Source: Tridacna crocea
Taxonomy: Eukaryota; Mollusca; Bivalvia; Cardiida; Cardiidae
Length of the DNA stretch: 64,000 bases
Assembly: GCA_943736015.1 (NCBI GenBank)
Contig: OX031057.1
Location: 45,532,501 to 45,596,500, forward strand
Direction: 5' to 3'
The notes beneath the pieces were generated by a model that made no database searches, was not told the origin of the DNA, and worked only from the letters and a program-made list of their open reading frames with translations. Position numbers and translations under genes: made by a program. Shown here in pieces: positions 1 to 64,000 of this stretch (positions are counted from its first letter, which is position 1; each line of letters begins with the position of its first letter).

Positions 1-205
1 GTAAAATTAATAATCCAAACAGTCAAAGTAGGTCACGCTCACCAGAACTCGCTCGACATTCATGATTTTGCAAATATTAATCAACTTTTCAGTTGAATAG
101 TTTAAAAATCAGTAGAAACTTATTCGAAGACGTGTATCTTACATAAAAATTTACCATAACCGCGAAAAAACAGTAAAATGACAAAGCTACATGTATGATA
201 CTTAC

Positions 206-223
206 CATAGAAGAAGACGCCAT
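206..223 (-). CDS. possible first coding exon of a leftward gene
   Basis: On the minus strand an ATG (complement of 221-223) in a good initiation context, with A at -3 and G at +4, opens six codons reading M-A-S-S-S-M. They are followed at once by a strong 5' splice site, GTAAGTATC, just below 206. This would be a start exon whose gene runs off the left edge. Only 18 coding bases are visible, so no product can be named. The open stretch on the other strand over the same place looks like chance. Confidence 0.3.
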
Positions 224-621
224 TTTCTCTGTCGAATTTCTTCAGGTGGTAGGGGTGTATGCAAATTACATCGTATCCGACTCTAGGCGGAAACCAACGA
301 CGATTTTCCGTGACGCATCGCTATTATTTACCCCTGCTATCGTCAGCCAGTTTTCTTTTGACCAATTTTCGGTTTCTAATATGATTCTCTGTGTTTCTTT
401 TTTTCAATTACCTGACATATGTCAGTAATTTATCCATGTTTACTCAAAGGACCGATTTATTTACCATTTTTAAATAAATGAAATTTTAACAGCATTTTTG
501 CTTAGCGGCTGTAGCCATGCATCTTTAAAGGATAGAGAATATTTGATGTTGATTCTAGTTCGATAAAGTCTTTGAATAATTTGTATTTTAGTCATGTGCA
601 TTCCCGTTTTATAGAAATACA

Positions 622-652
622 GTAGAGAGAGAGAGAGATGGGGGGGGGGGGG
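622..652. repeat. (GA)n followed by poly-G microsatellite
   Basis: About 15 bases of alternating GA run straight into a run of about 13 G. It is a simple repeat within an otherwise featureless 224-980 stretch, where I see no gene, RNA or recognised element. Confidence 0.85.
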
Positions 653-990
653 AAGGCTTTCTACTAAGTGAAATACCTTTTCTGTTTATCTCAGACAACT
701 TATACATACATGTATATTGTTGATCTATAGATATATACATCATTTGGGAGAATGCAGTCTATTTCGACATTAATTGGAATTTTGTGATGATAGGCCATCA
801 AACTGTTAATTGTTACTGATAGGCTGTTGAACTACGCTTATATAAGTCTTCACAATGACCAAATATACTCACCAATCACATGTACAAACACTTTAATTCG
901 TCACTAAAGATCATTTATCCATCAAATCCTTTATCAAACATTTTTTTTCTTAAATCCATGACAACATTTATTTTGTTATTTGACATTGAA

Positions 991-1360
991 CAAACATCCT
1001 CGGATACCCCAGGGTTTCCCTATTTGCTACGCTACATCGACCCTGGGACAATTGACTAATAAAACTTTGAATCAGCCGCCGAAAATCGATACGAAACGTC
1101 ATACCGTACAGTCCACTCGCCCATCACAAAATGATGATAGAACCAATGAAAAGCCAGCATTCGGCCAGCAGTAAAGCGAGCCGCCGAAAATCGATACGAA
1201 ACGTTATAGCGTACAGTACACTCGCCCATCACAAAATGATGATGGAACCAATGAAAAGCCAGCATTCGGCCAGCGGTAAAGCGAAGGAAATTCAACTAAT
1301 TGTCCCAGGGGTCGATGTAGCGTAGCAAATAGGGAGACCCCGGGGTATCCGAGGATGTTG
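991..1360. mobile_element. non-autonomous TIR element with an internal duplication
   Basis: Inverted ends of about 60 bp (CATCCTCGGATACCCC... on the left, its complement at 1296-1360) enclose two direct copies, about 105 bp apart, of a segment starting GCCGCCGAAAATCGATACG. Short open frames on both strands here are by-products of the duplication. No transposase remains. The superfamily is not determinable from the ends. Confidence 0.75.
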
Positions 1361-1371
1361 AACAAAAGTGT

Positions 1372-1480
1372 CAGGGAAATGTCTTCAAAAGTGTCTGGGA
1401 ACTGTCTCCAAATCTGTCGGGGAACTGTCTCGAAAACTTGTGTCTGGGAACTGTCTTGTTGGGGAACTGTCTTGTTCCCA
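1372..1480. repeat. degenerate short tandem repeat
   Basis: Five or six imperfect copies of a 14 to 25 bp motif centred on GGGAACTGTCT lie directly after the TIR element. The open frame running through it is a repeat artefact. Confidence 0.5.
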
Positions 1481-1795
1481 TTTTTTTCATATTTGGACAT
1501 CTTTTGTGCACTGCACTGTCTCAAGTCCATTTCCAGCAGCAAAGATAAAGCATTATACTGCCTGTCTGTGTCCCTTTTTGTGTCATCCCTTTTATTACCT
1601 AAAAAACTTGGACTTGTAGAAGTTGTTTATAGCATGTAAATCATGGAAAAAAAACACTGACAAAATTTATTGTGCATGGTATCCATTTAGAGTGTTTTCG
1701 GGAATGTAAATAACTTGAGTAACAGATAAAATACTCAGTTTTCTCTTATATTCAGTATTTAAATTGAAAATATCTGTATTTCAAACGAAGGATTA

Positions 1796-2018
1796 TTAAC
1801 TCATTACCAGACGACAAAATTTTAGGCTTGTCCAAATCGAAAGCATTCGCGACGACAAAAGTGACTAAAATTTTGAAATTTGTTTTGTGAAGGGTAGAAA
1901 ACATTGTGGGAAAAGGAGAAAATGCTGGTTACCGGCATTTTCTCCTTTTCTCACAATGTTTTCTAAAGGCTTCTTTCTCAGGGGCGTTCAAAGTAGGGAT
2001 TGTGTGGTAATAGGTTAA
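1796..2018 (+). mobile_element. TTAA MITE, class A, full length
   Basis: TTAA lies at both ends (1796-1799, 2015-2018). The termini read TTAACTCATTACCAGAC and GTGTGGTAATAGGTTAA. The central palindrome folds about GCTGGTTACCGGC near 1925-1937, with arms GGGAAAAGGAGAAAAT and complement. It represents the plus orientation used for the other copies. Confidence 0.9.
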
Positions 2019-2868
2019 AAACACAACCAACAGGTATGTTTAAATCCTAGTTTGTGCTGTATTTGTGAAATTATGACAATTCAAACCTTCCCACATAATC
2101 TTGTCTGCGCATGTCATATTCTTCAAAGATTTGACATGTCTTTTATGACGCATCACTGTCCCCGATATTGGGGAGATTGTAGTAATATGCGCTATTAAGT
2201 AACAATGGAAAAAATGGCTTTTATCAATATGTTTGAGGAAAAGTCAGGCCTGTTTTGCTCCAGATTTCTCTAAACTGCTGATTATTATGACATAGCCGAA
2301 TGAATCACACCAGGTAGTGTTTTATTGAATAAACATTTATTTTAGTTTGAAATCTAAAGTAAAGGTTGTCGCGTAGAAAAGTTCTGTACCCAGGATGCCC
2401 AAATTAGATAGATGAGTATTTGTAGAATGCAATCTAGCAGGAGATGATGCACAAAGTGTGTGCGGAACTTTCAACTGGTTTTGTCTTGACCATCTTTGTA
2501 CCCAGAGGCGACCAGTCAAAAAGTAATTTAACATAGCCTTTGGGGACAATTATCTGTACTACCTCTCTGGCTATCAGTCTGTTAATTGATTTTCTTTTAT
2601 ATGACATTTATTCAGCCAATGGTCCAACTCCTTCGAAGATTTGCGAATCATGACAGCTGTGTTGAGGATTGGGCAATAGATGAATAGTGTCATGATTTGA
2701 AATAACACAGTGGCATTTCCATACTTGGGTAATTTAAAAACATGGCTTCAAACAAATTTTTAATCATAATAACTCCTTATTAGAGCTGGTAAAATTTCTG
2801 TCTACCTACCACTGTAGTCTTGCTGTTGCATTTAAAAATGTACAAAGAAAATATCATGTTGCTTATAA
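2019..2868. other. unassigned stretch
   Basis: No recognisable gene or complete repeat. A 70-codon minus-strand open frame at 2337-2549 lacks homology I recognise, has no flanking splice signals that would place it, and shows no codon pattern like the real exons. Confidence 0.4.
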
Positions 2869-2965
2869 AGGTGGCCCTTCATAAATCTTACAAAAATACA
2901 AAAAAATCATCCTTTTACTCCCAAAGCCTTTTATTTTTCATTCGTAAAACCCCACAGTGTTCATA
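2869..2965 (+). repeat. end fragment of the GGTGGCCC dispersed element
   Basis: About 95 bp beginning GGTGGCCCTTCA and continuing through ACTCCCAAAGCC matches the left end of the insertion at 29771-30912, with many small differences. Only the left terminus is recognisable here. Confidence 0.6.
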
Positions 2966-3140
2966 CTAGCTTTTTATTTCAACTGGCCGGAAAATCAGGG
3001 GGTAGTTAACATTTCATAATTAGCGAGTATATAATGACAATAATGCTTCTCAACTTGAGGTACAGCAATCCATTTTCGTGATTTTCAGCAAAAAAGTCTG
3101 CTATAATGAGATAGCTATGTAAATTTACTGCTTCAAGTAT

Positions 3141-3354
3141 TTAACCCTTTACTCCATAAATACTCATTTCTACGGATTGCTTGTAGGAGCCTTTGGAAAA
3201 TATTGTGGGGAAAGGTGAAATTGCTTGTGACGAGCAATTTCACCTTTTGTCACAATGTTTTCTATGCTATCAAAAGGTGTCATATACACATAAGAAACGG
3301 CTTCATCCTTGCTGTTATAGAAACATAGAAATATCTTATGGGGTAAAGGATTAA
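3141..3354 (+). mobile_element. TTAA MITE, class B
   Basis: TTAA at both ends, termini CCCTTTACTCCATA and TATGGGGTAAAGGA. The core palindrome GGTGAAATTGCT...AGCAATTTCACC is centred on a TGTGACGAG-like spacer. It differs from class A in its ends and loop. The right TTAA is shared with the class A fragment that follows. Confidence 0.85.
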
Positions 3355-3419
3355 CCAGCATTTTCTCCTTTTCCCACAATTTTTTCAAAAGGGTTGTTTC
3401 CCATGTGGTAAAGAGTTAA
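3351..3419 (+). mobile_element. TTAA MITE, class A, right half only
   Basis: It starts at the shared TTAA in CCAGCATTTTCTCC and ends GTGGTAAAGAGTTAA. The left half is missing, so the break is exactly at the palindrome centre, next to a TTAA. Confidence 0.75.
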
Positions 3420-3624
3420 CATTTGATATATATATATGGATAAGATGACTGCTATAATGTAATTAAGTGATTAACTATTGTTTTAATGAACCACTGCTAC
3501 CAGTTTCGGCATCATCTTATTGAAACTTATTCAGGAAAATTTTCATAAGTTTCTAAAAGGAACTCATTCTTATACCATCAGATCAACATTCTGTGAAATT
3601 TTTCAATTAGTTCAACTAAATTGG

Positions 3625-3862
3625 GTAACCCTTTAATCCATAGATACTCATTTTGACGTATCAACAACAGACAGCTTTTGAAAACATTGTGGGAAAAGGA
3701 GAAATTGCTCATAACAGGCAATTTGTCCTTTTCCTACAATGTTTTCCACAGAATCAGATATTTGTATCCTCATTAAAAATTTTGTCCATATTTTTGACAT
3801 CATATCTTTATTTGCTGCTGAAATGGAAGAGCCTCAAATTGGCATATCAGGTAAAGGGTTAA
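3625..3862 (+). mobile_element. TTAA MITE, class B-like, diverged
   Basis: The ends GTAACCCTTTAATCCATAG and GGTAAAGGGTTAA flank a core GGAGAAATTGCT...GGCAATTTGTCC. The left TTAA has become GTAA. Confidence 0.7.
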
Positions 3863-3913
3863 ACTTCCAGAAAAAAACTAGATTTTTCTGCCTTGATACT
3901 TACAGAAGGTATG

Positions 3914-4135
3914 TTAACTCTTTACCAAACGAAAAAAATTATAGACTTGTCCAATTGGAAACATTTGCAGGCAACAAAATAAACATGACTGAAAAATGGA
4001 AATTTAACTTAAAAAGAGTAGAATACATAGTGAAAAAAGAAAATTACCAGCATTTTCTCCTTTTCCCCACAATGTTTTGTAAAGGGCTCTTTTTCAGGGT
4101 CATCAAAAGTAGAGATTGTGTGATAATGGGTTCAA
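3914..4135 (+). mobile_element. TTAA MITE, class A
   Basis: The left end TTAACTCTTTACC is intact. The right TTAA is mutated to TTCAA. One arm of the palindrome has decayed around 4045. Confidence 0.8.
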
Positions 4136-4630
4136 TTCTGTGTCTATCATGGATGTTGCAAGTGTAATATTTTTCTGTTTTATGTTTATAGAAATAAGGT
4201 TTAGCCACAAGTGGGACGTGAATTATGGATGTTTTCCACCACCAATGTTAAAACAAATCAGTTTCACAGATACTTTAGAACCATGGTCAAAGGTGATGTT
4301 TCAAGTGTAACACAAAACAGACATCTGGAAATGACTTGTGTTTTGAGTGCAAAATTTTAATGACATCATGTACATTACATCATAAAGTTTAGTCAGATCA
4401 GCAAGAGAAGGTGCCATAGATTGTGTTTAGTACTATGTATTTAAGAAACAAGCCAAGTAAGTAAAATTTTGATTTTGTACATAGAAAATTCCTATTTTTT
4501 TTTGTTTCATATTCATACCAGATTAAATAAAGATACCAGTAGGTATTTTCCTTATATTCTCTAACAAACTTGGATAGTGTATTATATGTCTTACCTACAG
4601 GTAAATACAGCTATTTTAATAAGTAGAGCC

Positions 4631-4861
4631 TTAACCCTATACCACACAATGAGGACTTTTGACGACCCTGAGGTAGAAGCCTTTTGAAAACATTGTGGGA
4701 AAAGGAAAAAAAATGATGATAACCAGAATTTCCTCCTTTTCCCACGATGTTTTCTACCCTTCCCAAATCAAATGTCGATTTTTCAGTAACATTTATTTTG
4801 TCGTCTGCAAATGCTCTCAATTTTGACCAGTCTATAAATTTGTCCTTTGGTAAAGAGTTAA
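4631..4861 (-). mobile_element. TTAA MITE, class A
   Basis: Both TTAA sites are present. It is in the reverse orientation, beginning CCACACAATGAGGAC. The palindrome centre is damaged at ATGATGATAACCAG. Confidence 0.85.
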
Positions 4862-5015
4862 GTTTAAGAATTTGGGTCATCTTGGTTTTTTACAAAAAGA
4901 GTGTTTACACTTGCAACAAAAATCTTATATGACATCTCATATGGCAATAAAGGACCATGTATAAACAACCATGTATATTACTGTATTCTTTCAGATTCAG
5001 TATCTTTTTGGTCAT

Positions 5016-5244
5016 TTAACACTTTACCACTCAATCCCTACTTTTGACGCCCCTGAGAAAGAAGCCTTTTGAAAACACTGTGGGAAAAGGAGAAAATGCT
5101 GGTAACCAGCATTTTCTCCTTTTCCCACAATGTTTTCTACCCTTCACAAAACAAATTTCAAATTTTCAGTCACTTTTATTTTGTCGTCTGCAAATGCTTT
5201 CAATTTGGACCAGTCTAAAATATTGTCGTTTGGTAATGGGTTAA
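5016..5244 (-). mobile_element. TTAA MITE, class A, near-intact
   Basis: Both TTAA sites are present. The inner arms of about 30 bp around GCTGGTAACCAGC are almost perfect complements, so this is one of the younger-looking copies. Confidence 0.9.
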
Positions 5245-5454
5245 CCAACATAAAAGTCGAGTAATTGGCACTATTCATGTCAGGTACATGCCTGAAATTC
5301 AGCACTAGGTCAGGGTGAAGTACCTCTCAAGGACTGTTGAACTTTTATCTCCCATCATTTACGATATAAGAGCTCTTTTTCACATTTAAATTTCCCAAAT
5401 ATCTCACTGAATGCAGAATTGAAATCATATATCTAAAACTGGCATATTTCTATA

Positions 5455-5712
5455 CAGTCAGACATAAGTTAAGCATCACCAAAACTGACCAGCAATAGCC
5501 CATGTGCTTAGACCAGCCTTACTCATACCCACAATTTGCTATTTCTGGGCCTCGGAAAGTTTTCTCGTAGCTATCCTTTCATTTGGCTCATAAAACCGCT
5601 TGTTACTTGTCTAGTGGGTCAGTGCATAGCTTGAAAATATACCAAATAAAAGATTTTCCATTAAAAAATTTGACTAAATTAAATTTTGTTTGGGTGATGC
5701 TTATGTCTGACT
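5455..5712. mobile_element. mariner-like MITE with TA flanks
   Basis: Inverted ends CAGTCAGACATAAG...AGCATCACC on the left and GGTGATGCTTATGTCTGACT on the right, each next to TA. TA target duplication with CAGT-type ends fits the Tc1/mariner superfamily. No transposase frame lies inside. Confidence 0.7.
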
Positions 5713-5756
5713 ATATATATGTAACATGGATCAAGCTCTGCCAAAAGGGACTTACC

Positions 5757-5996
5757 GGTAACCTATTACCACACAATCCCAACTTTTGGCGACCCTGAGA
5801 AAGAAGCCTTTAGAAAACAATTTGGGAAAAGGAGAAAATGCTGGTAACCAGCATTTTCTCCTTTTCGCACAATGTTTTCTACCCTTTACAAAACAAATTT
5901 CAAATTTTCAGTAACTTTTGTTACTTAATATTTTGTCGTATGCAAATGTTTTCAATTTGGACAATCCTGAACTATTGTTGTTTGGTAATGAATTAA
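5757..5996 (-). mobile_element. TTAA MITE, class A
   Basis: The left end reads GGTAACCTATTACCACAC, with TTAA changed to GTAA. The right TTAA is intact. A duplicated GTAACTTTT segment lengthens the right half slightly. Confidence 0.8.
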
Positions 5997-6074
5997 AATT
6001 TAACAGTAGAATTCCATATTGATTCTGTAAATATGCAGTAATGGTAAATAAAACATTTAAAAGAGACTAACACT

Positions 6075-6303
6075 TTAACCTTCTACCAAACAACAACGGT
6101 TTTGACTTGTCTAAGTTGAAAGCATTTGCAGACGACAATTTTATTGTAGCCCAAATGACACAATTTGACTTTGATAGAGTAGAAAACCTTGTGGGAAAAA
6201 GAGAAAATGCTGGTTACAAGCATTTTCTTCTTTTCCCTTAATATTTTCCAAAGACTTCTCTTTTTTGGTCGTGAAAACTTGGGCTTGTGTGAGAAAGGCT
6301 TAA
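6075..6303 (+). mobile_element. TTAA MITE, class A, first of a triplet
   Basis: It ends at TTAA 6300-6303, which is also the first four bases of the next element. Sequence divergence from its neighbours shows it is not a fresh tandem duplicate. Confidence 0.85.
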
Positions 6304-6527
6304 CTCTTTACCAAACGAAAAAATTTTGGACTAGTCCAAATTGAAAACATTTGCAGACAACAAAATAAATGTGACTGAAAATATGAAATTTGTTTTGTGA
6401 AGGGTAGAAAACATTGTGGGAAAAGGAGAAAATGCTGGTTACCAGCATTTTCTCCTTTTCCCACAATGTTTTCTCAAGGCTTCTTTTTCAGGGTCATCAA
6501 AAGTAGGGATTGTGTGGTAATGGGTAG
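6300..6527 (+). mobile_element. TTAA MITE, class A, second of a triplet
   Basis: It shares its left TTAA with the previous copy and has a strong palindrome about GCTGGTTACCAGC. Its right terminus, GGTAATGGGTAG, joins the third copy with the TTAA lost. Confidence 0.85.
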
Positions 6528-6735
6528 TCTCTACCAAACAACAATTTTATAGAGTGGTCCAAACAGAAAGCATTTGCAGACAACAAAATAATTGTGACTA
6601 AAATGTTAAAATTTGATCTGGGAAAGGTAGAAAACATTGTTGGAAAAGATTATCAGCATTTCTCCTTTTCCCACAATGTTTATGAAAGTTTCTTTCTCAG
6701 GGTCATCAAGTTGTGATTGTGTGGTAAAGGGTTAA
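6525..6735 (+). mobile_element. TTAA MITE, class A, third of a triplet
   Basis: Slightly shortened at the left (TCTCTACCAAACAACAA) and missing part of the palindrome core. The right TTAA is at 6732-6735. Confidence 0.8.
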
Positions 6736-6875
6736 TGTAAAAGCAGATACATCTTCTTCCTGAATAAAAATAGTCTATCAAAATTTGAGTGGTAAATGAA
6801 ATACTTTTCATGTTTTATTACTGTTTCCCTTTGAACAGGTGCAGAAGATAGATGTTAAAGTTCAAATACGGCATT

Positions 6876-7104
6876 TTAACTCTTTACCACACGACAAAAT
6901 TTTAGACTGGTCTAAAATGAAAGCATTTGCAGACGACAAAGTAAAGGTGACTGAAAAATTGAAATTTGTTCTGAGAAGGGTAGAAAACACTGTGGGAAAA
7001 GGAGAAAATGCTGGTTACTCGCATTTTCTCCTTTTCCTACAGTATTTTCAAAAGGCTTCTTTCTCAGGGGCGTCAAAAGAAGGGATTGTGTGGTAATTGG
7101 TTAA
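6876..7104 (+). mobile_element. TTAA MITE, class A, near-intact
   Basis: Both TTAA sites are present. The left half reads CCAAACGAC-type sequence through GCATTTGCAGACGAC, and the right ends GTGTGGTAATTGGTTAA. Confidence 0.9.
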
Positions 7105-7542
7105 ACAAAATGGAGAAGATGCAGTATTAGTGTGGCTGGAAAATGACAACATTTCCTTGGAGTAAATGTCAACAATACTGAAGAGACTCCCACCTCCCAC
7201 TCTGCTCCCAGGGAGAGGAATGAAATTACAGTTTACTTTTGGACGGCTGAATTGTTGCCTGTGAAACATTATCATATTTGTTTGATGTTAGAGTCTTTCA
7301 GTCATACTAGAATTGTTTTATATAACTTGTTGAAAAGTGTTCTAAAAATACCATTGTTAGAAAAACTTTACTTTGAAATTGTTTGTAGTTTATAACATTA
7401 TTTCAATGAACAGTTCATATCACCATTGTGTTGCAAGTGTAACACTTATCTATTTGTTTTTCGTTTTAATTGAGTGATTTCATACTTCAATTGTTTTGAC
7501 CAATTTGTTATTTATTGTTAAATACCAGTACCCTGCCCCACA

Positions 7543-8640
7543 GGTCACAAGTTTGAAACATAGGAACAAAGAAGGAAAATTCTAAAATTCTTCTTCTTTG
7601 AAACTAGAAGGTGCAGGGCTTTGATATTTGGTATGTAGCATCTCCTAGTGGACCTCTACCAAGATTTTTCATATGATGTCCCTGGGGTCAAAACTTGCCC
7701 GGCCCCGGGGGTCACAAGTTCAACATAGGAACAAAGAAGGAAAACTTTAAAAATCTTCTTCTCTGAAACTGGAAGGAGTACAGCTTTGATATTTGGTATG
7801 TAGCATCTCCTACTGGACCTCTACCAAGTTTGTTCATATGATGTCCCTGGGGTCAAAACTGGCTCCGCCCCTGGGGTCACAAGTTTGAACATAGGAACAA
7901 AGAAGGGAAACTTTAAAATTCTTCTCTGAATAAAACTGGAAGGCTTAGAGCTTTGATACTTTGTATGAAACATCTCCTATTAAACTTCTTCCAAGTTTTG
8001 TCCATATGATGCCCCTGGGGTCCAAACTGGCCCTACCCCGGGGGTCACAAGTTTGAACATTGGGAAATAAAAGGAAAACTTTAAAATTCTTCTTCTTTGA
8101 AACCAGATGGTGTTGATCTTTGATATTTAGTATAAAGCATCTCCTAGTGGACCTTTGCTTAGTTTATTCATGCAATGTCTCTGGGGTCATAATTGGCCCA
8201 GCCCCCGGGCTCACAAGTTTAAACATGGGAACTAAAAAAGAAAAAATTAAAATTCTTCTTTTCTTAAACTAGGAGGTGTAGAGCTTTGATATTTGGTATG
8301 TAGCATCTACTAGCTGACCTCTACCAAGTTTGTTCATAAGATGCTCCAAGGGTCAAAACTTTCCCCTCCAATGGGGTCACAAGTTCTAAACATAAAAATT
8401 CTTCAGAGGGCTTTGATATTTGGCATGTCAAATTGACTTGACACTTGGTGAACATGTATGTTGTATTGCCTGCCCTTTGCAACTATTATACCTCCGCGAC
8501 AACTGCCGGTGGGATGGGCATATGTTGCGACAATTTGCCACTCTTGTTTCATTATCATTTGGCCTTGAACCTCAACATTTGGTATTTACCTTCATTGTAG
8601 ACTTTTACTGCGTAGTACGTAGGTGAGCATTATAGGACCA
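7543..8640 (+). mobile_element. pearl/Helentron-like element with a six-unit tandem core
   Basis: Six imperfect units of about 166 bp start at GGTCACAAG near 7543, 7710, 7875, 8043, 8209 and 8374. They are followed by a unique tail ending in a small hairpin, AGGACCATCATGTTCCT, then CTTGT. A tandem core with a unique tail and terminal hairpin is the layout described for bivalve pearl and Helentron-type non-autonomous elements. The family assignment is inference. Confidence 0.65.
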
Positions 8641-8822
8641 TCATGTTCCTCTTGTCTGGACAAAGATCAGCCTCCATACAAGTATTCTGATCTTGTGCAT
8701 GCGCATTGTTATCTTGGCCACCAGTCAGCTATTTTAAGAATGGTTTCAGTTGTCTAGTCTGTATAATAGTCTTGACAGATCAAATTTTTGAATATTTAAT
8801 AATATAAACAAAGCAGAATCAG

Positions 8823-9057
8823 TTAACTCATTACCACACAATCCCTACTTTTGACGTCCCTGAGAAAGAAGCATTTAAAATACATTGTAGGAAAATAGAA
8901 GAAAATGCTGGTAACCAGCATTTCCTCCTTTTCCCACTATGTTTTCTACCCTTCACAAACAAATTTCAAATTTTCAGTCCCTTTTATTTTGATGTCTGCA
9001 AATGCTTTGGATTTAGACAAGCCTAATAATACATATTGTCATGTGGTAAAGAGTTAA
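8823..9057 (-). mobile_element. TTAA MITE, class A
   Basis: TTAA at both ends. The left inner arm carries an extra AATAGAAG inside the conserved GGAAAAGGAG. Confidence 0.85.
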
Positions 9058-9165
9058 AAACATAATTTCAGTTCTCTCAGTGGCAAACTCTACTAAAAAT
9101 GAAAATTCTGATGAGCAAGCATAATTTGAAGTCCCAGCATAGACAAATATGTTCAACCTATATCC

Positions 9166-9232
9166 AATCACCAAAACTTTTGACATGCTCAAATTATAGG
9201 CATTTGCAGACAACAAATTTAATGCTACTTAA
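9166..9232 (+). mobile_element. TTAA MITE fragment
   Basis: About 65 bp resembling class A outer-arm sequence (GACATGCTCAAATTATAGGCATTTGCAG) ends at the TTAA that begins the next full copy. Confidence 0.5.
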
Positions 9233-9457
9233 CTCTTTACCAAGCAACAAACTTTTGGACTACTCCGAATTCAAAGCATTTGCAGATGACAAAATAAATG
9301 TGAACTAAAAGGTGAAATTTGATTGGGAAAGGGTAGAAAACATTGTTGGAAAAGGAGATATCCCTGGTTACCAGCATTTTCTCCTTTTCCCACAATGTTT
9401 TCTAAAGGCTTCTTTCTCGGGGGCATCAAAAGTAGGGAATGTGTGGTAATTGGTTAA
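9229..9457 (+). mobile_element. TTAA MITE, class A
   Basis: Both TTAA sites are present. The left inner arm is diverged (GGAGATATCCCTGG), the right arm is conserved. Confidence 0.85.
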
Positions 9458-9459
9458 AG

Positions 9460-9653
9460 ATCATCAGGGGTAAAGGTTTTGAAAACAATGTGGGAAACAG
9501 AGTAAATGCTTGTAACCAGCGTTTTCTCCTTTACCCACATTTTTTCTACTCACTCATAGAGAAAGTTCATCATTTAAGTTATATTTATTTCTTTTCTTCC
9601 AATACTTAGAATTTGGATGAATTTGAAATTTTGTCATTTGGTAAACAAATAAC
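9460..9653 (-). mobile_element. TTAA MITE, class A, old remnant
   Basis: The left terminus is eroded. The core reads GTAACCAGCGTTTTCTCC and the right end TTTGGTAAAC without TTAA. Confidence 0.6.
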
Positions 9654-9717
9654 TCTACTTGTAATATGCAAGCACCTGTCTAGAAAAAGACAATTATGAG
9701 AACAAAGGGTTGATTTA

Positions 9718-9946
9718 TTAACTCTTTACCAGATGACAAAATTTTAGTCCTTTTCAAGTTGAAAGCATTTGCAGATGACAATTTCAGTATGACTAAAATG
9801 GAGCAACTGTTTATTGATAAGATAGAAAACATTGTGGGATAAGGAGAAAATGCTGGTTACCAGCATTTTCTCCTTTTCCCACAATGTTTTCAAAAGGCTT
9901 GTTTCCAAGGGTCGTCAAAAGTTGTCATTGTGTGGTAAAGGGTTAA
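9718..9946 (+). mobile_element. TTAA MITE, class A
   Basis: Both TTAA sites are present. The interior outside the palindrome belongs to a sub-variant with ATGGAGCAACTGTTTATTG. Confidence 0.85.
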
Positions 9947-10294
9947 TACTGTCTGGACTACAACAATCATTGTATTGCACAAGTGTAAAGGCAAAGATAC
10001 TGTGATTGCCAATAACCATTCATCTTACAACCTGAGTTGGGTAAATTTGGCAGTTGAGACTTCAATCACTTTCAATAATCAAAGCCTATTTCTATGTCAT
10101 AAAATAACAACTCCACTGGCTTATAAGAAAAAAACACTACAAGCCAAAAATTACAATATTTGGCCAATTTGTTTCGAACTTTAGGACATACAATTTTTTT
10201 TCTACAAAATCCTAAGAGAAAGTCATGACTGCTGTGCAAAGTCAGTTTTGACTGCAAAGCTATAATTACTTGAATTCTGGTGGAGGTCTACAAA

Positions 10295-11237
10295 ATAAAA
10301 CATGAGACCCATGAGACAGGGATAAATTTAGTAGCCGCAGCCTTTATTATGGTTAGTAACAAGATGATTTATAAAGTTTTCAGCACCAAAGCCCATGTAA
10401 AACTTGTGACCCCTGGTGTTGGGACAAACTTGACTCCAAGGCTATAATTTGGGCCCTCCTGGTACATGCCCACTCGATAAAGCTTCATGAAATAATTGGT
10501 AGTCCTAGGCCTTACGGCTACGTACAATTAGATTTTCAAAGTTTTCCCATTATGAGCCCATGTAAAACTTGTGACCCCCAGGACATGCTAAATTTAATCC
10601 CAGGGCTATAATTTGGGTACCCTTGGTAGATGCCAAATCAAGTAGCCCTAGGCCTTATGGCTTAGTACGAGAAGATTTTTAAAGTTTTCCCTATTTAAGT
10701 CCATATAAAACTTGCGACCCCCTGGGCCAGGCCAAATTTGACCCCAGGGCTATAATTTAGGCACTCTTGATAAACAACCACTTGATGGAGATACATGCCA
10801 AATTTGGTAGCCCAAGGCCCTATGGCTAGGTACAGAAGGATTTTATAGTTTCCCTCTATAAGCCAATATATAATTTGTGACCCCTGGGATGGGGCCAAAT
10901 TTGACCCCAGGGCTATTATTTGAAAAAACTTGGTAGGTGTCCACAAAGCTACATGTCAAATTTGGTAGCCATAGGCCTTATGGTTACAGAGAAGAAGATT
11001 TTAAAAGTTTCCAATATTTTTCAGTTTTGTTGCCATGGCAACCACAGTTTTTGAAGGAATCAAATTCTTTCAAGGCATTGTAAAGAGGACCTTGGCAGGA
11101 TCATTTCTGTGAAGTTTCATCAAAATTGGATGGGTAGTTTCAGAGAAGATGTTTGAAATAAAACTTAACGCACAGCCACACAAAGGACACCAAGTCATGA
11201 CACGAGCCCACTGGCCTTTGGCCAGTGAAGCTAAAAA
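10295..11237 (+). mobile_element. pearl/Helentron-like element with tandem core
   Basis: Repeated blocks with AAACTTGTGACCCC and GGGCTATAATTTGG recur at intervals of roughly 140 to 165 bp. A tail follows from 11033 (GTTGCCATGGCAACC) to a terminal hairpin, CACTGGCC TTT GGCCAGTG, and AGCTAAAA. The same tail occurs alone at 23606-23872. The core matches the complement of 55420-56285. Confidence 0.65.
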
Positions 11238-11382
11238 TTTACAACTATGCTATAAATTTCGGCCACTGACTAGAAAATGATCTGAGGTTTCTGTCTTTCA
11301 GCTAATAAGCTACAATTTGAGATTAGACTAGTGATCACTTTTTATAATCAAAGACTAAATCTATCATCATGTATACTGAACT

Positions 11383-11565
11383 TTAACCCATTACCACACA
11401 ATCCCTATTTTGGACAACCCTTTGTAACCAGCATTTCCTGCTTTTCCCATAACATTTTCCACTTTCACAAATCGAATTTCAAATTTTTATTTACTTTTAT
11501 TTTGTTGTCTGCAAATGCTTTTGATTTGGACAAACCCAAAATTTTGTCATTTGGTAATGAGTTAA
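11383..11565 (-). mobile_element. TTAA MITE, class A, internally deleted
   Basis: Both TTAA sites remain, but about 45 bp is missing. GACAACCC jumps directly to TTTGTAACCAGC, removing the left inner arm, so it can no longer fold as the others do. Confidence 0.8.
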
Positions 11566-11721
11566 AGGCATTATTACCAAGGACTACATCAACATCAGAG
11601 ACTTCCGTCATTTAGTTGACAGGCTACAGTATATGGGATAAGACATTTTTGACCAATAGTATATCTATCATCATTATATAAAACTTGCAATCAAATCTAT
11701 ATTTCTACCAAATTAAAATTA

Positions 11722-12928
11722 AACAAGAGCCGTTAGAGACGGGTTATGCTCCCCGAACAAGCGCTTGTCATAAAATATAAGAAATTTATATAAATTCACT
11801 TCTTTTATCCTAGAAGAACCTGTTCATGCCCCCCATGAAGTGAAAAGGCAATTATTATCTTAGAGATAGCCAACACAAACTTGTAGAGGACAATAAGCCC
11901 CCTTTAAGCCCCCTTTTCCCATAAGGCAATATTGGATCATTGCAATAAATACAACGGGTGTGTAGTTTGTGGCATTTTTGAATAATAATTCAAAATTCGA
12001 AATTTCATAAAATTTTAAGCAGTCATGTATTAAATATTACATAAAACAATTTTTTACATGAAGCCCCCTTTTTCCGAGACGCAGCCTGAAATTGAGGAAA
12101 AGGAAGAGAGGTACCTGGGCAACGTTCCAACAAGTTCAGATTTGAAATTTCACAAAGTTTTGAGCACTGATAATGGAGAACCTAGTGAAAAACAATTCTT
12201 TCCATGAAGTTCCCTTTTTCCATGATGCAGCCTTAATTTGAGAAACCAGGAAAGACATATTTGCACATCAATAATTCATAGATTGCAAAAACAAAGGGCA
12301 CATGTTGAAACTTGTAAAACAAGATATAACCATGAAATGTTTACAAAAACTGAACAAGATATTAGTAAAAATTGCAATTTTGCATTAGGACCCCTTTTTC
12401 ATTTTACAAGAAACCCCCTTTTTCCGTGACAGAGGGTCAAATTGAAAAACACTCAGATAAAGAAACAAGAGCACATGGTGAAACTTTGAAAAAACAATAT
12501 AACCATGAAGTTTAATGAAATTTTGACCAAAACTGAATGAAATATTAGTAAAAATTGGAATTTTGCAAGAAGCCCCCTTTTTCCATGACAACGTCAGCTT
12601 AAAAAACGCCCTGATTAAAAATAGCAAGGGCACATGCTAAAAATTTCCATAAACAATATAACCATGAAGTTTCATGATATTCTGACAAAAACTGAATGAG
12701 ATATTGGTAAAAATTGCAATTTTGCATTAAGCCCCCTTTTTCCATGACACGGGGTCAAATTGAAAATCCGGGAAAAGCATATCGGCGCCTTACCCTAAGG
12801 AGTTCATATATGAAGTTTTATCCAATTTTGTCCAAGGGTTGTGGAGAAATCGCTTCGGACAGACGGACGGAAGGACGGACGGACAGACGAAGCGGCGACC
12901 ATATGCTCGCCCTTCGGGGAGCATAAAA
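11722..12928 (+). mobile_element. tandem-core element with subterminal inverted repeats
   Basis: Five or so units of about 165 bp share the phrase AAGCCCCCTTTTTCC (about 11910, 12061, 12208, 12390, 12570, 12730). The ends carry matching inverted repeats, TATGCTCCCCGAA near 11741 and TTCGGGGAGCATA near 12914. GGACAGACGGACGG simple sequence precedes the right end. Layout is as in Helentron-type non-autonomous elements. Confidence 0.65.
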
Positions 12929-12930
12929 AG

Positions 12931-13541
12931 ATACCAGAAATGATGATTGGCACATTATAATAGGTCTTTGCAGTTCATTTGTGTACAGACATGATCAATT
13001 ACCATGGCATCATGAATGCTAATTCCCCTAAGATTTACAGATTGGGATGACAGTATAGCAAACACTGACGTTTGATTTTTCACTGTTTCCCTGTCTACAG
13101 CAAATTTTGAGAGAAATCTACCCTATACTGTACCAGATATTCAGATGCCTATAAGATCAGCAATTGGATGTTGGTAAAGAGTACTTCTGAAAAGCTTTAA
13201 TTTGACATTACACCAAAATATGTCATCATCAAACTGCCCCATATTGAGCTACCATTGTATATTTATATGATTGTAGTGATTAATTGACTTGTCCAATTTT
13301 GATGAAATTTTCAACACATGTTCATCAAATACAGTTCTTACTTGATTATTACTCTGGACATAATCAGACATGTACATTTCATCTTATTACAACTTTCAGG
13401 AAAACCCAGTACATAAAGTATCTTACATATGCTGGAGTTCGAGATGAAATTTTATCTAACAAGTCAAGATCAATGCTACCTTGATGTAACCTCTATGAAC
13501 CCTTTGTGACCCTAAAAGTTTTATCTTGAAAGCAAACAAGT
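12931..13541. other. unassigned stretch
   Basis: No exon with flanking splice sites and no repeat shared elsewhere in the window was recognised here. Confidence 0.35.
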
Positions 13542-13769
13542 TTAACCCTTTCCCAAATGACAAATTTTGGACTCTTCCAAACTCAAAGAGTTTGCAGACG
13601 ACAATTTTAGATTTTGAGAAAATGGCAGAAAGTTCTCAAAAAGGGTAGAAAACACTGTGAGAAATGGAGAAGTTGCTCGTTATAAGCAATTTCTCCTTTT
13701 CCCACATTGTTTTCAAAAGACTTTTACTGCAGACACGTAAAAACCAGGGCTTGTTTGGGAAAGGGTTAA
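13542..13769 (+). mobile_element. TTAA MITE, class C
   Basis: The termini are CCCTTTCCCAAATGAC and TTGTTTGGGAAAGGG, each next to TTAA. The core GGAGAAGTTGCT...AGCAATTTCTCC is intermediate between classes A and B. Its closest relative in the window is 53117-53344. Confidence 0.85.
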
Positions 13770-14084
13770 GGTTCTGTATATGAAAAAGATTCTTTTAAAC
13801 TGTATGTCAAATACAATGATTACATATAATATGCATACATACATTTTCACAAATGAGACCAAACAACAGTTTGAACAGGAAGATGTGTCAGACTAAGATA
13901 AAAATAACTCAAAACAGTATGATTTTAAATCTACAAGTATAACAACCCTTAGCTTTACCAAAACCATAAACTTTGAGAGATGTTTTGGCCTAGAAATTTG
14001 TGTCTGGCATGTTTTGGAAACAGGCAGGATTACAGTGCTTTAACATACTGAATATAATACTTCTGTGACATCAAGGTCATTATT

Positions 14085-14330
14085 ATACCCCTGCAAAACA
14101 AATGTTTTCTGGGGTATACTGGAATAAGCCTGTCTGTCTATGTGTCTGTCCATCATTGTGTCTGTCGGTGAACAAAATGTAAAAGCGCTGGTGGGGTTTT
14201 AAGTCACATTCAGTGACAGCTCGAGTTGGTTCTGTTCTGATATAGGAGGATAGCCATTTCTTCACCGTTGTTAAACACAGAATTGAGTGATATTCACAAA
14301 CTGTACAATACAAGCAAACTTTTATCTATT
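14085..14330. repeat. dispersed repeat with GTCTGTC tract
   Basis: Sequence with TATACCCCTGCAAAAC and a degenerate CTGTCTGTC tract just below the KYAT3-like stop codon. It has the look of a decayed mobile-element end rather than a 3' UTR signal. No matching copy elsewhere in the window. Confidence 0.35.
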
Positions 14331-14339
14331 CTGGTATAA

Positions 14340-14411
14340 CTATTTAACTGAGTCAAGTTCCTTTTTCCAATCTCGAAGTATTTTAGAAGCTGCCTGTAAC
14401 GTTTTGTCCTC
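14340..14411 (-). CDS. KYAT3: KYAT3-like exon 12 (last), stop codon
   Basis: Phase-0 exon after a TTTCAG acceptor. It encodes 23 C-terminal residues ([15 protein letters not shown]...) and ends in TAG at 14340-14342. It matches the C-terminal helix of the family (D-x-TL-x-A-x-x-x-I-x-x-W). Confidence 0.88.
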   Translation of the reverse strand, partial: EDKTLQAASKILRDWKKELDSVK

Positions 14412-17400
14412 CTGAAACCAAGATGGAAAAGTGTTTCTATTCATCAATTATGTATCATATTAACCCTTTGCTAAACAATGGCACATCAGTGACCCTGAAG
14501 AAGACACTTGAAAACATTGTTGGAAAAAGAGGAAAAAGCTGGTAGCCATTTTCTCTGTTCTCTCAATTCATGTACTTTTTGCCATTTCAAAAACAATTAT
14601 AATTTTTCAGCTACTGATAGTTAATTCTCTGCAACTGCTTCCAATGTAGCCAAAAATAAATTTTGTTATGTGGTAAAGAGTTGAAATAACAACACATATT
14701 TTCTCTTACCAAACAATCCCGAGTTTGAACAACTCTGATGGCTTTTGAAAACCATGTTTTAAATTATGCTTGCACTTTAGACTAATTCAAAATTATGTTG
14801 TCTCATAAAGGGTTAAACAACTATATATCTTACAAATTGATAAAAACATTGAAGGAAGAGAAGCAAATATTATGGATGAATAATTGACCTATTTCTATAC
14901 TTTTCAACAAGAGGACTTTGAGTGACTGAATCATCCTAATGACACAAACCATTGTTCACAATCAGTCTGATCTTGATCAATGCTGGCTATAAAAGCCTGT
15001 TATTCCTTTGGTGGTGACAGAGTTAGACAAACCACATGGAACAGGTCTAATACATTGATAACTTACCTTGATAAAACAAAATCTGATGTAGTTTTCTCCA
15101 AGTTTCTTGTGTTCTGAGCTATAGAATGCTGTTGGCGGTATGGCAGAGAGTCTCTGTGTTAGAAAAGATAATGAGTTTGTACATGTATTTACTCAAAGAA
15201 AATACAGACCAAGTTTGAAAACACTTCAGCAATAGAAGAAATTGCTAATCATGATTGATTTGATCTTTAGCCACTTGTATTTTTCACATAGTTCAACTCT
15301 TTACAAAACGACAAAATTTTAGACTGGTCAAAATTGAAAGCATTTGCAGATGACGAAATTAAAGGGACTGAAAATTTGAAATTTCTGTGAGGAAGTGAAG
15401 AAAACAATAAGGGAAAAGGAGAATATGAAGGTTAACAGCATTTTCTTATTTTCCCACAATGTTTTCAGACAGCTTCTTTCTCAGGGTTGTTAAAAGTCGG
15501 GATTGTGTGGTAAAGGGTAGAAAGAGAGGTATGGATTTTTATTATACTCCAAACTTCAACCTGTTAAAGCTTTGAGTATTAAATCTTTACCAGACAATAC
15601 CAAATTTTAACAACCTTGAGAAAGAATCCTTAATAAAACCATTGTGAGAAAAGGAGAAAATGCTGGTGACCAGCACTTTCTTCTTTTCCCACAATGTTTT
15701 TTGACCATATCCAAGACAAAAATTGTTATTTCAGCGACATGTAAATTGTTGTCTGCAACTGCTTTCAATCTCGATCACTCTGAAATTTTTCAGAGGAAAG
15801 GCAATTTTCTGTTGTTTTACCCAACTCTTCATTCCAAACCAATACCTGGCTAGATGACAGCACTTACGTATGCATGGTAAATTAAATGAATTGGGAGAAT
15901 ATTTAAAATGCCATTTCTCTAAACCTATCTTTGAGAATCAAGCCAACTTTACACAGTTTTAGAAGCCATTGTCATAAACAATCCAAACATGTTTTGAAAG
16001 TAATGGAACCATTAATGCTGACTTTATCATAGGAGAAGCTTATCTATTGGCTGGTTCAATCATTTAATTTTCCTAGAAATCACAGACTTTTATCAATAAT
16101 CCTACATTCTCACCTTTATATGGCTAATTTTCTTGAACTAATTATCAAATTTTCTCCAACTTCAATAGGATTCTAGCTATTGATGATATAAACAAACTGC
16201 AAAAGTTTCTCTAGACATTCAACTTAACCCTTTCCCATGCAAGAAGTTCTAAGACTCTTTTAAATTCAAAAACTGTGCAGAAGACAAATTCAGGAACAGT
16301 AGAAAGAGTAGAAAAGTAATCTTTCAAAGGGTGGTAAAAACCAGGAATTGTTTGGTAAAGGGTTAACCCATTACCACACAATCCCTACTTTTGACGCCCC
16401 TGAGAAAGAAGCCTTTTGAAAACACTGAAGGAAAAGGAGAAAATGCTGGTAACCAGCATTTTCTCCTTTTCCCACAGTGTTTTCTACCCTTCCCAGAACA
16501 AATTTCAATTTTTCAGTCACCTTTATTTTGTCGTCTGCAAATGCTTTCAATTTGGACCAGTCTAAATTTTTCTCGTGTGGTAATGGGTTAAACAACTGAC
16601 TAAGCAAGGAAAAGACTATCTCATAGAAAGATGGATACACTACAGACACCATGCCGTGCTACAAGCTCCTCTGACTTTCAGCCAGTAGAGCTGAAAATAG
16701 AAAACAGCTGATTATAACCCACCTTCTCTTTAGTCATCCAGCGTACAAATTTAAAATCAAAAGGATCATCTGTCCCATCGTCTGGTATGTTCACATCTGC
16801 AATGTTATATAAATACTGAATCTAATTCAATTAAGGAAAGAAGAGAATTTAATTTTTTTAATGGAGGTATGAAAAAAAACTTAATCACACTGTATGAAAC
16901 CGCGAATGAAAAAAATTAATTTCTCTTCATTTCTCATAATTTAATATTACAGACAACATACATCCACAGAAATAATTCAATCTGCATTCATTTTCTTTAG
17001 TTTTAAATCTAATGTTGGAGTATCTAAAGTACCTTTAACTCAAAATCTGAATGCTGCAAGAATACGATAGGGAAGCAGTTTTCAGATCCCCAATACTGAA
17101 AATTAACCTATTGAACAGAAGTACATGAGCAAAGCAGTGTGTAGCACCCGCAAAAGTCGCCTTCAGAGAAAGTAGTTCCGGCATAAGGTGATTTTTTCTT
17201 TCATGGAGCTATGAAAAAAAATATTCAGCCGATCAGAACTCACTAATGTTCATGTAAACAACTGATATTAAATTATTAAAATATGAACAGAAAAGCCTAC
17301 AGAAAGATTTGAAGTATCTTAAACACACGAAAGGTGAATAAACCAGCAGAATTTTTAAATTCAGAAATGTGACCCAAATAATTGCACAATCATGTTTGCT

Positions 17401-20400
17401 TTTGTCTCAGGAAAGTAAACAGTGTGGATCAAAGATCAGACTGCACTTTTTGTGTATTCTGATCTTGACCTACACTGACTGCAAAGGCAACTATAGTTTA
17501 GTAAGTCTCATTCACCCATTACCACACAATCCCTACTTTTGACGCTCTGAGAAAAAAGCCTTTTGAAAACCCTGTGGGAAAAGGAGAAAATGCTGGTAAC
17601 CAGCATTTTCTCCTTTTCCCACAGTGTTTTCTATCCTTCCCAGAACAAATTTCAATTTTTCAGTCACCTTTATTTTGTCGTCTGCAAATGCTTTCAATTA
17701 GGACCAGTCCAAATTTTTCTCGTGTGGTAATGGGTTAAGGGTTAATCTTGAACTCTTTACCAGACATCATCCACATTGAAAGCATTTACAGACAACAAAC
17801 TGATGGGCCTAACATGATGATCTTTGATAAGGTAGACAACAATCTGGCAAAAAAGAGAAAATGTTTTTTAGCACTTTCTCCACAGAGTTGGTTTGAAAGG
17901 CCTTCTTTTTGAAGGTTCTGCATTCACTGAATTGTTCTGTACAGATAAACAAGTTACAGTATATGTATTTCTAGTACAATCATTGAAGTCAGAACTTGTT
18001 AACTCTCTTCCATACAACTAAATTTTTGAGTAGTCTGCATACTACAAACTGAGCTACTATGTTCTTCTCTAGGGGAATAAACAGAGAGAACGAAGATGAA
18101 TGGATGACGTATACCTGCGGATGAAATGAATGAATGAATGTTTCATGGTGCATCATCAGCTTTGGTCATTCAGCGTGTATGTCTAGAATACAAACAACAT
18201 AGAGCCTAATAGCATACTTACTAAGAGATGATATGTCTGCCATCATAAAGTACCCTCCTTCTGGTACAGTGGGTTTCATGCCCAACTCTGTGAGAACCTG
18301 AGCCAGTGCATCTCTTTTAGGTGTAAGTTCTAGTGCTAGAGATTTCAGGTAACATTCATTTTCATCTTCATATACTGACATTTCATGGTCTAGACCACTA
18401 GCCACTGTCTCCTGTAACAAATGGTTAAAGTTTTAACTCTTTACCAAACGAAAAAAAATTAGATTGCTCCAAATTGAAAGGATTTGCAGATGAGAAATCA
18501 AATGTAACAGAAATAATGATTTTTGTTTTGGATGGGGAAGAAAACATTGTGGGAAAAGGAGAAAATGATGGTTACCAGCATTTTTTCCTTTTCCAACAGT
18601 GTTTTCAGAAGGTTTCATATAGAGGGGTGTTAAAAGTCATGATTGAATGGTAACAAATTAACAGAAAACAGAGTTTTAATCCTATACCAAACAAAAAAAG
18701 TTTGGACTGGTCCAAATTGAAAGCATTTGCAGACCACATAATAACAGTGAATCAAAATATGAAATTTGTTTTGTGAAGTGTAGAAATTATTGTGGGAAAA
18801 GGAGAAAATGCTAGTTACCAGTGTTTTCTCCTTTTTCAACAATGTTTTCAAAAGGCTCCTTGTACAGGTGTGCTAAAAGTCAATATTTTGCGGTAAAGAG
18901 ATAATCTTGTCCAGTTTCAAAGCATTTATTTTTATCTATGTAAATGCTGTGGTTTTCAGCACTATTTTGTCATTAGTATATTGCAGCAGCCAGTGCACCT
19001 GTCCATGCTTTCCTAAAGTTTCTTTTACCAGATCTGTACAATATTTTTCCTGACAACAAATGGAAAAACATTGTGGGGAGAAAAAGAATCAAGAGGGCCC
19101 AAATGGCCCTGGATCGCTCACTTGAATTTTTGAGATGACCATAGCCTATTTTGTTTTGAGGTATTGAAATACTGGAACCAAATTTATAATTTTGCTGAGC
19201 AATTTTCAAAAGGTCACCTGTAAAATTCATTTCGAAATCTGACCATCAGTTTCAAAAAGAAGAATTTTTAAGAATTCTTCATTTCTGTATGAGAGCAAGT
19301 ATCCCCAATCCAAGAGAGCCATGTTTCTTGATGGATCAAAATTTACGAACAAGTTTTGAAAAGGGTCACCCAAGGAACATTTCGGAAAATTTCTTTTAAA
19401 ATCTGACCAGGGGTTTCAGAGAAAGACAATTTTCAAGAATTTCATCATGTCCATATAGTGCAAGTAGCCCCCATTCACAAGAGCAAGGATCACCCAAGGA
19501 ACATCTCTGTAAAATTATTTTAAAATCTGACTAGGGGTTTCAGAGAAGAAGAATTATCAAGAATTTCTTCATTTCCATATAGTGCAAGTAGCCCCTATTC
19601 ACCAGAGCCATGTTTCTTGATGAATCAAAATTTTGTGAACAGTTTTTGAAAAGGGTCACCCAAGGATCATCTCTGTGAAATCATTTCAAAATCTGTCCCA
19701 CCGTTTCAGAGAAGAAGAATTTTTAAAAATTTCTTCATTTCCCTATAGTGCAAGTAGCCCCCATTCACCAGAGCCATGTTTCTTAACCAATCAAAATTTT
19801 GCAAACACTTTTTGAAAAGGGTCACCCAAGGAACATCCCTGAGAAATTATTTCAAAATCTGACCAGCGGTTTCAGAGAAGAAAAATTTTTAAGAATTTCC
19901 TCATTTCCCTATAGTGCAAGTAGCCCCCATTCACCAGAGCCATGTTTCTTGACCAATCAATCATTTTTGAAAAGGGTCACCCAAGGAACAACTCTGTGAA
20001 GTTATTTTAAAATCTGACCAGCGGTTTCAGAGAAGAAGATTTTTTAAGAATTCCTTCATTTCTGTATAGTGCAAGTAGCCCCTATTCACCAGAGCCACAA
20101 TTTTTGACGGATCAAAATTTCACGAACAATGTTTGAAAAGGGTCACCCAAGGAACATACATGTATCTATGAAATTATTTAAAAATCCGACCAGCGGTTTC
20201 AGAGGAGAAGATTTTTAAAGAATTCCTTGATTTCTGTATAGTGCAAGTAGCTCCCATTCACCAGAGCCACAATTTTTGACCAATCAAAATTTCTTGAGCA
20301 ATATTTGAAAAGAGTCACCCAAGGAACATATCTTTGAAATCATTTCAAAATCCGACAAGCGGTTTCAGAGGAAAAGATTTTTAAAGAATTTGCTAAAAAA

Positions 20401-23400
20401 TTCCATTTGGTTGCCATGGCAACCAGAGTTTTTGACGGATTCAAATTCTGTGAACAATTTTTAAAGAGGATCTCCCAAGAAACATTCCTGCCAAGTTTGG
20501 TCCAAATTGGCCCAGCTGTTTAAGAGGAGTTGATGTTTAAAGAATTGTTGACGACGCACGACGAACGACGGACACCCAGTGACCCTATAAGCTCCCCTTG
20601 AGCACATTGTGCTCAAGTCAGCTAAAACTACATGAAGCTAAAACTCAGGATTATGTGGTAAAGGTTACTGGGCTAACATTATGTCTACAGGGAAGATGGG
20701 AATTGTCATAAAACTATTAACTCATTTCTAGTGACACATATTTTCTCCTATTTTTACATAATCTCCAATTGACCTCTTTCTCTGGGCTGTTAAAACTCAG
20801 AATCATGTAAGGGGTTAATTTTGTCAGTTAACATAGGTCTACAGGGAATACCGGTACAAGGATCATTCTACTGATATGAAATTATTTCTGATAACTAATA
20901 TTTTTCTGTTTTCCAAACAGGATTGCTACCTTTCAGACACAAACCCCATCTAAGTCATGTTTCAACCATTATTTATGATTTTTAACATGACAAGTCTACA
21001 ATTTCATCATCTGGTAGAGTAAGAGAACTCAAGCATTAATGGTGGAAAAGACAAACCTGTATGGGAGTAGGGCAAGTGTAAATACTGTTTTGATGTAGAA
21101 CTTTTAAGCACTGTATGAGATTGGCTGGGCCAATGCCCCATCCCAACTTCCATCCTGTGACACTGAATGTTTTACCAGCACTTCCCACAGTCACTGTTCT
21201 CTCCCACATTCCTGGTAGTGTTGCTGAAATAAAGAAAAAGACATTTAGTTGACTTTGAGCAAAAAATTCTATGTATTTTATAATCTTTGTAATCCATTTG
21301 CTTTTGGAAACTCCTTTGAAAAGTAAGGCTTATTAAATGAAATGAAATATTTTAAACATTAATAGAAGGAAAAGTTGCTTGAATAGGTGATATCTCTTTC
21401 AACAATAATGTTTACACAAAGGTAAAAGTAACATGTCTCTACAAAGGGAGAAAACTTCAACTAATCACTGCACAAGTTGTTTTCATTAGAGCAAAAAAAA
21501 TACCAAAAGCACTGTGGGAAAAGAAACATTTGCTTGCTACTGCAATTGCTCATTTAAAAAAACAAAACAAAGAAACATGTTCTATCGCAGGGGATGGCAA
21601 GAGCTTTGCAATGCGGCGAATAGACTCCATCAGGGGCTTGTCTGAGAAATTATTTAAGATGAACAACACCTCCAGATATCCAAATTTATAAGTCACACAA
21701 ACAACTACACATCACAGAGATTCATTGTGGCAAGTTTGATCTTATTTCAATGAAAACTGTAGGAGAAGTTGTGTACACAAGAAATTGCTAACAGACTGAC
21801 GGATAGTCGAATGACCAGAGTCATAACATGACATGATCCTCGGCACATGAAAAGTAAACTGGGGAGTGTTGATATGTCTTTGTAAAGTAATGTTAAACTT
21901 GTTACCAAACAACAAAATTTTAGTGGACCAAACTGAAAGCATTTGCAGGCGACAAATCAAATTAAACTCAGACAACGATCTCTGATCAGTATAAAGATAT
22001 CGGAAAAAGTAGAAAATGCCAGCATTTCCTCCTTTTCCTTCAAAGTTTTCGAAACCATTTTCTTTCAGGATGGTTCAAACTCAGGATTGTGAGATAAAAG
22101 TTCAATTCATACCCAGTACCAACCTATTTTGATATGCTTATTGTCTCTGTATATCATCCACTCATACACTTCATCTGCTATCACCAACACATCATGCCTT
22201 TTACACAGGTCTGCAATCACCTCAAGTTCATCCAGTTTGTAAACCTGAAAGCATTGGGTGGACTAATCCTATGACATATTGAAAGAAAAAAGTTTCGACT
22301 TAGTTCAGCCTGGGCACCTCAGCACCGGCTGACCTTAGGTTTATACTTTTTGCATACACATGGAAACACTTTTTCACAGAGTATGGCTCTACTGTTTGAT
22401 TTTTGTCCATTGTTATTAAAATAGATATGCAAGAAAACAAATCAACTCTTCACCACACAACAAAATTTCAGCCTAGTCCAAATTGAAACCATTTGCAGAT
22501 TACAAAATAAATGTGAATTGAAATTCCATTTGGGAAAGGTAGAAAACATTGTGGGAAAAGGTTACCAGCATTTTCTCCTTTTCCCACAATGTTTTCAAAA
22601 GCTTTCTGTCTCAGAGTCGTTAAAAGTCGGGATTGTGTTAAGCATGTTGATCTACAGCTGTACAACCTTCAAGAAAGTTTTGAGTGGTAAAACCTCAGAC
22701 TTTATTCCAGTCTAAAATTGTTCATTGATTATACACACATTTTGTTTTCTTCTTACAGGCTTAAGTGTTTTGTAGCCAAATAAATAGAACAGATACAGTA
22801 GGTATGCAGTTAAAGATGAATTCGGTAATCATCAAGCATCAGGCAGTGGATGTTGTATATCCAAGATTATGCTGCAAATATTGTGCTGTCTGATCTTGAT
22901 CAATGCCACAAGCTTTTTCGGAACATCTTATCTTGATCTATGCTATCTGAAAAAGTTAATTAAATTCTTTACCACACGACAAAATTTTAGACTGGTTCAA
23001 ATTGAAAGCATTTGCAGACGACAAAATAAAGGTGACTGAAAAATTGAAATTTGTTCTTGGAAAGGTAGAAAACACTGTGGGACTAGGAGAAAATGCTGGT
23101 TACCAGCATTTTCTCCTTTTCCTACAGTGTTTTCAAAAGGCTTCTTTCTCAGGGGTGTCAAAAGTAGGGATTGTGTGGTAATGGGTTAATTAGCATTTGG
23201 TAGTACATGTATATGATAATCAATCAAATTTTATACATCTTACCATATTCTGAAGCCACGTAATAGGCACTTGACTTACCTTTCCAACAGGGTTGTTTGG
23301 GTTGTTTAATATAATAGCTTTGGTTTTACTGGAGAACTTGCTGGCCAGTTCTTGTTCATCTAACTTCCAGTCATGACTGGTAATAACACATTCTGTTTTT

Positions 23401-26400
23401 GCCTATAAAAGTGAGAGAAATGCAAGAATTTTCACTTATTTACCAATCAACAAATTTATAGGCTTTTCAAATTAAAAGCATTTGAAAATTAATTATCATT
23501 CAAAACATAAACTTTCTCTTTCAAAAAGGTATAACTATTGTGGGACAAGGTAAAAATGCTGGTTACCAGCAATTTCTCCTTGTCCAACAACTTTTGCAAA
23601 GATTTTCATTAATTTTTGCTTTTGTTGCCATGGCAGCTAGAGTTTTTGAAGGAATAAAATTCTTTCAATAAATTCTCAGTAGACCATGATCATAATTTTT
23701 GTGAAGTTTCATCAAATTTGGATGGATATTTTTCAGAAAAGAAGATGTTTGAAATGAAAGTTAACACAGACACGGGCCGACAGTCACATGCACTCACGCA
23801 GAGACAGATGGACAAGCGATGGACACCACGCCATGACATAAGCCTGCCGGTCTTTGGCCAGTGGAGCTAAAAGTGAGATTGAATAGGAGAAATCCTTTTT
23901 GTGGAGTCAAAAATGAGATTGTTTGACAAAGGAGAAAGCATGTTTGTGCAAGTTTACCTCAGACTTTCCAGATACCAAGTAGAGAGAAAAAAAAAAAAGG
24001 AAAAAAAAAATTCTCAAATGAATTGTATGGTAAACACTCGAAAAAAATGGAACAGTTCCCTGTTACAATTGGAATTTCTGATAATAAGCAACTGCTCTTT
24101 TTCCAAAATTGATTTTTCAAAACATTTCTGCTGCAGGGATGTAAAACTTGTCTTTGAATAATTGTAAGTTAAGTTTAAATTCTATTGCTATAGTCTTTCC
24201 AAAGTCTTCTTTGTCAGGGTTATTTTACTCTGGATAGTGTTGTAAAGGCTGAAGTTAAAATTCAACTTCTTTTTTCCTTGTTTTCCGTTCTACATCAAGT
24301 ACAACAATATTTCGTTAACCAGTTATCTCACAGTAGCCAGTATATCTTCTTGTGTATTCCTGATTTTTCCCTTTCCACTTCCCCATATGTCACTCTTACA
24401 GATAACCCTTTCTTCTCCATGTGCAAATGAAATGTAGTGATAGAGGAGCGAATCTAGAAATGAACCTAATCACATATCTCATAGACAATTGAAAAGTTGG
24501 GAATTAAAAGTTTCGACCCCTACACTACAAGCTGACACTGAAAAAGTGAAGTGCTTTGTAAAAAAATTGACATTTTTAACTTACAGCCCGAAGAGGAACA
24601 AAGACTGGTACACCTCCTGCTACTCTAACCATCGGTTCATAACAATCAAAGAAGGGTTCTATGATTATCACCTGAGAAAATACAAGGTAAAATTGCTATG
24701 ACAGTATAGTACTATAACACTGAAGACCACATTGTGTGAAAAGTTCTTTAACCCTTTACTACACAATCCCGACTTTTAACGACCCTGAGAAAGAAGTCTT
24801 TTGAAATGAAAACATTGTGGGAAAAAGAGAAAATGCTGGTAAGCAGCATTTTCTCCTTTTCCCACAATGTTTTCTACCTTTCCCAAAACAAATTTCAAAT
24901 TTTCAGTAACTTTTATTTTTGTTGTCTGCAAATGCTTTCTTTTTGGACAAGCCTAAAATATTGTTGCTTGGTAAGAATTTAACTCTTTACCAAACAACAA
25001 AATTTTAGACTGGTCCAAATTGAAAGCATTTGCACACAACAAAAGAAAGATGACTGAAAATTGCAATTTGTTTTGGGAAGGGTCGAAAACATTGTAGAAG
25101 AAGAAAAAATGCTGGCTACCAGCATTTTCTCCTTTTCCCACAATGTTTTCGAAAGGCTTCTCTCACAGAGTCGTTAAAAGTCAGGATTGTCTGGTAAAGA
25201 GTTAACAAGTAGTTACTCATTGTTTCAATATGTTTTCAAAAGCTGCAATTGCCAGTGCATTAAACTCCTAATTCTAAAGCAATAGATTTATCATTGTATC
25301 TTTGAAAGTATAATACATGTAGTAATTTAGTTATCAGACAGATCTGAACAATATCTTTCCCATAGAAAAATGCAATAATAATTCATTGTTCTAATATATG
25401 ATTTCTATGTGGAGACCATTTCACTGAATTGAGAAATTGCTTTTTATGAGCAATTTGTAATTCTGTCACAATGTTTTCCAAAGTTATCTGCTGCAACAAA
25501 ACAAAATTACTAACCTCGTCCCCAGGATTAATTAGGCCTTGGATTGTTGAAAAGAGAATTCCAAATGCTCCAACACTGATCATAATCTCATTCATTGGAT
25601 CTATCTGTCTCTCCAGTATTGGAGAGTATAATTTGGATAAGGTCTTTACAAGATGGGGGTTACCCTGAAATACAGAATCATGTTTATCATCATAGTAAGT
25701 GAAAGGTGAGTGTAACTTAGGCAGTGTAGTTACATAATTTGGGTTACTCTGCAATAAACAATATTTATCATCGAAATAAGTAGCTGTTACATGCAATTTA
25801 ACTCATTACCAAACAACAATATTTCAGGCTTGTCCAAATCGAAAGCATTTACAGAAAACAAAAAAGTGACTGAAAATTTGAAATTTGTTTTGTGAAGAGT
25901 GCAAACATTGCGGGAAAAGGAGAAAATGCTGGTATGTAGATGTAGAGTGTAACTAAGCAAGAGTAATTAACTCATTACCAAACGACAATATTTTAGGCTT
26001 GTCCAAATTGAAAGCATTTGCAGACGACAAAATAAAAGTGACTGAAAATTTGAAATTTGTTTTGTGAAGGGTAGCAAACACTGCGGGAAAAGGAGAAAAT
26101 GCTGGTTACCAGCATTTTCTCCATTTTCCACGATGTTTTCTAAAGGTTTCTTTCTCAGGGTTGTCAAAAGTAGGGATTGTGTGGTAATGGGTTAATCCTT
26201 TGCAGCAGTCCAATATTTAGCTATCCTGAGAAGGAATGCTTTTGAAAACATATACGCAGTTGTAAATAGTATGTAATCTAGCTGTCGAATGACCAGAATA
26301 GAGCCGCGCTCTCTATTTATACTACAATGAGATGCGCCCGTGCGCAACATACACTCGACAGAGTATAATAAGTAACAAAGCAACCTTAACATAAATATAT

Positions 26401-28706
26401 ATATATCATCACACTTAATGGATGCTGACTCTACCTTGGACAGCACCCTTACAAAATGGCCTTACTTCCAAAACAAAGACATGATGGATCACACTATGTG
26501 AAAAGGAATTTAACTCTTTCCTAAATGACAAAATTTTACACCTGTCCAAATTGAAACCATTTGCAGACAACAAAAATAAATGTGATTTGAAATTGAAACT
26601 TGTTTTAGGAAGAGTAGAAAACATTTTTGGAAGAGGAGAAAATGCTGGTTACCAGCATTTTCTCCTTTTCCAACAATGTTTTCAAAAGGCTTCTTTCTAA
26701 GGGTTGTTAAAAGCTGGGATTGTTTGGTAAAGGGTTAATGCATCTGCATAAGAATTGACTCAGGTCAATCCACAATAAATATTGCTGACCTGTGTTGAAA
26801 CTTTTGCTTTCGGTAAATTTTCTGCCAAAGGACAATTCTGCTTTATTATCAACCCCGTTGTTGGAAAAATTGTAAGAGGATATAAGAGGACAATCAGTAT
26901 TGCCCCCCTATCCCACAATGTTTTCTGAGATAACAGAAACAAATTCCATCAAATATACAATATGACATGTCCATTGCAAATGCTTTCATTATGGACAAGT
27001 CTAAATTTTATCCCCTTGTAGTGGAGAAATATTCAAATGTCAAACATACATAAGATCGTGTGTACTGATGACTGAGTGGATTGTCTCCCTTTAGAACTTC
27101 TGAGAATTTGTCCAGTACATGTTGTGGAGGGTGGTAGTCAGGAAAACCCTGAAAATGAAGGAAAAAAAAAACTTAAAATGAAGAAAAATACCACAATGCA
27201 TTACCAAACAACAAAATTTTAGACAGGTCAAAATTGAAAGCGCTTGCAGATGACAAAATAAATCTAAACTCAAAAATTGAAATTTATTTCCAGCAGGGTA
27301 GAATACATTGTGAGAAAAAGGAGAAATTGCTGATTACCAGGTTAACCAGCATTTTCTGAAAAAAAACCCTTAAAGCATTAGCAGTGCACAAACTAACCCT
27401 TTACCACACAATGACGACTTTTGACGTCCTTGAGGTAGAAGCATTCTGTAAATATTGTGGGAATAGGAGAAAATGCTGGTAAGCAGCATTTTCCCTATTT
27501 CCCACAATGTTTTCAACCCTTCCCAAATCTAATTTTGATTTTTCAGTTACATTTATTTTGTCGTCTGCAAATGCTTTCAATTCCAACCACCCTATAAACT
27601 TGTTGTTAGGTAAAGAGTTAAATATTTCTCAAATGATTGGATTTCCCTTTAATAGAGTAGAAAATATTGTATGTAATGGAGAAATTGCTGGTAACCAGCA
27701 TTTTATCCTTTTCCCACAAGTCTTCAAAAGACTCATTCAACAGGGTTGTTAGATGTCAAGATTATATGGTCAAAGTTATATCGATACATTTACAATACCT
27801 TATTCTACTAGTTGTTAAAAGATTAAATGTTGATTAAACACCAATTGCAGATGACGACTTCACTGTGACTCGAATCATAAAAATCATCTCCAAGAAGTAA
27901 CCAGCATGTATTAAAATGCATTAACCCCAAGGTTATTCAAACTGAAACTGTGTTGTAAAGGATTAAGATAGCATCATATTACTATACATGCTGTATGATA
28001 CAAAAGAATCAACTGTAGGTTCCCTTACCTGTCCAAGATTCAAAGCCTTATACTCTGCAGAGAGCTGCCCGAATTCAACCCTATGGATTAGAAAGAGAGT
28101 CTATAACAGCAGAATGAACTGGAAAGAGAGTCTATAAAGACAGAATTTCAAAAATACTGTAAAAGATTACAACAATCCAAGATACCATATAATCCTGTGA
28201 CCTTAAAGAAGGCTTTTCAAAACATTGCTGGAATAGGAGAAAGTGCTGGTAACCAGCATGTTCTCCTTTTCCGTCAATGTTCTCAACCATTTCAAAGATA
28301 AAACCATCCTACAATGTACTTAAATTCATTGAAGATTAAAAAAAATGTCTTTAGCCATAGGTTCTGTCTTAGTTCAGATGCTTTCTACTATCAGGCTCCT
28401 AACTCTTGTATACATAAACACATACATGAACATAAACATTTAACCAAACTACTTCTGTTTTAATGACTTTGAAGGAGCCTTTTATTAACATTTTGGAAAA
28501 AGAAGAAGGAACTTGCGACCTCTTCTTTTTTTCCATTGGTCGACAAATCCTTTCAACTTGGACCAGTCTAGAATTTTGTTGTGTGATAAAGACTTAACTG
28601 ATTCTAGAAAGAGGAATATTTTATACTAGTTTAGGACAATTTACCAAACATTTTTCTCTGTGCCCTTCAGGCGGTCAGCCATCTTGATTTTTGAAGACAT
28701 GGTTCT
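14340..28706 (-). CDS. KYAT3: kynurenine aminotransferase / cysteine-S-conjugate beta-lyase, KYAT3-like (12 exons)
   Basis: A fold-type I PLP aminotransferase that transaminates kynurenine to kynurenic acid and also cleaves cysteine S-conjugates. Twelve exons join in frame with GT..AG junctions (28706-28645, 28080-28029, 27148-27050, 25664-25515, 24671-24585, 23402-23280, 22244-22124, 21223-21057, 18411-18222, 16796-16723, 15153-15067, 14411-14340). From the ATG at 28698-28700 the product is 425 residues, against 422 for human KYAT1 and about 454 for KYAT3. Visible landmarks are NLGQGFPD (33-40), NNPNNPVGK (181-189, Asn185), ADEVYEW (212-218, Asp213 and Tyr216), [11 protein letters not shown] (Lys247, PLP Schiff base) and YIRFCF (Arg397, substrate carboxylate). 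The wording of [14 protein letters not shown] and KLSAIP-like segments favours KYAT3 over KYAT1. No mitochondrial presequence exon was found. Introns are packed with TTAA MITEs. Confidence 0.92.
14460..14684 (-). mobile_element. TTAA MITE, class A, diverged
   Basis: The left TTAACCCTTTGCTAAAC is intact, the right end is GTAAAGAGTTGAA. Palindrome arms are badly mismatched. It lies in the last intron of the KYAT3-like gene. Confidence 0.7.
14701..14816 (-). mobile_element. TTAA MITE, class A, deletion derivative
   Basis: Only about 115 bp remain. CTCTTACCAAACAATCCC leads almost directly to the right outer arm and AAAGGGTTAA, with the palindrome core deleted. Confidence 0.6.
15067..15153 (-). 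CDS. KYAT3: KYAT3-like exon 11
   Basis: 87 nt, phase 0 at both ends, donor GTAAGT. It encodes 29 residues including [12 protein letters not shown] and the substrate-binding arginine in YIRFCF. Confidence 0.9.
15291..15519 (+). mobile_element. TTAA MITE, class A
   Basis: The left end is TTCAACTCTTTAC and the right GTGTGGTAAAGGGTAG, so both TTAA sites are mutated. It sits 140 bp upstream of exon 11. Confidence 0.8.
15578..15800 (-). mobile_element. TTAA MITE, class A, diverged
   Basis: TTAAATCTTTACCAGACAAT starts it. The centre is GCTGGTGACCAGC, and the right terminus is eroded beyond CTGAAATTTTTC. Confidence 0.7.
16224..16366 (+). mobile_element. TTAA MITE, class C, internally deleted
   Basis: The termini CCCTTTCCCATGC and TTGTTTGGTAAAGGG remain, but about 85 bp of core is gone. 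Its right TTAA (16363-16366) is also the left TTAA of the next element. Confidence 0.8.
16363..16591 (-). mobile_element. TTAA MITE, class A, near-intact
   Basis: Inner arms are nearly perfect around GCTGGTAACCAGC. Termini CCCATTACCACAC and GTGTGGTAATGGG are exact complements. It is among the least diverged copies. Confidence 0.92.
16723..16796 (-). CDS. KYAT3: KYAT3-like exon 10
   Basis: 74 nt, acceptor TTGCAG, donor GTGGGT. It encodes [19 protein letters not shown] and on to MTKEK. Two leading bases complete an Asn codon with the previous exon. Confidence 0.88.
17511..17738 (-). mobile_element. TTAA MITE, class A, near-intact
   Basis: The left TTAA is changed to TTCA, and the right TTAA is followed by another GGGTTAA. 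It is very similar to the copies at 16363 and 62714. Confidence 0.88.
17748..17920 (+). mobile_element. TTAA MITE, class A, old remnant
   Basis: It starts TTGAACTCTTTACCAGAC. The core has lost its GGTTACC centre and the right half is truncated. Confidence 0.55.
18222..18411 (-). CDS. KYAT3: KYAT3-like exon 9
   Basis: 190 nt, donor A|GTAAGT. It encodes [10 protein letters not shown] through [11 protein letters not shown], the small-domain segment with the PEGGYF turn. The acceptor (TTGTTACAG) is only about 21 bp from a MITE end at 18433, so its branch point probably lies within or right against the element. Confidence 0.92.
18433..18661 (+). mobile_element. TTAA MITE, class A, next to exon 9
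   Basis: Both TTAA sites are present. Its left end lies about 21 bp upstream (in transcript sense) of the exon 9 acceptor. Confidence 0.88.
18676..18903 (+). mobile_element. TTAA MITE, class A
   Basis: The left terminus is TTAATCCTATACCAAAC, the right GCGGTAAAGAGATAA. It follows the previous copy after 15 bp. Confidence 0.8.
18935..19075 (+). repeat. SINE-like dispersed repeat
   Basis: It contains TATTGCAGCAGCCAGTGCACC and TCCATGCTTTCC, shared with 35456-35560 and more weakly with 33645-33690. It appears to be a short interspersed element fragment. Confidence 0.5.
19084..20630 (-). mobile_element. pearl/Helentron-like element with a long tandem core
   Basis: Units of about 165 bp (CAAGTAGCCCCCATTCACCA, AAAAGGGTCACCCAAGG, GCGGTTTCAGAG) repeat about seven times. 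One end has the hairpin GGGCCCAAATGGCCC by GATCGCTCACTTGA, the other TTGAGCACATTGTGCTCAA and AGCTAAAA. The GTTGCCATGGCAACC module near 20405 is shared with 11033 and 23622. It lies in the KYAT3-like intron between exons 8 and 9. Confidence 0.7.
20717..20818 (+). mobile_element. TTAA MITE remnant
   Basis: About 100 bp with TTAACTCATTTCTAG at the left and AATCATGTAAGGGGTTAA at the right. The core is lost. Confidence 0.45.
21057..21223 (-). CDS. KYAT3: KYAT3-like exon 8 with the catalytic lysine
   Basis: 167 nt, acceptor TTTCAG, donor GTTTGT. It contains [20 protein letters not shown]; the Lys of SAGK is the PLP-binding residue (Lys247 of the joined protein). The TCPTPIQ end precedes the donor. 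Confidence 0.93.
21892..22105 (+). mobile_element. TTAA MITE, class A, diverged
   Basis: Recognisable by AACAAAATTTTAG, GAAAGCATTTGCAGGCGAC and CCAGCATTTCCTCCTTTTCC. Its end falls about 19 bp beyond the exon 7 donor. Confidence 0.65.
22124..22244 (-). CDS. KYAT3: KYAT3-like exon 7
   Basis: 121 nt, donor G|GTTGGT. It encodes [18 protein letters not shown] and the [11 protein letters not shown] strand that contacts the PLP pyridine nitrogen (Asp) and phenol oxygen (Tyr). Confidence 0.92.
22440..22641 (+). mobile_element. TTAA MITE, class A, core-shortened
   Basis: The left inner arm has lost about 17 bp (GTGGGAAAAGGTTACCAGC), leaving one arm only. The right end is TTAA without the terminal GGTAAAGGG. 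Confidence 0.75.
22960..23189 (+). mobile_element. TTAA MITE, class A, near-intact
   Basis: Both TTAA sites are present. Strong inner palindrome about GCTGGTTACCAGC, right end GTGTGGTAATGGGTTAA. It ends 90 bp before the exon 6 donor side. Confidence 0.9.
23280..23402 (-). CDS. KYAT3: KYAT3-like exon 6
   Basis: 123 nt, phase 0 at both ends, donor GTAAGT. It encodes [20 protein letters not shown]... to [11 protein letters not shown], the aminotransferase asparagine loop. Confidence 0.92.
23437..23605 (+). mobile_element. TTAA MITE, class A, fragment joined to a pearl-like tail
   Basis: Left and central parts are present (GCTGGTTACCAGCAATTTCTCC). The right outer arm is replaced directly by the tail at 23606. 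Confidence 0.6.
23606..23872 (+). mobile_element. solo tail of a pearl/Helentron-like element
   Basis: GTTGCCATGGCAGC, then AAATTTGGATGGATA, GACACAGACACGGGCC-type simple sequence and the terminal hairpin CCGG TCTTTGGCCAGTGGAGCTAAAA. It matches the tail of 10295-11237 without the tandem core. Confidence 0.65.
24585..24671 (-). CDS. KYAT3: KYAT3-like exon 5
   Basis: 87 nt, phase 0, acceptor TTCTCAG, donor GTAAGT. It encodes [20 protein letters not shown] and VPVFVPLRA. The FFDCY motif (Tyr/Phe stacking near PLP) is conserved. Confidence 0.92.
24748..24982 (-). mobile_element. TTAA MITE, class A, first of a back-to-back pair
   Basis: It has a small internal duplication (GAAATGAAAAC). The right TTAA at 24979-24982 is shared with the next copy, which is in the opposite orientation. 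Confidence 0.87.
24979..25205 (+). mobile_element. TTAA MITE, class A, second of a back-to-back pair
   Basis: It joins the previous copy head to head through one TTAA. The left inner arm is diverged (GTAGAAGAAGAAAAAATGC), the right TTAA is at 25202-25205. Confidence 0.87.
25515..25664 (-). CDS. KYAT3: KYAT3-like exon 4
   Basis: 150 nt, phase 0, acceptor TATTTCAG, donor GTTAGT. It encodes [20 protein letters not shown]... INPGDE, with the SVGAFG phosphate-binding turn. A diverged duplicate of its acceptor and start lies just upstream at 25665-25748. Confidence 0.92.
25665..25748 (-). other. duplicated splice acceptor, in-frame candidate exon extension
   Basis: Upstream of exon 4 there is a second CAG acceptor (GTTTATTGCAG, AG at 25749-25750) followed by 28 open codons ([14 protein letters not shown]...VFQ). 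They run in frame into exon 4. The first residues resemble the start of exon 4 ([14 protein letters not shown]), and both copies are preceded by similar ATCATCATAGTAAG-type sequence. It looks like a local duplication of about 85 bp. Use of this acceptor would add 28 residues. Confidence 0.5.
25798..25935 (+). mobile_element. TTAA MITE, class A, truncated at the palindrome centre
   Basis: The left half is intact to GAGAAAATGCTGGTA, then unrelated sequence. The break is at the axis of symmetry, as for the fragment at 3351. Confidence 0.8.
25967..26195 (+). mobile_element. TTAA MITE, class A, near-intact
   Basis: Both TTAA sites are present. Its left half is very similar to the truncated copy ending 32 bp upstream, which suggests the pair arose by local duplication or a second hit beside the first. 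Confidence 0.9.
26510..26738 (+). mobile_element. TTAA MITE, class A/C hybrid ends
   Basis: The left terminus CTCTTTCCTAAATGAC is class C-like, the right GTTTGGTAAAGGG is class A-like. Both TTAA are present. Confidence 0.85.
27050..27148 (-). CDS. KYAT3: KYAT3-like exon 3
   Basis: 99 nt, phase 0, long pyrimidine tract before CAG, donor GTATGT. It encodes [20 protein letters not shown] and [13 protein letters not shown], matching the family GFPD...NQYT region. Confidence 0.9.
27195..27372 (+). mobile_element. TTAA MITE, class A, truncated
   Basis: The left part is sound. At the centre GATTACCAGG TTAACCAGC shows a small duplication that creates a TTAA, and the right arm is lost after ATTTTCTG. 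Confidence 0.65.
27393..27621 (-). mobile_element. TTAA MITE, class A
   Basis: The left TTAA is CTAA. The right end is GGTAAAGAGTTAA. It lies between exons 2 and 3 of the KYAT3-like gene. Confidence 0.85.
27640..27775 (+). mobile_element. TTAA MITE remnant
   Basis: The core GGAGAAATTGCTGGTAACCAGC and the right outer arm are recognisable. Both termini are lost. Confidence 0.5.
28029..28080 (-). CDS. KYAT3: KYAT3-like exon 2
   Basis: 52 nt, acceptor CCATAG, donor GTAAGG. One leading base completes Trp with exon 1, then [17 protein letters not shown], the conserved N-terminal strand leading into GFPD. Confidence 0.9.
28180..28596 (-). mobile_element. two decayed TTAA MITE remnants
   Basis: 28180-28310 keeps the core GCTGGTAACCAGC. 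28440-28596 keeps the left terminus TTTAACCAAACTAC and the right arm to GTGTGATAAAGACTTAA. They occupy the intron after the first KYAT3-like exon. Confidence 0.5.
28645..28706 (-). CDS. KYAT3: KYAT3-like first recognised coding exon
   Basis: 62 nt after a TTTCTTTCAG acceptor. It reads [21 protein letters not shown] with a GTAAAT donor. Because it has an acceptor, at least one 5' exon exists upstream. The Met at 28698-28700 aligns with the internal KYAT3 methionine that follows the vertebrate mitochondrial presequence, so a cytosolic start here or an upstream start are both possible. Confidence 0.78.
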
Positions 28707-29126
28707 CTGAAAGAAAAGAAAAAAATGACAATCACTTTGGAAAAAAAACACAACTTTGGAGAAAAATTGCAACCCAGTAATTCCATAAATAAGATAGACG
28801 AAAGCAACAAAGAAAGTGTTCATTTAATCAGTATCAATGTTTATTTTGTGTATCTTTTTTTAAAGACTCTTTCTCTAATAATCTTCCAAAACTGGGTTGC
28901 TATGTAAAGCACACTAGCAGCCAAAAGTAAGCAGCTGGGATTCAAAATGCATGCAAATTTTATTCAATCCAATCGAAACTATGGATATTGTTTTGAGTCT
29001 AACAATGTGTGACAGAAACCTTCCCAAAGTTTCAGTTGGTGGCAGAAAATGAATCTAAAATCTAGAAGTTGCTAACCATTGACATACTGGTAAAAGCTTT
29101 GTTTTTTGTCTGACTATAGATCCTCT
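28707..29126. other. sequence upstream of the first recognised KYAT3-like exon
   Basis: Pyrimidine tract and intron-like sequence. No upstream exon, promoter motif or repeat could be supported. Confidence 0.35.
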
Positions 29127-29355
29127 TTAACCCTTTACCAAACAATCCCTGGTTTTCACTATCCTGAAGAAGAAGCCCTCTGAAAACATTGTGGGAAAAG
29201 GAGAAAATGCTAGTAACCAGCATTTTCTCATTTCCCTACAATGTTTTCCACTCTTCCAAAGTCAAATTTCAATTTTTGAGTCATGTTTATTTTGTTGTCT
29301 GCAAATGCTTTGAATCTGGAAAAGTCTAAAATTTTGTTATTTGGTAAAGAGTTAA
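29127..29355 (-). mobile_element. TTAA MITE, class A
   Basis: Both TTAA sites are present. The left outer arm reads CCAAACAATCCCTGG, a class C-like variant of the usual CCACACAATCCC. Confidence 0.88.
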
Positions 29356-30168
29356 GTCTTTTTACCACATACAATGTGCTGGTAAATTCTATTGCAATTC
29401 ACTTGTTCTGCTACAGTATATTTTGTTTCTATTTGGTTGACAATTTTTTTGGCTGTTCAAAAACCGTCCAACAAAACCACAGCAATCATGGTCTGTCACA
29501 CATCCACACTTAACAGAAACAAGTCTGCTATGTTTGCCAGGTATGGTGCAAATGCTGTTTACAAGGGATATTTAACCCTTTCTCAAACGACAACCTTTTG
29601 GACTAGACCAAATTGAAAGCATTTACAGATGATATTCAACTCTTGTTGAAAAGATGATTTCTGTCTATGATATGGTAGAAAGCATTGTGGGAAAAGGAGA
29701 AATGCTGGTAACCCGCATTTTCTCCTTTTCTCACAATGTCTTCAAAAGGCTACTATTCCAGACCCTTAATGGTGGCCCTTCAGAATTTGGGACGAAAATT
29801 TTACAAAAATACAAAAATATCATCCTTATACTCCCAAAGCCTTACAATCGTCATTCATAAAACCCTAGTAGTCAAAAACCATCCGACAACACGAGAAATT
29901 AGAGATTTACTACGGCCAAGGTCGACATCGACAGGAAACACATTCTACTTTTACATGAATAACTCGCTCATTTACACATACTGGAAATACACAGACAAAG
30001 CTTCAAACATAGCGTCTGAAGAAGATATTATGAAAAATAATAACATGTTTGTTATGTAGTGGAATTTAAGCGTCATAAGTCATGTGCCAGTTACTTAACA
30101 TTCCCACAATGCATTTTTTTTATTTTTGGCACAAAATCTAAAAATAGCTTAAGAGGCTACGTAGCCTT

Positions 30169-30549
30169 TTAAGGTAAGACCTGTGTAATGGAAAAAAGCT
30201 ATTTCCACTGAAATATCATCATGCAAAATTAGCTATAATTAAAAATGAGTATTATTGAACTACTTTCACCTTTTCATTTTTTTCCAGTTTTTCCTTCTTT
30301 GAATTATCATTTATGAATCTAAAATCGCTATATTCTCAATTGAAAAAGATAATAATTACCTCCCTTTTTTCGAAAACGGACAAAAATATCAAAAAATAGT
30401 TTTAAGATAGACATAAACAGAATTTCTGATCCAGTAGGAATGTGCAAAAATATTATTTCTGCATAAATCCTTATTTATCCTTATTTAACAACAAATAAGA
30501 ATTTTTGCCAAATGTTCACTGGAAGTGCATTACACAGGTCTTATCTTAA
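30169..30549. mobile_element. TTAA MITE, class D (unrelated sequence)
   Basis: Inverted ends TTAAGGTAAGACCTGTGTAATG and CATTACACAGGTCTTATCTTAA over about 22 bp, each including TTAA. The interior shares nothing with classes A to C. An extra palindrome GAGGCTACGTAGCCTT abuts the left end. Confidence 0.75.
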
Positions 30550-30774
30550 CCCTTTACCCCACAGATACTCATTTCTACACATTGCTTGTAGGAGCCTTTG
30601 GAAAACATTGTGGCAAAAGGTGAAATTGCTCGTGACGAGCAATTTCACCTTTTGTCACAATGTTTTCTATGCTATCAAAAGACGTCATTTACACATAAGA
30701 AACGGCTTCATCCTTGCTGCCGTTTAGGGTCAATTAGAGATGCCATAGAAATGCTATATGGGGTAAAGGGTTAA
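30546..30774 (+). mobile_element. TTAA MITE, class B
   Basis: Its left TTAA is the right TTAA of the class D element. The core GGTGAAATTGCTCGTGACGAG and complement is near-perfect. The right end is TATGGGGTAAAGGGTTAA. Confidence 0.9.
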
Positions 30775-31571
30775 GGGAATACCATCAAAAAAATTTTTTT
30801 TAGTAATTTTATGATTCTTCATTATTCATGATTTGTATTGTTTTTTCATATAAAATTCAATGATATATATATTTTTTGATTTGGTGTGATGTGAAATTTC
30901 TAAGTGCCCACCTTTAAAAACTAGGGATTGTTTGGGAAAGGGTTAAATGAACCATGCACTGGCAAATGAGGCTGAATGCTTTACATGCTGCATGATATCA
31001 AGCAAGTCATCACATTATTTGGAATCCGTAAAATCCATTCAGTCAAACAGTTGACTCAATCTGGAGGTAGAATGGTCCTTTGCCATGGACAAAACTTAAA
31101 TATAGCAAAAGGTTTTGACCCATGACAGCTGAGCAGTCTGCTCAGCTGACATGGGTGGATACCTTTAGAAGATATCTTTCACCCATTTTTGCACAACATG
31201 GCTAAAAACTGATTGCCTTTCATGTGAACTCAATTTCAAAAATCAAGTTCAGTTGGTTTTTTTTTTTCTTCAATTGACCTATGAACATATTTTCCTACTT
31301 GCTTGGGAATAAGTCTGTTTTCTTCTTTCCCAGTTGACCTAGGACAAGTTGGATCTTAACTTTCTACTTGCCTGGATATAAATCTGCTTGCTAAAGTTTA
31401 ATAATTTTATTCTGTATTTTACTTTAGTCTAAGCCGTATTGTAGCACAGAATCATGACATCCACAGCTGAAAAGAAAACTTTTTATTTTACACCTACAAT
31501 TTAACATCCAATGAAATCGCTTTAATACTAACACATGAATACAGAATATCTTAGCCTATATAAGACGCTGT

Positions 31572-31706
31572 AGAATCCAATACGGATTTTTCAGAACGAT
31601 GCAAGAGTCCATTACAGATTTTTCAGAATGAGGCAAGAGTCCAATATGTTTTTTTCACAATGCAGCAAGAGTCCAATACAGATTTTTCAAAACAAGGCAA
31701 GAGTCC
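31572..31706. repeat. minisatellite, about four 32-bp units
   Basis: Units of the form GAGTCCAATACAGATTTTTC plus twelve more bases, each about 32 bp, with point differences. No coding meaning is apparent. Confidence 0.75.
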
Positions 31707-31874
31707 TGAATATCAATACTGGACCGGAGGAGTAGTCTATCAAAGTCTGGTATAAAAAAGCAACTTCAAAACCCTGCTTTGATATGTTTTGATTTCTTTT
31801 GTAATTCAAACTGACATGAACCTATACTTGGTTGTTTACTTGATGTTAATACGGAAGTGTGAAATAAAGAAGTC

Positions 31875-32006
31875 ATTTAACATGCTTGGGTACACTGCAG
31901 AACAAGTCTATATTTTCAACTCGACTATTGCCTCGTCCAAAATATGACTGGTTCTGCAATGTGCTCATCCAATAGAATTCAGTACTGTATCCAAGCATGT
32001 TAAATA
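31875..32006. mobile_element. short foldback element
   Basis: The outer arms ATTTAACATGCTTGG and CCAAGCATGTTAAAT, and the inner arms TGCAGAACAAGTC and GACTGGTTCTGCA, make about 130 bp almost wholly palindromic. TTAA occurs inside each end. No other copy in the window. Confidence 0.65.
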
Positions 32007-32166
32007 ACCTCATATTATTTAACTCTATTTGCTGCACAATACACAATTTTTCGTATGTTACATGAGTTACTACAAAGCCATGTTAGTTCAATTTCTAGGA
32101 GCCAAAACATTCACACAAGTATTGGTATTAGTTCCAGGTAGTTCAATCTACAGAGATCAGTAATGT

Positions 32167-32395
32167 TTAAATCCTTATCAAACAACAAATTTATAGACTG
32201 GTCCAAATTGAGAGCATTTGCGGACAACAAAATCAATGTGACTGAAGAATCAAAATTTGATTTGGGAAGGGTAGAAAACATCATGAGAAAAAGAGAAAAT
32301 GCTGGTTACCAGCATTTTCTCATTTTCCCAAAATGTTTTCAAAAGGCTTCTTTCTTGGGATTGTTAAAAATCGGGATTATGTGGTACAGTGTTAA
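32167..32395 (+). mobile_element. TTAA MITE, class A
   Basis: The left end is TTAAATCCTTATCAAAC, the right GTGGTACAGTGTTAA. Palindrome intact about GCTGGTTACCAGC. Confidence 0.87.
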
Positions 32396-32567
32396 CTTGC
32401 ATGAACTTTTTGTCAATTATTGTTAAGATAATTCTTTTTATGCTGTATGCTTGGTCAATACAGGTTGGTTGCTTTCGGGAGGTGGCCACTTAGATAAATT
32501 GTTTTAAGACAGATCAATGTAGGGAATTCCATAATCCTAGATTATACTTATGTGAAAGTTTTCTTCT

Positions 32568-32796
32568 TATAACTCTTTACCAAATGACAAAATCTTAGAC
32601 TGGTCCAAATTGAAAGCACTTGCAGACAACAAAATAAACGTAAATCAAAAATTGAAATTTGACTTAGGAAGGGTAGAAAATACTGTTGGAAAGGGACAAA
32701 ATGCTAGTTCCAGCATTTTCTCTTTTTCCCACAATGTTTTCAAAAGGCTTTGATCTCAGAGTCGTAAAAACAAGGGATTGTTTGGTACAGGGTTAA
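32568..32796 (+). mobile_element. TTAA MITE, class A
   Basis: The left TTAA has become ATAA. The right end TTTGGTACAGGGTTAA shares the GGTACAG variant with the copy at 32167, so the two may be sister insertions. Confidence 0.85.
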
Positions 32797-33042
32797 ATCA
32801 CTACAAACTTGTAAAATCTATTAGAACTCAAAACATAAACAAACACTTCAAAAGCACACTGTCCGAAACTCACAATTTGATGGGCAGACTCTCTGGATTT
32901 AAGACAAGGTATCAAACCCAATACCCCAGTATATCTGCTGTAACAATTTATATACTGTTGCACAGGAAGGCAATATTGCCTTAAACACTTCATCTGGGCT
33001 GGAACCTATCAAAGCAGTGAGCAACCAAGATAATAATCATGG

Positions 33043-33215
33043 CTTGACCCTTTATCACACGGCAAAATCTTAGACCTATCCAAATTGAATGATGCAATTT
33101 TTCTTGGATAGGATAGAAAACTTTGTGGGAAAAGGAGAAAATGCTGGTTACCAGCATTTTCTCCTTTTCTCACAATGTTTTCAAAAGGCTTGTGTCCCAT
33201 GATCGTTAAAAGGTT
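33043..33215 (+). mobile_element. TTAA MITE, class A, truncated
   Basis: TTGACCCTTTATCACAC begins it. The left outer arm is deleted by about 40 bp. Inner palindrome intact, right terminus missing. Confidence 0.7.
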
Positions 33216-33420
33216 TGACCAAACACTCCAGTGCTCTAACAACCTCAAGAAAACATTTTAGAAAGGAGAAAATGCTGGTTCCAACTTTTTTCTCGATTTT
33301 AAAAGTTTGGCCTTTATTCTTTCCTAAAACAAATTTTCATTTTTGTGTCACATTTTTTCAGTTCATGCACCTGCTAATCCTTTTAATTCGAAAAAGTCTA
33401 AACTTTGTTGTTAAAGACTT
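33215..33420 (-). mobile_element. TTAA MITE, class A, old remnant
   Basis: Recognisable by GGAGAAAATGCTGGTTCC and CTAAAACAAATTTTCATTT. Ends and right arm are decayed. Confidence 0.55.
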
Positions 33421-33709
33421 CAACCATTACAGTACATATTTTAAAAAAAAAGATACAAAATACACAGAGGACAAACATTTGAAATTAAAAAAAAATCTTT
33501 TTCCTACAGTACTGAAATAGTTGTGGAGTACAAGCAAATGCTTCTTATAAACAATTTTGCTCTTTTTCCGGTTACTGAATAGATGTATTTTGAAACCATC
33601 AACTTCAGGGGCACTTGGTTGCTTGTTTATTTCGTTTTTCAACTGTTTTCAGCATTATTTTAGTTATATTGCAGACAGTCAGTGTCAACAAGTGTCTTTG
33701 TACAGAGGA

Positions 33710-33977
33710 TGTTTTTAAAGAATGTTCTTGCAACCAGCACTTTCTTTTTTTATTTTCAAGGTTTTTTTTTTCTTTTCTTTAATTAGACAGAAATCATAAT
33801 TTAAGTTCTGATATAATTGTCATCTGCAAAAGGTTAATTTGTCCTAGAAAGGTAGAAAACATAGTGGCAAAAGAATGAAAAGCTGGTAACCAGTATTTCT
33901 GTTTTTTACCACAATATTTTCATAATTCTTCTAACTTAAGTTTGTTAAAAAAAAGTTTTTTTTCTAGTAAAAGGTTA
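33710..33977. mobile_element. two merged TTAA MITE remnants
   Basis: A right-arm fragment (GCAACCAGCACTTTC) is followed by a second copy (GGTAGAAAACATAGTGGC...AGCTGGTAACCAG) ending GTAAAAGGTTAA at 33977. Confidence 0.5.
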
Positions 33978-35144
33978 AGAAAATAAACAAAAACATCCAT
34001 ATCTTACCTATAATACTGCGATGTAAAATCTGACAAACCAAATGCAGCTTATTGGGTACAAAAACACACAAAATGTAAAGCCTACACGCCACTTATCAAA
34101 CCAAAATTCTGTAAATAAATGTTTGACAATTCATACAATTTAACCACAAATCCTCAAATGATAAAAAGTATACAACTTTTTCCACAATGCTGAACTATTA
34201 ACAAAAAACACACAAACTTTCAATAAACATTCAAGAAAAAGTTGGCTTTTACAACTTCAATCAATACCCTACAGTAGTTAAGTATAAAATTCAAGTGACA
34301 AGAATTAATATCTTTATGTAGTTGTCTATTTGCAAGTTCACTATCATACTAGTATATGACCTTTGATAAAAGGTTACAGGTCCAGATTGACCTTCTTGCT
34401 TACTAAGGTATTATGTGGCAAAGTTGAAATGAGACCATTTAGTTTCTATACAATTTCATATCCATAAGTTGCCATGCAATTTATGGGGTAGTAAGTAATA
34501 TGCCATAATAAGGTCATGAAGCATGCAAAATTCTCTGTTTAATTTTGTGAAACAATATGAAACATACTTTTCATATATCTATTAAAAAGGATGAAGTGTT
34601 TACCCTGCACTAACCAATCTTGTGAGATAATGCTTGTGACTAGTATCTCATATGATGGGGTTTGTATGTAAGTGTGTGAAACATTGGGGGATGCAATACA
34701 GGGTACATGTACTTTTAATTTATTTTACTTTTTCAAGTTTCCCATGATGTATTTAAAAGCCTTGTTCTTCAAGGTTGTAAAACATTTGTCTGATGAAGGT
34801 GCTGTCCTTAGGACCTTAGGATGAAGCCTATCAGTCTAACACACTCAGAATTTAAGGCCTACAAAAAATTATCTTTGTTTAGAGTTTTGGTCCCAGATGC
34901 TGTAGATATGGTTGCTCGCGTTTTTATCTCCTAGATACTTTTTACATGGACTACGTGCCAAGATCACTTCCGACAGATTTCTTTTCTTTCAATTGTAGCG
35001 TAAAAAGTTTAGGGTCTGCTTCATTTTTAAACCCAACACAAATTTGTTTTGAAAGGTCTAAGAGACATGACTGGAATTGTAATTAGCAGGACAAAACCCT
35101 TCACTGCATAGGTTAGTTCTACACCAAACTGCGATGCTTTATAA
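33978..35144. other. unassigned stretch
   Basis: About 1.2 kb with no exon bracketed by splice sites and only weak MITE-like scraps. A GTAAGA donor-like site on the minus strand near 34007 has no convincing coding sequence before it. Confidence 0.35.
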
Positions 35145-35443
35145 TTGTACCGATTGACAAAATGTTAGACTGGTCCAAATTCAAAGAGGTTGCTGACAAC
35201 AAATTAAATGTGGCCAAAATACTAAAAATTTACCTTTGGAAGGATGGAAAACATTATTGGGGAAAGGAGAAATGCTGGTTAAATGTGACTAAAGCATTGA
35301 AATTTGTTTTAGGAATGGATGAAAACATTGCAGGAAATGGAGAAAATGCTGGTGACCAGCATTTTTTTCCTTTTCCCACAATGTTTTCAAAAGACTTCTT
35401 TCTCAAGGACGTGAAAACCAGGGATTGTTTGGGAAAGGGTTAA
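35145..35443 (+). mobile_element. TTAA MITE, class A/C with partial duplication
   Basis: The left inner arm region is present twice (GGAAAGGAGAAATGCTGG near 35260 and GGAGAAAATGCTGG near 35338), each preceded by AATTTGTTTT-like sequence, so the element is about 75 bp too long. The right end is class C, GTTTGGGAAAGGGTTAA. Confidence 0.75.
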
Positions 35444-35445
35444 GG

Positions 35446-35730
35446 AGTTTTATACAGCTTTCTACATTATTTCAGTTATATTGCAGTGGCCAGTGCACCT
35501 ATCCATTCTTTCCTGGGGTTTCTGTTACCATTGCTCCACACAATATTCTTTCCAAGCCAAGTTCTGCTTTCCCACGTAACCATCGTTGAAATGATGGACA
35601 ATTTTGAGAATTTTGAGAGAGGAATGAATCCTGTCACAATGACTATCAGCGATCCTTGGAAAGAAATTGGCAAAGCCGGGAATCACACTGGCAACCTCCT
35701 GTTTTCAAGTCCTGTACACCACAAACTGAG
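35446..35730 (+). repeat. SINE-like dispersed repeat
   Basis: It begins with TTATTTCAGTTATATTGCAG and CCAGTGCACCTATCC, shared with 18935 and 33645. It continues through GGAATCACACTGGCAACCTCC, a possible tRNA-like tail read on the other strand. Confidence 0.5.
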
Positions 35731-36016
35731 CAAACCAGACTCAATATCAAGCCAAAGGAAGAAAACTTTTGTTGAAAACATTATGGGAAAAGGTAGAAAA
35801 TGCCGTTAACCTGCATTTTTCTCTTTTCCCATAAAGTCTCCTACCATTTGGAAAACATATTTTGAGTACCCTAAAAGAGCTTGTCTACAAATCCTTTTAA
35901 TACTTTTTATTACCATTAGCTGAACTATCCAACTTCAAGGCTTGTTATGCCCTACTACCAGAACCACAGGTAAACAAAAGTCAGTGTTATTATATGTGAC
36001 GTAATATCATATCCAT

Positions 36017-36245
36017 TTAACCCTTTACCAAACAACAGAATTTAAGACTGGTCCAAATTGAAAGCACTTGCAGATAACAAAATATAAGTAACCCAAAAAT
36101 TGAAATTTGTTTCCAGCAGGGTAGAAAACATTGTGGGAAAAGGAGAAAATGCTGGTTACCAGCATTTTCTTCTTTTCCCACAATGTTTTCGAAAGGCTTT
36201 TCTATCAGGGTCGTAAAAACCAGGGATTGTTTGGGAAAGGGTTAA
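36017..36245 (+). mobile_element. TTAA MITE, class A left end, class C right end
   Basis: The left terminus CCCTTTACCAAAC is class A and the right TTGTTTGGGAAAGGG is class C. The palindrome between is near-perfect, so the hybrid ends did not prevent spread or arose by exchange within the palindrome. Confidence 0.88.
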
Positions 36246-36417
36246 ACGACCAGATGCATATTGCATTGAGATGCACAGCCTTTTAATACGGCTCTTCATT
36301 TCTCGCTTTCTTTTCCCACATTTAGTAAATAACCTGTAACGATTTAGTTACATTGCAGATTTGCTCTAAGTTTCAGTCATTACGCGGTCTCACAAGAGTT
36401 GTTATTACATAATTTTC

Positions 36418-36570
36418 TTAACTTTTACCACACCATCCAGACTTATTATAGCACAATGTTTCTTCCCTTCCCAAACCAAAGTCTAATTTTTCAGTAACAT
36501 TTTTTTTTTGTCCTCTGCAAATGCTTCCCATTTGGACCAGTTTATCATTTTTGTGTTGGTATAGAGTTAA
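36418..36570 (-). mobile_element. TTAA MITE, class A, internally deleted
   Basis: TTAACTTTTACCACAC leads after about 35 bp to the right half GCACAATGTTTCTTCCC. The left inner arm and axis are gone. It shares TTAA 36567-36570 with the next copy. Confidence 0.8.
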
Positions 36571-36799
36571 CACTTTACCACACAATCCCAACTTTTAACC
36601 ACCCTGTTAAAGAAGCCTTCTGAAAACAATGTAGGAAAAGGAGAAAATGGTGCTGACTGGCATTTTCTCCTTTTCCCACAATGTTTTCTTTCCTTCCTAA
36701 AACAGTTTCAGATTTTTAGGCATGTTTATTTTGTTGTCTGTAAAATTAATGCTTTCAATTTGGACCAGTCTAAAATTTTTTTGTTTGGTAAAGAGTTAA
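36567..36799 (-). mobile_element. TTAA MITE, class A
   Basis: Tandem with the previous deleted copy. The centre is altered to GGTGCTGACTGGC. The right end is GGTAAAGAGTTAA. Confidence 0.87.
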
Positions 36800-37159
36800 C
36801 AAACCATAGTTATGTGCTGGAATATTATGTAAAACAGAGCTCAATGACAGATAACTACGTTAAAGTGACCATAATAAGTATTAGGACTAAAATCTAAAAA
36901 TTTTCTTGTTTTGTAATTAATCCTGTACCAAACAGTAAAATTGCGGAACTGACCAAATGGAAACCATTTGCAATCAACAATTTAAATTTCACCCAAATGA
37001 TGACTATATGCTTGAAAATTTTATTATGGCAGTAATCCTGATGTCTAACTCTACTCTTGTAGTTGATCTGTAGAAAACAATGAGGTTGATTGATTGGATG
37101 GTGTTTAATGCTGCTTTCAACATTATTTCAGCCATATCTCAGCAGCAGCTTACATGTTA

Positions 37160-37318
37160 AACATATTGCCTGGATTTCACCAGTATTAGGCTATGGTTTG
37201 GAAGTGTCTTGCCCAAGGACACTCCCTTGAAAAGAATATATCCAGAAAGGCTTGAACTTGAGACCTCCAAGTTAAGAGTAATACACTTTATCACTGAGCC
37301 GCCCAGGGCTCCCAAACA
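37160..37318 (-). repeat. tRNA-derived SINE-like element
   Basis: Read on the minus strand, GGCTCAGTGATAAAG (complement of 37287-37302) resembles an RNA polymerase III A box. AAGTTCAAGCC (complement of about 37250-37262) resembles a B box, at tRNA-like spacing. It is not a usable tRNA, since no acceptor stem pairs. The preceding 37085-37160 carries a TTGATTGATTGG / TTCAACATTATTTCAG module seen near other SINE-like copies. Confidence 0.55.
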
Positions 37319-37324
37319 ATGAGT

Positions 37325-37553
37325 TTAACTCTTTACACCACAATCCCGACTGTTAATGACCCTGAGAAAGCAAGCCTTTGAAAACATTGTTGGAAAAGGA
37401 GAAAATGCTGGTAACCAGTGTTTTCTCCATTTCCCATGATGTTTTCTACCCTTTCCAAATCAATTTTCAATTTTTGATTTGCATTTATTTCATCGTCTGC
37501 AAACGCATTCAATTTGGACAAGTCCAAAATTTTGTCATTTGGTAAAGAGTTAA
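37325..37553 (-). mobile_element. TTAA MITE, class A
   Basis: Both TTAA sites are present. The core has GGTAACCAGTGTTTTCTCC, with one arm mismatched. Confidence 0.87.
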
Positions 37554-37649
37554 TGAAGAACAGACTGCAGGTAAATGCCTACTAACAGCTTTTGACAGGT
37601 CATTCGGAAGTGTTTTTTTTAGTCTCTACAATCTGCTAAGCAACACTTC

Positions 37650-38804
37650 TTAACCCTTCCCCAAACAATCCCTGGTTTTTGCGGGTCTGGAATAGAAGCC
37701 TTTTGAAAACATTGTGGAACAAGAGCTGCAAATTGTCGCATATCGCCCGTCACACCGCCAGTTGTCCAGGGGGAATACTAATCGTAAAGGGCAGTTAGAG
37801 GAAAATAGCAGTGCAGCAGATTATGGTTCTTATGAACTGCACTCCATAATTTTTCAACAATCATGCATACCAAATGTGAAGATGTTTAGACTGAAAATGA
37901 GTTACATTCTGGACAAGTAGAAAATGCTATGAAAATGACGATCAAAGGGAAATAACTCAAAGACAGCATGAGGTAGAGTTACAATTCTTTCGCACTGCAA
38001 ACCGTATCAACAAACACAAATGCCAAGTTTCGAGTCAATCAGACCAGAGATGACATATTAGTTATGCACCGGACAAGCAGAAAATGCTGTTAAAACGATG
38101 ATCAAAGGGAAATAACTCAAAAACAGCATGTGGTAGAGTTACGATTCTTTTGTACTACACTCCATATCATTGTAACAAACACAACTGCCAAGTTTCAAGT
38201 CAATCGGACCCGAGATGACAAAGTTATGCTGCGGACAAACAGAAAATGCTGTTAAATTGACTATAAAAGGGAAATAACTCAAAGAAAACAAAAGGTAGAG
38301 TTACGGTTCTTTTGCACTGCACTCCGTCTTATTGTAACAAACACAAACACCAAGTTTCAAGTCAATCGGACCAGAGATTACAAAGTTATGCTACGAACAA
38401 GTAGAAAATGCTGTTTAAATGACGATCAAAGTGAAATAACTCAAAGACAGCGCGAGGTAAAGTTATGGTTCTTTAGCACTGCATTCCGTATTATTGCAAC
38501 AAACACAATTGCCAAGTTTCAAGTCAATCGGACCGGAGATGACAAAGTTATGCTCCGGACAAAGAAGGGGATGCAGCACGCCCGCCTGGACGCCCGCCCG
38601 CCATTGGTGATCCCATAATACGTCCCATCTTCGACAGGCGTATAAAAAAAGAGAAAATGCTGGTAACCAGCATTTTCTCCTTTTCCAACAATATTTTCTA
38701 CCCTATCATAGACAGAAATAATCTTTTCAGCAAGAGTTGAATTGTTGTCTACAAATGTTTTCAATTTGGTCTAGTCCAAAAGTTTGTCATTTGGGAAAGG
38801 TTAA
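37650..38804 (-). mobile_element. TTAA MITE, class C/A, split by a tandem-core element
   Basis: The left part 37650-37718 runs TTAACCCTTCCCCAAAC...GAAAACATTGTGG. The right part from about 38645 resumes AAAGAGAAAATGCTGG and ends TTTGGGAAAGGTTAA. The break is within the left inner arm. Confidence 0.85.
37719..38645. mobile_element. pearl/Helentron-like element inserted in a MITE
   Basis: Five units of about 165 to 170 bp contain GGGAAATAACTCAAAGACAG and CCAAGTTTCAAGTCAATCGG. Left end AACAAGAGCTGCAAATTG, right end with GACGCCCGCCCGCC and CGACAGGCGTATAAAA. No target duplication is obvious at the junctions, as expected for Helitron-type insertion. Confidence 0.75.
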
Positions 38805-38871
38805 TACTTACCTTGAATTTTCATAATCATACTGATATTAATCAGCCAGTCCTATAAACTACATCTTGTAA

Positions 38872-39091
38872 CTTTAACAAATTTTGATACTAGTCCAAAT
38901 TGAAAGCATTTGCCAAAAACAAAAAAAAAATTAACGTGACTTAAAAATTGAAACTTATTTTGACGAGAGCAGAAAACATTGTGGAAAAAGAGGAAAATGC
39001 TTGTTGCCATCCTTTTTTTTTCCACACAATGTCTTCACAAGCTTTCTTTCTCAGGGTCATTAAAAGTCAGGGTTATCTGGTGAAGGGTTGA
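38872..39091 (+). mobile_element. TTAA MITE, class A, diverged
   Basis: It starts CTTTAACAAATTTTGATACTAG, with the CTTTACC terminus mostly lost. The centre is CTTGTTGCCATCC, the right end GGTGAAGGGTTGAA. Confidence 0.65.
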
Positions 39092-41011
39092 ATCAGCATT
39101 ACAAGGACTCACACATATATAAATTTCAGTTCAGTGTTAGTTTTGGTCTTATTGCAATTTACCTTTATTCTGGAACAAAATTAATCTGGCTCATTCATAT
39201 ACAACATCCCTGATGAGGTGGCTGAGGATGCACAAAAAAATCAAAGCGTTGAGAATGCTGAAGTGGTATTTGTCAAGGAAACCCAATATGTGGAATTAAT
39301 AGTTTGAAAGAAAAAGAGACATACTGTTCAAATATTGGCTTAAAAGTCAACCCACCAAGCAAATGAATACCTTATTGGTTGAAGGGAGAGTACTCATGTA
39401 TCTCAAAACTATAATTTTAAAATCTCTTAAGCCTTTTACATTTAATTTCCAATATTACTATCAATTACTTCGATCTATAAATATTCAAGAGCAATCAAAT
39501 GGAGTAGCGTGCAATCATAGAACGAAAAAGCCGTGGAACGATTTCGTTTTGGAAAGAAAAGCCCAGGGTCAGTTGGCAAATTTGTATCATTGCACCAATA
39601 AAAGGCTATGAGTGAGAGAAGCTATTTTCAATGAAAAATAAGTATGTCAATGATCGATGGCTTTGCCCAATGTATTTTATTATGCCATTCTAAATAACAT
39701 ATCTGAGTGCAACCGAAAAACTCATTTGCCTGAGAAAAGATGAGTTTAACTGGGTTTATTTCCTTCAGCTTTGCACAAAATAAGATACGTGGTTATCAAA
39801 ATTCAATCTTGAACTCATAGTGGTATTGTCTTCGTCAAATACCACAAAAATCATGTTACCCTTTACCATACAATCGCCTGGTTTTAACGTACCTGAAAAA
39901 CACTGTGGCAAAAGTATAAAATATAATGCACAATATACCATGTAAAATATGAGTAATGTCTATCAAGATTATCTTTTTTTTTCTTTCCATTGGGAAAATG
40001 CTAAACCATATGTCAACATATTAACATGGGCATTATTGGGGTTCATAACATTATCATGATTAACTTAAGCAAAATGAAAAACACAGAGCTTTGCCTTTGG
40101 CAAAACTACAAGTAGCTGTGTGTCAAAGTAGAATGTATAAATATCTTCTAGGCCATAAACTGGTTTTAACAAATAGCTGTGCTTACAAATGTTTTTAGTA
40201 TAACACCGCTTAAAGTGCAACTGTTACAACAATGTCTCAGCTGCTGCATCTGAGTTGATCGAGGAACGATATAGGGGAAATAACTCTAACGTCAAATCAA
40301 ACTCGTTAAGGACACGTATGTTCTGCGGGTCCCTTTGCAGCGCTCTGGTTTTGTGAAGTTACTTGAAATCTCGCGGGGTTCACGGTCTGATAATACAAGA
40401 ATGAAAAGCATCTAAATGGTAAAACCCCAAATTATGATTAATGCAATAGATATACGGTTTCGGTAAGTTTTTAAGAAATAGATGTACGATGTCGTGTAAC
40501 TAAAAATGGCGCCAATGGTTTGAAAACAAAATCACGTATTCTAGTTAAGAAATAGGGGGCAAGTATTTATATCGGTGTATGTAATTGATCATCCTAAGGC
40601 AAATCTTTTAGGGCAACGTCCAAATGAGCGCCAAAGTGTATCAGAAAACGATAGTACTGTACTGATTTCTTGTCCATAAGTGTTGACCCAAACAGTTGGT
40701 CAGCCCGACAAATTACCCCGCAAGATAAACTAATTTGTGGTTACTAGTTCGGTCCCTTTAAAGTTTCGCGTTCAAGGTCTGGTTTTATCCACGCCTTTCA
40801 AGGTTTGGTTTTATCCACGCCTATTTATCCTGAAATACCTTTCTTATTTAAGTTTCACGTTTAATTTATCCACTGGACATCAAAATCATCAACTGAAAAA
40901 AAACCTTATCAGATCTTAGGACCATACTGACACTATTTAATGTTCAGGGCCGAATAGTTCCGCAGCTCAAACATGACCACAAACATGATATGATTTCGGT
41001 TGAACTAATAT

Positions 41012-41082
41012 TCTATAGAGTGAGGGTACGCTGTTTTGATATAGACTCGGTATAGACTCTAAAGAGCGAGGGTACGGTATGA
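41012..41082 (+). repeat. minisatellite-unit-like sequence outside the array
   Basis: CTATAGAGTGAGGGTACG and, 40 bp on, GACTCTAAAGAGCGAGGGTAC closely resemble the 39-bp unit (GACTCTAAAGAGTGAAGGTAC) about 0.9 kb before the array begins. Their roughly 40-bp spacing equals one unit. Confidence 0.6.
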
Positions 41083-41479
41083 CAAAATGGAAACGCTGGC
41101 ATATGTAGAAATATGTATCATATAGAAGATCTGCAGATCAAAATTAAAATTTAAATATCGTCCTAGATATCTGCAAATTAAGAAGAAAATGCCAATATTC
41201 AAGTTATTAAAATTGAACTACTTTATGCCAACTTTAATATCATTGCGCTAAAGCCCGGGACCTTTCGGAAGTAGATTAATTTATCAATTTCATTGACAGG
41301 CGTCTTCTTCTGAAAAGGACTGTTAATACACTTGAAATTACGTTTTTCAGCCCGTCTGGCGTTTTTTGCGATAAAAGAGCATATAAAGATTGCTTTGTCT
41401 GTTTGTATGTGGTTAGGACAGAGAACGTAGTGATGATGTAGTCTACTCCAACGTGTTAAGGTATCTAGAAAGCAGTATA

Positions 41480-41508
41480 AACTGTAAAGCGTTTAGGTAC
41501 ATAAACAA
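41480..41508 (+). repeat. minisatellite-unit-like sequence outside the array
   Basis: AACTGTAAAGCGTTTAGGTACATAAACAA, 29 bp (first 20: AACTGTAAAGCGTTTAGGTA), matches the leftmost array unit ACTCTAAAGAGTTTAGGTAC with a few changes, about 450 bp outside the array. Confidence 0.55.
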
Positions 41509-41595
41509 TATAAGCATGTTTAAAATTTAAAAAAAAATGCATGTTTCCCTTTTGACAGCGACAAAATAAATCGGCTAAAGCTTAATTGATAGTGT

Positions 41596-41720
41596 CCATG
41601 GTTGAGAGATAGAGCGTCTGCCACATAACCAAAGGGACTGGAGTTCAAGACACAGGAGCGGGGTTTTTTAAGTTTGGGATCTTTCATTGATCAACATATC
41701 CGGGTTAAGTACTGGTGTAG
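41596..41720 (+). repeat. tRNA-derived SINE-like element
   Basis: GGTTGAGAGATAGAGCGTCTG resembles an A box and GGAGTTCAAGAC a B box, 40 bp apart. Flanking arms do not pair as a tRNA. Confidence 0.45.
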
Positions 41721-41835
41721 TTCCCAGGAAGCAGAATCAAGAGAGATTTGGATAATTTGTACAAACTTGTTTTTAAATCGCTGATAAATATATATGTTTA
41801 GTTGTTTTATGACCGCAATATGTTTAACATGCGCT

Positions 41836-41950
41836 TTAACCCATTACCACACACTACCTACTTCTGATGACCCTGATAAAGAAGACGTTAGAAAACATTG
41901 TGGGAAAAGGAGAAAATGATGGTAACAAGCAATTTTTCTCGTTCCCACAT
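41836..41950 (-). mobile_element. TTAA MITE, class A, left half beside the minisatellite
   Basis: TTAACCCATTACCACACAC through GTGGGAAAAGGAGAAAATGATGGTAAC and CAATTTTTCTCGTTCCCACA. The first minisatellite unit starts right after CCCACA. The missing right portion is partly recognisable at 48916-48960. Confidence 0.8.
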
Positions 41951-42065
41951 GAAGACTCTAAAGAGTTTAGGTACATACACAACAGAAATGAAGACTCTAA
42001 AGAGTAAAGGTACATACACAGCAGATATGACGATCCTAAAGATTAAAGGTACATACAGAACAGAA

Positions 42066-45000
42066 ATGAAGACTATAAAGAGTAAAGGTACATACAGAAC
42101 AGAAATGAAGACTCTAAAGAGTAAAGGTACATAGACAGCAGATATGACGATCCTAAAGAGTAAAGGTACATACAGAACGGAAATGGAGACTCCAAAGAGT
42201 TAAGGTACATACACAGCAGATATGACGATTCTAAAGAGTGAAGGTACATACAGAACAGAAATGAAGACTCCAAAGAGTAAAGGTACATACACAGCAGTTA
42301 TGACGATCCTAAAGAGTGAAGGAACATACAGAACAGAAATGAGGACTCCAAAGAGTAAAGGTACATACACAGCAGATATGACGATCCTAAAGAGTGAAGG
42401 TACATACAGAACAGAAATGAAGACTCCAAAGAGTAAAGGTACATACAGAACAGAAAAGAAGACTCTAAAGAGTGAAGGTACATACAGAACAGAAATGAAG
42501 ACTCCAAAGAGTAAAGGTACATACACAGCAGATATGACGATCCTAAAGAGTGAAGGTACATACAGAACAGAAATGAAAACTCCAAAGAGTAAAGGTACAT
42601 ACAGAACAGAAAAGAAGACTCTAAAGAGTAAAGGTACATACAGAACAGAAATGAAGACTCCAAAGAGTAAAGGTACATACAGAACAGAAAAGAAGACTCC
42701 AAAGAGTTAAGGTACAAACACAGCAGATATGACGATCCTAAAGAGTGAAGGTACATGCAGAACAGAAATGAAGACTCCAAAGAGTAAAGGTACATACACA
42801 GCAGATATGACGATCCTAAAGAGTGAAGGTACATACAGAACAGAAATGAAGACTCCAAAGAGTAAAGGTACATACACAGCAGTTATGACGATCCTAAAGA
42901 GTGAAGGTACATACAGAACAGAAATGAAGACTCCAAAGAGTAAAGGTACATACAGATCAGAAAAGAAGACTCTAAAGAGTGAAGGTACATACAGAACAGA
43001 AATTAAGACTCCAAAGAGTAAAGGTACATACAGAACAGAAAAGAAGACTCTAAAGAGCAAAGGTACATACAGAACAGAAATGAGTACTCCAAAGAGTTAA
43101 GGTACATACACAGCAGATATGACGATTCTAAAGAGTGAAGGTACATACAGAACAGAAATGAGGACTCCAAAGAGTAAAGGTACATACACAGCAGTTATGA
43201 CGATTCTAAAGAGTGAAGGTACATACAGAACAGAAATGAGGACTCCAAAGAGTAAAGGTACATACACAGCATATATGACGATCCTAAAGAGTGAAGGTAC
43301 ATACAGAACAGAAATGAAGACTCCAAAGAGTAAAGGTACATACAGAACAGAAAAGAAGACTCCAAAGAGTGAAGGTACATACAGAACAGAAATGAAGACT
43401 CCAAAGAGTAAAGGTACATACAGAACAGAAATGAAGACTCCAAAGAGTTAAGGTACAAACACAGCAGATATGACGATCCTAAAGAGCAAAGGTACATACA
43501 GAACGGAAATGAAGACTCCAAAGAGTAAAGGTACATACACAGCAGATATGACGATCCTAAAGAGTGAAGGTACATACAGAACAGAAATGAAGACTTCAAA
43601 GAGTGAAGGTACATACAGAACAGAAAAGAAGACTCTAAAGAGTGAAGGTACATACACAACAGAAATGAAGACTCCAAAGAGTAAAGGTACATACAGAACA
43701 GAAAAGAAGACTCTAAAGAGCAAAAGTACATACACAGAACAGAAATGAAGACTATAAAGAGTAAAGGTACATACAGAACAGAAATGAAGACTCTAAAGAG
43801 TAAAGGTACATAGACAGCAGATATGACGATCCTAAAGAGTAAAGGTACATACAGAACGGAAATGAAGACTCCAAAGAGTTAAGGTACATACAGAACAGAA
43901 AAGAAGACTCTAAAGAGTGAAGGTACATACAGAACAGAAATGTAGACTCTAAAGAGTAAAGGTACATAGACAGCAGATATGACGATCCTAAAGAGTAAAG
44001 GTACATACAGAACGGAAATGGAGACTCCAAAGAGTTAAGGTACATACACAGCAGATATGACGATTCTAAAGAGTGAAGGTACATACAGAACAGAAATGAA
44101 GACTCCAAAGAGTAAAGGTACATACACAGCAGTTATGACGATCCTAAAGAGTGAAGGAACATACAGAACAGAAATGAGGACTCCAAAGAGTAAAGGTACA
44201 TACACAGCAGATATGACGATCCTAAAGAGTGAAGGTACATACAGAACAGAAATGAAGACTCCAAAGAGTAAAGGTACATACAGAACAGAAATGAAGACTC
44301 CAAAGAGTAAAGGTACATACACAGCAGATATGACGATCCTAAAGAGTGAAGGTACATACAGAACAGAAATGAAAACTCCAAAGAGTAAAGGTACATACAG
44401 AACAGAAAAGAAGACTCTAAAGAGTGAAGGTACATACAGAACAGAAATGAAGACTCCAAAGAGTAAAGGTACATACAGAACAGAAAAGAAGACTCCAAAG
44501 AGTTAAGGTACAAACACAGCAGATATGACGATCCTAAAGAGTGAAGGTACATGCAGAACAGAAATGAAGACTCCAAAGAGTAAAGGTACATACACAGCAG
44601 ATATGACGATCCTAAAGAGTGAAGGTACATACAGAACAGAAATGAAGACTCCAAAGAGTAAAGGTACATACACAGCAGTTATGACGATCCTAAAGAGTGA
44701 AGGTACATACAGAACAGAAATTAAGACTCCAAAGAGTAAAGGTACATACAGAACAGAAAAGAAGACTCTAAAGAGCAAAGGTACATACAGAACAGAAATG
44801 AGTACTCCAAAGAGTTAAGGTACATACACAGCAGATATGACGATTCTAAAGAGTGAAGGTACATACAGAACAGAAATGAGGACTCCAAAGAGTAAAGGTA
44901 CATACACAGCAGTTATGACGATTCTAAAGAGTGAAGGTACATACAGAACAGAAATGAGGACTCCAAAGAGTAAAGGTACATACACAGCATATATGACGAT

Positions 45001-46070
45001 CCTAAAGAGTGAAGGTACATACAGAACAGAAATGAAGACTCCAAAGAGTAAAGGTACATACAGAACAGAAAAGAAGACTCCAAAGAGTGAAGGTACATAC
45101 AGAACAGAAATGAAGACTCCAAAGAGTAAAGGTACATACAGAACGGAAATGAAGACTCCAAAGAGTTAAGGTACAAACACAGCAGATATGACGATCCTAA
45201 AGAGCAAAGGTACATACAGAACGGAAATGAAGACTCCAAAGAGTAAAGGTACATACACAGCAGATATGACGATCCTAAAGAGTGAAGGTACATACAGAAC
45301 AGAAATGAAGACTTCAAAGAGTGAAGGTACATACAGAACAGAAAAGAAGACTCTAAAGAGTGAAGGTACATACACAACAGAAATGAAGACTCCAAAGAGT
45401 AAAGGTACATACAGAACAGAAAAGAAGACTCTAAAGAGCAAAAGTACATACACAGAACAGAAATGAAGACTATAAAGAGTAAAGGTACATACAGAACAGA
45501 AATGAAGACTCTAAAGAGTAAAGGTACATAGACAGCAGATATGACGATCCTAAAGAGTAAAGGTACATACAGAACGGAAATGAAGACTCCAAAGAGTTAA
45601 GGTACATACAGAACAGAAAAGAAGACTCTAAAGAGTGAAGGTACATACAGAACAGAAATGTAGACTCCGAAGAGTGAAGGTACATACAGAACAGAAAAGA
45701 AGACTCTAAAGAGTGAAGGTACATACAGAACAGAAATGAAGACTCCAAAGAGTAAAGGTACATACACAGCAGATATGACGATCCTAAAGAGTGAAGGTAC
45801 ATACAGAACAGAAATGAAGACTCCAAAGAGTTAAGGTACATACACAGCAGATATGACGATCCTAAAGAGTGAAGGTACATACAGAAAAGAAATGAAGACT
45901 CCAAAGAGTAAAGGTACATACACAGCAGATATGACGATCCTAAAGAGTGAAGGTACATACAGAACAGAAATGAAGACTCCAAAGAGTAAAGGTACATACA
46001 GAACAGAAAAGAAGACTCTAAAGAGCAAAGGTACATACAGAACAGAAATGAAGACTCCAAAGAGTTAAGG
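42066..46070 (+). repeat. higher-order repeat within the minisatellite
   Basis: A marker unit GAAGACTATAAAGAGTAAAGG occurs at 42066, 43745 and 45463. The sequence after it repeats with high identity, including the rare TACATAGACAGC unit. Spacings are 1679 and 1718 bp, 43 to 44 units plus 2 to 3 bases, the extra bases coming from a CACAGAACAG variant. The second copy lacks a few units found in the first (near 42950). The third diverges after about 45650. Confidence 0.85.
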
Positions 46071-47079
46071 TACATACACAGCAGATATGACGATCCTAAA
46101 GAGTGAAGGTACATACAGAACAGAAATGAAGAGTGTAAAGAGTTAAGGTACATTCGCAACGGATATGACGATCCTAAAGAGTATAGGTACATACAGAACA
46201 GAATTGAAGACTCTAAAAGGTAAAGGTACATACACAGCGGATATGACGATCCTAAAGAGTAAAGGTACATACAGGACAGAAATGAATAGTCTAAAGAGTA
46301 AAGGTACATACGCAACGGATATGACGATCCTAAAGAGTAAAGGTACAGACAGAACAGAAAAGAAGACTCCAAAGAGTAAAGGTACATACACAGCAGATAT
46401 GACGATCCTAAAGAGAAAAGGTACATACAGAACCGAATTGAAGACTCTAAAGAGTAAGGGTACATACGCAACGGAAATGATGATCCTAAAGAGTAAAGGT
46501 ACATACAGAAAGGAAATGAAGACTCTAAAGAGTTAAGCTACATACGCAACGGAAATTACGATCCTAAAGAGTAAAGGTACATACAGAAAAGAAAGGAAAG
46601 TCTAAAGAGTAAAGGTACATACGCAACGGATATGACGATCCTAAAGAGTAAAGGTACATACAGAACAGAAAAGAAAACTCTAAAGAGTAAAGGTACATAC
46701 ACAGCAGATATGACGAACCTAAAGAGTAAAGGTACATACAGAAAAGAAATGAAGACTCTAAAGAGTTAGGGTACATACGCAACGGAAATGACGATCCTAA
46801 AGAGTAAAGGTACATACAGAACAGAAAAGAAGACTCTAAAGAGAAAAGGTACATACGCAACGGAAATGACGATCCTAAAGAGTAAAGGTACATACAGAAC
46901 AGAAATAAAGACTCTAAAGAGTAAAGGTACATACACAGCAGATATGACGATCCTAAAGAGTAAAGGTACATACAAAACAGAAAGGAAGACTCTAAAGAGT
47001 TAAGGTACATACACAGCAGATATGACGATCCTAAAGAGTGAAGGTACATACAAAATCGAAATGAAGACTCTAAAGAGTA

Positions 47080-47102
47080 TAGGTACATACTCTTTAGAGT
47101 CT
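47080..47102. other. inversion point of the minisatellite
   Basis: AAAGAGTATAGGTACATACTCTTTAGAG passes from plus to minus units within a single unit, with GTACATAC in the middle and no spacer. It joins a plus arm of about 5.1 kb to a minus arm of about 1.7 kb head to head. Confidence 0.85.
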
Positions 47103-48915
47103 TCTTTTCTGTTCTGTATGTACCTTTACTCTTTAGGATCGTCATATCCGTTGCGTATGTACCTTAACTCTTTAGAGTCTTCATTTCTGTTCTGTATGTA
47201 CCTTTACTCTTTAGGATAGTCATATCCATTGGGTATGTACCTTAACTCTTTAGAGTCTTCAGTTCTGTTCTGTATGTACCTTTACTCTTTAGGATCGTCA
47301 TATCCATTGGGTATGTACCTTTACTCTTTAGAGTCTTCAGTTCTGTTCTGTATGTACCCTTACTCTTTAGGATCGTCATATCCGTTGCGTATGTACCTTT
47401 ACTCTTTAGAGTCTTCAGTTCTGTTTTGTATGTACCTTAACTCTTTGGGATCGTCATATCCGTTGCGTATGTACCTTTACTCTTTAGAGTCTTCTTTCCT
47501 GTTCTGTATGTACCTTTACTCTTTAGGATCGTCATATCCGTTGCGTATGTACGTTTACACTTTAGAGTCTTCATTTCTGTTCTGTATGTACCTTTACTCT
47601 TTGGGATCGTCATATCAGTTGCGTATGTACCTTAACTCTTTAGAGTCCTCACAGCTTTTGTGTTTGTACCTTAACTCTTTAGAGTTTTCATTTCTGTTTT
47701 GTATGTACCTTAACTCTTTAGGATCGTCATATCTGTTGTGTTTGTACCTTAGCTCTTTAGAGTCTTCATTTCTGTTTTGTATGTACCTTTACTCTTTAGG
47801 ATCGAGATATCTGTTGCGTATGTACCTTAACTCTTTAGAGTCTTCATTTCTGTTCTGTATGTACCTTTACTCTTTAGGATCGAGATATCTGTTGCGTATG
47901 TACCTTAACTCTTTAGAGTCTTCATTTCTGTTCTGTATGTACCTTTACTCTTTAGGATCGTCATATCCATTGCGTATGTACCTTTACTCTTTAGAGTCTT
48001 CAGTTCTGTTCTGTATGTACCTTTACTCTTAAGGATCGTCATATCCGCTGCGTATGTACCTTTACTCTTTAGAGTCTTCAGTTCTGTTCTGTATGTACCC
48101 TTACTCTTTAGGATCGTCATATCCGTTGCGTATGTACCTTTACTCTTTAGAGTCCTCTCAGCTGTTGTGTATGTACCTTAACTCTTTAGAGTCTTCATTT
48201 CTGTTTTATATGTACCTTTACTCTTTAGGATCGTCATATCTGTTATGTATGTACCTTAACTCATTAGAGTCTTCATTTCTGTTTTTTATGTACCTTTACT
48301 CTTTAAGATCTTCATATCTGTTGTGTATGTCCCTTAACTCTTTAGAGTCTTCATTTCTTTTCTATATGTACCTTTACTCTTTAGGATCGTCATATCTGTT
48401 GTGTATGTACCTAAACTCTTTAGAGTCTTCACTTCGGTTTTATATGTACCTAATCGCTTTAGAGTCTTCATTTCTGTTTTGATGTACCTATTCCCTTTAG
48501 AGTTGTCATCATTGTTGATAGGAACCTAATCTCATTACAGTCTTTATCATTGTTGTGTACGCACCGAATTTCTTTTAAGTCGTCAAGTCTGATGTGTATG
48601 TACCTTAACTCTTTAGAGTCTTCATTTCTGTTGTGTATGTACCTTAACTCTTTAGAGTCTTCATTTCTGTTTTGTATGTACCTTAACTCTTTAGAGTCTT
48701 CATTTCTGTTTTGTATGCACCTTAACTCTTTAGAGTCCTCACAGCTGTTGTGTTTGTACCTTAACTCTTTCGAGTCTTCATTTCTGTTTTGTATGTACCT
48801 TAACTCTTTAGTTTGTGAAGAAGACTCTAAAGAGTTTAGGTACATACAAAACAGAAATTATTCTAAAGAGATTAGGTACATAGTTAACCATAATGCCGAT
48901 TAGGCACATAGACAA

Positions 48916-48960
48916 CAGTGTTTTCTAGTCTTTCTGATTCAAATTTGAATCAATTTTTAC
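48916..48960 (-). mobile_element. right remnant of the MITE that holds the minisatellite
   Basis: ACAGTGTTTTCTAGTCTTTC and CAAATTTGAATC resemble the class A segment just right of the palindrome (CACAATGTTTTCTACCCTTC ... CAAATTTCAAATT). It completes, imperfectly, the half-element at 41836. The outer arm and TTAA are not recognisable. Confidence 0.5.
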
Positions 48961-49052
48961 ACCTTTAATTTTTCGAAATTTTAAATGTGTATAAGGCTTG
49001 CCATTATTAATGTTTTTGTAATGTTTTCATGTCGTATTAATATGTCCCAATA

Positions 49053-49484
49053 TAACTCTTTACCAAACAAGTCTGAGTTTTTTAGTTCTGATAACCAAGA
49101 GGAAGAAGCGTGAAAATCGCAAAATCATTGCGGGAAAAGAAGACAGTGCTGGTAACCAACAGTTTCTCCTTTTCCATAACGTTTACTACACTTCAAAGAC
49201 AATCCTGTCATTTGATATACATCTATCATAATTTGTCATCTGCAAATGCTTTCAGTATAGATAAATATAAAATGTGACCATCACAGGGACGTAGGAAGCA
49301 ATTCAAGATGGGGGGGATGCTAACTCGTATTTTATGGAAAATTTTGCGTCGATTGAAACTATCCGCGACAAAGTGTAATTTGAATTACCATGATTGTCAA
49401 AATCATTTGTGGGGGGGGGGGGGGGGGGGGCTTACCCCCTCCCCCCCCTCTGTTCCTACGGGCCTGCATCAGGTAACGAGTTAA
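49053..49484 (-). mobile_element. TTAA MITE, class A, split near its right end
   Basis: The main part is 49053-49279, diverged, with core GCTGGTAACCAAC. The terminus AGGTAACGAGTTAA is found only at 49471-49484, after the insertion of a separate element. Confidence 0.7.
49284..49467. mobile_element. small TIR element with G20 / C8 tracts inside a MITE
   Basis: The ends GGGACGTAGGAAGCA and the complement of GGCCCGTAGGAACAG are inverted repeats. Flanking CATCA on both sides (about 49278-49283 and 49467-49471) is a candidate target duplication. It includes a G20 run (49411-49430). Confidence 0.6.
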
Positions 49485-49715
49485 TTTTCTTCAAAACGAG
49501 AAAATTTAAGACATGTCGACATCGAAAGCATAAATTTGCAAGTGACATTTGAAATGTTGTTCAATTTTTTTTTTTAAATTTATCTTTCAAAAGGTAGAAA
49601 ACATTGCGGGAAAAGAAAAAAAAATGCTGGTTACCAGCATTTTATTCTTTTCCCACACTGTTTTTAAAAACCTTCTTTTTCGGGATCGTTAAGAGTCGAC
49701 CTACGGTATGGTTTG
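49481..49715 (+). mobile_element. TTAA MITE, class A, diverged
   Basis: It shares the TTAA at 49481 with the split copy. The palindrome GCTGGTTACCAGC is kept, the ends are decayed. Confidence 0.65.
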
Positions 49716-49912
49716 TATAGAATTAGAAAACTTGTTGGCAATGACTTTATATATGTATACTACATGTCCTTTTTCTGCCCATGTAGATTCCAGTCATTTA
49801 ATTAAAAGCATACATGTAGATCTATAATGAGTTTGAAATCCAAAGACTTAAAAAGCTTAGAAAATGACAATTGCTACATTTGGGATTTTTACTATTTTTG
49901 AAGACTAGTCAA

Positions 49913-50133
49913 TTAACTCTTTAGCAGACAATTTCGAGTTTTCGCATTTAGCAAACCGATGAAAAAGTCTGTTTGAAAACATCGTGGAAAAAAGAGAAAA
50001 TACAAGAAACGGCATTGTCTCGTTTTCTCACTATGTTTTCTAGCCTATCATACAAATTCTGCCATTTTAACCTGAATTAAATTGTCGTCTGCGAATCCTT
50101 TTGATTTGGACAAGTCGTTCTCGTGTGAGTTGA
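49913..50133 (-). mobile_element. TTAA MITE, class A, upstream of CMTR2
   Basis: TTAACTCTTTAGCAGAC left, GTGTGAGTTGAA right. The axis is lost (ACAAGAAACGGCATTG). It lies 230 bp before the CMTR2 start codon. Confidence 0.7.
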
Positions 50134-50238
50134 ACTAAAATTCCAAAGCGTTTGAATCAGTTTCAAGCTACAAACATACGGGATATTCCGGCAAAATTTA
50201 AGCCGGAACTACTTTAACCCTCGCTCATTCTACCGCTG

Positions 50239-50257
50239 TGTACCTTCACGCTATAGA
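50239..50257 (-). repeat. minisatellite-unit-like sequence right of the array
   Basis: On the minus strand CTATAGCGTGAAGGTACAC resembles the unit CTCTAAAGAGTGAAGGTACA. It lies 1.3 kb beyond the right end of the array, in the sequence just upstream of CMTR2. Confidence 0.45.
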
Positions 50258-50365
50258 TTATTAGATCCACGTATGATTTCGGACAAGCCTAATAAAAGCA
50301 TAGACATGCGTTCGTCGAAAGCGTAAAAAAACTATTTTGATTCGAGTTCTTTTTTATACAGTAGA

Positions 50366-50840
50366 ATGGATACATACACTAGTAAAGAAAAAAGAGTTCT
50401 AAAGCATAACGACCAGTTGACACCACCGAATCGAGACAAAATTCTTAGTTTATTCAAGAGAAAATTCGTGTACGACGATATAGAACATGCTGATGATTTA
50501 TTCAAAACAGTTAACTCTTTACGTGCACAATATGACATCTGGGAAGTTCAAAACTACATGGACATGAAATCTAAAATGAATAAACTGAAGTGTAGCTTAA
50601 ATGACAAAGATGTCATACAGTGGCATATACACACTAAACGAGTCAACCCAGCAAAGAAGGTCGTACTCAGAATTTTGCGATCTTATAGACCCGATTTTTG
50701 CACACAGGCTTGGTGCAAGTTCTACGAAATAGCTTGCAACTATTTGCATGTTGATGAATGTATGCCATATTTTTCTGTCCACCTATGTGAAGCACCAGGT
50801 GCCTTTATTGCAAGCCTGAACCATTATCTTTACACTATTG
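50366..50840 (+). CDS. CMTR2: CMTR2 first coding exon
   Basis: 475 nt, 158 codons plus one base, donor GTAAGC. It carries the N-terminal region, the first catalytic lysine and the SAM-binding loop. TTCTTTTTTATACAG just upstream is a plausible 3' splice site for a 5' UTR intron. Confidence 0.93.
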
Positions 50841-52467
50841 GTAAGCAATATTACCCTCGGTAACAAGCAAAAAGGGTCATTCAGACATTTGCGTAAAGTG
50901 TCATCTCAGATCAGTCAGTGCGAACTGCCTTTGCAGTTTGTGCAGTCTTATCCAAGACAGCAATTTACAACTACATTAGGTTTCGTTTGTCAGTAGACTC
51001 GTGCAAAACAGAAAATTACATAAAAATGGAAAGTCTTGTTTCAGATTAGCTGTGCAGACTGTGCATGCTGATTGGGGAAAACACTTTTTGGCAATATCTG
51101 AAAGTCTCTTTTCCAATGTTGCAGGCCCCCTGGTAGTTGAGACAAATGCCAAAAGGTGAGACGTACTGTGTGCAAGAGGGTAGGGGGCAAAAAAAATTGT
51201 TGTGGTAGACCTCTCCTTCATGCATGGCTTCATCCCAGTATAAATACCTAATAAGTGCATTTTTTGAGATTTCTCCTTGACTCAGTGATAATGGAGTTGG
51301 CTTTTTGGTCTTAGCATACTAGGTTTGAATCCAGCCTGGTCCCTGTATTTCTCCCAAACATTTGTTAATTTGTGTCTTTGTTAGAGACCTTGTTCATAAG
51401 ATACTGGCTGCTCTGGGATAGCCACTGAGCCACTAATCCTATTTGTTGTCCGAATATGGACTTTCTGCCTAATAAGGCTTTGAGTCATCAATAAAAGACA
51501 ACTTGGGGGGGGGGGGGGAGGGGGGGCGGGGAGGAGGGAGGGTTTACTGTAGACCACTCCTGCATGCATGGCTTCATCCCAGTTTAAATACAATACCAAA
51601 CAACTGCATTAGGGAAAATTGTTATTAGCTCTGTAGTTATAGTCTGTCTTTTGTCCAGGCGTTCTAGGTTCAAATCCTACCTGAGACCTGTATTTCTGCC
51701 ATGCATTAATTTTGACCATTTGTTTCATTTTTACGGACTTTGTTCATAAGAATATTGATCTATGTCAGCCTGTACAGTTTGCACACGCAATATGAGTCAA
51801 AAGTGTGCTATTTGTGAATTTTTTGCATATATTAGGGCCATTCTACCTCATAATTCTGTTGGTTGTTAGATAAAATGGATCCCTAATTATGTAATAACTT
51901 GTTTGTGGTACCTATCCTAGAGATGTCATGACTTGAATGATTTCAGAATGATCCCAATACAGTGAACAAGTTGACACATGTCCACATTGACGCATAGCTG
52001 AACGACCTCAGGTTTTCAAGACCATTAGGAAGAAGGTTTTTTGAAAGCACTGTTGGAAAAGGAGAAAATGTTTGTAATGCATTTTCTTCTCTTATAACCA
52101 CAGTGTTCTTCAATTTGTAAAGGAAGAATTATATTTTTTGAATTACATTTACTTTAAGTCTTTAATATTAACTCTGTGTATAAAATAATATGTGGAACCT
52201 CAGAACTACATTTACTGTTTTTAGGTACTACATATTATTTAATGAAACAGTGTTCCAGCAGACAGCTTTTGACAAATCTGTTTGAAATTATTACATTAAA
52301 TAGCCAAACGTATAAACATACATGCAAAAGGAGAAAATTGTTCATAGAGCAAGGTCAGGGTATGTACCATTCCAATTCTGAATTCCTGTATAAAGAGACA
52401 AAAGTTTGATTTATCCATGCTTTACTGAACAATCCTATTATTTCACAACCCGGTCCCTGAAGCAGGA

Positions 52468-52519
<52 letters not shown>

Positions 52520-55500
52520 CTTTTGGAGCCTTTTGAAAACATTGTAGAAATAACAGAAAATGCTGGTAATATTTTTGCCTTTTTCCACAATATTTTCTAT
52601 CCTGTCAAAGAAGTGAAGTTCACTTGTATGACTTTAAAAGTGGTGGCCTACAGATTCTCCCAAGTTGGAAGAGTCTAAAATTTGTTATTTTCGAAAGAGT
52701 TAATTGATTGATTTAATAAGAGAAACACTTCAGTCAATCCTGGAAGTAGCATTTTTCTAACTGTAAACTTCAAAATTAAACTACATGTACTAGATGTTGT
52801 TTTTATAGGATATAAAGGTTCCTGGAGATGGTTAGCTACTACCCTGAATACTTACTATGAGGGAAATGACATTGGAGAAATGATTGAAGATGACAGATTT
52901 ATTAGTGAAACATATGAGAACTGGTATTTTGGTGTTGACAATACAGGCAATCTGATGTCCAGAGATAATATGGAAGGACTGAAAGAAGCTCTGACTGATG
53001 TTGATGTGAACTTGGTGACTATATTACTGAAGTTCTTTGATACTTTCCATTACTTAAAAACTCAATTGATAACTGTGATCATGAAAATGATGCTTTTCTT
53101 TTATCTCATTATCCTCTTAACACTTTCCCAAACGACAAATTTTGGACCCTTCCAAACCAAAAGAGTTTGCAGATGATAATTTTAGATTTGGAGAAAATGG
53201 CAGAAAGTTCTCAAAAAAGGTAGAAAAGGCTGTGGGAAAAGTAGAAATTGCTCGCTACGAGCAGTTTCTCCTTTTCCCACAGTGTTTTCAAAAGACTTTT
53301 ACTGCAGACATGTAAAAACCAGGGCTTGTTTGGGAAAGGGTTAATCCCCTACCACACAGCAAAATTTTAGATCTATCCATATCTAAAGTAATTGCAGATA
53401 ACAACTTCAAAGTGGCTCAGATGATACAATTTTGCTGTGATAGGGTAGAAAACTTTGTGGGAAAATGAGGAAATGCTGGTTACCAGCATTTTCTCCTTTT
53501 CCCACATTGTTTTCAAAAGGCTTCTTGCTCAGGGGCGTTAAAAGTCGTCATTGTGTAGTAAAGGGTTAACCCTTTACTCCATAAGGCATTTCTATGGTAC
53601 CTGTAATTGACCCTAAATAACAGCAAGGATGAGGCCATTTTTTATGGGTATATAACACCTTTTGATAGCATAGAAAACATTGTGACAAAAGGTGAAATTG
53701 CTCGTCACGAGCAATTTCACGTTTTGCCACAATGTTTTCCAAAGGCTCCTACAAGCAATCCGTTGAAACGAGTATCTATGTAGTAAAGGGTTAAACAAAT
53801 TTTAGGCAGACAACCATGAAAGTGTTATTGTGGAATCTGTTCTATTTTTTACTTAGTAGCAAAATTCTACGCCTATCCAAAATGAAAGCATTGTGCAAAC
53901 AACAAATTAAGTGTGGTTCAGTTGATGAGATTTATCTTTGATATGTTAGAAAACATTGTGGAGAAAGGAGAAAATGCTGGTTATCAGCATTTTCTCCTGT
54001 CTCTACAATGTTTTCAAATGCTCCTTTTCTCAGTTTTGCTGAAACATGTGATTGTTTAGTACAATGTTGATAATCATTCTGGATACAGCTTTGATACAGA
54101 AAACTGTGTTTTCTTATATTCCTTGGGACAGGAAAATCTTGAACACTTTGAAAAATTCTGTATTAGCTGTGTATTTTGTCTCAGATGAAATCAGTTTTTA
54201 CAAATGCAAAGTTCATTCAGTAGATCTTATATCACTGAAATATGCCCATAATTGTGCAGATTAACTGCTGAATAATTTATTTTTTTAACCTCAATGATTC
54301 TGTATTTAAAGGACTAATAGGACAAATCCTTTGGAAACAATGTGGTAAAGGGGGAAATGCTTGTTATAATACATGTATATCTCTTACTTGTCTGACTTTC
54401 AATCTTGTCATTTGATCCATGTTTAGTTTCTCAGTTGCAATGTCTACCATATATTTATTATGACAAAGAACTGCTGTCTGGTACCCTCTTTCTGTTTGCA
54501 CATATTCCTGACTGAAAATTTTGTTAATCTTGCATTCTCTTTCCCAACTGGACAAAATTCTGGACAAGTGCACATTGAAAGCATTTACAGGCAATATTTT
54601 TACTGTAGCTAAAATGATAGGATCTATCTTTACAAGCATAAAAGAAATTGCTGGAAAAAGAGAAAATGCTGGTTACCAGTATTTCCTCTTTATCCCACAA
54701 TGTTTTCAGCAGCACTCCTCCTTATCCCTTTACCTGACGACAAAATTAGTAAGCCTTGTCCAAATTGAAAGCATTTGCAGACGACAATTTCAAGGTGGCT
54801 CAAACAGTGCCATCATTTTTGGGTGGAGAAGAAAACATTTTGGGAAAAGGGGAAAATGCTGGTTACCAGCATTTTCCTCTTTTCCTAAAATGTTTTCAAA
54901 AGGCTTCTTTCCTAGGGTTGTTAAAAGTCATCATTGTGTGGTAAAAGGTTATGTGCTAAAGACTTAACAGTTATCAAAATTTCAAATCTTTTTAAAGGTA
55001 ACTGCTGATGGAAGTGTTGATTGTCAGAGGGAACCAGCGGAACAAGAGAATATCGTGTCCTGGTTACAACATTGTGAAACATTGACTGCTCTACAGATCC
55101 TGTCACCAGGGGGCACTTTTATTCTGAAAATGTTTACCATGTACGAATGTAGATCAGTATGCTTGATGTATTTACTGAATTGTGTTTTCAGAGAGGTAAT
55201 ATGTCTTTTTTGGGTTTTGTTTGCTAGCAGCTTTGCACACTCAATGAATTAATAGTATTTTTACTTTAACTGTTTAAAAAATTAGAAAATGTAGTGGAAA
55301 AAGGAGAGGGTTCTCTCCTTGGGTGGTTAAAAGTCATGATTGTTTGTTAAGGGGTTAACCTTGATATAGTGAATAAAGATTTATGTTCTTTTCAATATTA
55401 TTTTGATGATATGATGTTATATATGGGCTTATATAGGGCTATCAAATTTGGCATGTATCTTTATCAACTGGTTGTATACCAGGACTGCCCAAATGATAGC

Positions 55501-58500
55501 CCAGGGGTCAAATTTTGCCCTGCCCCATGGGTCAAAAGTTTTATATGGGCTTATATAGGGAAAACTTTAAAGATCTTCTCATACCAATCCATTAGGCCTA
55601 AGGCTACTCAATTTTGTATCTAGCTTCATCAAGTGGTTGTCTACCAAAGGTGCCCAAATTATAGCCCTTGGATTTTAAAAAAATTGGCTCCGTCCTGGGG
55701 GTCACAAGTCTTACATGGGCTCATATTTGAAATCTTTTTTAAAAATCTACTTGTACCTAGCCATGAGGCCTAGGGCTACCAAATTTTGCATGTAGCTTTA
55801 TTTAGTGGGTCTCTACCAAGAGGGCCCAAATTATAGCCTTGGGGTCAAGTTTGTTGCCACACCAGGGGTCACAAGTTTTATGTGGGCTTTTGTGGTGAAA
55901 ACTTTCTAAGTCATCTTGTTACTAACCATGATAAAGAATAGGGCTACTAAATTTATCCCTGTCTCATGGGTTTCATGTTTTAAAGGGCCTTTTATTGAGA
56001 AAACTTTGAAAATCTTCTTGTTTATAACCACATATTCTTGATCTGTATTATTTGGTATGGGGCTTTATCTTGTGGGCATCCACCAGGATTCGAGTAATAA
56101 CAGCTTTGCAGTCAAAATTTGCCCTGCCTGGGGGTCATAGCTTTCTTGTGGGATTTTATAGAAAAAAAAATGTATGTCCTCAAGTTTGAAACCAATTGGC
56201 CAAATATTGTAATGTTTGGCTTAAAATGTTTTTACTTATTAGCCAGTAGAGCCATACAGGGCTGTCATAGCCCTCTTGTTAAGCATTACAACCTTAAACT
56301 GAACTGTCATTTGATTTTGTGAGCAGTGTATTTTATTGAACAGACTGTGTGCAGTGGGTAGTTTAATCAATCTGTGCACTGCCTTAAAAATTCCTTGTTA
56401 TTGCCTTGTGTGTAATATTGACTGAAGTCTTTTCTGAAGAGACCTCTATATATAGCTGTTTAACTATATTAACTGTAACCGTTTACCACACAATCTCGAT
56501 TTAACAACCCTGAGTAAAGAGCCTTTTGAGAGCATAGTGGGAAAATTAGAAAATTCTGGTAACCAGCATTTTCTACTTTTCACACAATGTTTTTTACCCT
56601 CCCAAATACAAATTTCAGATTTTCAGTCCTTTCTATTTTGACGTCTGTAAATGCTTTCAATTTGGTCCAGTCTAAAATTTTGTCATTTGGTATAGAGCTA
56701 ACTTATTACCAAATGACAATATTTTAGGCTTGTCCAAATCAAAAGCATTTGCAAACAACAAAATAAAAGTGAATGAAAATTTGCAATTTGTTTTGTAAAG
56801 AGTAGAAAACATTGTGGGAAAAGGAGAAAATGATGGTTACCAGCATTTTCTCCTTTTTCCATAATGTTTTTTTCAGGTTTCTTTCTCAGGGTCATCAAAA
56901 GAAGGGATTGAGTGGTAATGGGTTAATCCATCATCCAGCCAGCTTCCTAGTTTTTGAGATACAGGTATAATGTGTTAGTGCATTTGAGCTATGCCCTGTA
57001 AAAAGGGGGTTTAATGCATCTGCTAAAACTATACATCCAGGTCAGCCTGCCTAATATGTGCAGGCTGACCTGTGTCAAAACTTATTGCATTTAGTCATTT
57101 TTTCTGGATAACAATTAACTAGTCTATCCCACACTTCATTCGAGTGTCAGACAAAATTAATGTTATGGATCCAATATGATGACTTCTTTGATATGATGCC
57201 TCTCATAGATGCGTTAACCCATTTCCACACAATGCCTACTTTTGACGACCCTGATAAAGAAGCCTGTAGTAAGCATTGTGGGAATGTTTTCTACTCTTCA
57301 CAAAATAAATTGCTAATTTTCAGTCACTTTTATTTTGTCGTCTGCAAATGCTTTCAATTTGGACAAGCCTTAAATATTGTCGTTTGGTAATGAGTCAAAC
57401 CCCCTTTTGCCAGAGCAGTGCTCTTTTGAATCATGTATTATGTAGCTCAAAATGCCCTCAATAAAATATTGAAGGTCCAAGTTTTCAAGCCATGTTGTAG
57501 TAAGGGAGGTAATTCAGAAGTGTATGTCATTTGCTTGAACTACAAAGGCAGACAACTGTATTCAGATTTCTTGGACAGCTTGGTACCTGTTTATTTCAGT
57601 AAGTATATTCAAGAAATAATCTTCTTCCTATTGAGGTTTGTCGCTCAATAAACCACAGTTGTGAATTATGAGGCACAATAAATAATTCATGAGGGTGATA
57701 GCTCCAGTGGTTTATTTATTGCGCCTCATAACTGACAAAGTGGTTTATGGAATGATAAACCACAATAGAAAGATTATTTTGATTCTATAATGGCCAATTC
57801 GTAATGAAAGGAGAGCAAGTTCAAACTTGGAGTAAACACACGGATGAAGAATATGTTCCATTGAATAACCCACTCATTGAATGATGTCACTCGATATAAG
57901 ATGACGTCACTCTGCATGGATTGTCACAGATTTTACTATGCTTTCCTTGCACTGTGTTTATAGAGCCAAATTCTTGTGTCATGTTAAAATTGTCATGCTG
58001 GTATGGACTTAAGTTTTATGGCTATGATCTGTTGAAGATTTTGTTCATTTGCTTATTGTAATCCTGTGGCCTAATACATTTACATTGTACTAGTATCTCC
58101 ACTTGTAATTTAGTTTACATGTTAATTATTTCAATTTTATTGACATGTATATTATATATGTGCTGTTGAACACATGCGATTAAATTCCTTACCAGACAAT
58201 AAAGTAAGTATGTGTGCAAGGTAGAAGGCTTTTAAAACTGTTGCTGGAAAAGGAGAAAATGCTATTGACAAGCAGTTTTCCTTTCCTTGCAATGGTTTCT
58301 ACCTTTCCAAAGACAAAACCTAATAGCATGAGCCACAATTTAATTTTTCATCTGCAAAGGGCCTGTCAGTTTGCAATAGTCTCAAATATTGCCATTTGGT
58401 AATGAGCAAATTGATTAAAAAAAAGATGTACGTGCAGATATATTTTTGGTAGAAAGCAATTAGTATGAGCCTTGCATGTGAAAGAAAGTTTGAGGTTTTG

Positions 58501-61500
58501 AGGTATTTGTGAAAAGTAGCAACCAAGGTCAGCCTATGCAGTCTTTGCAGGTAGACCTGGATCAAAACTTTAGCTATCAGTCAATTTTCTGCATGACAAG
58601 GGACCAGTCTACTTCATGATTTAGTCAGTCTTTAGACAAAATGGATAGGTTAATAATTATGAAACTAATTGCCTGGTATAATGCATTAAATTTGCCCTTT
58701 ACCAAACAATTCCTGGTTTTTACGACCCATAGGAAGAAGCCTTCTGAAAACATTGTGGGAAAAGGAGAAAATGTTGGTAACCAACATTTTCTCCTTTTCC
58801 CTTAATGTTTTCTACTCTTCTTAACCCTTTACTCCATAGATACTCATTTCTACACATTTCTTGTAGGAGCCTTTTAAAAACATTGTGACAAAAGGTAAAA
58901 TTGCTCGTGACGAGCAATTTCACCTTTTGTCACAATGTTTTCTATGCTATCAAAAGGTGTCATATACACATAAGAAATGACTTCATCCTTTGCTGTTATT
59001 TAGGGTTAATTGGAGATACCATAGAAATGCCTTGTGTAAATCAGGTTTCAGTAATGAGCCACATTTATTTCATCATCTGTAAATGCTTTCAATTTGAATA
59101 AGTCTAAATTTTTTGTTTTGTTTTGTAAAGAGTCAGAGTCTTGCTCGTATGAATATTCTCATACCCTTCCTTATAGGCAAAGAGAAACCAGCAGGTTGTT
59201 TATTCAGAAAGTCAGACATTCCAGAAAGTTTCTTCCAGCAGCATACAAGGTGTATTCAGTTTTTCATGGAGAACCAGAAAGTATTTATAAAACACAACCT
59301 TGACCTTTATGAAAATCTGAATGAGGACAAATTGACACAGCTATATTTAGAACAAGATTTCTGTGAAACAAGTTTTTTCAAGATCTATCGGATGAAACCA
59401 CTTCAAAGGACAAAGAGATTATTAAAAGCTATCAAGGTAAGCCATATTGCAAGATTCACACCTTCATGTACAATTAACTCTTTCCCAAACAAGACTGACT
59501 TTTAACAACCTAAATAAAGCAGCCTTTTAAAAACATTGTGGGAAAAGGAAAAAATGCTGGTACAAATAAATACAAATACAAATAGTTTATTCAACATATA
59601 GAAGGCCACCGGCCCAAAATACAAAATAATCTGAAAAGACATATATTTAGAGTGACTTTAAAGCTCACTTGAACATACTTATAAATGGGTTTTTGTAGAA
59701 GGTATAGTTCAAGATCAGACTGCACTGGATGTACATGAGTAAACGTAGGTTTTTACAGAAGACGTAGACCAAGGAAAGACTGCATATATCGTGCACTCTG
59801 ATCCCGAAAAAAACTAACCTACGCTTGAAAATTCATATTAATAGGCTTTTGTAAAAGGCATAGTTCAAGATCAGACTGCACGGAATGTACACAAGTAAAC
59901 ATAGGTTTTTTGCGGAAGACAAAGACCAAGAAAAGACCGCATATATCGTGCACTCTGATCCCGATTCTATAACGTTCACTTGAACATACATATAAAAAGG
60001 CTTTTGTTGAAGGCATAGTTCAAGATCAGACTGCACTGAATGTACACAAGTAAACATAGGTTTTTGCGGAAGACATTGATCAAGAAAAGACCGCATATAT
60101 CGTGCACTCTGGTGCTGGTAACAAGCACTTTCCCTTTTTTCCACTATGTTTTCTACCCTTCTCAAAACATATTTCAAATTTTCACTTAAGTTTATTTTGT
60201 TGTCTGCAAATACTTGCAGTTCGGGATTTTAAATTGATTTAAAATTCAAAATTTTGTTGTTTGGTAATAGATTGAATCTTTACCAAACTACAAAATTTAA
60301 GACTCTTCCAGACTTAAAGCATTTACAGACAACCAAAGTAATGTGACTCAAAAATTAAAGTTTGTTTTGGGAGGACAGGAAACATCATGGGATAAGGAGA
60401 AAATGCTGGTTGTCCTGCTTATCAGCATTTCTCTCTTTCCCACAATGTTTTCAAAAGGCTTCATCCTTGGGTCTTAAAAATTAGGAATTGTTTGGTCAAG
60501 GGTGTAAACCTTTACCAAATGTCAAAATTTTAGACTTGACCAAATCAAAAGCATTTGCAGACTACAGTTTCAGTGTTGCTCAATTGATGTAATTTGTCTT
60601 TGATAGAGTAAAAAGCACTATGGCACAAAGGAGAAAATGCTGGCTACCAGCATTTTCTCCATTTCCGTAGCCAGCATTTTCTCCTTTTCCTACATTTTTT
60701 TTTCCAAACTTGGGATTGTGTGTTAAAGGGATAAGTATATTATTACCCCTGCAATTAACTTTTTCCCCACACAACAGAATTTTAGACTGGAAGGTTTTGA
60801 AACAACTGCAGGGCTAAAAAATAGTGATAATAGAAGTTGGGTCCTAGACCTTTTGGTCCTTATAACAGCAGGGTCAGAAGTATACATGTCCATGTTTTTT
60901 TTTTTTCCAGTCATTGTACAGAGTAGTTACCAGTATCTCAGGAAATGAGAAAAAAAAACCTTACCATTTTCATTTTTGTTTTTACTCTAATGACTTCACG
61001 TGTATAAAGATTTTCAAATAAGAAAACAATTAACATTATGTAGGCCAACATGAAATTTGCATTTTCATTGTATGAGTCTTCTTATGGAGCAACTCAGTTG
61101 AATGGTTGCATCATGGATTGAAACCCACAACCAACTTTCAAACCTGCTGTTTCTTCTGGTGGTTTCTACCTCCTCTAATTATGAAAGGTCTATTTTATTT
61201 CTTCCGCAGTTTTCACTTTTATATTTGGCGAAAAACCAAGTTTGAATAAACTTTTTGTCATACTTTTAGCAAAAGGCAAAGATGGTATCACTTGTAGATT
61301 TTAACTGGCTTCAGATCATGTATCCGGTTAATGATAGAATACAACTCGAGAACCAGGGAAAACTGTTGATATAACAATGACTTAGAAAAGTCTATGTGAT
61401 AGTGCCCTTGGGTGGCTGGGTGAATGGCCTATGGAAAATTTTCGAAGTAGTTCACTTTTACCAGAAGATTGTCTAACCAAGCAGACTTGAATTATCATTA

Positions 61501-62692
61501 GAATGATTATTCTGACTTTAAGTTATTTTTAATTTATTTTTGTGCATCAGGCTTTTTTATGTTGAAGACTGAAAAGTCCAACCTCCATTTTTACAGGGTC
61601 CATGGGCCCTCATCTTGTTTTCTTCCACAGGTCCTATCTCCTTTTTAATAGGTGCCAGACCTCTCACCAGCGCTATTTTTCAGCCCTGAACTCTAGATAA
61701 CTGAACACTTTTTGTGACTGTTAACCTGTGTTAACCAAGCATTTCTCTTTATTCCATAATGTTTTCAAAAGATTTCGGTCCCAGGTTTGTTTAAGAAATA
61801 ATCTTCTTTCTATCGTGGTATATCGTTCAATAAACCACAGTTGTGAGTTATGAGGCACAATAAATAATCCACGAGGGCAATAGCCCGAGTGGGTTATTCA
61901 TTGCGCCTCATAACTCACAACGTGGTTTATTGAACGATATACCACGATAGAAAGAAGATTATTTTGATTCTAACATGGCCAATTCTTAATGAAAGGAAAA
62001 CAAGTTCAAACTGAGAGTAAAAACGCGGATGAAGATTATGTTCCATTGAATAACCCACTCATTGAATGACGTCATTCGATATAGGATGACGTCACTCTAC
62101 ATGGATTGTTGCAGATTTTACCACGTTTTCCTTGCACTGTGTTTATAGAGCCAAAGTTGCGTGTCATGTTAGAATTATCTTTTTAACACAATCCTGTCTT
62201 CTAACAACCCTTAGGTAGAGGCCTTTTGAAAACATTGTGGGAAAAGGAGAAACTGCTGGTAACCAGCATTTTCTCCTTTTCCCACAATGTTTTCTACCTT
62301 ATCAAATACAAATTTCCTCATTTGAGTTGCTTTTGAAATGCCATCTGTAAGTGATTTGAATTTAAACAGGTCTACACTTTTCTTGTGTGGTAAAGGGTTA
62401 AGATAATGAAAAAAAAAGAAAGTTTATAATTTGATTATGTTTATACACGTATAATGAGTTCTCATTATCTCCCTTTAATGTTCAGTCCAGAGAGGACCGA
62501 TATAAAAATGCACATAATTTTGAGGATTCTGGAGAAACAAATTTTGCCAAAAAAGTCAAGTTAGATGGAAGATTAACTGGAAGTTTACTAGAAAGACAGC
62601 AGACAGCTTTGTTGCCATGGAAACAAAAAGTCAAGGTCTTTGAAACATATGAAGGTGTTGGAAATACTGACAGGTTGTCTTGTTGGATTGTG
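50366..62692 (+). CDS. CMTR2: cap-specific mRNA (nucleoside-2'-O-)methyltransferase 2, 5' six exons
   Basis: CMTR2 methylates the 2'-OH of the second transcribed nucleotide of capped mRNA (cap2), using SAM in a Rossmann-like RrmJ-type domain. Exons 50366-50840, 52809-53014, 54998-55195, 57475-57598, 59177-59436 and 62486-62692 join in frame into 490 residues; the human protein has 770, so about 280 lie off the right edge. Visible motifs are TQAWCKF (Lys118), the SAM loop [17 protein letters not shown] (139-155), [16 protein letters not shown] (Asp231), [10 protein letters not shown] (Lys271) and [16 protein letters not shown] (Glu308). These give the K-D-K-E set of cap 2'-O-methyltransferases. 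The start has TTTTATACAG four bases before the ATG, which suggests a spliced 5' UTR. All introns contain MITEs. Confidence 0.93.
51207..51780 (+). repeat. two tandem tRNA-related SINE-like copies in CMTR2 intron 1
   Basis: Both copies start GTAGACC-CTCC-TGCATGCATGGCTTCATCCC (near 51207 and 51548), about 340 bp apart. Each continues to a B-box-like word (GGTTTGAATCC at 51322, GGTTCAAATCC at 51667) and CTTTGTTCATAAGA. A G-rich run (51505-51540) separates them. Confidence 0.6.
51990..52170 (-). mobile_element. TTAA MITE, class A, decayed
   Basis: The core GGAAAAGGAGAAAATGTTTG with a weak right arm is recognisable. The ends are lost. Confidence 0.5.
52420..52700 (-). mobile_element. TTAA MITE, class A, with an inserted T46 run
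   Basis: ATGCTTTACTGAACAATCC and CAGGAGCC precede 46 consecutive T (52471-52516), then AGCCTTTTGAAAACATTG resumes. AGCC is present on both sides of the run, suggesting a target duplication or slippage. Right end AAAGAGTTAA at 52700. Confidence 0.65.
52809..53014 (+). CDS. CMTR2: CMTR2 coding exon 2
   Basis: 206 nt after TTTTTATAG. It encodes [20 protein letters not shown] through [13 protein letters not shown] to DVDVNL. The donor that keeps the conserved NLVTADGS reading is GTGACT, a weak 5' site; the V-T codons themselves look duplicated across the junction (GTGACT here, GTAACT at the next exon start). Confidence 0.9.
53117..53344 (+). mobile_element. TTAA MITE, class C, first of a triplet
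   Basis: Termini CACTTTCCCAAACGAC and GTTTGGGAAAGGG, 100 bp after CMTR2 exon 2. The right TTAA 53341-53344 is shared with the class A element that follows. Confidence 0.9.
53341..53569 (+). mobile_element. TTAA MITE, class A, middle of a triplet
   Basis: It shares TTAA with a class C copy on the left and a class B copy on the right (53566-53569). The interior belongs to the GGCTCAGATGATAC sub-variant. Confidence 0.9.
53566..53794 (-). mobile_element. TTAA MITE, class B, last of a triplet
   Basis: The reverse-oriented class B copy begins CCCTTTACTCCATAAGGC and ends CTATGTAGTAAAGGGTTAA. Core GGTGAAATTGCTCGTCACGAG and near complement. Confidence 0.9.
53845..54072 (+). mobile_element. TTAA MITE, class A, diverged
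   Basis: The left end TTTTTTACTTAGTAGC is decayed. Core GCTGGTTATCAGC with good arms, right end GTTTAGTACAATGTTGA. Confidence 0.7.
54525..54730 (+). mobile_element. TTAA MITE, class A/C, diverged
   Basis: CATTCTCTTTCCCAACTGGAC left, GCTGGTTACCAGTATTTCC centre. It is interrupted at CAGCACTCC by the start of the next copy. Confidence 0.6.
54725..54951 (+). mobile_element. TTAA MITE, class A
   Basis: ATCCCTTTACCTGACGAC left with TTAA lost, GTGTGGTAAAAGGTTA right. Strong inner palindrome. It ends 47 bp before CMTR2 exon 3. Confidence 0.8.
54998..55195 (+). CDS. CMTR2: CMTR2 coding exon 3
   Basis: 198 nt, phase 0, acceptor TTTTTAAAG, donor GTAATA. It encodes [20 protein letters not shown] to NCVFRE and holds the catalytic Asp and second Lys. 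Confidence 0.92.
55260..55358 (+). mobile_element. TTAA MITE deletion derivative
   Basis: About 100 bp. Left outer arm lost, the palindrome reduced to GGAGAGGGTTCTCTCC, right end TTGTTAAGGGGTTAA. Confidence 0.5.
55420..56285 (-). mobile_element. pearl/Helentron-like element with tandem core
   Basis: Units of about 150 bp (ATGGGCTTATATAGGG, GCCCAAATTATAGCCC, GGGGTCACAAGT) are the complement of those at 10295-11237. The right end has the hairpin AGGGCTGTCATAGCCC followed by TCTTGTT. It lies in CMTR2 intron 3. Confidence 0.65.
56476..56701 (-). mobile_element. TTAA MITE, class A, paired
   Basis: The left end is GTAACCGTTTACCACAC. The right end GGTATAGAGCTAA shares CTAA (56698-56701) with the next, oppositely oriented copy. 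Confidence 0.82.
56698..56926 (+). mobile_element. TTAA MITE, class A, paired
   Basis: It starts at the shared CTAA (a mutated TTAA) and ends GTGGTAATGGGTTAA. Since the shared site carries one substitution for both elements, the change came after both were in place or the target was CTAA. Confidence 0.85.
57030..57120. repeat. dispersed repeat with GCAGGCTGACCTG
   Basis: GTCAGCCTGCC and GCAGGCTGACCTG form a small inverted pair, followed by TGTGTCAAAACTTATTGC. Related words recur near 26790 and 58530, so this is probably a decayed family. Confidence 0.45.
57214..57398 (-). mobile_element. TTAA MITE, class A, internally deleted, beside exon 4
   Basis: TTAACCCATTTCCACAC left, GTTTGGTAATGAGTCAA right. 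About 45 bp of palindrome is missing (GTGGGAATGTTTTCTAC). Confidence 0.85.
57475..57598 (+). CDS. CMTR2: CMTR2 coding exon 4
   Basis: 124 nt, acceptor ATTGAAG, donor A|GTAAGT. It encodes [20 protein letters not shown] and [21 protein letters not shown]. It is hemmed in by a MITE ending 76 bp upstream and a palindromic element starting about 10 bp after the donor. Confidence 0.92.
57609..57991 (+). mobile_element. palindrome-plus-tail element, copy 1
   Basis: 57615-57778 is an imperfect palindrome (AATAATCTTCTTCC...AAGATTATT, with CAATAAACCAC and TGGTTTAT). It is followed by a tail of about 210 bp shared with 61793-62180. The tail has one intact TGACGTCA and one mutated to TGATGTCA. It starts about 10 bp after the CMTR2 exon 4 donor. 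Confidence 0.75.
58180..58413 (-). mobile_element. TTAA MITE, class A, diverged
   Basis: TTAAATTCCTTACCAGAC left, TTTGGTAATGAGCAAA right. The axis reads GCTATTGACAAGC. Confidence 0.7.
58690..59132 (-). mobile_element. TTAA MITE, class A, host of a class B insertion
   Basis: The left part 58690-58820 includes the whole palindrome (GTTGGTAACCAAC) and stops at TCTACTCTTC. The right part from about 59038 resumes TTTCAGTAATGAGCCAC and ends GTAAAGAGTC. Confidence 0.8.
58821..59037 (+). mobile_element. TTAA MITE, class B, nested in class A
   Basis: It begins TTAACCCTTTACTCCATAG. The core GGTAAAATTGCTCGTGACGAG is near-perfect. The right terminus is degraded (GCCTTGTGTAAATC), so the second TTAA is missing. 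Confidence 0.82.
59177..59436 (+). CDS. CMTR2: CMTR2 coding exon 5
   Basis: 260 nt, acceptor CTTATAG, donor GTAAGC. It encodes [20 protein letters not shown] onward to RLLKAIK. It corresponds to the region after the catalytic domain (IPDSFLKRHEEC in the human protein). Confidence 0.9.
59474..60272 (-). mobile_element. TTAA MITE, class A/C, host of a retroposon-like insertion
   Basis: The left part 59474-59562 runs from TTAACTCTTTCCCAAAC to AATGCTGGTA. The right part from 60113 runs TGCTGGTAACAAGCAC to TTTGGTAATAGATTGAA. The insertion hit the palindrome axis. Confidence 0.85.
59563..60112 (-). mobile_element. retroposon-like element with three internal repeats and an 8-bp target duplication
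   Basis: TGCTGGTA occurs on both sides (59555-59562 and 60113-60120). The left end CAAATAAATACAAATACAAA reads on the minus strand as a TTTG/TTTA-rich 3' tail. Three units of about 155 bp share AGTTCAAGATCAGACTGCAC and GCATATATCGTGCACTCTG. No reverse transcriptase is encoded. Confidence 0.7.
60270..60506 (+). mobile_element. TTAA MITE, class A, paired
   Basis: TTGAATCTTTACCAAAC joins directly to the preceding copy's TTGAA. The axis carries a small insertion (GGTTGTCCTGCTTATCAGC). Right end GTTTGGTCAAGGGTGTAA. Confidence 0.78.
60507..60734 (+). mobile_element. TTAA MITE, class A, with duplicated right inner arm
   Basis: AACCTTTACCAAATG left. The right arm AGCCAGCATTTTCTCC-type sequence occurs twice (60645-60664 and 60668-60690). 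Right end GTGTTAAAGGGATAA. Confidence 0.75.
60765..61792 (+). mobile_element. TTAA MITE, class A, host of a hAT-like insertion
   Basis: The left part 60765-60808 runs TTAACTTTTTCCCCACAC...TTTTAGACTGG. The right part 61730-61792 runs TTAACCAAGCATTTCTC...TTTTCAAAAG...GGTCCCAGGTTTG, where the palindrome-plus-tail element then begins. Confidence 0.6.
60809..61688. mobile_element. hAT-like non-autonomous element, 880 bp
   Basis: The ends CAGGGCTAAAAAATAG and CTATTTTTCAGCCCTG are inverted repeats of 16 bp with one mismatch. CAGGG-type ends are usual for hAT elements. No clear 8-bp target duplication can be seen, and no transposase frame is present. Confidence 0.6.
61793..62180 (+). mobile_element. 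palindrome-plus-tail element, copy 2 (less diverged)
   Basis: 61796-61963 is a near-perfect palindrome with arms of about 75 bp (AATAATCTTCTTTCTATCGT... and complement, inner CCACGAGGGC / GCCCGAGTGG). It is followed by the same tail as copy 1. The tail holds two TGACGTCA words at 62067-62074 and 62087-62094. Confidence 0.8.
62183..62401 (-). mobile_element. TTAA MITE, class A
   Basis: TTAACACAATCC left, shortened at the terminus. GTGTGGTAAAGGGTTAA right. Strong core about GCTGGTAACCAGC. It ends 84 bp before CMTR2 exon 6. Confidence 0.85.
62486..62692 (+). CDS. CMTR2: CMTR2 coding exon 6
   Basis: 207 nt, acceptor TGTTCAG, donor GTGAGT. It encodes [20 protein letters not shown] and a segment with [18 protein letters not shown]. 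Fit to human CMTR2 is weaker here, around the linker to the second domain, so the exact acceptor (TTCAG or the CCAG five bases on) is less certain. Confidence 0.78.
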
Positions 62693-62713
62693 GTGAGTGA
62701 TAAATTAAGTTTA

Positions 62714-62942
62714 TTAACCCATTACCACACAATCCCTACTTTTGACGCCCCTGAGAAAGAACCCGTTTGAAAACACTGTAGGAAAAGGAGAAAATGCTGG
62801 TAACCAGCAGCTTCTCCTTTTCCCACAGTGTTTTCTACCCTTCCCAGAACAAATTTCAATTTTTCAGTCACCTTTATTTTGTCGTCTGCAAATACTTTCG
62901 ATTTGAACCAGTCTAAAATTTTGTCGTGTGGTAAAGAGTTAA
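62714..62942 (-). mobile_element. TTAA MITE, class A, near-intact
   Basis: It begins 21 bp after the exon 6 donor. Termini CCCATTACCACAC and GTGTGGTAAAGAG. Very similar to 16363 and 17511. Confidence 0.9.
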
Positions 62943-63013
62943 ATTTTTTAATACCAATCTGAACCCCAGCCTAGTACTAGTACAAAGATGTAAATTTTGG
63001 AGCAGTTGCTATG

Positions 63014-63242
63014 TTAACCCTTTACCCCATAAGGCATTTCTATTGTATCTCTAATTGACCCTAAATAACACCAAGGATGAAGCCGTTTCTTATGTGTATA
63101 TGACACGTTTTGAGAGCATAGAAAACATTGTGACAAAAGGTGAAATTGCTCGTGACGAGCAATTTCACCTTTTGTCACAATGTTTTCAAAAGGCTCCTAC
63201 AAGCAATGCGTAGAAACGAGTATCTATGGAGTAAAGGGTTAA
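63014..63242 (-). mobile_element. TTAA MITE, class B, near-intact
   Basis: Both TTAA sites are present. Core GGTGAAATTGCTCGTGACGAG and complement without mismatch, the least worn class B copy. Confidence 0.92.
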
Positions 63243-63280
63243 AGATGCAATTCTCTTCAAAGCAGAGTAAAGCACCAGCA

Positions 63281-63474
63281 ATCCTTTATCACACAATCAG
63301 AAGTTTTAACAACCTTGAGGGAGCAGGCTTTTGAGATTATTGAGGGAAACGGAGAATACTTTCCTTTTCCCACAATGTTTTCTACCATTTTTAAGACAGA
63401 TAGCATCATTTTTGGTGCAGTGAATCTGTTGTTTTGAATTTGGACAAGTCTGAATTTTGTTGTTTGGTAAAATT
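63281..63474 (-). mobile_element. TTAA MITE, class A, diverged
   Basis: ATCCTTTATCACACAATC left, GTTTGGTAAAATTT right. About 25 bp is missing at the axis. Confidence 0.65.
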
Positions 63475-63806
63475 TAGGACAATTTACGAAAAATTTCTTA
63501 TTTTGATTGTTGTTTGCTTATAAGTTGAAAATGATCATGAAAGAAACAAGAAAGCAGTTGTGCCTTTCACTAGTTCCTGAAAGTTTTGTGACATGTCACA
63601 AGTCATTCATCTAAAATTTTAGCATGCATTGAATGATTTTGGAACCATCCTAGCCAAATATAGATTAGCAGCAATGATAAGTAACACATTTGATACTGAA
63701 GTCATAAGAAAATGTTAAAACTTTGTAGGAAAATGAGAATAATTTTCTCATTTATGTAGGAATAAAGAATTCAGAGGTGCTAATGATCTGCTATAGTCTC
63801 CATTTC

Positions 63807-64000
63807 AACTCTTTAACATATAATGAAATTTTTGATTGAACCAAATTGAAAGTATTTTTAGACAAATTAATTAAACATAGCTTAAATGATTGTATATTTC
63901 TATGATAGGGTGGAAAACTTGTGGGAAATGAAGAAAATGGTGGTTACTAGCACTTTCATCTTTTTCCACAATTTTTCATTAATCTTTCTCTTTACCAAAC
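63807..64000 (+). mobile_element. TTAA MITE, class A, cut by the window edge
   Basis: TTTCAACTCTTTAACATATAATG left. Centre GGTGGTTACTAGCACTTTC. The last bases, CTCTTTACCAAAC, may already begin another copy. Confidence 0.6.

Follow-up and report, generated by a model that had tools for sequence, protein, structure and literature searches.

Probable foldback and Mutator-type relatives

The FB elements of Drosophila and the TU elements of sea urchins have long inverted repeats built from short tandem repeats, like those described here, but the repeats of FB and TU are unlike ours and their arrays extend close to the element ends. Galileo elements create target-site duplications (TSDs) of 7 bp. 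Tetris, a foldback transposon of Drosophila virilis, is nonautonomous and carries tandem repeats in inverted halves; its repeat has a 37-bp stretch in common with the terminal domain, its TSDs are 8–10 bp long, its array length varies and a partner was not found (PMC4079207). However, the 220-bp units of Tetris lie within the terminal inverted repeats (TIRs) and number three or four in the described allelic pair (PMC4079207), whereas the element analysed here has more than 170 units of 39 bp and its two arrays meet directly at the centre. The MULE-related Rehavkus combines a 9-bp TSD with a minisatellite inside the element, as in our case (PMC6446971; Rehavkus-1_TC, PMC10218199), but encodes a PHD-finger transposase that our element lacks; the hosts listed for it are arthropod and annelid only (PMC6446971). 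Tm1, a Mutator/Foldback family of root-knot nematodes, is similar in its variable-length composite TIRs with an internally repeated motif, its mostly 9-bp TSDs and its transposase-less groups. It differs in that the motif of about 14 bp lies in the TIRs, one complete element measures 1,080 bp and no opposed minisatellite core is mentioned (PMC3169594). Finally, Galileo has foldback-like long TIRs and tandem repeats holding extra transposase-binding sites, but belongs to the P-element superfamily, and its tandem units in D. mojavensis are about 210 bp long and present in two or three copies (PMC3688188, PMC3573991).

We place the element described below among the nonautonomous foldback/Mutator-type elements (Tm1, Tetris, Rehavkus). 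In the window, i.e., the whole stretch of 64,000 nucleotides that was analysed, the 39-bp array occupies the middle portion of a transposable element 9,274 bp long. In our judgement, the array is likely to form the centre of a foldback-type transposon that is young, nonautonomous and of the cut-and-paste kind, mobilised most likely in trans by a MULE/Rehavkus-type transposase. The features of the locus are as follows.

40989–40997, no strand: left TSD TATGATTTC (identical 9-mer at the right, 50272–50280)
40998–50271 (9,274 bp), plus: whole element, probably a nonautonomous foldback-type DNA transposon (sharp homology edges against other copies, ends, TSD)
40998–41029, plus: 5' TIR GGTTGAACTAATATTCTATAGAGTGAGGGTAC (TIR alignment, 25-bp motif census)
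41050–41088, plus: subterminal unit-like motif that includes GACTCTAAAGAGCGAGGGTACGG (unit scan)
41445–41513, plus: in the head, two degenerate units resembling the 39-bp repeat (alignment score 51, reached by 0/3000 shuffles; one also in the unit scan)
41837–41948, plus: one half of an abundant type of MITE, TTTAACCCATTACCA... including the GTGGGAAAAGGAGAAAATG hairpin, directly adjacent to the array (limits set by eye)
41949–47090, plus: plus-oriented 39-bp array, 131.8 units (TRF)
47063–47104, no strand: flip junction GAAGACTCTAAAGAGTAT-aggtac-ATACTCTTTAGAGTCTTC, a perfect palindrome with 18+18-nt arms and a 6-nt centre (sequence reading)
47088–48811, minus: minus-oriented 39-bp array, 44.3 units (TRF)
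about 48818–48883, plus: one or two degenerate relic units, plus again, after the minus array (in 19/19 loci read that far)
50240–50271, minus: 3' TIR, ending ...ATTATTAGATCCACG (end alignment)
50272–50280, no strand: right TSD TATGATTTC (matches the left 9-mer)

Element ends and dispersed copies

The window was compared with 20 further loci of the same genome, which gave a set of 21 loci. Homology between the copies ends at 40998 and 50271. The termini read GGTTGAACTAAT... at one end and ...ATTAGATCCACG at the other, and the 5' end matches the reverse complement of the 3' end at 83.9% over 31 bp, so that the TIRs are imperfect. Among the 16 of 21 loci in which both ends were matched, 14 have an exact 9-bp TSD; the exceptions are L017, with 8 bp, and L021, where a 9-bp repeat is displaced by 8 bp. 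A further locus with an 8-bp TSD (L016), whose right end is short of the last bases, was left out of this count. TIRs at the homology ends and a TSD of fixed length at different targets, both of which this element has, are features of a cut-and-paste (TIR) transposon. Tandem arrays borne by Helentrons are known in a bivalve (PMC7492417), which would fit a Helentron-type rolling-circle element with satellite-like repeats, as in oysters. This origin is highly improbable, since Helentrons and Helitrons have neither TIRs nor TSDs and our element has both. Rolling-circle elements make no TSD.

The 20 comparison loci were retrieved with an array query. The first array units yielded 695 first-look candidates, of which 40 were scored, at 40 places; two of these places are 3 kb apart and represent one element, and five of the 40 candidates share the top score, including the window's own. 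With the left 263 bp as query, 568 candidates were obtained and all 40 that were scored matched at 100%. Furthermore, the 25-bp terminal motif has 200 matches genome-wide, compared with 0 for the reversed control. Among 100 listed ends of these 200, we counted 36 left-right pairs spaced 5.4–14.4 kb apart, and 25 of 61 left ends had no listed right partner, in part because only half of the ends were listed. Outside the array, the copies diverge by a median of 0.9% (136 pairs, 17 copies). The near-identical dispersed copies, their common ends and the 9-bp TSDs also bear on local satellite amplification followed by local inversion, with no link to transposition. Tandem structure and block duplications would fit such a process, but the TSDs and the homology edges contradict it and we regard it as very improbable.

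Array anatomy and the flip junction

The initial annotation had described about 130 plus and 44 minus units meeting in inverted arrangement, and this description agrees in counts and position with the 131.8 and 44.3 units reported by TRF and with the palindromic switch at 47063–47104. It had taken the locus for a minisatellite that flipped in place. Instead, the flip is inherited as a component of a dispersed transposon that has ends of its own and 9-bp TSDs: it is present in 19/19 informative loci (21 including the window, two being uninformative), although copies free of the array would have escaped detection because the loci were retrieved with an array query. These loci share a plus/minus/plus architecture, and a common junction, with point differences allowed, was found in 18 of the 19 loci.

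The annotation had also raised the possibility of an assembly error, and long tandem arrays are generally difficult to assemble. However, the assembly shows the flip at 18 further loci, with differing array lengths, one junction is common to 18/19 loci, and the two orientations have private unit variants (333 plus and 156 minus types, only 9 of them common to both). A mis-joined inversion as the source of the minus block is thus scarcely credible. Considering the common flip and junction, the 9-bp TSDs, the low divergence and the motif census, it is very unlikely that this arrangement was produced by misassembly or by a flip in place rather than by one ancestral fold-back event that transposition carried around.

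Across the loci, the plus array has between 27 and at least 218 units and the minus array between 12 and 51. The order of units is common to the copies at both array edges and beside the junction, and the middles vary. Within the window, A and B units follow one another in alternation as dimers, and a long block has been duplicated inside the plus array, where 30% of unit pairs are identical at a lag of 44 units. The arrays start 951 bp and finish about 1.4 kb inside the element ends. The extensive inverted halves composed of short tandem repeats that are expected of foldback elements are present in 19/21 loci (2 uninformative), but the TIRs and their vicinity hold single unit-like motifs only, whereas classical foldback elements carry the repeats in the TIRs. 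The element works like a foldback element, yet we do not file it as a classical FB element. A complete version of the MITE that abuts the array was found inserted in L027.

Folding of the two arrays on each other would give an imperfect RNA duplex. The 25 longest of 415 inverted pairs have arms of up to 1,394 nt with 81–86% complementarity, and the longest exact complementary stretch between the plus and minus arrays is 64 nt. With such arms, and with a flip common to 19 loci, the inverted array could serve as a source of hairpin RNA for small-RNA silencing directed at the family or its neighbours. We consider this role unlikely, as the duplex is imperfect and the anatomy does not demand it.

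Comparison of the two arms in the window, L020 and L023 revealed an odd/even identity pattern corresponding to the A/B dimer, and no exact-diagonal excess of the kind left by symmetric fold-back of neighbouring units. This suggests either that the flip was followed by remodelling of the arms or that neither arm was made as an exact copy of the other.

Unit core, search for a transposase partner and neighbourhood

The core of the 39-bp unit is, on statistical grounds, related to the terminal repeat of the element. Only 2, 6, 5 and 0 of 3000 composition shuffles reached the observed scores, and the match is plus-oriented at the left end and minus-oriented at the right end, like the two arrays; the relic plus units to the right of the minus array break this simple rule. 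Given this match and the like polarity at each end, the array most likely arose from an amplified subterminal motif, which is possibly a transposase-binding motif. Under this model, tandem amplification of a terminal or subterminal motif would have come first. A single fold-back or template switch in an ancestor, with a 3-bp microhomology (TAC) at the joint, may then have created the head-to-head array, and later unequal exchange or slippage would have altered the array middles while edges and junction were passed on with transposition. Finally, and least certain of these steps, the units might provide multiple accessory transposase-binding sites, by analogy with the tandem repeats of Galileo.

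Alternatively, the array could be a neutral by-product of transposon DNA that is prone to slippage and palindrome formation, playing no part in transposition or silencing. We take this seriously, while leaning somewhat against it. Array length varies widely among copies whose ends and TSDs are equally sharp, and rare changes are not depleted in the unit core: in the TIR-like core we observed 75 of 126 rare changes in plus units (58.2 expected) and 23 of 33 in minus units (15.2 expected), an increase to be read with the filter in mind, which drops changes at already variable positions and thereby favours the core. Purifying selection was hence not seen in plus or minus units, and there is no sign that individual units are under selection as binding sites. 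On the other hand, the unit matches the TIR, and 19/19 informative loci carry arrays of both polarities that are hundreds of bases long. Going beyond the foldback-type transposon that we favour, one could tentatively propose a distinct foldback variant in which a terminal transposase-binding motif was amplified into two opposed kilobase arrays meeting centrally, a long hairpin locus would come ready-made with each insertion and mobility or self-silencing of the family would be tuned by the length of the array; as a whole, this proposal is doubtful.

Outside the arrays and the array edge, the element contains no open frame of at least 110 aa, and thus no PHD-finger transposase of the Rehavkus type; no coding capacity was recognised in it. 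The 39-bp (13-codon) period leaves long frames on both strands of the array, but a coding array was rejected, as strand, frame and length differ between copies. Three of four array frames had no Pfam match at E 0.1, and the 12 matches of the remaining one were all under the curated cut-offs. The genome has 61 matches to PF10551 (MULE), and 12 of these loci were examined in 14 stretches: L029–L036 with 3.3 kb each, where ends more than 1.5 kb away would be missed, L037, L038, L039 and L042 with 7.9–9.3 kb, and the extensions L040 and L041. No transposase partner with these ends or units was found among them. The best TIR or unit match had an E-value of 0.011 (unit, 37 bp, L031), which is at chance level for 14 stretches and three queries; all others had E-values of at least 0.077, compared with 1e-26 to 5e-28 for the positive control. 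The candidates rejected for lacking these ends comprise a FLYWCH-MULE (L037), a PHD-MULE (L038, PHD E 3.6e-6), a C48-MULE (L039) and a MULE-family gene that looks OTU-like by eye (L042). As no transposase with these ends was found, the superfamily assignment rests on TSD length and architecture: 9 bp falls within the Mutator/MULE range, given as 8–11 bp (PMC6446971), which by itself is not MULE-specific, and a 9-bp TSD together with an internal minisatellite corresponds to Rehavkus.

Scans of the surroundings detected no Rfam family in 38000–52000 and no tRNA in the window, and eight open frames elsewhere in the window matched no Pfam family. The array had been thought to sit between two divergent genes, an arrangement that these flanks do not support. 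On the left, about 32000–40997 shows no Pfam family at E 0.01 in six frames, which still allows for a gene without a Pfam match. The right flank carries an open frame on the plus strand with a methyltransferase-like product, which starts 56 bp downstream of the element and matches EP424R in the PDB (E 9e-5); we take it to be CMTR2-like and a probable cap-methyltransferase.

The odd giant inverted repeat is thus explained as mobile DNA. Its young insertions, whose flanks can be dated, form a natural series in which array length is the main difference, so that the effect of motif number or of the palindrome on transposition, stability and small-RNA silencing becomes directly testable. The transposon disperses minisatellites over the genome, and one of them has come to lie on the 5' side of the probable cap-methyltransferase frame, at about 95 bp from its first ATG.

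Copies and ends of the element

The feature is a mobile element. Using 201 bp from the start of the array as query, we searched the genome assembly (1.05 Gb, 31 contigs) and obtained 695 first-look candidates, 40 of which were scored, at 40 places. The top score was reached at five of these, on five chromosomes and including the window's own, and two of the 40 lie only 3,040 bp apart and represent one element (locus L027). For comparison, we took 10 kb from each of 20 of the 39 other places and added the window, giving 21 loci that were all selected by the presence of the array.

Homology among the copies has sharp limits, starting at 40998 and ending at 50271 in window coordinates. An exact 9-bp target-site duplication (TATGATTTC in the window) is present in 14 of the 16 loci with both ends fully matched; locus L017 has a duplication of 8 bp and locus L021 a 9-mer repeat shifted by 8 bp. 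Left out of this count were L011, L012, L027, and L028, which show no right end in the stretch, and L016, where the right end is without its last bases and an 8-bp repeat is visible. The 9-bp duplication fits the Mutator superfamily, for which PMC6446971 gives 8–11 bp.

As inverted repeats, the two termini match at 83.9% over 31 bp. The genome contains 200 occurrences of a 25-bp terminal motif, allowing up to two mismatches, compared to 0 of the reversed control. The 100 of these ends that were listed include 36 left-right pairs, delimiting elements of 5.4–14.4 kb (median 7.5 kb), as well as 25 left and 3 right ends that lack a partner within this shortened list. Outside the arrays, 17 copies diverge by a median of 0.9% and a maximum of 1.8% (136 pairs), which marks the family as young. 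The kind of element is already known; the family appears to be undescribed within the literature searched, which covered foldback elements, Rehavkus, and mollusc and bivalve repeats, with repeat libraries such as Repbase outside its scope, and whose listings showed no description of this element.

Opposed arrays and their inheritance

The initial annotation had described a 39-bp minisatellite that flips its orientation. TRF arrays in both orientations, together with the junction sequence, bear this out.

41949–47090, plus strand: plus 39-bp array, 131.8 units (TRF)
47088–48811, minus strand: minus 39-bp array, reverse complement of the plus unit, 44.3 units (TRF)
47063–47104: flip junction, GAAGACTCTAAAGAGTAT-aggtac-ATACTCTTTAGAGTCTTC
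about 48818–48883, plus strand: one or two degenerate relic units, with which plus orientation resumes right of the minus array

At the window junction, the two orientations overlap by 3 bp, TAC. The longest exact match between the plus and minus arrays is 64 nt, and, ranked by length, the top 25 of 415 inverted pairs have arms of up to 1,394 nt with 81–86% complementarity. The same annotation had proposed that the inverted array, if transcribed, would be a source of hairpin RNA, which is a possible role.

The order plus-minus-plus was found in 19 of the 21 loci, the other two being uninformative since L012 stops within its plus array and L028 is broken by a long insert. Allowing point differences, 18 of the 19 informative loci have a common junction, and the joint in L024 differs from it. 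The flip is most likely ancestral. The shortest plus array has 27 units and the longest at least 218; minus arrays have 12 to 51, with the pieces summed in L011, L017, L023, and L027, where inserted DNA or a brief switch back to plus interrupts the minus array. A two-orientation scan that included single outlying units parsed 2,056 plus units, which fall into 333 types, and 724 minus units, which fall into 156, only 9 types being common to both sets. Copies largely agree in the succession of their unit types where the plus array begins, beside the junction, and where the minus array ends, whereas the array middles vary through block duplications and deletions. This suggests that arrays are passed on during transposition and rearranged internally.

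Origin and possible role of the 39-bp unit

The unit has the consensus ATGAAGACTCTAAAGAGTAAAGGTACATACAGAACAGAA and an alternating B form. When consensus and B form were compared with the 5' terminal repeat TCTATAGAGTGAGGGTAC, 2 and 5 of 3000 shuffles, respectively, attained their scores; the corresponding numbers were 6 and 0 for the reverse-complemented 3' terminal repeat, and 0 and 0 for two decayed units in the element head (about 41445–41513). All shuffles preserved base composition only. Polarity is concordant, with plus at the left terminus and in the left array and minus at the right terminus and in the right array; the relic plus units are the exception.

In reports on Galileo and Tetris, tandem copies of a terminal motif are modelled as extra transposase-binding sites (PMC3688188; PMC4079207), and the repeat and terminal domain of Tetris have a 37-bp stretch in common (PMC4079207). 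Tetris resembles our element in having a repeat unit related to its own terminus. We favor this model, under which the arrays would likewise supply additional putative transposase-binding sites. Evidence against it, which makes neutrality of the array a strong competing explanation, is that rare unit changes are not depleted in the TIR-like core. They were commoner there, not rarer, in both tallies (75 of 126 vs. 58.2 expected, and 23 of 33 vs. 15.2 expected), with a rare-change filter that is itself biased toward such an excess.

Candidate helpers and the neighborhood

We found no frame of at least 110 amino acids in the element outside the arrays and their edge, and the open frames within the arrays vary in strand and length between copies. 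Since no recognised protein is encoded, the element would have to be mobilised in trans. The genome contains 61 PF10551 matches and therefore possible helpers. We examined 12 of these 61 MULE loci, namely L029–L036 (flanks of 1.5 kb per side only), L037, L038, L039, and L042, with the extensions L040 and L041. The element's ends and units were absent from these 12 loci (14 stretches, three queries; best E 0.011, unit in L031), compared to E 1e-26 to 5e-28 for one element copy as positive control. Domain composition was FLYWCH and MULE in L037, PHD and MULE (slightly below its cut-off) in L038, and MULE and C48 peptidase in L039.

A second opposed short-repeat cluster of the genome lies in L038/L040 (C15:112300–126100), where GTCCGCAA motifs about 29 bp apart follow the PHD-finger MULE gene in blocks that run plus, minus, and plus. 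An oppositely oriented copy lies about 83 kb off and matches exactly over 4,105 bp. The arrangement resembles Rehavkus, for which a 9-bp target-site duplication, a PHD finger, and a minisatellite ahead of the 3' repeat are described (PMC6446971), and Rehavkus-1_TC, whose inverted termini contain a 164-bp satellite (PMC10218199). We regard this likeness as a parallel and not as proof of kinship.

Around and within the element we noted:

50327–50863, plus strand: open frame starting 56 bp past the element end
about 41590–41790: old tRNA-like SINE in the element head, tail block AGTTCCCAGGAAGCAGAATC (by eye)

The product of the open frame matches the EP424R methyltransferase in PDB (E 9e-5) and no Pfam family at E 0.01; we take it to be CMTR2-like, with the first ATG at about 50366. 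Left of the element, the six frames of about 32000–40997 gave no Pfam hit. The head SINE was not called by ARAGORN (window) or Rfam (38000–52000). A younger-looking SINE with a AGTTCCCAGGAAGCAGAATC tail block is inserted in the minus array of L011, and that of L017 contains a palindromic insert, an inverted pair of tRNA-like sequences. In L028, about 6 kb of inserted DNA, perhaps a retroelement, separates two plus-array blocks and includes an open frame of 1,576 codons. The hairpin arm GTGGGAAAAGGAGAAAATGCTGG occurs at 88 places in the 64-kb window (1906–63943; up to 3 mismatches, 0 expected), often in facing pairs, and the hairpin forms the center of a MITE of about 240 bp whose ends are of the TTAACCCATTACCA type. 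The L027 array carries this MITE in complete form as an insertion, and the window element's head contains half a MITE (by eye).

Tandem arrays of 155–166-bp units, a size also seen in other satellite-bearing elements, lie at 7543–8394, 19485–20391, 37911–38562, and 59665–60111 of the window. G-runs occur at 49411–49450, in the element tail, where C-runs then follow, and at 51505–51542.
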